DNA from: Paramacrobiotus metropolitanus
Lineage: Eukaryota; Tardigrada; Eutardigrada; Parachela; Macrobiotidae
Reading direction: 5' to 3'
Assembly (NCBI RefSeq): GCF_019649055.1
Contig: NW_026570247.1
Coordinates: forward strand, 930,001 to 994,000
Length of the DNA stretch: 64,000 bases
Part shown: positions 1-64,000 of the stretch, piece after piece
How positions within the stretch are numbered: the stretch's first letter is position 1
Layout of the letters: every line of letters begins with the position of its first letter
The notes under the pieces: generated by a model
The model's input: only the letters and a program-made list of their open reading frames with translations
What the model was told of the DNA's origin: nothing
Database searches by the model: none
Made by a program: the position numbers and the translations under genes

Positions 1-2
1 GG

Positions 3-646
3 TACGATAGCCGTGTTAAGCATCGCTGCCGTGCGAGGTGTTCGTTGTGTCTCCGCGCATCTTGCTCGCAAGATGCCGACAATCTTCTCGTTTGTCCGGA
101 TTGTCATCGCACGTTTCCTGGCCAGGATTGTTTTAATTATCACAAGCTTGGTAGCACAAAGGGTCCTTGTCATCGGCGTAAGGCTTTATGTGACACCGTT
201 AAGCTCTGTGTCCAGTGCCGCTGCATCTACTCTAATGCCCAGCGCAAGCCGGACAATCCTCACCGTTGTGGCGAGACGAAATGCAAGACCTGCGACGTCT
301 TTGATCTTCCCGCGGATCATCGCTGCTACATGCGTCCCAAGCCATTCACTCTGGACCGCATGGCCAGGTGCGCATCGGCGAAATTCTTGTACTTCGACTT
401 TGAGACCTACGTTTCCTCGTCCGGTGACCTTGTGCCCAACTTGGCGGTAGGTTGCTCACGGTGTGTTTGTTTTTATTGTATAACAAGAATGCTGTGTTAC
501 GACAGGTTGCACAGAATGACGTAGCCGATGAATGGATTTTTCCCGACTCTGCTACGGATATTGGCAAGGACGTCACCGATGACCTTTGCACATTCCTCTT
601 CCAGGAAGACCACCAGGGCTACTACGTCATCGCCCATAATTTTAAG
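3..646 (+). pseudogene. POLB: Polinton DNA polymerase B, exons 1-2 (5' end outside window)
   Basis: N-terminal part of the protein-primed family B polymerase that replicates Polintons. The frame is open to the left edge, so the start is outside. Exon 1 (to 446) carries a cysteine/histidine-rich zinc-binding region (CPDC, CVQC, CKTC and HRCY clusters) and then the Exo I motif FDFET of the 3'-5' exonuclease. Exon 2 is 506-646 and ends in the Exo II motif AHNFK, which continues in exon 3 at 18,374. Intron 1 is 447-505 (59 bp, GTAGGT...GACAG, phase 0). The next intron starts with GT at 647 and holds the Gypsy insertion. No break is visible in these two exons; the pseudogene label reflects a frameshift in exon 3. 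Confidence 0.85.
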
Positions 647-681
647 GTATTCTTTCTAGACAATTCATTTAAAATCACTTT

Positions 682-1070
682 TGTCAGAGACCGCTCACTC
701 GAGGCGGTAGACACCTCTCGTGGCTTTGCTCTGTCGCCCGCCCGCACATGGCTACTCCATTCGTGCCGCGCTATTACGCTGCTTACTCAGCGTATACTTT
801 GTCTACGCTGACCAATCAGCGCATTTCTCTGCACTCTTGGGGGTGGAGCCCTGCGCCTACGGGCGATTCCATGCTTTGCCGCATCAGCTGTTGCAGACCC
901 GCAGCACGCGGAATCATTAATCACGATTCTCAGCTAGCGCACTGCAGGCACTTTTTCCAGCTATTCCCGCATTGGGTTTTCTGTTGGTTTTTGTGTGTTG
1001 TTGCTTTATTGTTATCACAATAAAGGCTATATTTGCCCCATTTCTTCCTGCTTCTGTGTCATATCTGACA
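682..1070 (+). repeat. 5' LTR of Gypsy copy 1
   Basis: 389 bp with short terminal inverted repeats TGTCAGA/TCTGACA. A polyadenylation signal AATAAA is at 1019-1024. The sequence is repeated at 17,958-18,346 with one mismatch, and more divergently at 45,156-45,548. Confidence 0.95.
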
Positions 1071-1080
1071 TGGTAGCACT
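1071..1080 (+). promoter_or_regulatory. Primer-binding site, copy 1
   Basis: TGGTAGCAC directly follows the 5' LTR, where the minus-strand primer-binding site lies. Copy 2 reads TGGTAGCAGA at the same place, which matches the complement of the 3' end of initiator methionine tRNA over ten bases. Copy 1 matches less well, perhaps through mutation. Confidence 0.6.
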
Positions 1081-2085
1081 ATCGTTCGGTTTTCTTTCCT
1101 GGAACCTCTGATCCCCCAGTGAAGGCACAATCGGTCGAACTACGCTGATCGCCTATAAGTAGGCCAGCAATCCCGCGACCATCTCCTGCATCATACGGAT
1201 CTCATTGGAGATCCGCAGCGCGACGGATTACATACGGGTCGGCGCCTAAAAGTAGGTCCCCCGCAGCTTTGGCTCCCGGCGCAAAAACTGCGTTCGGTAC
1301 GTCGCTGTTGACCAATTAAGCGCCCTACCGGGTTGCATGATACGGGTCAGTGCCTAAAAGTAGGCCTCCCGCAGCTTTGGCTCCCGGCGCAAAAACTGCG
1401 CTCGGTACGGTCCTGTTACACCAATACGCCCTATCGGGTGCGCTGCGGCCCTCACGGTAGAAGAGGGTGAAGGGGAACGACGGAGCAGCACTTTGGCACG
1501 ATCAAACCGCCGGTAAGACCTGCTGTGACGGGTAGGTTTTCGTAGAACTTTTTGAAAAATTCGAGGTTTCCGCGTAGAACCTACCTAAAACCCTTCATAA
1601 CTTTTCAACCGTTTATCCGATTTGCTCCAAAATAGCTTTTTCGGATTCCTCGTAGAATTCTGTACTAGAAAAACGTAACAGAACTCTCGAGAAATTTTTT
1701 CCTGATTTTTGACGAATTTTCGGCGAAAAACAACCGCCATTTTGTCCAGCCGGAATTTTTGCGAAAAAGTCGCGTGACGTCACTGTGGTGATTTTCCATA
1801 AAAATCCGACCAACCAGAACACGTGGGAAACTACCCCGTGTCATAACTCTCGTAGTGACTCATATTGTTTTTTGAATTTTGCTCACGGCACGCTACTCGT
1901 GACGTAGAGCTACTTGCAAGACCACTTTGTAACCGACGTCACACTGGTCAGTAGCGTAACATAGGGCCATAGGAAGCTAACGCTAAACCTGAGCTCTAGC
2001 GTACCTGACCAGCACCAACCAGCGACAGCCAACCTACCGTTCCGGTCCGGACCAAGACCAAAGAAACTTTTCAAGTCCCAATACC
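1081..2085 (+). other. Leader (5' UTR) of Gypsy copy 1 with internal repeats
   Basis: About 1 kb without coding sequence. It holds two near-identical blocks of about 70 bp (about 1226-1300 and 1338-1410) with the shared text GCAGCTTTGGCTCCCGGCGC, each preceded by a short self-complementary GCCTAAAAGTAGG-type element. A third, weaker such element is near 1152. Copy 2 has the same arrangement (about 45,630-45,895). The position before gag suggests RNA structure for packaging or translation; that is inference. Confidence 0.6.
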
Positions 2086-5000
2086 ATGGGCCAAATTGAA
2101 AGCGCCTTGGCCAAGGTGATGGCATATATACCAGCCATGAGCAACTCCAACGGAGATTGCTCAGTCCTATGGACGGGCGCCAACCCAATGAATACAAGAA
2201 GCAACTGGGGAAGAACTACGCCACACGCGACCCACCGGGAACATACGGTTTCCGCAGGGCCAAACAGAGCGGTTCTGAACCAGACGAGCCAAACTCGGCC
2301 GGCTCAACGAGTTCGGTCGAGGCCAAAGCCAGGCGGGACAGACAAATCCTGCCGGCCGACTTGGAAACCAGTGACGAAAGTCTGGACGCCACCCGGGACG
2401 ACACATTCCAGGAAGCGTCCGATGAACTGTCCGAGGCCAACCAGCCTCTGGACAGCCAACCTGGTGCCGATAGGACGGCCCAGGCCAACAGTGTCCCTCG
2501 GGACTTGGCACAACAACCGGCCATACCTGGCTCGGGCCAAGTCCAACCTGCGGCGCCAACGGCAGCCACAGGTGAGGACAAGACACGCACTGATGGACTA
2601 GGGCCAAACAACTTGGCCCGGTCCAACCTTGACGTCCAGGATCTGACAACAAGTCCAACCCTACCGGGAACGGACCAGATCCAACCCGCGGCACAAACGG
2701 TGGCCAAAGGTGGACGCAAGGCCAAGGGCCAAGCCAAAAAGGCTGGTCCAAAGGCACATGACCAGGGCCAACAGCCCATGAGTAAGTCGCCCATCATGTT
2801 TGAAGTCGATGGCTCAACCCCTGCAACGCCATCGCCAACCAATGACGTTATCGGCGCGTCTGGCCCGTCCAAACCGGACGGAGAGCCAATTGTGGACCTG
2901 GCCCAACTTAATAGGGCCACAGCCAGGATGGACCTAAACCAGCCTTCCTGGGACACAACCCGTGCCAGCGTCACCCCGCCAAAGCTGATCCAGGCAACCC
3001 GGCCCGAGGAGCTCGACGAAATCGACCAACTCAGGACCACAGTACGGGACCTGACCAAACAGCTGGCGGATATGGCAGAAGCAGCCCTGCTATCCGAACG
3101 CTGGATGCAGGACGAGATCTGCAGACATAAAAACCTTGCGGTCCAATCGGACGCAGAGGCTAAACGCGTCTCGGCCATACTGGCCCAGACCTAACTTGAG
3201 CTAACTCAGCTCAAGTTGTCACCATGTCCTAACGCTGAGCGAGACCAGCTCAACAGGACAATCCACAGCCTGGAAACGGCCGTGGCGGGCCTTGAAGCCC
3301 TGCTCACCTCTACGAGGACTGAGCTGGCCAAAGCCAGGGATGACTTGGCTGCGGCCCGGACCGCCATTGACGACACCGACTCTGAGGCGGACCGCCTACA
3401 GAGAGAAAACGAGCGTATCAACGAAGACTTGTCCAACCTGCAGGATGAAATTAACCGCCTGCGGAACGGCTACAACCTACTTTACGAGAGCCACCAAAAT
3501 CTCTTGAAGGCGATTCAACAAGGAGGACTGATGAGCCAAACGGTTCAACAGAAGGAGGCACAAAACGTGCAACTCCAGCAACAGATCGTTGCCCTCCAGA
3601 GCCAGCTCAATACCGAAGCAACTATTCGGGCACAACTTGAGCAGAACAGCACCATTGGACACCAAAACTTCGTCCAACTGGAGCAGGCCTTCAACCAAGC
3701 CAAACAGGTGATCCAAGGCCAACATGACCGGATCATCGTTTTGGAGGCCAATAACGCCGGCCTGGTCAAAGACTACCAGGCGGCCACACAACGCATAACC
3801 GAGATGAACGAGGAACTGGAAAGGCTAAGCACGGAAAACGCCTGCTTAGATGCGGAGAAACCACACCTCGTAGATATCAACTCCGAGTTGTCCGCAGAAC
3901 CACCGTCCTACCACACCTTTCCAGACTCGGATACACAACGTCGACAAGAAAAAGTCGACGAGGCTCTGCGGCAGGGCCAACGTTTCTACCGCGAGCCAGT
4001 GTACCACCAGCAGAATTACCATGTGAATATGGCTGTGGAAGGGCCATCGGTTGGAGATCCCCCAAAAGGGCCAGCCATACCAGCGCCCCCCAGCCCAGTG
4101 GACCGTGGAACATCAACGGCGACAGTAACACTGCCGCCACCACCAGTCCCGGTTACCACAACAGCCACTATTGGTCCAACGACGATAGTGACGCCTGCAA
4201 CGCAGACTTATCCGTCTGCGTCAAGCGGGCCAAGCTTTGATCCAAGCCACAGCAACTACGGATCAAAGCCAACGTACCAGTCCTTGTATCCATCCATCTT
4301 CCCGAACATGGACTTCACCTTTAGTCCGCAACCGGCCACAAGCCAGGCTCACATTAGCAGCATGGATCCAAACCGGACCAGCCAGCCGAGCCTAATGTTC
4401 GGGCCATCGGCCACGCAAGGACAGATAGGAGGCCAAAGTGGTACACCAACGGTGCAACCACCACTAGTAGGCCAACTAAGCCTATTTGGCCCTCCTATCA
4501 CGGCGGCAGCCCCAACGGGCCAAGCTCAGCCACAGATGGGCCAGACCACGCCCACGGGCCAAAACGTGCCCCAACCATCAGGCATACCGCCAACAGCGGC
4601 CATGCCACCAGGACCAGCAGCCCAACCAGGCCAGGGCCAAAATGCGCCCATGCTGATCCAGCTCCCGAATGGAGCATATGGATGGATGGCGTCCAACGGG
4701 CCTGCCCCAATGCCCAACCACAGCAGTGCCCCAGTCCAGCACTCTCAACCAGAGAGCAAATAAAGGAAATGGCCCAAGAGATGGGAAAAGCTAACGCGAG
4801 AGCTCAAGTCCGCACCGAGTTGCCAAAATTTGATGGCAACAAAACAATGGTGAAAGGATGGCTTGCACAGGTCCGACGGATCTGTAAGCAGTCGTCCGAT
4901 CTGAACAAACCAGATCCGGACTTTATGAGCCGCATTTACATGGCCCTATCGGACCCTGTAAAGGAATGGTACACTGGCCAAGCCAATCGAGAAGACGAGG

Positions 5001-6178
5001 ACGGCTGGCCAGTGGAAGAGTGGCTCCAAAAATTTGCCACTCGATATGGCGACGATAATCAGCAGGCCACTGCCATGGGAGAAATTACACACCGGTACTA
5101 TCAGCACCTGTCCGAAACCCCAGAGCAGTACTACGATGCCATGCTGACTCTCCAGACGCGCGCTGGCCTGGACGACACAATGACCCTCCACTTCCTGAGG
5201 GAGAACGTCAAAGAGCCAGAACTGCGCCGCGCGCTGGACATCCGGATACCGAAGTCACCGGCAGAATTCCGGGACTACGTCCGGCAATATACAATGGGAA
5301 AGCCGGAGTACGAAGGCAAGGCGGGCCGCGGATATCCAACCATCCGGACGGCCATACAAACGCCACCAGCCCAAGTCGTACCCCAACAACCGGCACTTTA
5401 TCCCCCGCAGGCTACACAAGCCCAGATTGAGGCAACATACGCCGCCATCGCGGCCTTGAACTTAGCCTCCCCACAACGTGGGTCTACACCGCCCAACGGC
5501 GGTAATGGTGGCTATGGCCAGGCCCGAAACCAGGGCAATTACGGCTACAGCCAGGGCAATGGCGGCGGAGGACAAAAGGGCAAGTTCTCCAAGGGCCAAA
5601 ACGCCAGCTTCAATGGAAACCAAAGCGGCAACAGCCCTGGAGGACAAAACCGAAGCCCAGGAGGCCAGAGCGGCCAACGCCAGACTCTGAGCCCCGAAGA
5701 GGCCCGCAGACAAGAGGACATGTATATCGACAGAGTCGAGCGCATGTTCGAACGATGGGCCAAAGACGGGATTATTACTTGCAACCACTGCCTATGGGGA
5801 AACCACCCAACTGAAGGCTGTGGCTACGCAAACAGGCCATATGGCGAAAATCCAAACCGGAAATGGTATTTGGATTGGCGAAATCGCTATCAGAAAGGCT
5901 ACCCTACCGGGTCTGCCAATCCTAACCGCCTCGGCTTAGTGCCACCCAAACAACCCAGACCACCACGTGGTAGTGGGGGGACCGGCAGCCGAAGGCAATC
6001 CACTGGATCAGGAAATGGGTCTGGTGGCGGCAACCGGCAAAACGGTCCAAAGCAGGGATACCAGACGCCAGCCAACGAAAGGGCAGCGCTACCACCCATA
6101 CCGGACCAGCTGGTGCAGCCGAATGGCAACGGCGGCGGCGGTTCTAACCGGGCCAGTCCAGCCGCGGGAAACGCCTAA
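2086..6178 (+). pseudogene. gag: Gag of Gypsy copy 1, disrupted
   Basis: Structural polyprotein forming the retrotransposon particle. The start ATG at 2086 opens MGQIES, as in copy 2. Three lesions are seen against copy 2: a 2-bp insertion near 2121 that shifts frame, a C-to-T change giving a TAA stop at 3192-3194, and a segment about 64 bp shorter near 4705 that shifts frame again. Recognisable parts are a long coiled coil (about 3020-3890), a proline/glutamine-rich stretch, a Ty3-type capsid region (about 4815-5320), a glycine-rich region and a CX2CX4HX4C zinc knuckle near 5780-5822. The stop is TAA 6176-6178, just after the slippery site shared with copy 2. Confidence 0.9.
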
Positions 6179-6209
6179 GGTCAGGGAGTATCGGCAACTC
6201 ACCTGACCT
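6166..6209 (+). promoter_or_regulatory. -1 ribosomal frameshift signal between gag and pol, copy 1
   Basis: Slippery heptamer GGGAAAC (6166-6172) is read as G GGA AAC in the gag frame. After a 5-nt spacer comes a stem: AGGTCAGG (6178-6185) pairs with CCTGACCT (6202-6209), extended by GAGT/ACTC with one bulged A and a 7-nt loop. The -1 frame is open from here into pol. Copy 2 has G and C where copy 1 has A (6183) and T (6204), so the pair is kept. Confidence 0.85.
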
Positions 6210-6261
6210 AAGACCAGAACCTAAACCGCCGGACATAACCCCTGTACAGTCACTAACCGCA

Positions 6262-9200
6262 ATGGATCCCACACTAACCCATATGGCTCAACAGCCCACT
6301 AGCGGATCCAGGCTCAGCGCCAAACCAGCGCTTGAGCCACCTGGCTCTAAAATTGATGCCAGGCCGACAGTCGCACTGCAGGCGACCAAGTCGATTTTCG
6401 GAGCCTCAACCAACCCTAAGGCCAACCGATCCCCAAAACTCGGAGCCTCAACCCCTAAGGCCAACCGAACACGTGGCAAAGCGAGACATCGCACCACGAA
6501 TCTGACGTATCCACAATCGGCGTCAGACACATCCTCCGACAGCGCAACGGAAGGATGGTCCGTACAAGATACGGACAGCGAGGTCGGATCCCTAAAAGAT
6601 TGGACAACCGAACCTCTCGAGGCGTCTACTCCTCGGATCTGTGAGCTCCAGAACCGTGGACAACCCCTCGGCACCACACCAACGGTGCGAACTATAAACA
6701 GCTCACGGACCTTCCTAAACACCAAAAGCATGTTTTCCACCCTACAGGTTGCGGAAACATCACCACAGGAAGAGTCTGTCCAACAGGAGCCTTCATCACC
6801 TCACTACGCTCCTGACGATCCAGGGCCAGTGTCGCTAATCCCCATTGTACCGGTGATGCGGGAAGTGACAGTTGGCCTCGACGAAAATCGCAAACCGAAA
6901 ACCGTCAGAGCATGGACGCACAAAGTCCAAATTGGGCCAGTCCACACGCTCGCTATGCTGGACACTGGAGCGGAGACATCCCTCATCAGCCAGCAATTTT
7001 GCACCGCCAATGGCATCAAAACAGAGCCATTAGGACGGAACACCAAAATCCTTGGTGTTGGCGGACAAACCGCCTTTGTGGTCTCCCACTGCTGCACCGT
7101 ACCGGTGACATTGCAGGGATATAAGAGCCACCACACGTTCTTCGTCCAACCGACGTTAACGGACGTGCACGTACTACTTGGCTGTGACTATCTCCACTCC
7201 AAGTTTACGTTCATCCTCAAGCCAAACGAAGAAATCGTTTGGGACGCGGTAAAGTCTATCCCGATACCAGAGGCACCGGGACCCGACGACGAAGTGAGAG
7301 TTAATCGGCTTGATCACCCGAAAGGTTCTCCTTCTACCTGCTGGGAATGCCTGGACACCATTGAAAGCCTCATATGGGAGCTGCGCGTCCATAACGCAAT
7401 TGAGCGGTACATGACCCAATTCCGTGCAGGCATACTCAAGCCAAATCACGGGATAGTAAAGACTATCCCGATACCAGAGGCACCGGGCCAACGGCCGGTG
7501 CCTATCAAAGAACATCAGGAGAACTTGGCTCAGCGCTATAAAACTTGGCTTATAGGAAATTTCCTGGAATACCGCGCTAACCAACTCCTGGCCCTAGAAA
7601 AGGACTGGCTTGAACAAAAAGGCGAACCACTAACGTGGCCGCAAATAGCCAACCAATACGAACCATTTGCCCAAGAATTGTACGATCTTCAAAAAGAGGG
7701 TTCATTATGGGAGGACGAACGTCTAGCCCTGTGGTGGGAATACAAAGAGCACCCATGGACATGCCAAAAGCACTCGAACGGATGTGCTCGGACCTCTTTG
7801 ATGATATTATCAAACTCCGAAAACAAGTGGCCCAACACCCTGACCTAACCGTCAGCATATGGCCAAAGTATGACCTAAGCATGACTAACGTCAGAACTAT
7901 ACCGGAACCATTACCAGAAGCAGCACCGCACATCGCGACAAAAGTGCGCTTCAATGATGGCCCACACCCAGAACAGGGAGGCCATCAAGGGAAACCAGCC
8001 AGAACGAGCAGGACCCTTCATCGGACGAAGTCCAATTGACTTGTCCTTTATGTGGAGACGGCGTTGAAGCGGTAATACGGGCCATACAAACCCGTTCGAC
8101 TCAACGTTGGGCAAAAGGCCGACCAGCCTCGCCACTCCCTAACGGGAACCGTCCAACCACTTTCGCAGAACCGGACGAACCTGAACAACAGGAAATCGCA
8201 ACCGGAACGCCAGGGATCCAACCACAGGATCTCACAACAGAACCGGCACCAACAGTAGCCGGCGGCACGCCAACCTCTAACGAGGATAAAGGCAAGCCAA
8301 AACCAGAGCAGGACGATAAATCCGAGTCTACCAACTCGGACGTCCAAAGCACAAGTGACTCACCGGACACGGACTTCGATAACCAATCATCGGAGGAGTC
8401 AAGCGACGACGAAGATGACGCAGAAATCCTTCAATTCCGGGCTGAAGCACCCACCATCCGCCAAACTAGACTGCATCGGCAGATGGAAGGCCTTAAAGAG
8501 GAAAAGGAAGTCGTCTTCGCGTATAAGCGGTATACCATACCAGCCTACTCAACATGTTGGGTTAAGGTCCGCACATACAGAACCATGGACCCGAACCGCC
8601 CAATCTACTTTAACTCGTTGCGACGACCACACCGCCAGCTCTTACCGATTGAGGCGAAGGTACACACCCGTCACGACGAGTACGCATGGATTCAGATCCA
8701 AAATAAGTCCATGCGAGACCAGATCCTCCGCAAAGGTGCCAGAATTGGCTACATGTACTACAGCGATTTACATGGAGCGGACATCAGGGAGGACGGAGTA
8801 GACTGGGACATACCGGCCGCCAGCGCCTTACCATGGCCCAAAGAGGCGGGGCATAACCCTACCAGACAGCGAGTCATAACTGACTACGCTAAGGTACGGG
8901 CAAGTGTAAAAACGGAACTCCCACCGGAGTCCATTACACCCGTCCAAGTAACCATTGACTTCGAGGTGGACCCAAGGCAGAGGCTAATGTACCTCGGAAG
9001 CCAGGACACTAAACGAAGTCTGGCCATGCTCGACGGACCAGTCCAGCATGATGGCAAATGCTTCACCATATTGGTCTCTAATTACTCCAAGGAGCCCCAC
9101 ATCCTCCGTAAAGGAGTGGACATGGGCCGAGTAGAGCCATATGAAGCGATATCAGATAAGGACGAAGAATTCGCCCAGATCAACTCCCTCCAGACCGGAG

Positions 9201-12200
9201 AGGAAGATCCTGAAGTGGAGCGCGAAATCCGCGCTCACATCGCTAACGCACACTTCGGTGATCACCTGACTGAAGAGCAGACCGCTCTACTCCGTCAGGA
9301 CTTATGGGAACTCCGGGCCATATTCCCGACGTCCAAAAAGCCTTACGGCGACGTCAAGGGAGTGACCCACGTCATAGAAGTTGGCGACGCTGCACCGATT
9401 AAAATGAACCCAACCCGGACGAGTTGGAAGGGACGAGAGTTCATAAACAAGCATGTCCAAGAAATGTTGGACCAAGGCGTAATTGAACCGTCCATGGCAG
9501 CGTGGAGTTTCCCAGTGGTCCTAGCTTCGAAGAAAAACGGCGACGGGACCATGGGCACCCGATTCTGCATAAACTACATAAAGCTGAACTCGGTGACCAA
9601 AAAGAACAATTACCCACTGCCCAATCCAGACGAACTTCTGGATCAATGCGCAGGCAACGCCTATTACGGCAAGGTAGATTGTCAGTCCGGATTCTGGCAA
9701 ATCCCAATGGACCCAGCGTCAATGGACTACACTACCTTCGTGACTCCAGAAGGGATGTTCCGATTCAAACGAATGCCGTTTGGCGTCTGCAACGGGCCGG
9801 CCACATTCCAAATGACAATGGACAAGATTATGGCGCCAGCACGCAAACAAGGCGGCGTCTTCGCATACATCGACGACGTGATATTCTTCGGCAAGACATT
9901 CGAGGAATTCAGGAAGGCGTTCAGAAATACGCTTTTCTGCCTCAGAGATGCCGGGTTCACGATAAAACCGTCGAAATGCGAATTTGGAATGGAAAAACTT
10001 CAATTCCTTGGACACATCCTCAGCAAGGACGGTGTCCATACTGATCCCGAGAAGGTAGCGGCCATCGCCGAGAAACTACCGCCCAAGACCGAGCGCCAAC
10101 TTCGCTCGTTTCTTGGACTCGCTAACTACTACCGGAAGTTCATTCAGGGCTACGCCCAGAAGACTTCTAAGATGTATGAACTCCTGCGGAAGGAAAGTTC
10201 AGTGAAGAACGACTGGACTGACGCCCACACCGCCGAGTTCAATGAAATCAAAAAGGCCCTAACGGAAGCCCCAATTTTGGCCAAATTCGATGCGACCAAG
10301 CAGACCACCATCGAATGTGATGCAAGTGGCGCTGGCATCGGAGCCATACTCAGCCAGGACTCGAGGCCAATTGCCTACGCAAGCCGCGTCCTACATGGAG
10401 CTGAGAAAAACTACGGCGTGACCGAATGGGAATGCTTAGCCGTAGTGTGGGCCGTCCAAAAATTCAAACACTATATCGACCACGGACCTTTCACAGTAAC
10501 GACGGACCACAGAGCCCTAACCAATCTGCTTAGATGCGAGTCTAACCGGCCCGGCATTAATCCTCGTCTTACCCGATGGGCGCTTGCCTTACAAGGAAGG
10601 GACATTACCATTGAGTACAAGCCAGGCACATTCTGTGACAACGCTGATGCCTTGTCCAGATGGCCACTCGAACGGGACGATGATAAAGGCCCACATGAAG
10701 AGTTGGACCAAGTCCCAAACTTCGAGGATTACAAAGACGAAATTCCAGCACGCATCATAAAGGTGCGCAGGCTGCAAGTCACGGACGAGGACCCCGCAAA
10801 TGAATGGGACAAGCCTCTCCTGCCCGATTGCAACGCAATCACAGATTGGGACCAGTTTAGCACGGCGGACATAAGGGTGATTAATGTACCGGCGCCCGCA
10901 CCGGGAGAGCCAGAGCCTGAAGTCCCACCGTGCCCAGAAAAAGTCACGGACCGCACCGCGCAAGAACTGCGACGGATGCAACACCGCGATCCAACTCTGG
11001 CCAAGAAAATCTATGAGTTGGAACATCAAAGTGAATTGGACAAGAGGTCCAAATTACCCGAACACTACCAGATGGACAAAGGTGTGCTCTACCGACTCAC
11101 CGACATCAATGCGAAACTCGAAAGGAGGTTCGTTGTCCCTCTGTTCATGCGGAAGAACATTATCCAGTCCCTCCATGATGGAAAAACAGGGAACCACTTT
11201 GGATACCGCAAGACTATTGAAGCAGCCAAACTCCGGTACTACTGGGACCGCATGAGCTGCGACATACACGACCACATCGACCGATGTCAGACGTGCATTT
11301 TCGGCAAAGTACCGCGGCGAGCTACCTACGGTATGCTGCAGCCGACTGAAGCTGTTGCGCCATGGTACCGCGTCTTCGCCGATTTCAAAGGACCTCTACC
11401 GGTAACACAAATAAAGAAATACCGGTACATTGCTGTGGTGGTCGACCAAATGACGAAGTTCACCATAGCTAGGCCGACCAAAACAAACTTGGCCAAAGAA
11501 TTTGAGAAGTTCTTCGTCGAAGAAGTCGTACTAAAGTACGGCATGCCACACACAATGCACTCCGACCGGGGCACGCATTTCACGGCAAAATCTTTCGCCA
11601 AAGTGGCAAAGATCTTCGGCATTGAGCAGACCTTTGGATCCGCGTATCATCCGGAGGGCCAAGGCCAAGTCGAACGCCAGATGCAGACCATCTGGGACGG
11701 AATCCGAAATTTTGGCGGCGCCGGCGATGAACATCGTTGGCACCGGGCCCTACCGTACGTGATTTCCGGCATGAACCGTGCTGTTCACGCAACCACCGGA
11801 TTCTCGCCATACCATATGTTGTTTGGACGAGAAATGACGATACCGCAAGACGTCCTCGCTGGGACCAACGTCCCAGAAACTTTTACGACTAACGAACGTT
11901 ATGTCAAGAGGATGCAGCAGCGCCTGAACCGGGCGCACGAAATCGCTAAAACGCGGATCGAAGAAGGGTTCCTAAGGGATGCGGCCATCTACAACAAGAA
12001 GAAGTCGCAGGCCGAGTTCAAGAAACGGGACTTGGTCACCCTAAAGAACATGGTGGACGACCCGACCAACCCAAATAAGTTCGAAGGCGTCTACATCGTC
12101 ATCGGCATACCTAAGCCGAACACTTACTGGATCCGAGAGCGGGACACTGGTAGGGATGCCAAAAACTTGAGTTAATAACTTGACTTGACTTTTAACTTGG

Positions 12201-13547
12201 TTTTTACAAAAAGTCGAACTTTTCAAATTACTTGGACATCCAAGTTAACTTTTTTGACTTGACTTGGAAGCTCAAGTCAAGTTATTAACTTGAAGTCGAC
12301 TTCAAGTCGACTTGAAGTCGAATAAAAAGTAATACGAAAATTTGCGTATAGGGGAGTTATTAGGCGTCACACACCCGTTCCATGTACTGCTCCAGTCATC
12401 CGCCCGGAGCTTTGCCTCCTGGCTGCACATACAGTCTATGCAGCCGTGTGGTCATAATCCACTTTGATGGCTGGAACAGTACAGCGAAAGTGTGTTGTAC
12501 GACATCATTATCAAAACATTTTAAAGATATAACGCAGAAAATGTCGGTTTACTTTAAAATTCCTCAGATTTTTTTAAAAACTCGCAAGTCGACTTGAAGC
12601 AGAACTTGAGAACTTGGTTTCACAAACTAAGTCGACTTCGTTGACTTGGTTTGGAAGGATAAGTTTAAGTTAATAACTTGACTTTTCCTCCAAGTTTTTT
12701 CGATTAACTCAAGTTATTAACTTGATAAGTCGACTTCGCCAAGTATTTGGCAACCCTAGACACTGGTGTAGAACACACTGTATGTGTCGATCGCCTTAAG
12801 CCGTATCTTAACCCGGACGGCCCGAGTCGCAGAATAACACGCTCATCTAAGAAGAAGAGCGGCGACGCAGAACCTGAACCCACAGAGTCGGAAAGGTGCA
12901 ACAACAAGGCAGAGCCGGGACAAGACGCAGAGCTCCTACACGCCCAAAGTAAACTGGAAAAGCTGCTGAAGAAGCAGAAGCCCGGAAAGGGCCCATCCCA
13001 GAAACTTGTGGCGGAGCAGCAAAAGACTTTGCGAATCCCTGGCTATGGCCCACCTGACCCAAAGACAACAGACCCAGAGCCACCAGTAAAGCGTGGCCCA
13101 GGCCGACCTCGAAAAGCCAAACCGGATTTCGAGACACCGGCGCTTCAAAAACTTCAAAACCAGCCATTAACCGCCATTGACCCAACTTTGGCCCCGGCGG
13201 GACCAGAAAAAGGGACACCCGCTACGGACAAGCCAAAGGCGACCGAAGAGCCAAAAGTGGCCTCGGCGCCCAAGGAAAAGCCCAAGAAACCAAAGACGCC
13301 CAAGAAGCCTAAGGCAACCCTTACGGCTCAGCAAGTCCTGGAAGAGGACGTAGTTGCTGAAGATGAGGCGGAAAAAGACTTGCTCACCCGCATAACTACA
13401 GGACGGGAGAAATCAGAGAAAGTCGCAAAGGGCAAAAAGCAGAAGTCCAATACGGTCCTACCGGACGTATCGGACAAGTCCAGTACAGTCCCACCGGACG
13501 TACTGGACAAAGCGGTTGACAAGGCTGGACAGAATGTCGATAAATAA
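6262..13547 (+). pseudogene. pol: Pol of Gypsy copy 1, frameshifted and MITE-interrupted
   Basis: Polyprotein for proviral synthesis and integration. Seen in order: acidic N-terminal region, aspartic protease (LDTGAETS near 6958-6983), a spacer with a duplicated IPIPEAPG peptide, reverse transcriptase (YIDD near 9866-9877), RNase H (ECDASG near 10,315), an integrase H-C zinc region, the DDE core (FADFKGP, HSDRGTHF and GQVERQ), a GPY/F-like module and a lysine/proline-rich tail. The listed ATG is the first in frame, but the frame is open upstream into gag and entry is probably by -1 frameshifting. A one-base loss near 7750 breaks the frame before RT, and the hAT MITE at 12,151-12,758 splits the region after integrase. 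RT, RNase H and the integrase core are otherwise intact. Confidence 0.92.
12151..12758. mobile_element. hAT-type MITE (608 bp) inside pol
   Basis: Absent from the same position in copy 2. It is flanked by an exact 8-bp duplication GACACTGG (12,143-12,150 and 12,759-12,766), the length made by hAT transposases. Terminal inverted repeats are TAGGGATGCCAAA on the left and the complement of TAGGGTTGCCAAA on the right. Subterminal regions are rich in AAGTCGACTT/ACTTGAAGTC repeats, as expected for transposase-binding sites. A central foldback (about 12,381-12,490) pairs GTACTGCTCCAG with CTGGAACAGTAC. There is no transposase ORF. Confidence 0.9.
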
Positions 13548-13809
13548 CTTTTAAGGCATATCTGACATGGTAGACTTAGAATTAGTCTAACTAACTAAAG
13601 TCCCACGATCATCTTCGTGAGCTGCTACCGAAATTAACTAACCTAAACTCAACTAACCTAAACCTTAATGACCAGTAGCTTAGAAGTAGCTTAACTTGGT
13701 CCAATATCTGTCAAGGTAGCTTAGAAGTAGCTAGCAGTACATTTTACTAACCAAGTAGGTAGGAGTCTAACACCGCGTGATTCGTCTCGTGACAGCGCCC
13801 CATTCAACG
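13548..13809 (+). other. Spacer between pol and the downstream ORF, copy 1
   Basis: Non-coding, about 260 bp. It contains several TAACTAAC/CTAACC elements resembling splice branch points and several GTAGCTTAGAAGTAGC-type repeats. The equivalent spacer is in copy 2 at 57,467-57,705. A subgenomic splice acceptor here would explain how the downstream ORF is expressed; no acceptor can be fixed from sequence alone. Confidence 0.45.
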
Positions 13810-15909
13810 ATGGAAGGACGCCGACGCACCGATCGCTCTGATGACTCCGACCGCAGTAATCGCACACACCCATATTCACGACCGGAATCCCGGTCGGGCG
13901 GATCTTCCACTCGGTCGTCTAACCGGCCTCCGAGTGTACAGAGAATGGGACTTACACCGCAGCAGAAATACGAACCGCGATGCTCGGACTGCAGACGCAA
14001 CAGCGGCGATAGCATGACACACCCTCATCGCCGGGACAACTCCTCACGGGAGCTGTTCCCCTGCGCATACCACCTGCGGCCGGGCTTCCGCGACGAGAGC
14101 GAACGAGCCTATTGCTTCTACCTGGAAGTGGTGAGAGGCAACTTCGACGCCTATATTCACATGACCAGCCGCGACGGAAGCCACCTGATTCCCCTACTGA
14201 GGGATCATGAGCAGATAGAGATCTACGATCTCTACATGCAACGTAGTGGCGCCCGACAACCTGGCTGGTGCAGCACCGGAACTCCCATTCCCCCACTCAG
14301 CCAATCGGCTCGAGAACGGAAGGACGAGCGGGACCGGGAACGTCGATCTCGTAACTCAGGATCTGACCAATCCTCAGGGCGTGGCCTAACGGCCGCCCCG
14401 AGAGATTACGACCATCAGCGGCCATCATCAGGCTCTCGATCCTACGGATACGAGTTGCCCAATCCTATGGAATACAACCAGGGATTCGAAAAAACGATCC
14501 TGGAAAACATTAACAAGGCTATGGTTGACCAGGTGGCCCGACAGCTGATGGAAGGTGGATTGCTGGACGCCTTGAAAGGCCAATACCAGCCAGCGCGCAC
14601 TGAACAGCGCACACCACTGGCACCGCTACCGCGGAACCCTGATGACTTACGTCATCAGATCCAGAGCCGCAACCAGGGCCAAAGTGGACGTCAAAGTCGT
14701 AGCCAGACCGAGCGCCAACAGCGCACATCACCCGGGAAGCGTAACGAGATCGAGTCCAGCCTGGTTGTCGCACAGTCCACCAAGCGACCAGAACGAAGCG
14801 TCAGCTCGGTGGCCCACAACATCAGCATTCAGATACCGATGGAAACGGAGCCCACACCGCCGTCGTCGGACCCACCGGCCCGACAAAGCGCAAGCGTTAG
14901 TGCCACGGACTTCGATCCATATAAGTATGCTGAGGACCAAGGCATTAACATCCGACCACTTCCCCACCGGGAGGTGACGGATTACATTATGAGGGCCATC
15001 CCATACCCCAGGGATCGTTGGGCCCAAGTTGACGCCATGGTTCAGAATTTACAAACCTTTGTCATCCGGTCCGGCCTCGAAATGGAAATGCAGAGGAAAG
15101 ACTGGCCCCATGACTTTAACATGACGGAGCACACTCAGAACCGCAAGGGCTACCCAATGGTCCGTGACAATGCTCCATCGAGCATCACGGATGTGAATTT
15201 ACTCGGACAGCCCATCACCCGACCGGACTGGAATGACTTGTGCCAACTGCACATTAAGGACGACCAACTTGACGTCGTCAAATATCTGGCCCAGTTTGTC
15301 CTACCGGACGCGAACGCCAGTTTCATCATTGCAGCTTGCAGAGCGGCTATAGAAATCCCATGCAAGCCAGCCGATCATAAGGATGACCCCGAAACGCAAA
15401 AATACTCCTACAACGGCACGATGATACGCATCTTTGCCGCCAGACTTGGTCATCTACACTGCCATTGGGAATTGGAAGTTGCCTACCGGCAAGGGAAAAT
15501 CGTCCCTCGGCTGTTGACCCAAGTAGCCCTTCTGGGAAATCAGATCCACGAGATTGAAGCGGGAGTCAAAATTCAAAGCGCCCTGAACATTTACAGGAGC
15601 CGCTCCAAAGATTACCGCTATAAACAGCCATCGGACTTCGACGACGGTGCGGAAGCGTTCGTTAACCGAACGGCGACGAGGAAACTTCCAACGAAGTTCC
15701 GTACTCAACGATCCTCGACAGGATCGTCCGCACACGTCCAAACTCAGGCCACACATTCCGGCCAAGAAGCTCAGCCGACCAGCACCTCCAGCCAACAGCA
15801 AGCAAACCAGACTGAACAGGAGTTGGCGGACATGGAGGAAAGCGTCATCGACCCACTCAATCCCGGGTTGGGCGATGGCGACCAAGCCGGACAAGGAGGG
15901 CAGGGATAG
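13810..15909 (+). CDS. Post-pol ORF of Gypsy copy 1 (chimeric, about 699 aa)
   Basis: Uninterrupted ORF; the ATG at 13,810 is the first in frame after a stretch conserved with copy 2. Its first about 45 residues (basic, serine/arginine-rich, opening MEGRRRTDRS) match the start of ORF3 in copy 2, but from about 13,937 the two copies are unrelated. The remainder has a cysteine pair CSDC, a conserved-looking folded segment (about 14,920-15,640) and serine/glutamine-rich ends. It has no signal peptide or membrane segment and is not a recognisable envelope. I do not recognise the family. The downstream part probably corresponds to sequence lying beyond the right edge in copy 2. The junction falls at a splice-donor-like AG|GT. 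Confidence 0.75.
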   Translation: MEGRRRTDRSDDSDRSNRTHPYSRPESRSGGSSTRSSNRPPSVQRMGLTPQQKYEPRCSDCRRNSGDSMTHPHRRDNSSRELFPCAYHLRPGFRDESERAYCFYLEVVRGNFDAYIHMTSRDGSHLIPLLRDHEQIEIYDLYMQRSGARQPGWCSTGTPIPPLSQSARERKDERDRERRSRNSGSDQSSGRGLTAAPRDYDHQRPSSGSRSYGYELPNPMEYNQGFEKTILENINKAMVDQVARQLMEGGLLDALKGQYQPARTEQRTPLAPLPRNPDDLRHQIQSRNQGQSGRQSRSQTERQQRTSPGKRNEIESSLVVAQSTKRPERSVSSVAHNISIQIPMETEPTPPSSDPPARQSASVSATDFDPYKYAEDQGINIRPLPHREVTDYIMRAIPYPRDRWAQVDAMVQNLQTFVIRSGLEMEMQRKDWPHDFNMTEHTQNRKGYPMVRDNAPSSITDVNLLGQPITRPDWNDLCQLHIKDDQLDVVKYLAQFVLPDANASFIIAACRAAIEIPCKPADHKDDPETQKYSYNGTMIRIFAARLGHLHCHWELEVAYRQGKIVPRLLTQVALLGNQIHEIEAGVKIQSALNIYRSRSKDYRYKQPSDFDDGAEAFVNRTATRKLPTKFRTQRSSTGSSAHVQTQATHSGQEAQPTSTSSQQQANQTEQELADMEESVIDPLNPGLGDGDQAGQGGQG

Positions 15910-17957
15910 GCCAACGGCCATTCCTGCATGTTGGCCATAAACAGGGACCAACATTAGCTGGATCGGACTTGAACACCATGATGGGCACAATCCAACGGTT
16001 GTGACCCTCGCCCAACAAACGTGGCTTACGGCCATGTATTGTCAACCTCAACGGACCTAAATCCCTGGATCTTAACCGGATTCCCTGGATAGGCTCTGGC
16101 TTAGCGGCTGGGACCATGAATTTGGCTCGGCCATCCCAGACCATCCGACGGAGTCCACCGGACCGAACTTGGCACAACGCCTAAGTTCACCGGCATGGAA
16201 AGGATCCAGCGCCCAGAAAGCGGCGACGGCCCGCATAGAAGTTGCGACAAGCCGTGGTTCAGCCTGGCCCGCATACAAGTTGCGACAAGCCAAGGTAAAG
16301 TCCTGGCCCATAGAAGTTGGACCAGGCCCACTATGCGTCTAACCGACCATAGATGGCTCACGAGTCTAGTTGCCATACCAGGCGACTGGGACAAGTGAGT
16401 TCGGGAGCCACATAGAAGTTGTGGTACGCCCACTTTGCATGCCATGTCCAACATCCTCACTACGGACCGCCCAGTGGCCCATCCAAAAGATGCACCGCCC
16501 GAGGCCAAACGAGGATGCTTTTAGTCAGCAGACCGACTCCTTTGTGGAAAACGCCTACCGGCGCCCACAATTTAATTTTTTGGAGTTTGGCCCGGCCAAC
16601 CTGATGTTTTCGTCAGACGCCACTTAATTTTGTTATGGCCACGGTCTCAGGGAAACCTACCTGACTTATTGTACATGGTAGCCAACTCATGGCCCACGGC
16701 CAGTGAGACGGACCAACTTTGGCCCGCCATCAACTTTGGACCGTCGAAAAAACGACTAAGTCTTTTTGGCCCGCCATACACCTTGGACCGTCGGAAAAAA
16801 CGACTAAGTCCATTTGGCCCGCCATCAACCGCGGACAGTCGAAAAATCGACTAAGTCTTTTGGCCCGTCCAACGACGCGGCCCACCGAAAAATTTTCTAA
16901 GTCTTTGGGCCCGTCCAATGACGTAGCCACTGAAAAAACGACTAAGTCCACAATGGAGAGCCAAAACCGGTTATACAGGACCCACACCCCTCCAAAGGCG
17001 GGAAGCAAGGCCATACTACTTTGGAGCCCTGTATCCTGGCCCAGAGCATGTCCGAGACCGGGTTTGGACCGCCCCAACGGGTTTGGTCCATTACACCACT
17101 TGGCCCTCCGGGACTTAGAAGATTTTTGGACCTAGGCGCATGACCAAACCGGCATGCAAGGCCAAAACCGGTCCAAGTTAGAGACCCATATGGGCCATCC
17201 AAATGGAATCGGTCCAAGCATACTAATTCGGTCAAAGGAGCACCTCTCCTGTCCAGAGACATCACTCTGGCCCTGCATGGACCGCCCAACCGGGCTTGGT
17301 CCACTATAATCAGGAAGGGGACAACCTGTCCTTGCGCATGCAACCGTGCCTTCCATATACCGCACCGCTGGATTTACTTCACTGGACCCCTGTGGACATC
17401 TCCGGGAACCGTCGCCCCGGATTCACAGGACCAGACATATCCTACCGGATAAAGCGGACCGTTGACTAGGACCCCTGTGGACAAAAGCGGCCCTGTGGTA
17501 CACCTAGTCGGAATAAGCCTTTTGTTTTGTCTAGTTTTTTTAACCAAACCTGGTTTTTCTAGACTTTATTAACGAAAGATGATGTTTTTATCTAGCCATT
17601 TAACCAAAGGAATTGGCTTTGGGATCTCTAACTATGATCATACTTTCTTTAATTCTCACCGGAATTGTGATCTTTTTTATTTCGATGTTTAACCTACGAG
17701 CCTTATAAACTTTATTTTTTTTACTTGTTCGACCAACCAAGCCTTCAAACCCCACTGGAACCCCCTGCAACCAGAGTGCACTCCAGATTTCGGCCGTTCG
17801 GTGCACTGCACCGCGGGTCTGGAGGAAGCGACCCTACCGGGTTTAGAGTCAAAGTGGCATCCAGCCCTACCAGGTATCGGATCCTGGCACCCTACCGGGT
17901 TGGCCAGGGGCAGAGTCGGAAGGTGCTCGCAGGAGCTCCCACTCCCGCCCAGAGGCA
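15910..17957 (+). other. 3' non-coding region of Gypsy copy 1 with tandem repeats
   Basis: No supported ORF over about 2 kb. About five copies of a roughly 50-60-bp unit built on GAAAAAACGACTAAGTC plus TTTTGGCCCGCC lie at 16,690-16,950. Several CATAGAAGTTG elements occur at 16,220-16,420. The last 50 bp before the LTR are not a clean polypurine tract (GCCCAGAGGCA), so the plus-strand primer is uncertain. Confidence 0.6.
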
Positions 17958-18346
17958 TGTCAGAGACCGCTCACTCGAGGCGGTAGACACCTCTCGTGGC
18001 TTTGCTCTGTCGCCCGCCCGCACATGGCTACTCCATTCGTGCCGCGCTATTACGCTGCTTACTCAGCGTATACTTTGTCTACGCTGACCAATCAGCGCAT
18101 TTCTCTGCACTCTTGGGGGTGGAGCCCTGCGCCTACGGGCGATTCCATGCTTTGCCGCATCAGCTGTTGCAGACCCGCAGCACGCGGAATCATTAATCAC
18201 GATTCTCAGCTAGCGCACTGCAGGCACTTTTTCCAGCTTTTCCCGCATTGGGTTTTCTGTTGGTTTTTGTGTGTTGTTGCTTTATTGTTATCACAATAAA
18301 GGCTATATTTGCCCCATTTCTTCCTGCTTCTGTGTCATATCTGACA
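17958..18346 (+). repeat. 3' LTR of Gypsy copy 1
   Basis: 389 bp, identical to the 5' LTR except for one base near 18,239, followed by the target duplication CTTT. AATAAA lies near 18,295. Confidence 0.95.
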
Positions 18347-18373
18347 CTTTCATACCTCCGGCCGCTTTCGTAG

Positions 18374-20851
18374 GGGTTTGACGGATACTTTATCCTGAAC
18401 TGGTTATTGCGTAACGGCATTGTCCCAAAGGTCATCATGAACGGCGGCAAGATCTTGATGTTGGACGTGCCGGCACCATACAACATCCACTTCCGCGACA
18501 GTTACAACTACAATCCGCAAAGTTTGTCTAAGTGGCCGGCGACCTTTGGATTGGAGAATGCCAGCAAGGGAACCTTTCCCCACCGGTTCAATCGGCCCGA
18601 CAACTGGAACCGCGTCGTGCCCTTTCCTTCCAAGGACGAGTACGGCTACGGCAGTATGAAGATTAAGGACCGGCTGGATTTTGACCGGTGGTACGATGCG
18701 GAGTTTGCGGACAAGGGCGGGATCTTTGACTTTCGGAAGGAGTTTGTCCAGTATTGCCAGAATGACGTCACGATACTGCGTCAGTGTTGCCAGCAGTTTG
18801 CCCAGCTGTTTACGGACATCAGTGATGGACTGAATCCTTTCGTCTCGGCCGCCACCATTGCCGGAGTCTGCAGCGTTTACTGGCGGACCTTCCTGCTGAA
18901 GCCGGAGCAGATCGGCCTGATTCCCAACCACGGCTTCGGACGCAACCGCCCACAGTCCACCAAGGCCCTTTGCTGGTTACAGTGGATGGAAGCCGAAGGT
19001 CTGTGTGCAATTCAGTCAAAGGTCACCGGCTCAGAGCACAAGATTGGCTCGTACTTTGTGGATGGATTTTGTGCCCAGACCAATACAGTGTACGAATTTC
19101 ACGGCTGCTGGTTCCACGGCTGTCCTCAGTGCTTTGCCGGCAATACTATCCATCCATACCGCGGCCTAAAGATGTCGGACATTTACCGGGAAACCATGGA
19201 CCGCGACCAGTATTTTAAAGATATGGGATATAACGTAGTTGTTATTTGGGAGCATGAGTACGACCGGATGCGCGTCAGTGACCCGACTTCAACGATTATG
19301 TTCGCACCATCAATATTCAAGCCGGAATCAATCCCCGGGATGCCTTCTACGGTGGACGCACCAACGCGGTCAAGCTCCATCACAAGGTGGCCGAGGATGA
19401 GCGGATCTGTTACTACGACGTGTGCAGCGAATATCCGTTCGTGAACAAGACCAAACGGTATCCCACCGGACATCCGGTCATCATCACCAAGGATTTTGTG
19501 GGTCCGCGCAGTTACTTCGGCCTTATGTCGTGCAAGGTGCTGCCGCCAGAAGATCTGTACTTGCCCATCCTTCCGTACCGTAGCAAGGACAAGTTGACCT
19601 TTCCACTTTGTCGGACCTGTGCCGACCAGCGCATCAATGCCCCCTGCGAGCACGAGCCGGACGAGCGCGCACTGATGGGTACTTGGTGTACACCGGAATT
19701 CGTGGCAGTGTTGGACCGTGGTTACGTCATCGCGGAAATATACGAAGTATGGCACTTTGACCAGCACGAAGACCGCCTCTTTGAGGGATACATCAACAAA
19801 TTCTTAAAGGTTAAAACCGAAGCCAGTGGGTGGCCGGCCGACGTCATGACCGAGGACCAAAAGATCCAGTACATCCAGGAGTACCAAGCCAAAGAAGGGA
19901 TCCAGTTGGACCGTGAGAAAGTGCAGGAAAATCCCGGTTTGCGCTCGTTGGCCAAGCTGATGCTGAACAGGTAATATAGCTACAGGACCCCGATTTCACG
20001 AGCAACATTTATGTCTTTTTGTAGCTTTTGGGGCCGTTTGGGTATGCAGAACAACAAGTTAACCACTGAATACGTCAGTGACCCGGCCCGGTTTTATGAG
20101 CTGTTGCTGTCCGGCCAGTACCATGTCCACTCGTGGGACCTTTTCGGGGAAGAAGTTCTCCAGGTCATGTATACCAAGGAGGAAGGCTTCATTGAAGATA
20201 ATCCTAGCACGAAGGTGGTGCTTGCTGCGTAAGTACTAGTAACATCGCAAGTTTCTGGCCATGACCTTTCTTGTTTTTGACCGTGACCTTTCCTCGTTTT
20301 TGACTGACCCCAGGTTTACAACTTGTTGGGCTCGGCTGCATTTACTGCAATTCATGGAACAGGTCCAGGACCGGCTGCTATATTTTGACACGGGTCAGTC
20401 GATGATGTGCTCTGTTAACAGCCCGAAATTGCACTGTTATGTTGCAGACTCTATTATCTTTGTGGACCGGCCCGACCAGCCCAAGCCGGAAACGGGCAAG
20501 TTTTTGGGTGACCTAACGGACGAACTGAAGCCCGGACAGCACATTGTCGAATTCGTTAGTCTGGGCCCAAAGACGTATGCGTATAGGACGAATGATGATG
20601 TTGACATCGTTAAGCTTAAAGGTTTTACTCTTAATGGAGCGACTAGCCAAGCTATTAATTTTGAGCGCATGTTGTCCATGTTAGACACTTCGGAAGAAGT
20701 GATTGTTAATTATCCTGACACTATACAGCGCCATAAGCCCAGTTTAACTTTAGGGCAGCGCGATATGTCTAAGAAGTTTCGTATGACCTATGACAAGCGC
20801 CGAATTGTTGAGAATTGGAACACTTTACCATTTGGCTATGTACCAAAGTGA
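18374..20851 (+). pseudogene. POLB: Polinton DNA polymerase B, exons 3-6
   Basis: C-terminal two thirds of the polymerase. Exon 3 (18,374-19,970) opens GFDGYFIL, completing Exo II, and has Exo III (YCQNDV), the Polinton GCWFHGCPQC insert and motif A (YYDVCSEYP, with E where L is usual). A single-base loss near 19,275-19,285 shifts the frame. Exon 4 is 20,025-20,228; its junction with exon 3 builds motif B (K-x3-N-S-F-W-G). Exon 5 is 20,314-20,393. A 54-bp intron (20,394-20,447) has no stop and would be read through, but splicing it yields motif C as YFDTDS. Exon 6 (20,448-20,851) ends YVPK, followed by AATAAA at 20,858-20,863. The catalytic motifs are otherwise present, so one frame break separates this copy from an intact gene. 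Confidence 0.9.
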
Positions 20852-21134
20852 ACAAACAATAAAATTTGACAGTTAAATTTTTAATTCATTTTGCAACAGT
20901 AGTTACCATAGGTCGACAAAGCCGCAGCAAGTCAATATTACAAAATCAATTAGTAACTGTTAAAGCAGAACATCAACAGCATTAAATACATATTCCGACT
21001 GCCCCATCTCCCACTGGTTGGAAGGAGAACTGCCAATGTAAGGACTGGATTCAGAAGTCTTGTGTTGATCTTTAGTCCGCTTTTGTTGCAGAAATGACTG
21101 CCGCGACAAGTCGTAGGAGGGAGTTCACGAAAGG

Positions 21135-21365
21135 TCAGCCCGTAATATTGTAGATAGCAGTGGCATTACATGCTGTGTCGTTCACGCAGAGGTCCAACAG
21201 CCGAGGGCGGTGGGCGAAAACTTTTATAATATTTTCAAGGCAGACAAACGTTATTAGAATAACAATCAACATTAGCCATAACAAACCAATACAAAACTTT
21301 CCCAGGCGGTTGTCGATGCGATCGACAAGGTCCAGCCTGGGAATCATGCCTTGTAAATTCGCCAT
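21135..21365 (-). CDS. Small single-span membrane protein
   Basis: A 76-aa minus-strand ORF; the ATG at 21,365 is preferred over an upstream GTG. One clear hydrophobic segment (about residues 27-45, LLWLMLIVILITFVC) is preceded by a charged N-terminus and followed by a short cysteine-containing tail with an NDT glycosylation-type site. It is divergently arranged with the BIR-like ORF and shares its upstream iterated motif. The family is unrecognised; a virion or host-membrane role is possible but only inferred. Confidence 0.45.
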   Translation of the reverse strand: MANLQGMIPRLDLVDRIDNRLGKFCIGLLWLMLIVILITFVCLENIIKVFAHRPRLLDLCVNDTACNATAIYNITG

Positions 21366-21455
21366 TTTGCTCTTTTGGGTGTTCACTGTTCACTTAAATA
21401 TTTACAAACTGAACTTGGAAGTATCGACCACTGTGTCAGTAAGCTTCTACGTACG

Positions 21456-21533
21456 TTAGCCACCGTGTCGCTTAGCCACTGCGTCGCTTAGCCACCGTGT
21501 CGCTTAGCCACCGTGTCGCTTAGCCACTGCACC
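21456..21533. promoter_or_regulatory. Five tandem 16-bp TTAGCCAC repeats in a divergent intergenic region
   Basis: TTAGCCAC occurs at 21,456, 21,472, 21,488, 21,504 and 21,520, exactly 16 bp apart; the rest of the unit is CGTGTCGC or TGCGTCGC. It lies between the minus-strand membrane protein (start 21,365) and the BIR-like ORF (start 21,595). A TATAAG element follows at 21,551. The same motif recurs in the other divergent region at 29,140-29,262. Confidence 0.75.
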
Positions 21534-21594
21534 ACCAGAAACAAACAAAATATAAGCCGTAATTTTTTCGACCTCTTTCAAATAAAAAACAAAA

Positions 21595-21926
21595 ATGAGT
21601 TTCATGGAGAGTTTTGGCTGTTCCGAGTACGCCACGTACGAAGCGCGATTGGCAACGTATAGTGACTGGTGTCATCCTTGCAGGCTCAACGCGTCGCGTT
21701 CGTTGGCAGAGGCAGGGTTCATATATCGGCCACATGCTTTGCAACGTGTTTCCACTGCAAGCGCACTCTGTCGGACGACTGGGAGGATGGGATGGATGCG
21801 TGGAAAAAGCACGTGTACCTCAATCCATTCTGCGGATACGTGAGGGCCATGCGCGGGCGGGCGTGGGTGGACCGTGTGTACGACCTGACATGGGGAGGAG
21901 CCCAGCCTTTGGATTGGTGGACGTAG
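21595..21926 (+). pseudogene. BIR (inhibitor-of-apoptosis repeat) protein, frameshifted
   Basis: The N-terminal frame reads YEARLATYSDW and LAEAGFIY, the opening of a baculoviral IAP repeat. A different frame then supplies CFHC, a WEDG segment, a histidine and C in the order CX2CX17HX6C (BIR consensus spacing CX2CX16HX6C). The switch needs a one-base loss near 21,735-21,745. The product would be a single small BIR without a RING domain. BIR proteins bind caspases or act in mitosis; in a virus-like element an anti-apoptotic role is the natural guess. The TATAAG at 21,551-21,556 and the iterated motif lie just upstream. It could be a host gene captured by the Polinton. Confidence 0.7.
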
Positions 21927-22004
21927 ACATTTAAGTGTTTTCGACCGATTGTGTGCGTTTGAAAGCGCTTTTGTACGTGCTACTGTTGTTTTTTATGCGC
22001 AAAC

Positions 22005-22694
22005 ATGTATTCAGTGCTTGATAGTGATCCACGTTTAAAGGCATGCTTTGGCTGTTGTGTATGCGGACCGACTATGTCGGGAAAAAGTGAATTTGTGTTT
22101 AATTTAATTAAAAACCGAGACCAGATGATAGACCGACCGCCTGATCGCATTGTGTATTGTTATGGTGAATATCAGAAAGGATTTGATCTGCTACTAGAGG
22201 CAGAGCCGAAAGTGGAATTTGTTAAGGGCATAGAAGAAGTACTAACCAATGATGATTTCTTTAATACTAATCAACACACGCTGCTTATTATTGACGACTT
22301 GTCACACGTGATCAACAAGGATATGCGATGTACGAAGCTATTTACGCAAGGGATACATCATAAAAACGTATCCGTGATTTTAATCCTTCAAAATCTCTAT
22401 AAACAGGGAAAAGCGATGAGAGACATTATGCTAAATTGTCAGTATCTAGTACTGTTTAAGAACGTGCGTGACGTAAATCAGATTAGTACACTAGCTCGGC
22501 AGATGGGTCTACCGCACCTGGTGGACGCTTACCGAAAGGTCACTTCGGAGGCGTACCAGCCCATCATTCTGGACTTGAGAAGTAACTGCCCCGACTATTT
22601 AAGGGTGCGGTCTCATGTGATGCCGGATCAGTATATGCGGATTTATTTAAGTAAGAGCAATAGTACTCTGCCTAAGCCATGTCGGAAAGAGTGA
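22005..22694 (+). CDS. ATP: Polinton packaging ATPase (FtsK/HerA-like)
   Basis: Intact 229-aa ORF. The Walker A motif is GPTMSGKS (residues 21-28) and Walker B is LLIIDDL, with a sensor-type glutamine region ILILQNLY downstream. This is the A32-like/FtsK-HerA genome-packaging ATPase that pumps DNA into capsids in Polintons and related viruses. The length fits the family. The next gene starts inside its last codons (22,679), pointing to a compact polycistronic or overlapping arrangement. Confidence 0.92.
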   Translation: MYSVLDSDPRLKACFGCCVCGPTMSGKSEFVFNLIKNRDQMIDRPPDRIVYCYGEYQKGFDLLLEAEPKVEFVKGIEEVLTNDDFFNTNQHTLLIIDDLSHVINKDMRCTKLFTQGIHHKNVSVILILQNLYKQGKAMRDIMLNCQYLVLFKNVRDVNQISTLARQMGLPHLVDAYRKVTSEAYQPIILDLRSNCPDYLRVRSHVMPDQYMRIYLSKSNSTLPKPCRKE

Positions 22695-22980
22695 AGGCCT
22701 TAGCGCCCTACATTATTACTTTACGGAGTCTGATGCCGAAACAGCGGAAGGTTTTACTAGAGTATGTTAATCGGAACCAGCTGAAAGGGATCGAGGAGAT
22801 TGCAGGTTGCCGCCGGCTCATCTAGATACCTGTAAACGACACCGAAAGTCCCTGAGGCTCTTGGCACTACGCCGATACCCGACCAAGAAAAAGCGAAAGA
22901 TCCTGCAGCAGGGCGGATTCATTGGAGCACTTTTACCCGTCATTGCCGGTGTGCTAAGCAGTTTAATCGGCAATGCATGA
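22679..22980 (+). pseudogene. Small basic-hydrophobic virion-type protein (pX-like), frameshifted
   Basis: The ATG at 22,679 begins an alpha-helical, lysine-rich ORF (to TAG 22,823-22,825). A second frame continues from about 22,805 to TGA 22,978-22,980 with a basic run (PTKKKRK) followed by QQGGFIGALLPVIAG, a glycine-rich hydrophobic C-terminus. Such a protein next to the ATPase is a recurrent feature of Polintons/adintovirus-like elements and has been compared with adenovirus core peptide pX. One base appears lost near 22,800-22,810. Confidence 0.6.
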
Positions 22981-23425
22981 ATTTTTAATTGTACCTAAGC
23001 GAATAATGGACGACCGCCTGGCCAATAAAATTCAGTTGAACAAGCAACCTCCGGAGGCGGTAGAAGTGATATCCCTAGACAATTTAGTTGCCAAGATCGT
23101 TAACCGTAATGATATAAGCGAGTACGAGAAGGCCAACCAGCTATCTTCAACGTTAGAGCGCTTTCTTGCACTGAAGCCACGTGCGATTCCCGAAGAAAAC
23201 CCCATTCAAGTTCCCAAGTACGTCGCGCCAAAACCACCCGAGCCGGCTAAAGAGCCCAAACGCAAAGTACCCAGGCGTCAGTTGAGTCCGCCAACTACAC
23301 CAGCAGAAGTTGACCACCAGGAAATTTTTCATACGCCACCATCCGGTCGACTGCGTGCCCGCAAAACAAAAGGAGGGCAAAAAGGCGCAGGCAATCCCCG
23401 AGCCAAGTGGATAACCTTACCGTAG
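22973..23425 (+). CDS. Polinton small virion-associated protein, function unknown
   Basis: Intact 150-aa ORF whose ATG overlaps the stop of the preceding gene. The N-terminal half is helical and charged. The C-terminal half is proline/lysine/arginine-rich (KPPEPAKEPKRKVPRR) and ends RAKWITLP. This N-terminal helix plus basic tail ending in a tryptophan motif resembles the unassigned small ORF between the pX-like and integrase genes of other Polintons. A DNA-condensing or capsid-linker role is possible. Confidence 0.55.
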   Translation: MHEFLIVPKRIMDDRLANKIQLNKQPPEAVEVISLDNLVAKIVNRNDISEYEKANQLSSTLERFLALKPRAIPEENPIQVPKYVAPKPPEPAKEPKRKVPRRQLSPPTTPAEVDHQEIFHTPPSGRLRARKTKGGQKGAGNPRAKWITLP

Positions 23426-23499
23426 CATGTCCTCTTTTCTGCCGTCAGTTCTACGCCTTTGCCGAGTTTTCCGGATAAATTGTGTCTCAACGTGTTGCA

Positions 23500-24554
23500 A
23501 TGAATCAACTCCTGAAGAAATATCTGGACGCAAAAAATCCCGGAAGCTTTGGCGGCGTAGAAAGGTTTTATCAAGCGACAAAGCAACACAAACTGAACCG
23601 TGGGAAGGCCAAGGAGCTGTTGGAGGAACTGGATGAGTACACGGTAACAAAGGACCGTTCGAAACGTTTTAAACGCAATCAAATTGTGGTCACGGACCTT
23701 CAAATGCAGTATCAAATTGACTTGGCTGATTTTTCTAAATATTACAAAGAGAATGATGGTATAAAATATCTGTTGTTTGCCATAGACTGCTTTTCTAAAA
23801 ATTATGTGTGGTTCAAATGAAAAGCAAAAATGCTATGGAAACAAGAAATGCTTTGCAAAAAGTGTTTGATGACTTGGGTGAACCGATGCGTGTACAGACT
23901 GATAAAGGGCGCGAATTTGTGAATGATATTGTTCAGTCATTTCTGAAATCCAAAAAAGTGGAATTTTTTACATCCGAGAATGAAGATATAAAATGTGCCA
24001 TGGTGGAGAGAGTAATACGCACTATAAAATCACGCATGGTCCGGCTATTCAGACACCGAGTGTCCACACGCTACACCGATAAGCTCAATGACCTGGTGCA
24101 TTCGTACAACCGTTCTGTCCACCGCGCTCACGGTATGCGGCCTGTTGATGTCACCGAGGAAAATTCACTGGAAGTATTTAACAAGCTGTACAAAGACACC
24201 ATCGCTGAAGAACCCAAGTTTAAAGTTGGCGATACGGTTCGTCTGGCTGTCAACAAGGGAAAATTAGACAAAGGATATAATTATAATTTCAAAGAAGAAA
24301 TATTCACTATTGCCAAAGTCGTACGGCATAAGATCCCTGTGTATCGTCTGAAAGATGAGCACGGCGGAATTATTAAAGGGCAATTTTACGGGAAAGAATT
24401 ATCACGCGTGCGGAATGTGGAGAATAAAGAGCATACAATTGATTTTGTAATTAAGCGGCGAAAAGGTAAAGCACTAGTGCGGTGGTTGGGATACGGGCCA
24501 GAACACGACTCGTGGATCAGTGAAAAATGTTTGAAGGATCGCCATTCTACCTAA
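23500..24554 (+). pseudogene. INT: Polinton integrase (DDE) with chromodomain, frameshifted
   Basis: Retroviral-type integrase that inserts the element. The ATG at 23,500 is preferred over an upstream GTG. The N-terminal region (PGSFGGVERF) precedes the core, with the first D in QIDLADF, the second in VQTDKGREF and the E in MVERVIRT. A C-terminal chromodomain (about 24,430-24,535) shows KALVRWLGYGPEHDSWI, which in other families reads histone marks. One base is missing near 23,808-23,815, just after AIDCFSKNYVW, so the protein is split between the first and second catalytic residues. The 3' end overlaps the minor-capsid start at 24,527. Confidence 0.92.
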
Positions 24555-25522
24555 CGCTGCCCAGCGATGTCAACAGTTTCACCGAGAATACTGCATCGGA
24601 CTGGACAACACGCCTTAAGCATCCCATATCACTCAAAGGGCGCTGGGAAATGGCTTTGGTGGAATTTCAGTGCAATAATTCTTTATATACTCTGAGTCAT
24701 GACCAGCATATTATTTTGGATACTGTATATGGCCTGGAGTATACTAGAGTCTGGGATAAAGAAAAAGAGGCCAATACGGATCGGTTAGTAGAAATACTAG
24801 GGCGGAGTTCGTATACTGAGGACATTGTAGTGCCCGCTGGTAATTATAAAAATGTGGCGGCAATACTGGAGGTGATCAATAAGAACGCACCAGTGATGAG
24901 CATGAAGAGCCCTTATTTCCGCGTCAACGGAAGCCTTCTCAAGAACTTGAGCATTTTGCCAGAAAATAAGTATGTGCAAATGCAACTCGATAGCCATAAT
25001 AATCAACGGGTCAAAATTACTGTTGGAACACCGCGAACAACCGTGTATTTTCCCCCGGAATCCATGGCATTGCAGAAAATACTGGGATTTCGAAAATCAC
25101 ACCTAACAACAGACTTTTGGGATCTCACCCCACAAACGGCAGATTTTTTGGCTGTTGATGGCGTTGTCGAATCGTTTATAGAAAAATGCAAGGATGAAAA
25201 TTATTCCGAAACACGGGAATTTATTGCTGATTAAGCGGCTAATGCCCATTTGCAAAATCAGAATTTATTTGTTTATTGTGATGTGGCTGACTACAGTTTA
25301 ATTGGCGATACTGCAGCGCAGTTTTTGCGTAATGTACCTATTAGAGGCGGTACGGATCCTCTCGTGGAAGCAAGGTTCGACAAGGCCCATTACGTCCCTG
25401 TTATTGCTCAGCATTTTGAGACAGTGCACTTGACATTGGCTGATGACCTGGGAGAAAACGCCAAGTTTGAGAACGGCAAATCGTTGGTGAAATTGCATTT
25501 CCGACCGCAGAAGCTGTTTTAA
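24527..25522 (+). pseudogene. Polinton minor capsid (penton-like) protein, premature stop
   Basis: Opens FYLTLPSDVNSF followed by PISLKGRWEMALVEFQ, the conserved start of the single-jelly-roll penton protein of Polintons. The same reading frame continues past a TAA at 25,232-25,234 into a segment with LFVYCDVADYSLIGD and VKLHFRPQKLF, the conserved C-terminal part. So a nonsense codon, not a gene boundary, separates the two. It starts 28 bp before the integrase stop and ends 1 bp before the next ATG. Role: vertices of the icosahedral capsid (family knowledge). Confidence 0.85.
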
Positions 25523-25523
25523 A

Positions 25524-25916
25524 ATGCCTTTAGTACCGTATGTTCCTGATCCGCGGCGGTATGAAGATGTTTTCGTGGCGCAGACTGGCGGCAGCCCTCT
25601 TCTGCGCTATCGTGGTACATTGCAGAATGGTTCTGGTTTTGCGCAAGTATTTAAGAATATTATTGCTAAGATTTCTTCATTTGCTAAACCCATTATACGA
25701 ACAGCGGCGGCTAAGGCAGCACTCGAAGCAGCAACACCGCACTTGCAAGAAGCAGCCATCGGAGCTATTAAAGACGTCGCTGCACAAGCTAGCGAAGCTA
25801 TTAGTAGACGGATGCAGCAAGGCGAAGGTGTGCGAAAAAAGCGTACTCGAAAAACCCGTAGAACAACGAAGCGTGCCCGTAGAATTCCCCCGACAAATAT
25901 TCCTGATTTTCTGTAA
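25524..25916 (+). CDS. Small basic minor capsid protein (pVI-like candidate)
   Basis: Intact 130-aa ORF between penton-like and major capsid genes. It contains GGSPLLRYRGTLQNGSGF, an amphipathic alanine-rich helix (about residues 45-95) and a strongly basic C-terminus (RKKRTRKTRRTTKRARR). Position and composition match the small protein preceding the capsid gene in Polintons, which has been compared with membrane-lytic adenovirus pVI. The function is inferred from position. Confidence 0.6.
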   Translation: MPLVPYVPDPRRYEDVFVAQTGGSPLLRYRGTLQNGSGFAQVFKNIIAKISSFAKPIIRTAAAKAALEAATPHLQEAAIGAIKDVAAQASEAISRRMQQGEGVRKKRTRKTRRTTKRARRIPPTNIPDFL

Positions 25917-25918
25917 TC

Positions 25919-27260
25919 ATGGCGATGATGATGATGCCCAATTCGGAGCCAGCAATGCAGTTGGAAAATCAGCTCTTTGCTCTGCCCGCAACATTGACCG
26001 ACCGATGGCGCACTGAACACGAGAAACTTAATCCTACAACGATATTTACCGAGGATGGGACGGCTGGCGATATTAACTTCTACATTCCTCCAAGTACGGC
26101 TGGACTGTTGAGTTTAGGTGACATGGTACTGGAGTTGGAAGTGGCAATAAAGGTCAAGAAAAATAACCAGAATAATTTTGAAATAATCACTGCTGCTGAA
26201 GGGGTGGCTCCAGTGAACAATTTTCTGCATTCAATATTCCAATCGGTTCATGTAACGGTGGCTAATCGCCTCATCTCGGATGCGGCAACATTTTATCCGT
26301 ATCGCGCTTATTTTGAATCATTGTTATTTCATTCTCCGGAAGCGCAATTTTCGCAATTAAGCTCAGCGGGCTATGCGCTGGATTTGCCGGGAAAAATGAA
26401 CAATCAGACCGACAACACTGGTGAAGTCTGGCGGCATGACCTTTTTGGGAAAGGAGAATATGTACAATTATCCGGAAAAATATTTGCCGATTTATTTGAC
26501 CAAAGCAAACCGCTCTGTACGGGCATTCCTGTCCAAACACGATTAGTTATGAACCGGCCAGAATTTTGCCTACGTGTTTGGGATGCCGATAAAGATACCA
26601 AAACATACAAACCATTCATTCGGAATGCTCGGTTATCAGTACGCCGTTATATTCCGGCTCCGGACTTTATGACCGCTGTAGCCGGCCAGTTACTGAATCG
26701 CACGGTTAAATACCACATTGAACGGATTGTCATGCGGGTGGCCGACATTCCGAAGAACACCCAAAGTACTGTAGTGACCAATCTGCAGATTGGTCAAATT
26801 CCTAAGGTGGTATTCATTGGTTTCCTGGACAGCGAAGATTTTCACGGCAATTACCAGAAAAATCCATTTAATTCACCATTTCGACGTACGTCAGATAAGT
26901 GTGGAAGTGGATGGACAAAGTTATCCGACCAAACCATACAATGCTGATTTTGCGAAAAATCAGTCATTGGAATGTTACGATGGGTTGCTGGATGCCCTGG
27001 GCGCAAAAAATCATCACACCGGATGCTGGTCGGTCAATCGTAATGGCTACAACGAAGGATACGCTATTTTTGGTTTTGATTTGACACCTGGTCATACGGG
27101 TCGTGGACCGTTGACTTTAATCAAACAGGGAAATTTAAGTGTATCGGTGACCTTTGCAAAGTCACATGCTAAATCGCTGATGATGGTGTGCATGATGGTA
27201 TTTGATAGCATCATTGAGTTTAACCAGCATCGTCAACTGATTGCGGACTTCTCAACATGA
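25919..27260 (+). pseudogene. MCP: Polinton major capsid protein (double jelly-roll), frameshifted
   Basis: The N-terminal frame (25,919 on) has INFYIPPS, VNNFLHSIFQSVHV and YPYRAYFESLLFHS, typical of the double-jelly-roll capsid protein of Polintons. The C-terminal part, in another frame from about 26,885 to 27,260, has VDGQSYPTKPYNADF, YAIFGFDLTPGHTG and the closing VFDSIIEFNQHRQ. A one-base gain or two-base loss near 26,875-26,890 separates them. The combined length of about 445 residues fits the family. The stop overlaps the protease ATG (ATGA at 27,257-27,260). Confidence 0.88.
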
Positions 27261-27772
27261 ACTCGGAACAGTTATCGGCGGCCATGCGGGCTAACTCTAT
27301 TACTACCTCGACATTCCGTGGTGTGTTCGCTGCCGATGAAGTACCAATGGATCTACAGCCCTATCTTGCATCATGTATCGTCAATACGGACCCAGCAAAG
27401 CAGCCGGGAGAACATTGGGTGGCCATATACCAGGACCAAGCCAGTGTCATTGAATTTTTCGACTCGAATGGGAAATTACCGGCGTACTACAGCAACGCAC
27501 TCAGGCAAAGATTTTCTGGTAGTGTTAGACTAGTGACCCAAGGCCAAGTGTTGCAGTCTGAATTTTCTACTGTGTGTGGACAGTACTGTATGTTTTTTAT
27601 TTTACAGAGGTGCAGTGGTCAGCCATTTGGCTCAATTTTTAAAATGTTTACTGATAATAAGGCGAGCAATGACAAGATGGTTTGCCGAACTGTTAATCAT
27701 CATTTCCAGCTTAATACAGAAATTTGCAATAGCAAATTTCTAGAAAAACAGATTGTTCGTGCATTAACATGA
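27257..27772 (+). CDS. PRO: Polinton maturation protease (adenain-like, C5)
   Basis: Intact 171-aa cysteine protease. Catalytic residues are visible with adenain spacing: H53 in EHWVAIY, D69 in FFDSNG, oxyanion Q100 and nucleophile C107 in the CGQYC segment. It cleaves capsid precursors in related viruses. It overlaps the capsid stop by 4 bp. A polyadenylation signal AATAAA follows the stop directly (27,773-27,780), closing the plus-strand capsid block before the convergent minus-strand gene. Confidence 0.9.
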   Translation: MNSEQLSAAMRANSITTSTFRGVFAADEVPMDLQPYLASCIVNTDPAKQPGEHWVAIYQDQASVIEFFDSNGKLPAYYSNALRQRFSGSVRLVTQGQVLQSEFSTVCGQYCMFFILQRCSGQPFGSIFKMFTDNKASNDKMVCRTVNHHFQLNTEICNSKFLEKQIVRALT

Positions 27773-27810
27773 AATAAATAACCAGTAATTACGGCATGCA
27801 GCGTTACGCG

Positions 27811-28971
27811 TTACATCATCATTTTATCCAACTGGGCACGCACTTCCTTACGGAACTGTGCCAAGCAGCCATCGACATCTAAATCAATACACTGACCCAC
27901 ATCAAGCTGATTAAGCAACAACAAAACACCATGAATCCGCTTCTTTTCCAAAACGTCCTTCTCGGCAGTGTTCCATTCTTCATCCGTAGCGATTCCACGC
28001 ATCGGCGTACGGCCAGTCGCGTTCTCACGGTGCTCACGAATATTGCGGAACATAATTTCAGCCAATTCCTAACAAATAAATGGGACAATTGTAAAAATCT
28101 GACGGTTCAAAAAATAACAAAGTGCAAAAATTGACAGCTCAAAAATTACATGTTGTAAAAAACACGCAACGCAAAAATTACACATTGCTAAAAACCGACA
28201 GTCAAAAAATGACGTTGTAAATTGTAGCAAGTAAAATTAAAATAATTGTACGTATTCAACTAACCTGTTTTAACGAAACGGAAGCCAGCCCAGGCTTGGG
28301 ATCCGCGGCGACATCGTGAGCTTCGTTGGTGTCCCGGATCTCCTTCAGCAGCGTGAAGTCCACCACCAGTTCCTTGAGTCCTTCGTAGGCCTTCCGACCG
28401 AAAGAAATACCGACCTTGGTTGGATACAAATCTTTATTAGGTGTCAGGTTAAAGCGGCGTACAGTGGCCAGGTCCATGTTGTTGTAGCGGCTCCACTGGA
28501 AGTACAAGTTGTCGTCCAGGCAGTAGTGTGGTGATAGTTTTCCGTTATCGAACAACGGCGGGCACGATGAGACCAGGTCGGCTTTACCAGTCAGCATTAA
28601 TCCACAGAGGCGCAAAAAGTTGTTTATGGTCATGGCGATGTACTTGTTGGCATCCACAGGCTTAAAGGTTCCGTCCGGCTGCTCTTTGAATTCGGCTAGG
28701 ACCACTTCGTCCCTCCCTCCAACCAGCGAACCAGGGCAAACTTGTCGAACCCGATTTTGTAGACGGGCAGTCCCTGTTCAGTAAAGGCGTAGCGGGCATG
28801 CTTGCCGGTAAGAACGGAGGCGCTGTTGCTGGTGCTGGCGATGTCGGATTTCTTTTGGTACTTGATAGGTTCCAGTTGCGTCCGGTCCTTGGAGATCTTC
28901 ATGGTGATCTTGCGCTTAGGATTCTTTCGGGCCGGGGTCGAGGTCGACGGGATATCAGCAAGAAATTCCAT
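27811..28971 (-). pseudogene. Protein with two PC4/Sub1-like ssDNA-binding modules (spliced, frameshifted)
   Basis: Minus-strand gene with ATG at 28,971. Exon 1 runs to 28,265, the intron is 28,069-28,264 (CAG|GTTAGT...TTAG, phase 0) and exon 2 is 28,068-27,811. Two segments show the PC4 pattern of strands followed by a PT/GISL-like turn and helix: FALVRWLEG to NNFLRLCGLM, and LYFQWSRYNN to LYPTKVGISF and AYEGLKEL; the second is the clearer. The N-terminus is basic and low in complexity (PARKNPKRKITMKISKD). An extra G in the run at 28,711-28,720 splits module one. PC4 proteins bind ssDNA and act in transcription or replication. A TATAAAA on the minus strand (29,080-29,086) precedes the start. 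The family assignment is by eye. Confidence 0.55.
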
Positions 28972-29120
28972 TATTGAAAAATGTTGTTAAAACAAAAGGT
29001 CACCAGCGATTTTCAAAGTTAGATCAGAAAAGGGAAACAAAACTGAAAACTGTTTTTCAGGGCTCTGGCTGTAGACTGATTTTATACTGATAAGTGGTTA
29101 AAGCTCATCCACCAAATTGT

Positions 29121-29263
29121 TAGGCTAGCACTGTGTAAGTTAGCCACTGCAGTGCGTACGTTAGCCACTGCAGTGTGTACGTTAGCCACTGCGTCGGTTA
29201 GCTACACCATTGCGTATGTTAGCCACTGCGTCGGCTAGCTTCACCATTGTGTATTTTAGCCAC
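29121..29263. promoter_or_regulatory. Iterated TTAGCCAC motif in the second divergent intergenic region
   Basis: TTAGCCAC or close variants start at 29,140, 29,161, 29,182, 29,198, 29,219, 29,235 and 29,256, spaced 21, 21, 16, 21, 16 and 21 bp, about two and one and a half helical turns. The block lies between the minus-strand PC4-like gene (start 28,971) and the plus-strand ORF at 29,360. It has the same core as the 16-bp array at 21,456-21,533. Confidence 0.75.
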
Positions 29264-29359
29264 AGGAGCACTGCCAATACACCTCAGATACGAGCTACAG
29301 CAAAATCAGTTGCCACATTTGGATTTGATGTTCACTTGTCTTATTAGAGTGCTGTCAAA

Positions 29360-29989
29360 ATGGCTGTTCATTGCGTTGTAGATGCTAAATTTGTCGAAAT
29401 TCAAAATGTTAAAGTGTTTAAGCATTTTGCTATTATTTGCCCTGAGAAAGGCAAAAGTATGTTTGCGACAGTTTTTCATCCATCTAAGAAATACATTGTT
29501 GAAGAATATGGATTACGTAATGTGAACAAGGGTGTTATATTTGGCATGCAATTGTCAGAAAATATCCGCAGCCTGCGTAATACGATCGATACCTGGTACT
29601 CTGTTATGTTTGACGATTTCGGTGACGAACACGATTGTGGTCTTCCTCATTGTAAGGGCGAGCGTCAGTACGATGTGCAGTTTTATGCAAAGGGTGCAGA
29701 CAAGTGTGCCGTCCTAGCCAGCATTCTAAAGCCAGCGACCGTTCTCAACCTGGACGATTTGAAGTGTCCACCGTTTTGCCAGCTGTCCAGTGAACGTCCG
29801 GACAAGTGGAGTAAGCCTGTTGCCTACGCCAGATGGTTGGAGGGGTACCTGAACCAGAAGACCTGCACGACTTGCATGAGAGAGCGACCGGATACCAAGA
29901 AAGAGCTGAACCAAGATGAATGCGAATGCGGAACCGTCCACTGGATCGGTAAGAGTATTTGTACCGTAAAAATCCTTACGAATCGTTAG
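29360..29989 (+). CDS. Cysteine-rich protein with a C-terminal zinc-ribbon-like motif
   Basis: A 209-aa ORF with a good ATG context, downstream of the iterated motif. The middle has a CGLPHC pair. The C-terminal part has CTTC, 15 residues, then CECGTVHW, which recalls the zinc ribbon of TFIIB-type transcription factors, although here the second knuckle is CxC. Splicing from GTAAAA at 29,966 to the acceptor AG at 30,046-30,047 would join it in phase 0 to the TBP-like ORF, making a zinc-ribbon/TBP fusion. A stronger donor-like GTAAGAG at 29,949 does not give the right phase. I do not recognise the N-terminal part. Confidence 0.5.
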   Translation: MAVHCVVDAKFVEIQNVKVFKHFAIICPEKGKSMFATVFHPSKKYIVEEYGLRNVNKGVIFGMQLSENIRSLRNTIDTWYSVMFDDFGDEHDCGLPHCKGERQYDVQFYAKGADKCAVLASILKPATVLNLDDLKCPPFCQLSSERPDKWSKPVAYARWLEGYLNQKTCTTCMRERPDTKKELNQDECECGTVHWIGKSICTVKILTNR

Positions 29990-30047
29990 TCAATTGTACC
30001 AGTTGATTTTTGCATATACGTAGTAGCAATGGTACTCGTATTAACAG

Positions 30048-30554
30048 ACTGTCAAGGTGACCAATGTTGTGGCGACTGCGGAGCTAAACTGCATCTTGGA
30101 CCTCGCTCAGTTGGAGAAGACACTGTCGATGGCCCAGTACCTACCGCATAGATTTTCCGGTTTACTCCTCCGGACACTGCATCCCATTAAAGGTCACTGT
30201 CAACTATATGCTAATGGCCGGATTACAGTCAACGGCGGCACATCTAGACGGGAGTCCTGCGCTCTGTTGCAGTATTTTACTAGTGTATTACGTCAGTATG
30301 GTTATCGCTGTATGGTTACAAATTATCGTATTGTTAATGTAATTGGTTCCTTTAACTTTGGTCAGAAGTTAAATCTGGAAAGTATTAGTAATCGCCTGCA
30401 ATTATCCTATACTCCTGAATTATTTACTGGTTTGCCTATTCGTTTATCCGCATGTACTGCTGTTCTTTTTCATTCGGGGAAATGTAATTTTCTGGGCGCA
30501 AAGTCTGTGGAGTGTTTGAATGCTGCGGTAACGGAATTAAAATCAAAGTTATGA
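30048..30554 (+). CDS. TATA-binding-protein (TBP)-like protein
   Basis: About 168 residues with both halves of the TBP saddle. Repeat 1 has NVVATAEL, LDLAQLEKTL, RFSGLLLRTL and GRITVNGG; repeat 2 has YRIVNVIGSFNFG, YTPELFTGLPIRL, VLFHSGKCNFLGAKS and a closing helix. Phenylalanines that kink DNA in TBP correspond to F in RFSG, ELFTG and VLFHSG; one position is Y. TBP nucleates transcription pre-initiation complexes at TATA boxes. A stop codon lies in frame just upstream (30,042-30,044) and there is no good ATG, so the exon probably begins at the acceptor AG at 30,046-30,047. Sequence is clearly divergent from canonical TBP. It follows a Polinton regulatory region, so I place it in the element. 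Confidence 0.8.
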   Translation, partial: TVKVTNVVATAELNCILDLAQLEKTLSMAQYLPHRFSGLLLRTLHPIKGHCQLYANGRITVNGGTSRRESCALLQYFTSVLRQYGYRCMVTNYRIVNVIGSFNFGQKLNLESISNRLQLSYTPELFTGLPIRLSACTAVLFHSGKCNFLGAKSVECLNAAVTELKSKL

Positions 30555-31148
30555 CAGCCGTCGCTTCGCTCGCCCTGTGTTGGTACCAGTACGATCGTTC
30601 ACCTAGTACACTGCACTCAAAAGCAACTTACAAATCGATAAGCCAGCTCGTGCAGACTTGGTTGATAGAGATGACTCTAGTACGAAAACGAAGATAATAG
30701 TTTTCCCAACTTAGTTCCCACAGCCAACTTTGAAAAGTTTGTTCTGCAGAACTCAGACCTTTTGGACAAGCAAAATTGCCATGGTAGATTCAAATGTGAT
30801 TCTAGTGATGTGATTGGTCCAGCAGCTAACTGGAACCAGCCAATCACGATTTTTCTTTCCGAATTATCGAAATTATTTTTTCCCCGCTGGAAATTCATTT
30901 TTTTAATTGAATTATTAATTCTATTTTTTAGAAGTTGGTCGATTCTCATGGACGGTAAGCTGATTCCACTAGCAAGAAGCTCTCTTTGCTGCTCAGGCTG
31001 ATTGCGCTACGATTTTTACTTTATTGTCTTGAGAATTTTTCAATAATTTGTTGTGATCGATTTACTAACATTAATTTTGATTTATGAAGTGTGGCGCTAT
31101 AACACTGCTATGAATCAATTATCAATCATCATATGAATTAATAATCAA
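30555..31148. other. Non-coding, A/T-rich; possible right end of the Polinton
   Basis: No supported gene. An imperfect hairpin pairs GTGATTGGTCCAG with the complement at about 30,808-30,846. The right terminal inverted repeat of the Polinton may be here, but its partner is outside the window. Confidence 0.4.
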
Positions 31149-31865
31149 TACGTGGCGAAAAGCGTTGCTTTTTAAAACAATATTCTAATAAAGTAACGCA
31201 TAATGCTTTTTGTAAAGTTTATTGTGAAATGGCATCGGCATAAAATTTTATCATTTAAAGAAAATTGCCCTGTAGATGCCACTAGAAAGTGTCAAAAATG
31301 GTTTTCATACACTAAAACTTTCACTTTCGCCCACTTTGAATGGCTATTTAGTACGACTTTATGTCATTCTCATGCAAAATGAGTTCTGTACGTTGTCCCA
31401 AAAAACGTTTACGCGCGCAAAATCCGGTTGCTGAGACATGGCGAACTAAAAATTTATTGGGCAAAAAGTTTGAACGTAGTGTTGTGAACCGAAAAATCGA
31501 AAAAATCGGCCATAAAATCGAAAAAAAACCAGTTTCAGGCTCATAGTACTTTCCCATAATATTACAATGAATTTTTAAAATTTTTGAATTCGTAATAAAA
31601 TCAGGTACACAACACTGCGTTCAAACGTTTCGCCATTTGAATTCGCCATGTCTAAGCAACTGGATGTTGCGCGCGAAAATGGTTAACGTATAAAAATCGT
31701 TTAGCGCTAGAATCTCATAACGTATTGCAGAAAAGTCATTCGAAGTGCGCGAAAGCGGAAGTTTTAATGTATGTATCTGTACATGATTTTTGACACCACG
31801 TAGCGGGCTATTTTCTTTAAGTAATAATCGTGAAATGACCGACTTGGCGCTTCGCTTTGCCACTA
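31149..31865. mobile_element. Foldback/MITE-like element (about 715 bp)
   Basis: The left arm (about 31,151-31,492) is the imperfect reverse complement of the right arm (about 31,610-31,863). Tips are CGTGGCGAAAAGCG and the complement of GTGGCAAAGCG. TA at both edges is compatible with a TA target duplication. Matching inner landmarks include TCGCCATGTCT(A/C)AGCAAC on the right arm and its complement on the left. No coding capacity. Confidence 0.7.
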
Positions 31866-32280
31866 TGTTGCCAACACCTTAAAATAAAGGATAGGAAAAA
31901 CTTCAAAGATTCAAAAAGAAAAGAAACATGCGTACGAACAGCCAAAAACCGTTTCCGAACCCCGCTAACGCAGTTAAACTCCGTGCACAAATCTGTTCAA
32001 AGAGTCAAAGCCCCTGTTTTTCTGTGCACCTTGCATCGACGGATAAATAATTCTGATAACTGATACGTTGACTGCGAAAATTTCGGATGTAATAAGAGAA
32101 TGGTGCAAAAAATATGGAGTTGAATGCGGTGGCTCTATTTTCTATGTTACCACAATGACCGCCGCATATTTTTTTCTTTGTCACCACGGCGGCACGCACC
32201 AACGGCAACAATCTTCCGGCAGCGCAAAATCTTTCCATCACTTTCCAATCCCGTCTGTTTTCGCCTTTCCCTTTTTTGAG
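31866..32280. other. Intergenic, nothing recognised
   Basis: No gene, RNA or repeat that I can support. Confidence 0.5.
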
Positions 32281-32900
32281 AGTTCTGTAACCCAAAGGTG
32301 CGTGTGCAGGGTCCACCCTTTTGTCTACTGTAACCGAGAAGTGCGTGTGCGGGGTCCACTTTTTCAGTTTTTGTACTAGAACTACTAGATCAACCAGACC
32401 AGCCAGAACTACCAGTTTAGCTAGATCAGCCAGAGCAGACAGATTAGCTACATAAACCAGAATTACCAAAAAACCCAAAACTACCAGATCAATCAGAACA
32501 ACCAGAACTACCGCGCGCTGTAAAGCCTTTTAGACTTTTTGACGTCATCCGATGAACCAGATGCCGAAAGACACGCTGTAAACTGTGTAACTGAAAGGTG
32601 CGTGTGCCAGATGAAACCTTTTAGGCTTTGTAACTAAAAGGTGAGTGTGCCGGATGTAACCTTTTAGGCTTTTTAACTGGAAAGTGCGTGTGCCGGTTGA
32701 AACCCTGTAAACTGTGTAACTGAAAGGTGCGTGTGCCAGATGTAACCTTTTAGGCTTTGAAACGGAAAGGTGCGTGCATCGGATGAAACCTTCTTGGCTT
32801 TTTAACTGAAAGGTGAGCGTGCCGGATGTAACCTTTTCGGCTTTGAAACTGAAAGGTGCGTGTGCCGGATGAAACCTTTTAGGCTTTTGCAGGTTAAAGG
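32281..32900. repeat. Minisatellite with about 43-bp units, and a short ACCAGAACT-rich tract
   Basis: Units of the type TGAAAGGTGCGTGTGCCGGA followed by TGAAACCTTTTAGGCTTTGTAAC recur from about 32,565 to 32,900 at roughly 43-bp spacing, with two earlier related copies near 32,290-32,360. Between them (about 32,375-32,510) is a degenerate tract of ACCAGAACT/ACCAGATCA words. Confidence 0.8.
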
Positions 32901-33061
32901 TACAATTGCGAAATCTACTTTTTTATTCTTACGCTGTTGAAGCCTTTTTGTGTACACTTGCCCCGGCAAACATCCTTCAGGTTTATCTAAATTTTAGAAA
33001 ACATTTTTACTTCGAATTATTTAGCTAAAAGACGCAGCTGACAGAAACAGACTTTGCACTG

Positions 33062-33089
33062 CAGCGCGGCGCTTAAGCGCCGCGCGCTG
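33062..33089. repeat. G/C palindrome
   Basis: CAGCGCGGCGCTT is followed directly by AAGCGCCGCGCGCTG, a near-perfect inverted repeat with a two-base surplus in one arm. Function unknown. Confidence 0.6.
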
Positions 33090-33164
33090 TGCTTGTCTAA
33101 TCTATTAAGCGGCTGATGGAGGAACGCGACCGCCTCCAAATCGTTCTCATTGGTCAAAACCAAA

Positions 33165-33560
33165 ATACTTACTAAACGAAGTGAATCAACTGAACAAACT
33201 CACAAACTATAGTGAACCTGCTGAACACACTTACTAAACAGATTGAACTGGCTGAACCCAACCAAAACCTTAGTGAACCACCTGAACCCAACCGAAAAGT
33301 TAGTGAACCCACTGAATCCACTTAAAACCTCTCTGAATTAGCCGAACCCAACCTAATCTTCAGTGAACAGACTGTAATCCAACTAAAACCTTACTGAACC
33401 CACTGATCCCCACTAAAACCTTACTGAACCAACTGAACGCAACCAACAAAATAAGTGAACCGACTGAACCCGACCAAAACTATATTTGAACCAACTGAAC
33501 CCAACCGAAAAGTTAATGAATCGAATGAACCCAACCAAAATTTGCCAAAATAAACCAGCT
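33165..33560. repeat. Minisatellite with about 33-bp units
   Basis: Degenerate units of the type TGAACCAACTGAACCCAACC plus AAAACCTTAG, about a dozen copies. No coding signal. Confidence 0.75.
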
Positions 33561-33589
33561 CACCAAGCTATTTTAAAGCAACAAGAGAG

Positions 33590-35540
33590 TGGGCGGCATA
33601 ACGTAACCACGTCAGTGCAAACGACAAAACCTTACCACAAATGAGTTTGCAGCGTAACGTTACCACCGCATAACGAACGGGCGGCATAACGTAACCGCAA
33701 AAATGTTAATGGCGCAACGTAGCCGCAAGTGCAAGAGCGGCGCAACTTATCCACAAGAGAGTAAGCGGCGTAACGTAACCACAAGAAAGCCAGCTGCGAA
33801 ATGTAACCACGAAAAATTAAGCGGCGTAACGTAATTAAATGAGAGTGGGCGACACAACTTAACCACAAGTGAGTTGGCAGCGTAAAATAAACTCAATTGA
33901 GTGGGCGGCATAATGTACCCCGTCAGATCAAGCGGCTTAACGTAACCACAGGTGCATAAGCCGCGCAACGAAACCACAAGAGGGTAGGCGGCGTAACGTA
34001 ACCTCAAGAGGGCTAGCTGTGGAATGTAACCACAAAAAAGTTAGCGGCGTAACGTAACCAACAGAGAGTGGGCGGGATAACGTAAACACGTCAGAGCAAG
34101 CGGAATAACGTAACCAACAGAGAGTGGGCGGGATAATGTAAACACGTCAGAGCAAGCGGCATAACGTAACCACAAGAAAGTAGCGGCATGACGTAGCCAC
34201 AAGAAAGTGAGCGGCATAAGGTAACCACAAAAGAGCAAGCGGCGTTACGTGAGCACAGGCAAGTAAGCGGTGTATAGTAACCACAAGAAATTGAGCGGCG
34301 CAACGTAATTACAAAAGAGATTCCAGCGCAAAGTAACCAAAAGTGAGTTATCAGCGCAAAGTAACTCCAAGAAGTTGAGCGTCGTAACGTAACCACAAGA
34401 GAGTGAGCGGCACAAAACAACCACCAGAGAGTAATCGCCGTAACGTAACCGCAGGAGAATGAGCGGCGTAACGCAACCACAGAAAGTGAGCAGCGTCACG
34501 TAACCACAAGAGAGTGCGCGGAGCAAAGAAACCACAAGGGAGTCAGCGGCGCAAAGTAACACCAAGAAATTGAGCGGCGTAACATAACCACAAGAGAGTG
34601 AGCTGCGCAAAGTAACCACAAGAGAGCAAGCGTCGTAACGTAACCACACGAGTGAGCGGCGTAATGTAACCACAAGAGAGTGAGCGGCTTTACGTAGGCA
34701 CTCGAGAGTAAGCGATGTAACGCAACCACAAGATAGTAAGCTGCGCAAGCAACCACAAGAGAGTAAGCGGCGCAAGTAACCACAAGAGAGTAAGCGGCGT
34801 AACGTGAGCACAGGCAAGTAGGTTTAGTATAGTAACCACAAGAAGTTGAGCGTCGTAACGTAACCACAAGAGTTATCAGCGCAAAAAGTAACTACAAGAA
34901 GCTAAGCGTAACGTAACCAAAAGAGAGTTAGCAGAGCAAAGTAACCACAAAAGAGTAATCGGCGTAACGTAACCGCAGAAGAGTGAGTGGCGCAATGCAA
35001 CCACAAGTTAGTGAGAGGCGTAACGTAACCACAAGAAAATGAGCAGCGTCACGTAACCACAAGAGAGTGCGTGGAGCAAAGTAACCACAAGAAAGTGTGC
35101 GAAACAAAGTAACCGCAAGGGAGTCAGCGGCGCAAAGTAACAACAAGAAACTGAGCGGCGTAACATGACCACAAGAGAGTGAGCTGCGCAAAGTAACCAC
35201 AAGAGAGTAAGCGGCGTAACGTAACCACACGAGTGAGCGGCGTAATGCAAGCACGTGAGAGTAAGCGGCGCAAAGTAACCACAAGAGAGTAAGCGGCGTA
35301 ACTTGGGAACAGGAGAGTATGAATGTGTAGTAACCACGCGAGAGTAGTCGGCGCACCGTGAGCATGCGAGTGCATTCGGTGTAACGTAACCACAGGAGAG
35401 CAAGCGTTGTGACGTAATCGTAAAATGGTGTGCGGCGTAACGATAGCAAGCGAGAATTAGCGGCGTAACGTAACCAAGCGAAACTAAAAGATATAACGCA
35501 ATCGCGCGAAAGTTAGAAGCGCACGTTACCACGCGAGAGT
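33590..35540. repeat. Minisatellite with about 28-bp units (about 1.95 kb)
   Basis: Dozens of degenerate copies of GTAAGCGGCGTAACGTAACC followed by ACAAGAGA. Long minus-strand open frames across this block are a by-product of the unit lacking stops on that strand. They are not supported as genes. Confidence 0.9.
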
Positions 35541-35649
35541 AAACAACCACAAGAGTAAAGGCGGTTACGCGCCGCGGTCGTTGCTAGTAAGAGCCTTACG
35601 CGCAAGTATGTAACTCCACCCCCTAGCATGCATACGTAGTACCGCGTAG

Positions 35650-35757
35650 TACACGCGTTCTTCCCTCGTATGGGAACAATGCCTTCATGCGTTCTTCCCT
35701 CGTATGGGAACAATGCCTTCATGTCGTATGGGAACAATGAGGGAAGAACGCGTTACA
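35650..35757. repeat. Short direct and inverted repeats
   Basis: CGTTCTTCCCTCGTATGGGA with ACAATGCCTTCATG occurs twice in tandem, then a shortened copy ends GAGGGAAGAACGCGT, the complement of the start. The whole can fold into a hairpin. Confidence 0.7.
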
Positions 35758-35802
35758 TAGTACATACACGAAACTGATCGAACTGCCAGTGGATAAACGC
35801 TC

Positions 35803-36133
35803 GTCTTTCGTTTACTTCTCAACAGAACTTCAAAACCGACATATCAAAAGATAGAGAATTAATTTTCAAACTTTTTAGTATTTAGCAAGTGTAAACCTAT
35901 GGCAAATCAAGAAAGTTATGGCTGTTTTAGTTTCTCAAAGACTTAGCATAGGATGCAGGCAAGGCCTCTTCGCACGGGCCTATGCTTTGTTTACGAGAAA
36001 CCAAAACAGCCATAACTTTCTTCATTTGCCATAAATTTCCACTTGCTATATACCAAAAAGTTTGAAAATTAATTCTCTATCTTTTGATATATCAATTGAA
36101 AAGTTCTGCTGAGAGGCAAACGAAGGAAGAGTG
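35803..36133. mobile_element. Foldback element with about 145-bp arms
   Basis: The left arm (about 35,806-35,952) is matched in reverse complement by about 35,978-36,131. Shared stretches include ATCAAAAGATAGAGAATTAA and AAGTTATGGCTGTTTT. The spacer is about 25 bp (GATGCAGGCAAGGCCTCTTC region). No ORF. Probably a foldback transposon or an arrested palindrome. Confidence 0.75.
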
Positions 36134-36212
36134 CAGTCCAAGACCAAGTTTTATTGGAGTGACTGCACTATATATTAGGGGCTTCGGGTTGCAACTTGTA
36201 TGTCACATAAAT

Positions 36213-36600
36213 CGAAGTGGCTATTTTACCCCAGTCTTTGTGGCACAATAGCTTTTGGCTATTTTGCCCCAGTATGCGAGGCAAAATAGCCTTCTGCTAT
36301 TTTGCCCCACACTGAGTTCAAATAGCCGTTAGCTATTTTGCCCCAGTACGGGCGGCTATTTGCCACACTGCAGAATACTGGGGTAAAATAGCCGAAGTGG
36401 CTATTTTACCCCAGTCTTTGTGGCACAATAGCTTTTGGCTATTTTGCCCCAGTATGCGAGGCAAAATAGCCTTCTGCTATTTTGCCCCACACTGAGTTCA
36501 AATAGCCGTTAGCTATTTTGCCCCAGTACGGGCGGCTAAATAGCCTTCTGCTATTTTGCCCCAGTATGCGTTGCATTAGCGTTTTTGTATTTTGCCGCAG
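36213..36600. repeat. 180-bp-period duplication built on CTATTTTGCCCCAGT
   Basis: About 145 bp starting at CGAAGTGGCTATTTTACCCC occurs at 36,213 and again at 36,393, nearly identical. Within each copy, CTATTTTGCCCCA and its complement GGGGCAAAATAG alternate, so each unit is itself built from short inverted repeats. A third partial copy runs to about 36,600. Confidence 0.8.
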
Positions 36601-39600
36601 TGTGGTCGTTGGCAGAATATCTCGTAGCTAATTCGTGGCATTATGAATATGCATGTCATCGAGAGGAGGCGATGTAGCACGCTGTCGTTTGTCTGGGTGC
36701 CTTTGGTGGAGATAATATATTAAATGCGCAAAGTTCAAACGCGGACTTACTTACAAGGTTTTTCACCTTTGACATACAGACATCGAACGCAAAACCGCGC
36801 CCGTTTACACGTCTTGCATGTATGTATGTGCGGGCTAAACGCGACCGCATGCGCACAACAGTTAGGACATACAGACTGACATTATGCGTGCTGACATTAT
36901 GCTACTAAATTCGTAAAATTGTATCATCACGTCATTTTAAAAGTTAATGCCATATAATGCCATATAATCTGTTGGAAAATACGAAAATAAGGTGGATTGG
37001 GCACATCTACGCACTATTATTTTAAGCCAAAATAAATGAAAGAAATACAGTAAACCATATTTCTGGGTAGCCAGAACAAAGCGGGAACCCGCCACGCGGT
37101 TAAGCAAAGTATACAATTTGCTGTCTTAAATACAGACAAAACATCAAAAATGAGGTTATTCGAACAAAATAAATCATTCCAGCTCATAACCGACATACTT
37201 TGCTGAATTGACATGATAATGAAAATAAATTCTGGCTTACCATGGAAGGCTGTCCAGCAGTATAAATTGTAGTCGGGTATAAAATCAGGTTAAGGGCTCA
37301 AACACAGTACGCAGTAAACTGTAAACCAGTAAACAGCACCAACAGCTGGGTAGCCAGCGAGCAGGGTTCCCTGCGATACGACGGCAGCTATTCACGACAA
37401 GTATACCACAAATCGTTAGAGACAGCCACAAGGATTCGTGAACCTTTTGGCCAGCTCCGATTCAGTTTGTAGTACGCTAGTCTTGTCCAATGGAATTTAA
37501 AATTAAATTAAAAGATAATCAGAAAACAAACAATCAGTAAACAGAGGCGCACCTGCCCAAACACTGATACTGCACAGTCAAATCTGGATTCCCAGAACAC
37601 AGGCTTCCCTGCACTATAGATGCATATCAGTTTCATATTTCTGATTTCAACAACAAACTAGAAGGCAAGAACTTAAAAAACTTAAAAAAAGACCTAAAAT
37701 CCTGTCGTTTTACTGTTTAACCGTCGCTGTCAGCCCAAAGTATGGAGAAACGATCACGTGGTTTTGAATTTTGCTATTGGCGGTGGGCAGCCTCGATCTA
37801 ACTCAGAATGCTGACCCACCAATAAAAATCGCGGAAACGCGAAGTTTGTAAGTACTTGGGCGTCGCTTAGACCCGTTACAAGGTACGCCCATGTTCGTAA
37901 CGGTTTTCGTCGACGCCCACCGACAGACATCGAGCAAAAAGCGACTTACATCGAAGCCCAGCCAATTGGGACTTGGTACGCCTATTTCTTGCTTCGATGT
38001 AAGTCGCAGATGCCAGATGTAAGTCCGCGTTTTGACTCTGCGCATCCTTTCTAATAAGGGATGGGCCGTGGGGATTACTTTAAAATTGTTGACGATCAAG
38101 TAAGCTGCCGCGCGCTCTCAAACCCAGTCTTCCATGTAAGAATGTGACGTAGTCCATTTTGCGACTAAGCTTGACTGTCGTACACTGGACTGCACACCAT
38201 GGGTTAGGAATTCTGAGTGTGAGAGGGAGCGACTGTTTAATCTTTAACCCTCCAGCGGGCGGTAAAGGAGCGCGAGTATCCTACTGAAAATCGGGATTTC
38301 CCGATGAAAAAATTCTACTAAGAAAGGGAATTTTTTGTGAGCTTGTACTGACCATAGGTCAGCGGTGGTGACTATATCGCCTGCTAAACGCCAATGCCCA
38401 TTGGACGGTCTACAGCACAAAAGCGTTTAATTCTGTAATAACTAGGCGAACAGGAACTTCGTAAAACCAATAACTTCATTAAATAGCACAAAAAAAGTAC
38501 TTTAAAACAAAAGTATAGAAGTGGTCAACAAACTGACCACTGGTCAGCAAAAAATTAAAATCGTCTAAAACTCGTTTCCGCGTGTTTTGACCACTGCTAC
38601 AAATAGAATACTGAAAATAGACAATGCTGACGATGTTTCTTCCCAGAACTTTCAGTATACTCTCATATAAGACTGCACGAAGCATTGTTTTCGAAGTTTG
38701 ACATTTCATTTTTGTCGCTTTTATACTGGCCGCATTGTACGCGCTTTACGTTTCCCGGGTGTGACCGTAGGTGCCAGTGCATAAAAAGCCGCGCGGAAGG
38801 TCCAGCTGCAGTGATCGTTAGCGCCAAATCAGACATCAGTGGTCACTAACACTTTTTGGAACGCGTAAGCGCTAGCGGTCGGAAATAACTACTAATGCTG
38901 CCGTTAAGGTCAACATTATCAATGTGCCCGCTTCTTTGTGTATTTACTATTTACGTACTGTAGTTTGCAACCGCCCGAAACTGATAAAAACTTAGAACAC
39001 ATGTTTCTTCAAAGCTGCGCAGCGCTCTCCCTTAGATTGCCCAAGCGATACATCGATGTGTACAGACGCGGCAATTAAAGCGCACGGTACTGTGCCGCCA
39101 TTTCACAGTGTTATTGCACTGGCGGTAGAATTACAGTCAGGACGATTTCCCTAAATGTTCTGTTTTCCGGAAGCCGACCGCCCGGGTTGTTGATTAGGAA
39201 CAGCGTTTTTCGCCAGCTTCCGGTAAATGGAACCGTGTGGTACATATTGTATTTTGCGTCTGAACCGACACTAACTTATTCCGCTTATGTAACAAAAAGA
39301 ATCTGTCGAAAGTGCACCCGCCCGTGTATTCGAAACCCTTCATGCGCAATAGCGTTTAGCAAGCAACATGTGTTTTTGACGGATAATGGCCTTGTAATCT
39401 TTGACTTTCAGATACCATGGTGGACATTTCTAAATAAAGCATTATCAATTGTACATTGCTGATTTATTTCAAATTTATCGAATCATCAACTAGAAAGTTA
39501 TTGACCAAGGCCTCAACGAGCTTAAACAAGTGGAAATATGCGATTTTTGCGCACCTGTAGTTTTTAAATAACTTGAGACACAAGTCCGAATAATGTTTTT

Positions 39601-41599
39601 GTTACTGCTTTAAAGTCCCTTATTGCTTATTACGTTATGGGATAACGAATAACTGTTAGCAATTGTTCGGAAAAAAATCCCAGACACCTTGTCGCCTCCA
39701 GAACGCCAATGCCCGTCAACGGGTTAACTATACAGCGAGGAAAGTGGTGACGTAGTGTCTTCCGCTATACACCGACAAGGGTTTAATTTACTGTAAACCA
39801 AGCGGAACGCTAATTACAGTACTGGAAGGCCTCTTCCGCCGGATATACGCACTGCTTCTTTAGACACTACTTCTCTAGACATACACCACACTTCTGTAGG
39901 CATCTGCTACACTACTTCGATTTCAGTCAAACAAAAATTATAAGCATCTATTTCCTTTTAAACTTGCAGGTTTATTTTCAAGCAGTTCATACTTGCTGCT
40001 CCTTGCATTTGGTCATAAACAGTTTATTTTTTCATGACCAGTTTTTAACAGCGCATTTTTAACAGTTTTTAACAGTTGTTGATAATTAAAATCAAGCAAA
40101 AATTGGCCATTTCTAAATCGGAAATTGTTGCACGAGATGGAAGCAAAAAGAAGCAATATGCTTGTACGAGATAAAACATCCAGAAAGATTCCATGTAGCG
40201 CAGTGCATCATCGTGATCGTGGAATCCAAACACCGTACAACCTCCGTAAAGGAAACCGCACCATAATAATTTTTTTACGACATTTTTGTTTAATCTTAAT
40301 TTTTCTGGTTTGTTCGATACTCGTACTATTGCCGCTTATAAGCGTGACTTTAACCGTGTCAATTTTGATTAATCTCTTTTTTTCTGTCTGTATGGCTGTG
40401 CATCTACTGTTTGGCCCGGTTTAAAACCTCATGCTAACATGTCACCCTAAACGAAAATCGGATACCTGCTCCCCGTTGGATATTAATAAAAAATGATAGC
40501 AAGTAACACGAAGTCGACATAAAGAGTGCAAGACAAGGGAGCTGTACGAAGCTATACGTTGATTAACCCCCTGCATTATAACTGACGCACCTGTCTAGAT
40601 ACCCCTTTAGACGAGTAGAGGTACATAGTCCGAGTGATAATTGCGACAGCGTTCAAAAGGTCATAGCGATTCTGTCTGCGCTGGGTTTGTGTTCTTCTGT
40701 CTGCCGATCCTCTAATTTTAACGGAATAATAGATGGAAAATAAAGGGCGCTAACGGTTGTTTCATCCAGCCGGTTCGGTTGATGATTCTCTGTCGTAGTT
40801 CCTTTTGAGAAGCAAAGCGATGCTGTCTCGCAAAATTGGACGGTATTATAAGAAGCAATAATAAGATATACAGTTGAAAACAAAACCTTTTCAAATCGTT
40901 TCCGCATCTGTTCCTGTAGTAGCAAAGCCTGTAAACTTTGTTACAGTGATACGGTTAAAACCAGTTCCGTCAGCAAGCCTAACGCACCCGTTCATTATCG
41001 GTTTCATTTTTCTTTCACAGCTTCATCAATCCACGTGCGGCGGGAACAAGCTCAGGACGTATCCTTTGTCGTACAGTGTAACAACCCGAAAGAGTAACGT
41101 AACATCTCCTAGATGTCCGGTGTTACTGGGTCCGGTGCAGTACGGCAATTCGACATCCCGTTCTTCCTTCGCTGGCCTTGAGAGGCCTTACGGCGCCTCC
41201 CAGGGGGGCTGGACGATAAGGCCGTGATGAACCCACATAAAGTGGTAGCACAGATTTCCGCGAAAATATTGATTGCGTAAAACCTTTGTTCGAATTTATT
41301 GACTTTTCGGCTCATGATGTTATTTTTACGACTTTTGCTAGTAAAGGTTGTAGGCACTAGTGTTAATAAAAAACGTCCGTCAGTTAGACCCAAACGAAAG
41401 CATATGTGCCGATGTGCACGGCGTTTATACAGGCACTCCAAATTGCTTTTATGCGTAATAATACTGCTAGCATTCATGCACAATTTTGTAGAAAAGTTTC
41501 CCATTTTTATTTTAAAATTTGAATATAGTTTAATAATGCTCAATCATGTTTTTCTCATTTTTCAATCGTTTCATTTAAAATGATGAACCAACAATGCAC
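36601..41599. other. Intergenic, about 5 kb, no supported gene
   Basis: Only short ORFs without recognisable domains or codon support. One 99-residue frame at 40,125-40,424 has a hydrophobic stretch but no other evidence. A phrase AACGCCAATGCCC recurs near 38,389 and 39,703 in similar settings, suggesting an old dispersed repeat. Confidence 0.5.
37941..38007. repeat. Perfect 17-bp hairpin
   Basis: GCGACTTACATCGAAGC (37,941-37,957) and its exact complement (37,991-38,007) are separated by 33 bp. Further ACTTACATC/GATGTAAGTC words nearby suggest a decayed repeat. Confidence 0.65.
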
Positions 41600-42034
41600 G
41601 ACTTCACTCGTAGGTTGGTCAAACCCACTGTACGGGGGTCAGTGCATTGATCTTTATTTTCTCATCTTTTACGTTGACTAATCAAATTTTAAAAGCACAA
41701 AAACTTGCGAGAGAGTTGCTTAATTTTTGGATTGTGCATTTGTGTGAGGGGCAGGTTTATTTTTTCGTGATCTGGCCGTTCGCGACCTCGGGAAGGTGCT
41801 GTGTGTGTTGGGGCTGCCTCCATGGCGTGCAATGTTGCTTACAGGGTGAAGCGGTGATTAGAATGGCGATTATCATAACACATATTGTGTCTTAGACAAA
41901 GAGAAAAAAAGTTGAGTACATAAAAGGGATAAAAACTAGCTTTGTGAAAACTCAGTGCTATCGGATAATCATAATACGTGGATGATCGAAGTACTGACCC
42001 GTACTGTAGGTTTGACCAACCTACGAGCAAAGTC
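41600..42034. mobile_element. MITE (about 435 bp) with about 50-bp terminal inverted repeats
   Basis: The left end GACTTCACTCGTAGGTTGGT, continuing to about 41,652, is matched in reverse complement by about 41,983-42,034 with few mismatches. The interior is A/T-rich and non-coding. No clear target duplication is seen. Confidence 0.75.
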
Positions 42035-43143
42035 ATAGTAATTATTTTGTAATATAAGTTATTATTTTTCAAAAAGCATATAAAATCCAGCTAAAAGAAA
42101 ATTATTCAGTTTATAACAATTTTTTATGATATGTGTATGATGATATTAAATGCAAGAACCATACCACGCGCGGCCGCCCCATAGTTCTGAAATCTCAATA
42201 ACCAAACAATTTTTTTAAAACCTGACACTGCCAACAGGTCGACCTGGGATGTAAAACTGGTTCTTATGGTTTTTGTTTCAAATTCGTCCCGCTAGAATAT
42301 TTTCGGCACGATGCCGGAAACGATCCAACCCACTTTCAAGGGTTCCTTGAAACTTCACCGAGCTACCACTGCTGCCCAGTGAACAAAATCGCTAGGTGAG
42401 AGAGTGATATTTCCACCAGTGTCCAGTGAACAAAATAGCAAGCTGAATGAATGACAGAGATATAGTCCGTGCCCAAAAGTTGTGAATTACTTGCTTCGGC
42501 AATTATGCATTTGCTAACGAATCAAAGGGCAGCGGCCGTATATGTTCAGGGTGGCCGTGGATCATGAGAAACGCAGAGGCAAGCCGCAATTGTTTCTTTT
42601 ACAGTTATAACGCGACCGGAAATAGAACGCGGAATTCGAGGTCGGTGCCCCAGACACCACGTAAATCATTAATAGCGATTTCCAAATTTAAATGTTTGCT
42701 GCCAAAAGCCAGCTCTGGGTAAAAAAAAATCCAAGATTACCCACAAGAAACGAACCAACAAAAAACCGTCCGCTCTTGAATACTTATGCTCCGGCCAGTT
42801 CTTGCACCCCCGAATTTTTACTCCAGCAAAGCCGTTTGCCCAAATACGTACTGCAGCAAAACGACTCTCTCCAACCTTTTCGAAAAAATTTTAAGTCTGA
42901 CGGTTTGCCGGCTAGATACGTGCGCTTCACTCGCATGAAGGTGTCATACAGGACAAAGTAGTAGTTTTCAGTTTGATTGGTACACTAGTATTCCGCGTAT
43001 TCAGCATTTTAAAAGTTGTCCCAGTTTTCCTTCCTCAGTTAAGAGAAAAGCTGGGCAAAATTTCTGTAGAAAGCCGTGAAACTAATCTGGTGCAGCATGT
43101 GAATATGCGCTGATCCACTACAGCATCCAGCACGAGTGTCGCG
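42035..43143. other. Intergenic, nothing recognised
   Basis: No supported gene. An 89-residue frame at 42,692-42,961 has no domain or context support. Confidence 0.5.
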
Positions 43144-43974
43144 ATGGATAATCCAGGATCTTCTGGTTTCGAGCCTGTGGAACGGATTTCGGTCGGACAG
43201 GAATGGCCAAACACGCGAAGTTTGATGGATTTCCTTGATTCATATACTGCCAGAACGAAGCAAGTCTTTCGTAAAGGCAATACGCAGTTCCGCTCGGACG
43301 CGCCAGGGGAATATCTCCGTCTGGAACTTTTATGTGTACATGGGAAAAAAACTGGAACGCGTAAGCCTACAGAAGTTCGCCCAATTCAGAACACCTTCCG
43401 GAAAAACTGTTCGGCCCGGCTTGTTTTCTACTACAGCAAGAAAGAAAATTTCATTCATTGCGAGCAAAGCTCTATGGAGCACAATCATGAACTGTTGGAG
43501 GCAGTTTACTCCCATTATCCTTCAGTTCGACGATTGTCAGTTACGGATCGTGAGAAGGCTAAAGAAATACTGCGCATGGGAACCAACGTGAGCTCGATTG
43601 TTGCTTCTATGAAACAAAATACCGGAAAAGATGTGCGACCGAAGGACATTCACAACATTCGTACACAGGACAAGGCTAAAATCCGGGGCGAAAAATCAGA
43701 GGATGAGATCCTCCAGCAAGGCCTACAGACCGCAAAAGAAACGGACCCCGGGTTGGAAATTAAGCACTCCACAAACGCAGAAGGTGGACTCGACGTGCTT
43801 GTTCTTGTAACAAGCAAAATGAAAGACACGTTTGCTAGGCACTACATATTTATAATAACAACCCATTCCTTCTGTGCGCATGATTCGTCGTCCAATTCAG
43901 TTAAAAAGAAACAGCTGCACACTAGGCTGTTTTCAAAATTAAGTATCATGCCATTTTCTATTGCGTACCACTGA
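43144..43974 (+). CDS. FAR1/ZSWIM3-like zinc-binding N-terminal domain (MULE-related fragment)
   Basis: A 276-aa ORF. It has a DNA-binding fold of the FAR1/FLYWCH/ZSWIM3 type: SLMDFLDSYTARTKQVFRKG, LLCVHGKK, NCSARLVFYY and the histidine pair MEHNHEL, followed by the helical HYPSVRRLS segment common in these proteins. The segment LVTSKMKDTFARH resembles the start of a MULE-type transposase core. After it the frame passes into unrelated sequence and the catalytic domain is not found downstream. It is therefore either a truncated MULE transposase gene, a domesticated ZSWIM3-like gene broken here, or a first exon with an unrecognised donor. Confidence 0.55.
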   Translation: MDNPGSSGFEPVERISVGQEWPNTRSLMDFLDSYTARTKQVFRKGNTQFRSDAPGEYLRLELLCVHGKKTGTRKPTEVRPIQNTFRKNCSARLVFYYSKKENFIHCEQSSMEHNHELLEAVYSHYPSVRRLSVTDREKAKEILRMGTNVSSIVASMKQNTGKDVRPKDIHNIRTQDKAKIRGEKSEDEILQQGLQTAKETDPGLEIKHSTNAEGGLDVLVLVTSKMKDTFARHYIFIITTHSFCAHDSSSNSVKKKQLHTRLFSKLSIMPFSIAYH

Positions 43975-45155
43975 AAACTGAACAAGTATAGTTTTCAGTG
44001 CAACGCAATGGCACTACGACATTCCTTCGCGGGACATTTAGTCGGCAGGTAGCAATTCCGCCGCGTGGCCGATTCGATGCAAGGACATTTAATCGCGCGG
44101 ACGTTTCGGCGATGTGGCATTTCGTCCATCAGCGAAACGGGTTAATGCGCTCACTAGAACAGCCAAGAAATTGAAGAATAAATCTTATATCAAAATATCT
44201 GAGAGACCGAAAGGAGAAACACGAAATCAATTAAGCAAAACCCCAGAAAGCAAAAGCAACTCTTGCGAAACCTAAGAAAACCTTAGAACAACCCAAAAAG
44301 TATGAAGGGCTTAAAGATTTGATTTAAACCCTAATAAACACACGAAAACCTAAGAATCCGTGATTCTTGCCGGCATTCTAGACTGACAGTGTATCGTTTT
44401 AACGTCACTAACAAACAGTAATTTAACGGTGTGCTAACAGGAGGTCTACGCATTCGCTCTGTTCTATTCGTGTGCTGTAATATGCACGATGGTGCAATAC
44501 CGTAGCCACAGCAGTGGCGCTTAATTTAAGAATATTGTAAATATTTTTGCAATTAACAAACAGTATAGTTTGCGAGCGCACGTTATTTAAAAAGTGCCGC
44601 AATAAGCACTTGTTGTTATGAGTCTACGATGACTTCCCGGCGCACCTTGGGCGCTCGGCTGAGGCGCCACAGGGTTCCATCCTAGCGAGAGTTGTCGAAA
44701 ACCCAAGAAAAAGAAAACCAGAAGCCGTATAAACCCAAAATTTCTACAAAAGGCAAAAATAAAAAAAACGTAAGAAGCGCAAAAAAACTTTAAAAGAAAT
44801 GATACATAAAATCAAAAGCCAAAAAAATGGAAACCGTAATAGCAAAAAGCCGGATATGGTGAAAAGGCTCTGAAATAAAGCGCGTCGAAGTAATTTGCGG
44901 GGTTCTGTCGAATGGTTCGGAAAATCCCAAAATGAGCTGTCCGTGCCGCAAAACGTCTATTTTGTTCCGCCGAAGTTAAACTTCTCTCAGAGCGAGATGC
45001 CTTAAACCGTATTACTCCAGCGTCTATATGTCTGGTAGCGTAGTACGTAGCTAATGCAGTACGTATAAGTCGCCTGTTTGCGACGAAAGGTCACGCATTG
45101 AATCAAAGCGCTGGGATGTCACACTCAAAGTTGTTCGGAATGCGGTTTACAAGGC
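43975..45155. other. Intergenic flank of Gypsy copy 2
   Basis: No supported gene in about 1.2 kb. The five bases before the copy-2 LTR (AAGGC) are the left half of its target site; the right half is outside the window. Confidence 0.5.
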
Positions 45156-45548
45156 TGTCAGAGACCGCTCACTCGAGGCGGTAGACACCTCTCGTGGCTT
45201 TGCTCTGTCGCCCGCCCGCACATGGCTACTCCATTCGTGCCGCGCTATTACGCTGCTCACTCAGCGTATACTTTGTCTACGCTGACCAATCAGCGCATTT
45301 CCTTGCACTCTTGGGGGTGGAGCCCTGCGCCTACGGGCGATTCCATGCTTTGCAGCATCAGCTGTTGCATACCCGCAGCACGCGGAATCATTATCACGAT
45401 TCCTAGCTAGCGCACTGCAGGCACTTTTCTCCACAGCTTTCCCCACATCGGGTTTTCTGTTGGTTTTGTGTTGTTGTTGTTGCTTTATTGTACCAATAAA
45501 GGCATATTTTGCCCCCATTTTCCATCTGCTTCTGTGTCACATCTGACA
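45156..45548 (+). repeat. 5' LTR of Gypsy copy 2
   Basis: 393 bp, TGTCAGA...TCTGACA, colinear with the 389-bp LTRs of copy 1 with scattered substitutions and small indels. AATAAA lies near 45,495. Confidence 0.95.
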
Positions 45549-45560
45549 TGGTAGCAGACT
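45549..45560 (+). promoter_or_regulatory. Primer-binding site, copy 2
   Basis: TGGTAGCAGA directly abuts the LTR and is complementary to the last ten bases (with CCA) of eukaryotic initiator methionine tRNA. The tRNA identity is inferred from general knowledge. Confidence 0.65.
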
Positions 45561-46565
45561 CGCTCGGTTTTCTTTCCTGCGAGACCTCTGATCCCCAGTG
45601 AAGGCAACACGGTCGAACTACGCTGATTGCCTAAAAGTAGGCCAGCAACTCCGCGACCATCATCTCCTGCATCATACAGACTTCATTGGAAGTCTGCAGC
45701 GCGACGGATTATTTATCCGGGTCAGGTCTATAAGTAGACCTCCCGCAGCTTTGGCTCCCCGCTCAAAAACTGAGTTGGGTACGATCCTGTTGACCAGATA
45801 AGCGCCCTACCGGGTCGCATTGATACGGGTCAGGCTTATAAGTAGGCCTCCCGCAGCTTTGGCTCCCGGCGCAAAAACTGCGTTCGGTACGGTCCTGCCA
45901 CACCATTACGCCCTATCGGGTGCGCTGCGGCCCTTACGGTAGAAAAGGGTGAAGGGGAACGACGGAGCAGCAGTCTGGATCGAAAATCGACCGGTAAGAC
46001 CTGCTGTGGCGTCGTAGGTTTTCGTAGAACTTTCTAAAAATTTGAGGTTTCCGCGTAGAACCCGACCAAAACCCTTCATAACTTTTGAACCGTTTATCCG
46101 ATTTGCTTTAAAATAGCTTTTTCGGATTCCTCGTGAAATTCTGCACTAGAATTGTGTAGCGTTACTCTCGAGAAAATTTTTCCTAATTTTTACGAATTAT
46201 CGGCGAAAAACAACCGCCATTTTGTCCAGCCGGAATTTTCGCGAAAAAGTCGCGTGACGTCAGCGTGGTGATTTTCCATAAATTTCTGACCAATCAGAAC
46301 GCGTGGGAAACTTCCCCGTGTTATAACAGTCGTAGTGACTCATACTTTTTTGCATTTTTTGCTCACGGCACGCTACTCGTGACGTAGAGCTTTTTGCAAG
46401 ACCATTTCGTACGTGACGTCACACTGGTCAGTAACGCAACATAGGGCCATAGGGAGCTAACGCTGAACCTGAGCTCTAGCGCACCCGACCAGCATCAACC
46501 CGCGACAGCCAACTCAACGTCCCGGTCCGGACCAAGACCAAAGAAACTTTTCAAGTCCCAATACA
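45561..46565 (+). other. Leader of Gypsy copy 2
   Basis: About 1 kb with the same duplicated GCAGCTTTGGCTCCC block (about 45,710-45,780 and 45,830-45,900) and GCCTAAAAGTAGGCC/GGCTTATAAGTAGGCC elements as copy 1. No ORF. Confidence 0.6.
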
Positions 46566-49500
46566 ATGGGCCAGATTGAAAGCGCCTTGGCCAAGGTGAT
46601 GCCGTACACCAGCCATGAGCAACTCCAACGGAGATTGCTCAGTCCTATGGACGGGCGCCAACCTAACGAATACAAGAGGCAACTGGGGAAGAACTACGCC
46701 ACACGTGACCCACCGGGAACATACGGTTTCCGCAGGGCCAAACAGAGTAGTTCTGAACCAGACGAGCCCAACTCGGCCGGCTCAACGAGTTCGGTCGAGG
46801 CCAGAGCCAGGCGGGACAAACAAATCCTGCCGGCTGACCTGGAAACCAGTGATGAAAGTTTGGACGCCACCCGGGACGACACATTCCAGGAGGCATCCGA
46901 CGGACTGTCCGAGGCCAACCAGCCTCTGGACAGCCAACCTGGCGCCGATGGGACGGCCCACGCCAACAGTGTCCCTCGGGACTTGGCACAACAACCGGCC
47001 ATACCTGGTCCGGGCCAAGTCCAACTTGAGGCGCCAACGGCGGCCACAAGTGAGGACAAGACACGCACTGATGGACCAGGGCCAAACAACTTGGCCCGGT
47101 CCAACCTTGACGTCCAGGATCTGATAACAAGTCCAACCCTACCGGGCGCGGACCAGATCCAACCCGCGGCACCAACGGTGACCAAAGGTGGACGCAAGGC
47201 CAAGGGCCAAGCCAAAAAGGCTGGTCCAAAGGCACATGACCAGGGCCAACAGCCCACGAGTCAGTCGCCACTTATGTTCGACGACGATGGCTCAACTTAT
47301 ACAACGCCATCGCCGACCAATGACGTCATCGGCGCGTCTGGCCCGTCCAAACCGGACTTGGAGCCAACTGTGGACCTGGCCCAACTTAGCAGGGCCACAG
47401 CCAGGATGGACCTTAACCAGCCCTCCTGGGACACAAGCCGTGCCAACGTCAGCCCGCAGAAGCTGATCCAGGCAACCCGACCCGAGGAACTCGACGAAGT
47501 CGACCAACTTCGGACCACAGTACGGGACCTGACCAAACAGCTGGCGGACATTGCAGAAGCAACCCTGTTATCCGAACGTTGGATGCAGGACGAGATCTGC
47601 AGATACAAAGACCTCGCGGTCCAAACGGACGCAGAGGCCAAACGAGTCTTGGCCATACTGGCCCAGACCCAACTTGAGCTAACCCAGCTCAAGTTGTCAC
47701 CATGTCCCAATGCTGAGCGAGACCAGCTCAACAGGACAATCCACAGCCTAGAAATGGCTGTGGCTGGACTTGAATCTTCGCTCACCTCTACGAGGACTGA
47801 GCTGGCCAAAGCCAAGGATGAATTGGCTGCGGCCCGGACCACCATTGATGACACCGACTCTGAGGCAGACCGCCTACAGAGAGAAAACGAGCGTCTCAAC
47901 GAGGACTTGGCCAACCTGCAGGACGAAATTAACCGCCTGCGGAACGGCTATCATCTCCTCTACGAGAGCCACCAAAACCTCTTGAAGTCAATTCAGCAAG
48001 GAGGACTGATGAGCCAAATGGTTCAACAGAAGGAGGCACAAAACGTGCAACTCCAGCAACAAATCGTTGCCCTCCAGAGCCAGCTCAATACCGAAGCAAC
48101 CATTCGGACACAACTTGAGCAAAACAGCGCCATTGGACATCAAAACTTTGTCCAATTGGAGCAGGCCTTTAACCAAGCCAAACAGGTGATCCAGGGCCAA
48201 CAAGACCGAATCATCGTTTTGGAGGCCAATAACGCCGGCCTGGTCAAAGACTACCAGGCGGCCACCCAACGCATAACTGAAATGAACGAGGAACTGGAAA
48301 GGCTAAGCACGGAAAACGCCTGCTTAGATGCGGAGAAGTCACACCTCGTAGATATCAACTCCGAGTTGTCCGCAGAACCACCGTCCTACCATACCTTTCC
48401 GGACTCGGATACACAACGTCGACAAGAGAAAGTCTACGAGGCTCTGCGGCAGGGCCAACGCTTCTACCGCGAGCCAGTGTATCGTCAGCAGCATTACCAT
48501 GTGAATATGGCTGTGGAAGGACCACTAGTTGGACAACCCCCAACGGGGCCAACCATACCTTCACCTCCCAGCCCGGTGAACCAGGGATCATCAACGGCGA
48601 CAGTAACGCTGCCGCCACCACCAGTCCCGGTCACCACAACAGCCACTATTGGTCCAACGACAATAGTGACGCCCACGACGCAGACTCACCCGTCTACGTT
48701 AAGTGGGCTAGGCTTTGACCCGAGCCAGGCAACACCTAGCTACAGCTATTTCGGATCAAAGCCACCGTATCCGTCCTTGTATCCATCCATCTTCCCGAAC
48801 ATGGACTTCACCTTTAGTCCACACCCGGCCACAAGCCAGGCTCATACTAGCGGCGCGGATCCTAACCGGACCAGCCAGCCGAGCTTTATGTTCGGGCCAC
48901 CAGCCACACAAGGACAGATGGGAGGCCAAAGTGGTACACCAACGGTGCAACCACCATTAGTAGGCCAACTAAGCCTATTTGGCCCTACTACCACGGCAGC
49001 AGCCCCAACGGGCCAAGCTCAGCCACCGATGGGCCAAACCACGCCCACGGGCCTAAACGGGCCCCAACCATCAGGCGTACCGCCAACAGCGGCCGCGCCA
49101 CCCGGACCAGCGGCTCAACCAGGCCAGGGCCAAAATGCGCCCATGCTGATCCAGCTTCCGAACGGAGCATACGCATGGATGGCGTCCAACGGGGCTATCC
49201 AGATCGTACCGGGTCAACCAATGTGGGCCCAACCTCAACAGGTGCCGCTGATACCACAGCATCCAACACCTGTCCCGTCACCACCGGTCAGTCCAGCTCT
49301 CTCAACCAGAGAGCAAATCAAGGAAATGGCCCAAGAGATGGGAAAAGCCACCGCGAGAGCTCAAGTCCGCACCCAGTTGCCAAAATTCGACGGCAACAAA
49401 ACAATGGTGAAAAGATGGCTTGCACAGGTCCGACGGATCTGTAAGCAGTCGTCCGATCTGAACAAACCGCATTTACATGGCCATATCGAACCCTATAAAG

Positions 49501-50715
49501 GAATGGTACACTGGCCAAGCCAACCGCGAAGATGAAGACGGCTGGACAGTGGAAGAGTGGCTTCAAAAATTTGCCACTCGATATGGCGATGATAATCAGC
49601 AGGCCACTGCCATGGGAGAAATCACACACCGGTACTACCAGCACCTGTCTGAAACCCCAGAGCAGTACTACGATGCCATGCTGACCCTCCAGACGCGCGC
49701 TGGCTTGGACGACACAATGACACTTCACTTCTTGAGAGAGAACGTGAAGGAGCCAGAACTGCGCCGCGCTCTGGATATCCGGATACCGAAGTCACCGGCA
49801 GAATTCCGGGACTACGTCCGGCAATATACAATGGGAAAGCCGGAGTACGAAGGGAAGGCGGGCCGCGGATACCCAACCATCCGAACGGCCATACAAACGC
49901 CACCAGTCCAAGTCGTACCACAACAACCGGCACTTTATCCCCCGCAGGCTACACAAGCCCAAATTGAGGCAACATACGCCGCCATCGCGGCCTTGAACTT
50001 AGCCTCCCCACAACGTGGGTCTACACCGCCCAACGGCGGTAGTGGTGGCTATGGCCAGGTCCGAAACCAGGGCAACTTGGGCTACAGCCAGGGCAACAGC
50101 GGCGGAGGACCAAAGGGCAAGTTCTCCAAGGGCCAAAACGCCAGCTTCAGTGGAAGCCAAGGCGGCAACAGCCCTGGAGGGCAAAACCGAAGCCCAGGAG
50201 GCCAGAGTGGCCAACGCCAGACTCTGAGCCCCGAAGAGGCCCGTAGACAAGAGGACATGTACATCGACAGAGTCGAGCGCATGTTCGAACGATGGGCCAA
50301 AGACGGGATCATCACCTGCAACCACTGCCTGTGGGGAAACCACCCAACTGAAGGCTGTGGCTATGCGAACAGGCCATATGGCGAAAATCCAAACCGCAAA
50401 TGGTATTTGGATTGGCGGAATCGCTACCAGAAAGGCTACCCTACCGGGTCAGCCAATCCTAACCGCTTCGGCTTAGTGCCACCCAAACAACCCAGACCAC
50501 TACGTGGTAGTGGGGGGACTGGCAGCCGAAGACAATCCACCGGCTCAGGAAATGGGTCGAGTGGCGGCAACCGGCAGAACGGTCCAAAGCAGGGATACCA
50601 GACGCCAGCCAATGAGAGGCCAGCGTTACCGCCCATACCGGACCAGCTGGTGAAGCCAAATGGCAACGGCGGCGGCGGCCCTAGCCGGGCCAGCCCAACC
50701 GCGGGAAACGCCTAA
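46566..50715 (+). pseudogene. gag: Gag of Gypsy copy 2 (about 1,380 residues if unbroken)
   Basis: The ATG at 46,566 gives MGQIES, matching the N-myristoylation consensus (G2, S6). Next comes a long acidic/proline-rich segment and a heptad-rich coiled coil (residues about 310-620), then a proline/glutamine-rich linker. A Ty3-type capsid domain (LPKFDGNKTMVKRWLAQVRR to about 49,840) follows, then a glycine/glutamine-rich region and a zinc knuckle CNHCLWGNHPTEGC (CX2CX4HX4C) near 50,318-50,360. A 20-bp loss at 49,468, between repeated CC, shifts frame inside the capsid domain. The stop TAA is 50,713-50,715. The coiled coil is unusual for Gypsy Gag. Confidence 0.92.
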
Positions 50716-50746
50716 GGTCGGGGAGTATCGGCAACTCACCCGACCT
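50703..50746 (+). promoter_or_regulatory. -1 ribosomal frameshift signal between gag and pol, copy 2
   Basis: GGGAAAC at 50,703-50,709 is in the correct phase (GCG GGA AAC). After a 5-nt spacer, AGGTCGGG (50,715-50,722) pairs with CCCGACCT (50,739-50,746), with an upper GAGT/ACTC stem, one bulged A and loop ATCGGCA. The -1 frame runs open into pol. The G/C pair (50,720 with 50,741) is A/T in copy 1. Confidence 0.87.
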
Positions 50747-50807
50747 AAGACCGGAACCGAAACCGCCGGACATAACCCATTATTTAACTAATCCGTACTT
50801 AACCCAC

Positions 50808-53800
50808 ATGGATCCTAAACTAACCCACATGGCTCAACAGCCCACCAGTGGATCCAGGCTCAGCGTCAAACCAGCGCTTGAGCCACCTGGCTCTAAAAGT
50901 GATGCCAGGCCGACAGTCGCACTGCAGGCGACCAAGTCGATTTTCGGAGCCTCAACTAACCCTAAGGCCAACCGATTACCAAAACTCGGAGCCTCAACCC
51001 CTAAGGCCAACCGAACACGTGGCAAAGCGAGACGTCGCACCACGAACATGACGTATCCACAATCGGCGTCAGACACATCCTCCGACAGTGCACCGGACGG
51101 ATGGTCCGTACAAGATACGGACAGCGAGGTCGGATCCCTAAAAGATTGGATAGCCGAACCTCTTGAGGCGTCAAGTCCCCGTACCTGCTGGCCCCAGATC
51201 GGCGGACAACCCCTCGGCACCACACCAACGGTGCGAACCATAACCAGATCACGGACCTTCCTCAACACCAAAAGCATGTTTTCGACCCTACGGGTTGCGG
51301 AAACATCACCACAGGAAGAGTCTGTCCAGCAGGAGCCTTTATCACCTCAGTACGCTCCTGACGATCCAGGACCAGTGTCGCTAATCCCTATTGTACCGGT
51401 GATGCGGGAAGTGACAGTTGGCCTTGACGAAAACCGTAAACCGAAGACTGTCAGAGCATGGACGCACAAAGTCCAAATAGGACCAGTCCACACGCTCGCT
51501 ATGCTGGACACTGGAGCGGAGACATCCCTCATCAGCCAGCAATTCTGCACCGCCAATGGCATCAAAATAGAGCCATTAGGACGGAACACCAAAATCCTCG
51601 GTGTTGGCGGACAAACCGCCTTTGTGGTCTCCCACTGCTGCACCGTACCGGTGACACTGCAGGGATACAAGAGCCACCACACGTTCTTCGTCCAACCGAC
51701 GTTAACGGACGTGCACGTATTACTTGGTTGTGACTATCTTCACTCCAAGTTTACGTTTATCCTAAAGCCAAACGAAGAAATCGTTTGGGACGCGGTAAAG
51801 TCTATCCCGATACCAGAGGCACCGGGACCCGACGATGAAGTGAGAGTTAATCGGCTTGATCACCCGAAAGGTTCTCCTTCTACCTGCTGGGAATGCCTGG
51901 ACACCATTGAAAGCCTCATATGGGAGTTACGCGTCCACAACGCAATCGAGCGTTACATGACTCAATTCCGTGCAGGCATACTCAAGCCAAATCACGGGAT
52001 AGTAAAGACTATCCCGATACCAGAGGCACCGGGCCAACGGCCGGCGCCTGACAGAGAAATCAAGGAGAACTTGGTCCAGCGCTACAAAACTGGGCTAACA
52101 GGATTGAGAAATTTCCTGGAATACCGCGCTAACCAACTCCTCGCCCTAGAAGAGGGCTGGCTTGAAGAAAAAGGCGAACCACTAACGTGGCCGCAAATAG
52201 CCGCAGAATATGGACCATTCGCCCAAGAACTGGACGACTTGGTCCAAGAAGGAGCGCTATGGGAGGACGAACGTCTAGCCCTTTGGTGGGAATACAAGGA
52301 GTACCACATGGAAATGCCAAAAGCACTCCAAAAGATGTGCACGGATTTCTTCGATGACATTATAAAACTTCGAAGACAAACGGCCCAACACCCTGGCTTA
52401 ATCGTCAGTATATGGCCAGTGTATGACCTGAGCCTGACCAACGTCAGGACTATACCGGAACCGCTACCAGAAGCTGCACCGCACATAGCGACAAAAGTGC
52501 GCTTCGTTGATGGTCCACACCCAGAACAGGGAGGCCATCGAAGGGACACCAGCCAGAATAAGCAGGACCCTTCATCAGAAGAAGTCCAATTGACTTGCCC
52601 TCTATGTGGAGACGGCGTTGAAGCGGTAATACGGGCCATACAAACCCGTTCGGTTCAACGGTGGAGAGCAGGCCGACCAGCCTCACCACTCCCTACTAGG
52701 GAACGTCCAACCACCATGGCAGAACCGGACGAACCTGAAAAACAGGAAATCGCAACCGGAACGCCAGAGATCCAAGAGGCGGATCTCACGTCTGAACCGG
52801 CACAAACAGTGGCCGGCGGCGCGCCAACCTCTAACGAGGATAAAGGCGAACCAAAACCTGAGCAGAACGACAAACCCGAATCTACCGATTCGGACGTCCA
52901 AAGCTCAAGTGACTCACCGGATACGGACTCTGATAACCAATCATCAGAGGAGTCAAGCGATGACGAAGAGGACACAGAAATTCTCCAACTCCGAGCTGAG
53001 GCACCGGTAATCCGCAAATTGCGGACCGAACGTCCAACCGACGTCCTAAAGGAGGAGAGAGAAGTTGTCTTCGTTCATCAGCGGTACACTTTACCAGCCT
53101 ACTCAACTTGCTGGATTAAGGTCCGGTCCTATCGGACTATGGACCCGGGACGGCCAATCCACTTTAAATCGCTGAGACGGCCACACCGCTTGGTCATACC
53201 GATCGAAGCGGAGGTCCAAACCAGAAACAGCGAACACGCGTGGATTCAGGTCCAAAACAAGTCCCGACGTGACCAAATCCTCCGCAAAGGTGCAAAAGTT
53301 GGCCATATGTACTATAGCGACATATATGAGCCAGACATCAAGGAGGATGGAGTAGACTGGTCGATTCCCAATGCTGACGCCTTACCATGGCCAAAAACGG
53401 CAGGGAACAATCCAAACCGGTACCGCACCATTAACGACCATGCTATGGTCCGGGCAACTATAAAAGTGGAACTCCCACCGGAGTCCATCACCCTGGTCCA
53501 AGTCAGCATTGATTTTCCTGTCGATCCGAGACAGAAACTTATGTACCTCGGAAGCCAAGACACCAAACGGAGTCTGGCCATGCTCGACGGACCAGTCCAG
53601 CATGATGGCAATAGTTTCACCATACTGGTGTCAAACTACTCCAAAGAGTCCCACATACTCCGGAAAGGAGTCAACATGGGCCAAGTGGAGCCATACGAGG
53701 AAATCTCGGACGACGACTACGCTAGGATCAATTCCCTCCAAACCGGAGAGGAAGATCCGGAAGTGGAACGCGAAATTCGCGCCCACATCGCCAATGCACT

Positions 53801-56800
53801 TTTTGGCAACCACCTGACTGAAGAGCAGATAGCTCTACTCCGTCAGGACTTATGGGAACTCAGGGCCATATTCCCGACGTCCAAAAAGCCATACGGCGAT
53901 GTCAAAGGAGTGACCCACGTCATAGAAGTTGGCGACGCTGCACCAATTAAAATGAACCCAACCCGAACGAGTTGGAAGGGACGAGAGTTCATTAATAAGC
54001 ACGTCCAAGAAATGTTGGACCAAGGCGTAATTGAACCGTCCATGGCAGCGTGGAGTTTCCCAGTAGTCCTCGCCTCGAAGAAAAACGGCGACGGGACCAT
54101 GGGCACCCGATTCTGCATAAACTACATAAAGCTGAACTCGGTGACCAAAAAGAACAATTACCCACTGCCCAATCCAGACGAACTTCTGGATCAATGCGCA
54201 GGCAACGCCTATTACGGCAAGGTAGATTGTCAGTCCGGATTCTGGCAAATCCCAATGGACCCAGCGTCAATGGACTACACTACCTTCGTGACTCCAGAAG
54301 GGATGTTCCGATTCAAACGAATGCCGTTTGGCGTCTGCAACGGGCCGGCCACATTCCAAATGACAATGGACAAGATTATGGCGCCAGCACGCAAACAAGG
54401 CGGCGTCTTCGCATACATCGACGACGTGATATTCTTCGGCAAAACATTCGAGGAATTCAGGAAAGCGTTCAGAAATACGCTCGTGTGCCTCAGAGACGCC
54501 GGATTCACGATAAAACCGTCGAAGTGCGAATTTGGAATGGAGAAACTCCAATTCCTTGGACACATCCTCAGCAAGGACGGTGTCCATACCGATCCCGAGA
54601 AGGTAGCGGCCATCGCCGAGAAACTACCGCCCAAGACCGAGCGTCAACTTCGCTCGTTCCTTGGACTCGCTAATTACTACCGGAAGTTCATTCAGGGCTA
54701 CGCCCAGAAGACTTCCAAGATGTACGAACTCCTGCGGAAGGAAAGTTCAGTGAAGAACGACTGGACTGACGCCCATACTGCTGAGTTCAACGAGATTAAA
54801 AAGGTCCTAACGGAGGCCCCAGTATTGGCCAAATTCGATGCAACCAAGCAGACCACCATCGAATGTGATGCAAGTGGCGCTGGCATCGGAGCCATACTCA
54901 GCCAGGACTCGAGGCCAATTGCCTATGCAAGCCGTGTCCTACATGGAGCTGAGAAAAACTACGGCGTGACCGAATGGGAATGCTTAGCCGTAGTGTGGGC
55001 CGTCCAAAAATTTAAGCACTACATTGACCACGGACCTTTCACAGTAAGGACGGACCACAGAGCCCTAACCAATCTGCTCAGATGCGAGTCCAACCGACCC
55101 GGCATCAATCCTCGTCTTACTCGATGGGCCCTCGCCTTACAGGGAAGGGACATCACCATCGAATACAAGCCAGGCACATTCTGTGACAACGCCGACGCAT
55201 TGTCCAGATGGCCACTCGAACGGGACGATGACAAAAGCCCACATGAAGAGTTGGGCCAAGTCCCTAACTTCGAGGATTATAAAGACGAGATTCCAGCACG
55301 CATCATAAAGGTGCGCAGGCTACAAGTCACGGATGAGGATCCCGCAACTGAATGGGACAAGCCTCTCCTCCCTGATTGCAACGCAATCACAGATTGGGAC
55401 CAGTTAAGCACGGCGGACATAAGGGTGATTAACGTACCGGCGCCCACACCGGGAGAGCCAGAGCCCGAAGTCCCACCGTGTCCAGAAAAAGTCACGGACC
55501 GCACCACGCAAGAACTGCGACGGATGCAACACCGTGATCCAACTCTGGCCAAGAAAATCCATGAGTTGGAACATCAAAGTGAACTGGACAAGAGGTCCAA
55601 ACTACCTGAACATTACCAGATGGACAAAGGTGTGCTCTACCGACTCACCGACATCAACGCGAAGCTCGAAAGGAGGTTCATTGTTCCTCTGTTTATGCGG
55701 AAAAATATTATCCAGTCCCTCCACGATGGAAAAACAGGGAACCACTTTGGATACCGCAAGACTATTGAAGCAGCCAAACTCCGGTACTACTGGGACCGCA
55801 TGAGCTGCGACATACACGACTACATCGACCGATGTCAGACGTGTATCTTCGGCAAAGTACCGCGGCGAGCTACCTACGGTAAGCTGCAGCCGACCGAAGC
55901 TGTTGCGCCATGGTACCGCGTCTTTGCTGACTTCAAAGGACCTCTACCGGTGACCCAAACCAAGAAATACCGGTACATCGCTGTGGTGGTAAACCAAATG
56001 ACGAAGTTCACCATAGCCCGGCCGACCAAAACAAACTCGGCCAAGGAATTCGAGAAGTTCTTTGTCGAAGAAGTCGTACTAAAGTACGCCATGCCACATA
56101 CAATGCACTCCGACCAGTTACGGCAAAATCTTTCGCTAAGGTAGCGAAAATCTTCGGCATCGAACAGACTTTTGGATCCGCATACCATCCGGAGGGCCAA
56201 GGCCAAGTCGAACGCCAGATGCAAACGATCTGGGACGGAATTCGAAACTTTGGCGGCGCCGGCGACGAACATCGTTGGCACCGGGCCCTACCGTACGTGA
56301 TTTCCGGCATGAACCGTGCCGTTCACGCAACTACTGGATTCTCGCCATACCATATGCTGTTTGGACGAGAAATGACGATACCGCAAGACGTCCTCGCTGG
56401 GACCAACGTCCCAGAGACTTTTACGACTGACGAACGTTATGTCCAGAGGATGCAGCAGCGCCTGAACCGGGCACATGAAATTGCGAAAACGCGGATCGAA
56501 GAAGGGTTCCTAAGGGATGCGGCCATCTACAACAAGTAGAAGTCGCAGGCCGAGTTCAAGAAACGGGACTTGGTCACCCTAAAGAATATGGTGGACGACC
56601 CGACCAATCCAAACAAGTTCGAAGGTGTCTACATTGTCATCGGCATACCTAAGCCGAACACTTATTGGATTCGAGAGCGGGACACCGGGGTGGAACACAC
56701 CGTATGTGTCGATCGCTTGAAGCCGTACCTTAACCCGGATGGCCCGAGTCACAGAATAACACGCTCATCTAAAAAGAAGAGCGGCGACACGGTACCTGAA

Positions 56801-57466
56801 CCCACAGAGTCGGAAAGGTGTAACAACAAGGCAGAGCCGGGACAAGATGCAGAGCTCCCACACGCCCAGAGTAAACTTGAGACGCTGTTGAAAAAGCAGA
56901 AGCCCGGAAAGGGCCCGTCCAAGAAACTTGTGGCGGAGCAGCAAAAGACTTTGCGAATCCCTGGCTATGGCCCACCTGACCCAAAGACATCAGACACGGA
57001 GCCACCAGCAAAGCGTGGCCCCGGCCGACCTCGAAAGGCCAAACCGGATTTCGAGACACCGGCGCTGACAAAACTTCAAAACCAGCCACTAACCGCCATT
57101 GACCCAACTTTGGCTCCGGTGGGACCAGAAAAAGGGACACCCGCTACGGACAAGCCAGCGGCGACCGAAGGGCCAAAAGTGGCCCCGGCGCCCAAGGAGA
57201 AGCCCAAAAGACCAAAGACGCCCAAGAAGCCTAAGGCAACCCTTACGGCCCAGCAAGTCCTGGAAGAGGACGAAGTTGCTGAAGATGAGGCGGACAAAGA
57301 CTTGCTCACCCGTATAACTACTGGACGGGAAAAATCAGAGAAAGTCTCAAAGGGCAAAAAGCAGAAGTCCAATACGGTCCTACCGGACGTATCGGACAAG
57401 TCCAGTACAGTCCCACCGGATGTACTGGACAAGGCGGTTCATCAGGCTGGACAGAATGACGCATAA
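50808..57466 (+). pseudogene. pol: Pol of Gypsy copy 2
   Basis: First ATG at 50,808, but probably translated as a Gag-Pol fusion by -1 frameshifting. Protease (LDTGAETS near 51,504), two successive beta-rich modules before RT, RT with YIDD at about 54,414-54,425, RNase H, an integrase zinc region and core with FADFKGP and GQVERQ are present. A GPY/F-like module and a 250-residue lysine/proline-rich tail with an AT-hook-like GPGRPRKA follow. A 10-bp loss near 56,115 shifts frame right after the second catalytic D, and TAG at 56,537-56,539 adds a stop. The rest, including the entire RT, is intact. Confidence 0.93.
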
Positions 57467-57705
57467 TTAACTTAGACTTAGAACTAGTCTAACTAACCCA
57501 AAGTCCCACGATCATCTTAGTGAGCTGCTACCGAAATTAACTAACCTAAAATTAACTAACCTAAATCTAAAAGACCAGTAGCCTAAAAGTAGCCTAAGTT
57601 GGTCTGACAGGGTAGCTTAGAATTAGCTAGCCGTACTTTGAACTAACATAGTAGGTACGAGTCTAACACCGCGTGATTCGTCTCGTGACAGCGCCCCATT
57701 CAACA
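57467..57705 (+). other. Spacer between pol and ORF3, copy 2
   Basis: Non-coding with clustered CTAACTAAC/TTAACTAACC branch-point-like words and AGTAGCCTAAAAGTAGCC repeats; equivalent to 13,548-13,809 in copy 1. It may hold the acceptor of a subgenomic RNA. Confidence 0.45.
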
Positions 57706-60700
57706 ATGGAAGGACGCCGACGCACCGATCGCTCTGATGACCTCGACCGAAGTAACCGCACACACCCATATTCACGACCGGAATCCCGGTCGGGCGGATC
57801 TTCCACTCGGTCGTCTAACCGGCCTCCGAGTGTAGAGGTACCTGATATTAGGGCCATCCTAACTGCTGAGCAGCTGGCAACTATGTCAGTTGGCCCAAGT
57901 ACACGGGCCGACACACCGCTACCGCGGTCCCAGCCTCTGCCACCTCGAGCCATACCGCCACAACTTTGCCCACCAGGAACATTTTTTGACGGCACGGGAC
58001 TCTTGGTCAACGCAGCAGTAGCTGGAAGCCAGCCAAGCTCTACGTCGGGCCAAACGGTCCGACGTTATCTTCAAGGCCGTACTGGCCCACATCAACCAAT
58101 TCGGTATGGTGGCCTACCGACCACTGCGGTGAGTCAGCCAGTTTTTACAACTGCGGCAGTCGAGCCAACGGTCACGACTACACCGGTCCATACTGGACCG
58201 CGGCCACAGTTTACCCCGCCGCCATACTACAACCCACACTATGGATATCCACCGTACCCTGCGCCTGGACCTTCAAACCAGCCGCAGCCGGACCCGAACC
58301 AATGGCGATACCCACCACCGTGGATGTATCCGCCTGGACCTTATGGATATCCACCGCCGTACGGCGGATATGGAGCATACGGCCAACCGCCGTATGGCTC
58401 ACCTTCAGCAGCACAACCTGACCCTACGGGCCAGGCGCTGTCTGATTCATCCATTGAGCCTCCACGGGCGGGACCGGAAGCGTACCGAACTCCAGCGCCG
58501 CCGGAAACCCAGCCAAGTGACTACCCACTACGGTTATTCGTGAATGGACGGCTCACCATTTACAACCGGCCAGAAGAGGTTCCAGCAGAATTGGCGGCCG
58601 AACTTGGCTTAGCTGAACCGGAACCAGCGGCACGGCCAGCACTGAACCCAGTGTTGGCTGGGCGTGACCAGGCTGTCCCACCGACAGAACCTGTGTCATC
58701 GCCAGAGCCGGAAGACGAAGGGGACGTCCAATTGGATACAATTACCCCACCATTGCGGACAGAATCCCCTATCGAACCTTTGGCTGACGGCCGGACACCA
58801 CTCTACCAACTTCAGGACAATCTGAAGGAAGTAGAGAATGCCATCCAAGAATTGGAGGCTATGATTCGAGAATTGGACAGCCGCAGCCCTCACTACCGTG
58901 AGATGGCTCAGCGCATCATTCTCGATCAGGATGAATTTCGGCGACTCGCTCATGAACTTAGCGAGGAAATTGCGACCCGCCAAGCTCAAAATGAGATATT
59001 TCCCTTGCATGACCAAACCGGTCAGGCATTGCTGGCGGCATCTCGCAGGCTGAGGGACCAGCTGGAACAATATCGGACAGAAAGACAGCTGAGGACCGAA
59101 GGATCCGCAGCACCAACACGTCCGCCACCAGCACCATCAGCACCACCCCCACTAAACCCAACAGTCGTAGCTACCGCTACGCCAGGGGAATCTTCCGCGC
59201 CACCGGTGGCTCAGCCTACGTCTACCGACGAGGCAATATTGACAGCCACTGGTTTGGAATCGCGTGAACCAGCATCTTCTCCGTACGATCTAAGGGCCTA
59301 TCCAGACATACCACCCTTGGAGCGTGAACTTCACGCTGCGGAACGCCTCGAAGAGGAAGTCCGTAAGGTTATCAGCGGCCTAAAGGGGGTGGACATTGCC
59401 ACTATACGGAGAAAAGTCGCGTTGGACTTAGAATTTCAACGCGTCCTGGAATACATTACTAGGATCAGACGGGCCATGCTTCGGTTTATGGATAAGCCGT
59501 TAGACACGGCCAACGACGCACCATCGTTGCGCGACTTCCGTAACCGGCAATACCAGCTTGGCCTGATTGACGAAGCACTCAGGCGCGTGTTACCCAAACC
59601 CCGACAGGGGCAGCCAACACGCGTCGGACAAACTGGATTTCTCGTACCGACACGGTCCTCAACACGCCAACCGGCGGAAGAATTGAGGTCGCGAGTCTCG
59701 AGAATCATGCGGATCTCGGCAGAACGGTTCGCAGCCGGACCAGCACTTAGTCGACCAGCCAGCGCGTCGGACACAGAAACCGACAGCGATATCGAATGGT
59801 TCGACATGCCTGATCCGATCCCAGTACCGGGCTTAACAGCTCCGCCTGATCACTTGGTCGCGCCAGAACGACAGGTCCACCCGAGGCCAACTTCACTGGC
59901 GCCGCCACCAGCCATAGCGGAACGCCTGGAACTGATCATGAGGGGCAACGTTACGCGAGGCAGAACCGCCTACGCGGACGATTTCCCGATCCTTAATCAA
60001 CCGGACGACGATAATCGACCCGCCCCTCGGACTTTACGTCAACAATGGGATGAAGACCAGGCCGCAGCGAACCAACGGTTACGCGAGGCTGACATTGGCC
60101 CCATGCAAATGACGGTTGTCCAAGCACTGAGCATTCGGCACCTCATCAGTGACGCTGGAGATGTCGAGCGCCGTATAACAAACCGGATCCAAGAACTCAG
60201 CCCATTTGACCCAGAAGCGGTCAGGCTGACGGAACAGCAACAGAGCCTAGCCCAACGGGTGGCTCTGCTTAAAGGTCTTACTTCTAACCATACGATGCCT
60301 ACCGGTCCATCGTTAGTGGTTATGGACCATACCACAAAATGGATCCGAGAATTTATAGAAGATTACTGGAAAGTCCCACGCCCGTCAACGACGGCACGTT
60401 CTAGTGACTTTGACCCAGTAAACGAATGGCGACCATCACCAGTGTCTGCGCCAACATCTTCGGCCCCGACACATGAACCGGCCGCCTCAACATCAGTTGG
60501 ACAGCCAGCTCCAGCTGAGCCGGCCCAGGCCCTAACGGTGTCTGGTCCAACATCCGACCAACCTATGGACACTGCTGGAACTGCCACAGCGGACAGCAGC
60601 AAAGAAGTCCAACCGCAGGACGTCGAGATGGACGTGAGCCTGCCCGATAACACCCTTGAGCTTTGCTCGGAAAAATCGGCTGAACCAGTGCCGACACCAG

Positions 60701-61848
60701 TCCAACCGGCTGGTGAACCGACAAGCCCAATGGCTGTTGATGCGCCAACGGCGTCATCACAGCCTACATCGAAGCCAATTGAAGGCGACACATCAAGTGG
60801 CACCCTTGTTGTCCGGCCAACGCCTAGGAAATCGACAGGAGGACGGCCAGAACCAGCCACTCCTGCCACAACAAGTGGCCCACGGTCGCCCAGATTCGAG
60901 AAGAAGAAGAGGACTCCCCCGGAAGCGGAAGAGCCTCCTTCACAGCGGTCACTCCCACCTTGGCGAGGACCAAGGGAGAGTTTGGAGCTGAACCGACCGA
61001 CCAGGCCCACTCTACCAGCGTGGAGCGGCCCGCCAACGGACTTAGATATTCCTAGCCCTACCAGGCCAGGCCGGTCCATACTTAAACCAAACAAGGCGGA
61101 ACCACCGACTCTAACACTTCGCGGCCTACCGACCAAGAAGAAGAAGTCGCCGCCAAAGAACTTTCCTGGTAAAGGACACGTGCTTTCCCCACCGGAAGCA
61201 CCGGCAATTCCGTCAGGAACGACACAGCCATTGCGGGACGAACCTCCAACGAGGCATCGTATCCGATTGACTCAAACGGAGTCATGGGACGACCCGCACA
61301 ACCGGGCTGTAAGCGAGATCATAGAAGTTGATCTGCGCTTAAATCTGACTGAGGAAGATATGCGCCAGCGACTACGCGCCGGCGATCCTACACTAACGGA
61401 CCGTGAGATTGACCGCATCAACCGCGGCTGTCAACAGATGGTCCAAGGACGCACGATCCTCATCAGAAAGCTGATGGCCATGCGGAGTAAAAGCCAGGCC
61501 CTTCGCCAACGCAAGTTGCCTAGCGAAATCATTGAGCATGCCATCTACATCCGTGGCCCACACATTAACCCAAGGGCATGGACAGTCGAACCGCGTCCAA
61601 GACCAGGCCAACCAGTGGAAGACGAACTTCCACCGGAAGAGGCAGAAAGTGAGGACGAACAGCCTCAACTGCCTGCGGCCTTCTGGGGCGTCTCCTCCAG
61701 CGAGGAATCGGAGATCGAAGAGGACTTGGACGAAAATGTCCAAAGGGCGTTATACGAGACCAGTCAGGTCCGGCCACCTTCAACGAAGGGATCGCCACGC
61801 CGAAGCCGATCTCCATCTAAAGGACTTCTCCCGGACGCGCCACATTAA
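57706..61848 (+). CDS. ORF3 of Gypsy copy 2, large proline-rich protein of unknown function
   Basis: Uninterrupted ORF of about 1,380 residues. The ATG at 57,706 (CAACAATGG context) is preferred over an upstream GTG at 57,673. It has a serine/arginine-rich start, a proline/tyrosine/glycine-rich stretch (repeats like GYPPYPAPGPSN and YGYPPPYGGYG), helical charged segments (about 58,800-59,100 and 59,300-59,600) and a long acidic/proline-rich C-terminus. No signal peptide, membrane span or envelope features; I do not recognise a family. Its intactness next to a broken gag and pol suggests either recent insertion or chance. Confidence 0.8.
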   Translation: MEGRRRTDRSDDLDRSNRTHPYSRPESRSGGSSTRSSNRPPSVEVPDIRAILTAEQLATMSVGPSTRADTPLPRSQPLPPRAIPPQLCPPGTFFDGTGLLVNAAVAGSQPSSTSGQTVRRYLQGRTGPHQPIRYGGLPTTAVSQPVFTTAAVEPTVTTTPVHTGPRPQFTPPPYYNPHYGYPPYPAPGPSNQPQPDPNQWRYPPPWMYPPGPYGYPPPYGGYGAYGQPPYGSPSAAQPDPTGQALSDSSIEPPRAGPEAYRTPAPPETQPSDYPLRLFVNGRLTIYNRPEEVPAELAAELGLAEPEPAARPALNPVLAGRDQAVPPTEPVSSPEPEDEGDVQLDTITPPLRTESPIEPLADGRTPLYQLQDNLKEVENAIQELEAMIRELDSRSPHYREMAQRIILDQDEFRRLAHELSEEIATRQAQNEIFPLHDQTGQALLAASRRLRDQLEQYRTERQLRTEGSAAPTRPPPAPSAPPPLNPTVVATATPGESSAPPVAQPTSTDEAILTATGLESREPASSPYDLRAYPDIPPLERELHAAERLEEEVRKVISGLKGVDIATIRRKVALDLEFQRVLEYITRIRRAMLRFMDKPLDTANDAPSLRDFRNRQYQLGLIDEALRRVLPKPRQGQPTRVGQTGFLVPTRSSTRQPAEELRSRVSRIMRISAERFAAGPALSRPASASDTETDSDIEWFDMPDPIPVPGLTAPPDHLVAPERQVHPRPTSLAPPPAIAERLELIMRGNVTRGRTAYADDFPILNQPDDDNRPAPRTLRQQWDEDQAAANQRLREADIGPMQMTVVQALSIRHLISDAGDVERRITNRIQELSPFDPEAVRLTEQQQSLAQRVALLKGLTSNHTMPTGPSLVVMDHTTKWIREFIEDYWKVPRPSTTARSSDFDPVNEWRPSPVSAPTSSAPTHEPAASTSVGQPAPAEPAQALTVSGPTSDQPMDTAGTATADSSKEVQPQDVEMDVSLPDNTLELCSEKSAEPVPTPVQPAGEPTSPMAVDAPTASSQPTSKPIEGDTSSGTLVVRPTPRKSTGGRPEPATPATTSGPRSPRFEKKKRTPPEAEEPPSQRSLPPWRGPRESLELNRPTRPTLPAWSGPPTDLDIPSPTRPGRSILKPNKAEPPTLTLRGLPTKKKKSPPKNFPGKGHVLSPPEAPAIPSGTTQPLRDEPPTRHRIRLTQTESWDDPHNRAVSEIIEVDLRLNLTEEDMRQRLRAGDPTLTDREIDRINRGCQQMVQGRTILIRKLMAMRSKSQALRQRKLPSEIIEHAIYIRGPHINPRAWTVEPRPRPGQPVEDELPPEEAESEDEQPQLPAAFWGVSSSEESEIEEDLDENVQRALYETSQVRPPSTKGSPRRSRSPSKGLLPDAPH

Positions 61849-61859
61849 CTCCGGCGCGA

Positions 61860-64000
61860 ATGCCCAGTATGCCGGCCATCGAACCGGCGCCTGCCAGGTT
61901 CACACTGAGCCGGCCGGGCCAGTCCCCGACCAAAGAGAGGATGGACACTTTACCTCCTCAGCAGCCAACCATGACCATTACGGTGGAACGAATCGCAGCA
62001 CCCACGGTGTCTGCAGGTTCATCACTGGAGCCGGTAACGGTCACAGTTAGGACTTCTGCACCAGTCGTCGCAGAGTCGGCCCGAATGAGGGTGCAGATAA
62101 AACCGGTTGTTTCGGACCAACAAGTGGAAGCCGACGCAGCCTTGATGCCCATGAGTGCTCTCACTCCTATCGAGCAGCGACATTTACTGATTCATGCTGA
62201 CCAAAACGAACGACGGCAATATCCGTTCCTGCTCACAAAAAGACAGGAGGCCAAGGAGCAGAATCGTATGGAAGAATGCGATATGATAACTGAAATGCTC
62301 CGATCTTTGGTCCTGCGGATGATAGACGATTACCGGCGCCGTCGCAACCAGAAAGCCTTTCCCCCACCGGAGGAAGACTTTAGAATGGCTGAAACCCTGT
62401 CGTCAAATGCGCCACCAACCGTGGTACCGCCAAAGACACAGGCACCACCACCAGCGGCTTCAGAGCCAATGGACACTTCTCCGTCTGGGCCTGTGGCCAT
62501 AGCGCCACAGTCAGAACCAGCCCAACCGGAGGAGCCACCCAAGGCCATTCCGTCATCGCAGGATACAACGGGCCAAAGTCAGTCTGGAACAGGGCCTACG
62601 GCCGCTGCCCCGATAATATTGACGAACATGCCCGCCAGCGTTGACGACATACCTTTTGGTCGCCCAGTAACTTTCCCCGCAACAGGGACAATGGAGAATT
62701 TTGCACTTGGCATGAGTGTGATTCACTCAGCTAACTCCCAACGGAGCAAGCAGCCGAGAAAAGCCAAAAACCCAGAGAGGGCCAAACCGGCCTCTCGTCC
62801 ATCTTCTCCTCAACCGAGGGCCAAACCGGCCACTCGTCCAAACTCCCCTCAACCGAGTGGAAGTCAGGCGGCTATACCACGGCCAACTCAGAATCCTGAG
62901 GCCGAACGGAACCGCCAGAAGAAGCAAGCGGCCAAGGATAAGAAGAGCCAAGAGGCCAAGATCGCCCAGCTTGAGAAACGGCTGTCAGGCGATGAAGACG
63001 TCCAAGTCCTATCGGACAGTCCAGATAAGCCAGTAGAGCCCGCACAAAATCGCTCACGGCGAAATGAGGAATCACACTTCGGGACGGAACCATCCTCAGA
63101 CGAAGTGATGCTTCCTTCGCCCTGGGACGACGAGGCCGAGCTACCAGACCCTGCACCGGACGCCACGCATATAGAGATCCCAGCGGATCACTATGTGCGA
63201 TTAACTGTGGCAGCCGCCAGGGCCATGAGGCGCGCAACGGGACGAGACATGTACCAGTGCCTCGTCTGCGTCCTCCGATCCCGTTTGAAATATACGGAAG
63301 AGTATGAAGGCCTACCGCCAGCGGACCGTGTACTAACGGCACCCTTTATGCGGCGAATGGTATCTCGTATTCTGGACATGGGACTCCTGGTCCGCACACA
63401 TCGTGATTGGACCAGCATGGCTGAATTACATGTGGCCCACCGGCCAGCAGGACTTTCTCGTACCAGGGATTTTCCTTTTCACCAGATATGCAGGACCATC
63501 CCTTACCTGCATAACCCAAGAGGGTCCAACCTGACTGACATCGCCAGGACACTCAATGCTCTCTACTACTATGGAGAGGAGGACCTGGATAAACTTATCA
63601 AAAAACTGGCCGATGAACTAATTGCGCTGGTCAGGGAAGGAACCCTGGAAACGACCAACGCACACAGGGCGGAACCAATTCGCTTCACCATTCCGGGATT
63701 CATTCCACAGAAGACCCAACGGTCTCTGTATGTGTCACACGACATAGAAACAAAATGGGACCCGGACCGAAAGAAAGCAGTTGGACCGCCGAAGGACAAG
63801 TTGACCGGCAGAGCCAAAGAGGCCTACTTGATCTCCCAAGAGGCCAAACTGCCAGGTCCGAAGAACTTGCCGGCCGAAAAGCCCCCTCGACCATCAGTTA
63901 CCAGGAGAGAAAGGGTTGCACGGAAAGAAGCCGAAGAGGAAATGCGCGCGGCCGGAATTCGACCCGTGCCAAGGGACACTGTGTCACTGACTAACGCAGC
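61860..64000 (+). CDS. ORF4 of Gypsy copy 2, open to the window edge (at least 713 aa)
   Basis: Reading from ATG 61,860, 11 bp after the ORF3 stop, the frame has no stop to 64,000. Alternative ATGs are at 61,869, 61,941 and 61,971. The first part is proline/glutamine-rich with a 39-bp tandem duplication (RAKPASRPSSPQP followed by RAKPATRPNSPQP). From about 63,160 it looks folded: IEIPADHYVRLTVAAARAMR, YQCLVCVLRSRLKY, FMRRMVSRILDMGLLV, LNALYYYGEEDLDKLIKKL. No membrane segment and no recognised family. Close ORF3-ORF4 spacing suggests reinitiation or separate spliced RNAs. Confidence 0.75.
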   Translation, partial: MPSMPAIEPAPARFTLSRPGQSPTKERMDTLPPQQPTMTITVERIAAPTVSAGSSLEPVTVTVRTSAPVVAESARMRVQIKPVVSDQQVEADAALMPMSALTPIEQRHLLIHADQNERRQYPFLLTKRQEAKEQNRMEECDMITEMLRSLVLRMIDDYRRRRNQKAFPPPEEDFRMAETLSSNAPPTVVPPKTQAPPPAASEPMDTSPSGPVAIAPQSEPAQPEEPPKAIPSSQDTTGQSQSGTGPTAAAPIILTNMPASVDDIPFGRPVTFPATGTMENFALGMSVIHSANSQRSKQPRKAKNPERAKPASRPSSPQPRAKPATRPNSPQPSGSQAAIPRPTQNPEAERNRQKKQAAKDKKSQEAKIAQLEKRLSGDEDVQVLSDSPDKPVEPAQNRSRRNEESHFGTEPSSDEVMLPSPWDDEAELPDPAPDATHIEIPADHYVRLTVAAARAMRRATGRDMYQCLVCVLRSRLKYTEEYEGLPPADRVLTAPFMRRMVSRILDMGLLVRTHRDWTSMAELHVAHRPAGLSRTRDFPFHQICRTIPYLHNPRGSNLTDIARTLNALYYYGEEDLDKLIKKLADELIALVREGTLETTNAHRAEPIRFTIPGFIPQKTQRSLYVSHDIETKWDPDRKKAVGPPKDKLTGRAKEAYLISQEAKLPGPKNLPAEKPPRPSVTRRERVARKEAEEEMRAAGIRPVPRDTVSLTNA

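What the first reader, a model, noticed from the sequence alone, without database searches (positions are those of the whole stretch)
30048..30554. A TBP-like gene carried by a Polinton
Both halves of the TBP saddle are readable, with most DNA-kinking phenylalanines. The gene sits directly beyond the capsid/protease block and behind the same iterated motif as another Polinton gene. Some large DNA viruses encode TBP-like proteins, but I do not know of one in Polintons. It would let the element steer its own transcription.
Basis: partly seen in the sequence, partly recalled or inferred. Interest (0 to 1): 0.88.

Follow-up and report, generated by a model that had tools for sequence, protein, structure and literature searches.

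The report
TATA-binding protein gene inside tardigrade Polintons
Virus-like mobile elements in a tardigrade genome carry their own version of TBP, the protein that normally starts gene transcription, and natural selection has kept it intact, which suggests that these elements help to run their own gene expression.

The parts
18374..19974 (+). family B DNA polymerase (pPolB-type) pieces of the Polinton, in two overlapping frames in this copy; LTR-type sequence lies just to the left
   Evidence: Pfam DNA_pol_B_2 E 1.4e-17 and 1.8e-19
21456..21527 (+). iterated motif array (core TTAGCCAC, five copies 16 nt apart) upstream of the BIR-like gene
21963..22694 (+). A32-like genome-packaging ATPase
   Evidence: Pfam Pox_A32 E 3.2e-5, 24.0 bits against cut-off 22.8
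23479..24554 (+). retroviral-type integrase with chromodomain, in two overlapping frames (first piece 23479-23820 assigned by eye)
   Evidence: Pfam rve E 6.1e-5 and Chromo E 4.4e-4 in 23799-24554, both below their cut-offs; frames
24524..25234 (+). penton-like (minor capsid) candidate
   Evidence: no Pfam match; 31% identical over 191 columns to an ORF of the C128 element; capsid role inferred
25907..26947 (+). major-capsid-like candidate
   Evidence: no Pfam or PDB match; 48% identical over 314 columns to an ORF of the C128 element; capsid role inferred
27224..27772 (+). adenovirus-type maturation protease
   Evidence: Pfam Peptidase_C5 E 2e-5, 24.8 bits against cut-off 21.3
28256..28971 (-). 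PC4-like gene, split over two frames in this copy (ORF 28256-28777 plus an upstream piece), divergent from the TBP gene
   Evidence: Pfam PC4 E 3.4e-5, 23.7 bits, just under cut-off 25; frames; 9 of 9 other non-host-like PC4 matches lie beside a TBP match
29140..29263 (+). iterated motif array (core TTAGCCAC, five copies) between the divergent PC4-like gene and the partner/TBP genes
29360..29989 (+). partner ORF, relative of proteins with a predicted RNase-H-like (DEDD exonuclease) fold; overlaps the TBP gene in another frame
29916..29948 (+). TBP gene, predicted exon 1 (start codon, 11 residues)
   Evidence: start and frame kept in 9 of 10 group-A loci; coordinates
29949..30047 (+). predicted TBP intron, 99 nt, GTAAG...AACAG
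   Evidence: the NCBI model of the C131 copy (P0030) appears to use the homologous junction
30048..30554 (+). TBP gene, exon 2: both TBP repeats and the stop codon (the finding)
30834..30993 (+). right terminal inverted repeat, ends ...TTTGCTGCT
   Evidence: 160 bp at 96.9% identity to the left repeat at G000:C27:920434-920593, outside the window
30994..30999 (.). 6-bp target-site duplication CAGGCT (identical at the left end)

Best explanation
This is a genuine TBP-family gene belonging to Polintons of the tardigrade Paramacrobiotus metropolitanus. Shown: the gene lies inside a Polinton bounded by terminal repeats and a 6-bp duplication; TBP genes of several diverged lineages lie near pPolB or other Polinton genes at lineage-specific positions; intact copies are under purifying selection; the predicted fold is the TBP saddle. 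Predicted from sequence: in this lineage it is made from a two-exon gene whose first exon lies in another frame inside a partner gene of RNase-H-type fold. Inferred: the early region is transcribed by host machinery (TATA boxes precede the partner gene in some lineages). The element's TBP, perhaps with its PC4-like protein, then binds a differently read core promoter on element DNA, keeps contact with host TFIIB, and recruits host RNA polymerase II to element genes, probably the late/virion set. This would resemble the beta- and gamma-herpesvirus TBP-like factors. Confidence is about 0.98 for identity and location and about 0.45 for the mechanism.
For: Identity. Location: termini, repeat pair and target duplications. 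Linkage: 44 of 79 scored pPolB loci have a TBP-family match within 15 kb, 2.2 expected if TBP loci were spread evenly, and none is added between 15 and 25 kb. Spacings repeat: 0.7-1.4 kb convergent, 2.3-3.2 kb co-oriented, 7-8 kb convergent, 9-11 kb co-oriented, and one at 12.2 kb. A further lineage (C128) has integrase, protease and capsid-like ORFs beside TBP. Selection: 59 of 59 pairs with dS 0.1-1.5 have dN/dS below 0.5, median 0.14; 131 of the 150 listed matches have no stop in the matched stretch (my count; frameshifts not counted). Partner: 9 of 9 PC4 matches other than the host-like C41 lie 1.07-1.54 kb from a TBP match. Altered readout: against yeast TBP (alignment; contact positions recalled) V122->T, T124->N, V213->N, T215->L while N69, N159 and three kinking Phe stay. 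T and N at 122/124 are the same in 28 of 28 close relatives; Asn at 213 in all but one of the rows that reach it, Leu at 215 in all but two. Of the recalled TFIIB contacts E186/E188/L189, E188 is kept here and nearly everywhere, L189 is mostly Leu or Ile, and E186 varies. TATAAA-type boxes lie before the partner gene in 5 of 20 loci viewed (L022, L024, L032, L034, L036; by eye).
Against: No expression, DNA-binding or promoter data. The window copy belongs to a damaged element (pPolB, integrase, PC4-like and BIR-like genes are each spread over two frames; LTR-type sequence is nested in it), so this copy may be inert. 35 of 79 pPolB loci showed no TBP match within 25 kb, though only the best candidates were scored, so TBP is not shown to be essential to Polintons here. 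In the most diverged lineages the Thr at 122 is Ile and in one (L070) the Asn at 124 is Ile, so the changed contacts are not uniform. PC4 folds can also serve as single-stranded-DNA-binding replication proteins (recalled), which would weaken the transcription reading. The iterated motif is missing from three group-A copies, 15 of 20 loci showed no TATAAA-type box by eye, and I found no shared promoter element.
Confidence: 0.6

Rival explanations
1. Host interference: the element's TBP is a decoy that occupies host promoters or sequesters host TFIIB/TFIIA, lowering host transcription or silencing sister elements, rather than driving element genes.
For: Core-sized TBP without a long N-terminal tail; altered DNA-contact residues; very many copies in one genome.
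Against: A pure decoy would need little constraint on both DNA face and fold across lineages this diverged, yet dN/dS is low and the gene is kept in several architectures. Decoy function is not excluded.
Confidence: 0.15
2. Non-transcriptional use: a TBP-fold DNA-bending protein acting at the ends of the element in replication, integration or packaging, together with a PC4-like single-strand binder and an exonuclease-fold protein.
For: The gene sits 439 bp from the right terminus in this lineage; one element (C218) carries TBP exon 2 near both ends; neighbours are a PC4-like protein and a relative of RNase-H-fold proteins.
Against: In other lineages TBP is about 1 kb from pPolB or divergent from the virion block; its distance from the termini there was not measured. 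The full two-lobe TBP is kept.
Confidence: 0.15
3. Decaying passenger: the gene is ancestral cargo no longer used by these elements.
For: 19 of 150 listed matches carry stops (my count); this element is damaged.
Against: Purifying selection between close copies, dN/dS 0.04-0.24 at dS 0.11-0.36, although I left out copies with a broken domain frame.
Confidence: 0.06
4. Host TBP retrocopy or host gene that happens to lie next to a Polinton.
For: The closest solved relatives are cellular TBPs at about 26-30% identity, nearer than the top viral structure matches.
Against: It lies between the termini inside a 6-bp duplication; the family is linked to pPolB in 44 of 79 loci; a branch with support 99/92 separates the element TBPs from four cellular TBPs including the host's.
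Confidence: 0.01

Closest known systems
TBP-like proteins of beta- and gamma-herpesviruses (EBV BcRF1, MHV-68 ORF24 and analogues)
   Same: A DNA virus encodes a TBP-fold protein; in herpesviruses it binds TATT boxes of late promoters (PMC4893493, passages read).
   Different: Those have about 10% overall identity to TBP by that review and act in a multi-protein complex; the Polinton protein is a core-sized TBP at about 26-30% identity to cellular TBPs. No herpesvirus partners were looked for.
TBPs of giant viruses, large algal viruses and mirusviruses
   Same: Virus-encoded TBP: in Mimiviridae and relatives (PMC3620924, passage) and Megavirus chilensis (PMC11464507, passage); in 59% of mirusvirus genomes (PMC10132985, passages); sporadic in Cymbomonas heliorhodopsin elements of putative mirusvirus origin (PMC10675990, passages). 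Closest in mode: Chrysochromulina parva virus BQ1 has TBP and two TFIIBs that its authors think act on the host RNA polymerase (PMC12085832, passage).
   Different: Larger viruses, several with RNA polymerase subunits. Here the carrier is about 22 kb and no RNA polymerase appeared among the window ORFs scanned. Top viral structure match 17% identity, second 21%.
Maverick/Polinton elements and adintoviruses of animals
   Same: Family B polymerase, rve integrase, A32-type ATPase, C5 protease, terminal inverted repeats, 6-bp duplication.
   Different: TBP, PC4-like and partner genes; I found no report of TBP in such elements (searches; passages 82-84, 117, 119-121, 125-127).
Cellular TBP, including the host's own (G000:C4:406165-406662)
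   Same: Same domain, two repeats, same fold, three of four kinking Phe.
   Different: One kinking Phe is Tyr, central contacts changed, separate side of a 99/92 branch.

Membership tests
Maverick/Polinton | family B (protein-primed type) DNA polymerase | tested here: met
   DNA_pol_B_2 E 1.4e-17 and 1.8e-19, in two frames in this copy; protein priming itself not testable
Maverick/Polinton | retroviral-type rve integrase | tested here: met
   rve E 6.1e-5 with Chromo domain, below Pfam's own cut-off; rve E 3.4e-7, also below cut-off, in the C128 element
Maverick/Polinton | A32/FtsK-type packaging ATPase | tested here: met
   Pox_A32 24.0 bits, cut-off 22.8; the short C128 piece gave no Pfam match
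Maverick/Polinton | adenovirus-type C5 protease | tested here: met
   Peptidase_C5 24.8 bits, cut-off 21.3; 26.5 bits in the C128 element
Maverick/Polinton | double-jelly-roll major capsid protein | tested here: inconclusive
   ORF 25907-26947 has no Pfam, PDB or phage match; 48% identical to an ORF of the C128 element; fold not predicted
Maverick/Polinton | terminal inverted repeats | tested here: met
   160 bp, 96.9%; paired ends in six elements
Maverick/Polinton | 6-bp target-site duplication | tested here: met
   6/6 in five of six elements, 5/6 in C59
TATA-binding protein (TBP) | two TBP repeats in one chain | tested here: met
   PF00352 in two stretches, E 8.5e-32
TATA-binding protein (TBP) | saddle fold | tested here: met
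TATA-binding protein (TBP) | four DNA-kinking Phe | tested here: inconclusive
   three Phe and one Tyr (Y55, the same in 28 of 28 rows); positions recalled from yeast TBP
TATA-binding protein (TBP) | binds TATA DNA and nucleates a pre-initiation complex | not testable with these tools
   needs biochemistry; central contact residues differ
Herpesvirus-type viral TBP system | non-TATA (TATT) late promoters read by the viral TBP | not tested
   one element with letters is too few for a promoter search

The most novel reading that the evidence does not exclude
A whole clade of animal Polintons, not just one species' copies, runs a core-promoter system of its own: an element TBP with changed DNA readout plus a PC4-like partner selects element promoters for host RNA polymerase II. 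That would be, as far as I know, the smallest DNA element with its own general transcription factor, and would show that re-coding the basal promoter does not need a large virus.
Probability: 0.4. Interest if true: 0.87.

Novelty: new variant of a known kind. Interest (0 to 1): 0.76.

Why it matters
Polintons are described with replication, integration and virion genes, and are generally taken to rely on host promoter recognition (general knowledge). A maintained TBP, spread through several of their lineages in one animal, makes it testable whether a 22-kb element re-codes its own core promoters. It also bears on how larger eukaryotic DNA viruses of the same kingdom came by their own transcription factors. 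A transcriptome of this tardigrade is published (PMC11191345, passages seen), so expression and the predicted splice may be checkable in existing data.

Tried and rejected
Host gene or retrocopy: rejected by termini, duplication and linkage.

Start of the gene at 30048: rejected. No ATG there; the splice acceptor and exon 1 explain it. An alternative donor in two copies (L010, L014) would fuse TBP in frame to the partner ORF, and two copies (L025, L033) have partner sequence and TBP in one open frame of 407 and 403 aa. So fusion is possible in some copies, but overlap of two genes fits more of them.

Iterated motif as a TBP site: not supported, because it is absent from three of the group-A copies examined.

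Partner as a constant companion: only partly shown. It was found in the loci listed and beside TBP in C128; a pattern check of 27 further loci found it in 2, but most of these hold only about 0.4 kb upstream of TBP, and in C59/C218 (L011-L013) the pattern failed although the DNA of L011 and L013 aligns over the region.

Relatives in viral contigs: none confirmed for TBP or the partner; none in phages for TBP or the capsid-like ORF. The contexts of the metagenome relatives could not be read. The C5 profile is weak in this genome (27 matches), so it undercounts Polintons. The window's own pPolB was not among the 79 scored loci.

Partner as an active exonuclease: not claimed. The fold matches DEDD exonucleases and also the Maelstrom domain; no PDB match by sequence; catalytic residues were not analysed.

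Literature: listings seen; passages found by term. Papers holding both TBP and Polinton terms were opened and none reports a Polinton TBP in the passages shown. Two likely sources were not held: the one asked for by DOI and the Polinton review. So absence from print is not shown.

Full report
What was claimed.

The element. Close copies in the same genome stay alike past the gene and stop together. The end of the window copy is position 30993. The last 160 bp match the left end of the same element, outside the window at G000:C27:920434-920593, at 96.9%. The 6 bp outside both ends are CAGGCT. Five further elements (C131, C218, C26, C232, C59) have paired ends; four have perfect 6-bp duplications and C59 has 5 of 6. 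By the coordinates, four of them span 21.9-22.6 kb and C218 20.7 kb. The window copy spans 40.6 kb, presumably because of nested insertions: a reverse-transcriptase/integrase ORF lies at 7958-12175 and LTR-like direct repeats at 17958-18315. Within the window the element shows family B polymerase, A32-type ATPase, rve integrase with chromodomain, C5 protease and capsid-like ORFs. The TBP stop codon is 439 bp before the right terminus, so the gene is inside.

The host. A protein that NCBI names TATA-box-binding protein-like of Paramacrobiotus metropolitanus, on a contig of 449093 bases (P0028), matches contig C112 of this genome, whose length is 449093, exactly over its first 108 of 131 residues. 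A second NCBI protein of the species (P0030) has a contig length of 345344, that of C131. So the genome is that tardigrade's. A typical animal-like TBP, taken as the host's own, is at C4.

How common. Two searches of the genome scored 150 TBP matches each, the cap, out of 493 and 299 candidates. Merged they give 155 loci, host TBP and fragments included. Of 79 pPolB loci merged from the listed matches, 44 have a TBP-family match within 15 kb against 2.2 expected on an even spread; widening to 25 kb adds none. Spacing and orientation repeat within groups and differ between them. A lineage without a scored pPolB (C128) was read directly and has rve integrase, C5 protease, capsid-like and penton-like ORFs beside TBP; its short ATPase-like piece, assigned by eye, gave no Pfam match. 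35 of 79 pPolB loci had no TBP match within 25 kb; the searches were capped, so this does not show absence.

Selection and descent. Among 36 copies with an intact domain frame, 59 of 630 pairs have dS between 0.1 and 1.5; all 59 have dN/dS below 0.5, median 0.14, highest 0.45. Leaving out broken copies biases this towards constraint, and the pairs are not independent. In a tree of 81 sequences the 24 tardigrade element TBPs fall with 49 others, mostly unnamed database proteins, on one side of a branch with support 99/92; four cellular TBPs (host, fern, lichen fungus, Plasmodium) fall on the other side. Unnamed sequences are interleaved with tardigrade lineages, so the family is wider than these copies. 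Deep branches are long, and the rows C66 (L072) and several others are of uncertain place.

A partner of the same trade. Of 10 PC4 coactivator matches in the genome one is strong and host-like (C41); the other 9 all lie 1.07-1.54 kb from a TBP match, where about 0.4% of random places would lie within 2 kb of one. The window has a PC4-like gene too, divergent from the TBP gene, just under Pfam's cut-off and split over two frames. PC4-type proteins can also act as single-strand binders in replication (recalled), so this is suggestive, not proof of a transcription module.

How it may work. Alignment to yeast TBP, with contact positions recalled, shows that N69, N159 and three of four kinking Phe are kept, while F116 is Tyr, V122 Thr, T124 Asn, V213 Asn and T215 Leu. 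Tyr, Thr and Asn at 116, 122 and 124 are the same in 28 of 28 close relatives. In the most diverged lineages 122 is Ile, and 124 is Ile in one. Of the recalled TFIIB contacts E188 is kept, L189 is mostly Leu or Ile, and E186 varies. This fits a TBP that still bends DNA and contacts TFIIB but reads a different core sequence. TATAAA-type boxes lie before the partner gene in 5 of 20 loci viewed, fitting a scheme in which host TBP starts the early region and element TBP the later genes; 15 of 20 showed none by eye. The scheme is inference: no promoter, binding or expression evidence was obtained. Herpesviruses of the beta and gamma groups do this with a TBP-like protein on TATT late promoters (PMC4893493, passages), and Chrysochromulina parva virus BQ1 is thought by its authors to act on the host polymerase with its TBP and TFIIBs (PMC12085832, passage).

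What is known. Viral TBPs are known from mimiviruses and relatives (PMC3620924, passage; PMC11464507, passage), mirusviruses (PMC10132985, passages), mirus-like elements of a green alga (PMC10675990, passages), a haptophyte virus and herpesviruses. A structure search of viral proteins finds many giant-virus TBPs, top match 17% and second 21% identity; of the 50 rows shown none is named as a Polinton or adintovirus, though many have no name. Term searches found no paper on TBP in a Polinton, and the Polinton, adintovirus or PLV papers probed by term do not mention it in their main text; two likely sources were not held. The gene, the splice and the linkage appear new; the general idea, a DNA virus with a TBP, is not. 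Hence new variant of a known kind.

Noticed in passing
window 21595-21923 (+): BIR (inhibitor-of-apoptosis) domain pieces in two overlapping frames behind the TTAGCCAC motif array; each piece hits Pfam BIR (E 0.0024, below cut-off, and 4.6e-5, above it). Either spliced or broken; described only.
   Followed up: partly
G000:C218:19953-40682 (L012, L013, L040, L041): An element whose two outward-facing ends both carry TBP exon 2; similarity to the window covers about 980 bp at the left end and 2.5 kb at the right. Suggests spread of one end to the other.
   Followed up: partly
G000:C128:319700-327700 (L077): Two relatives of the partner gene in one element, one beside TBP and one beyond the protease.
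   Followed up: no
G000:C140 around 233257, 250344, 253127: Three TBP-family matches within 20 kb on one contig, in both orientations.
   Followed up: no
genome-wide pPolB matches: A number of pPolB frames carry a single TAG in the matched stretch (for example C131, C26, C232, C55, C60, C19). Shared decay, an intron or something else was not examined.
   Followed up: no
G000:C66:348900-350200 (L072): A very diverged TBP-domain gene without a scored pPolB nearby; perhaps a host TBP-like factor.
   Followed up: partly
window 32519-35350: Long tandem arrays of 43-nt and 28-nt units just right of the Polinton.
   Followed up: no
window 43114-43974 (+): Weak FAR1/ZSWIM3-type DNA-binding match, possibly another transposon remnant.
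   Followed up: no
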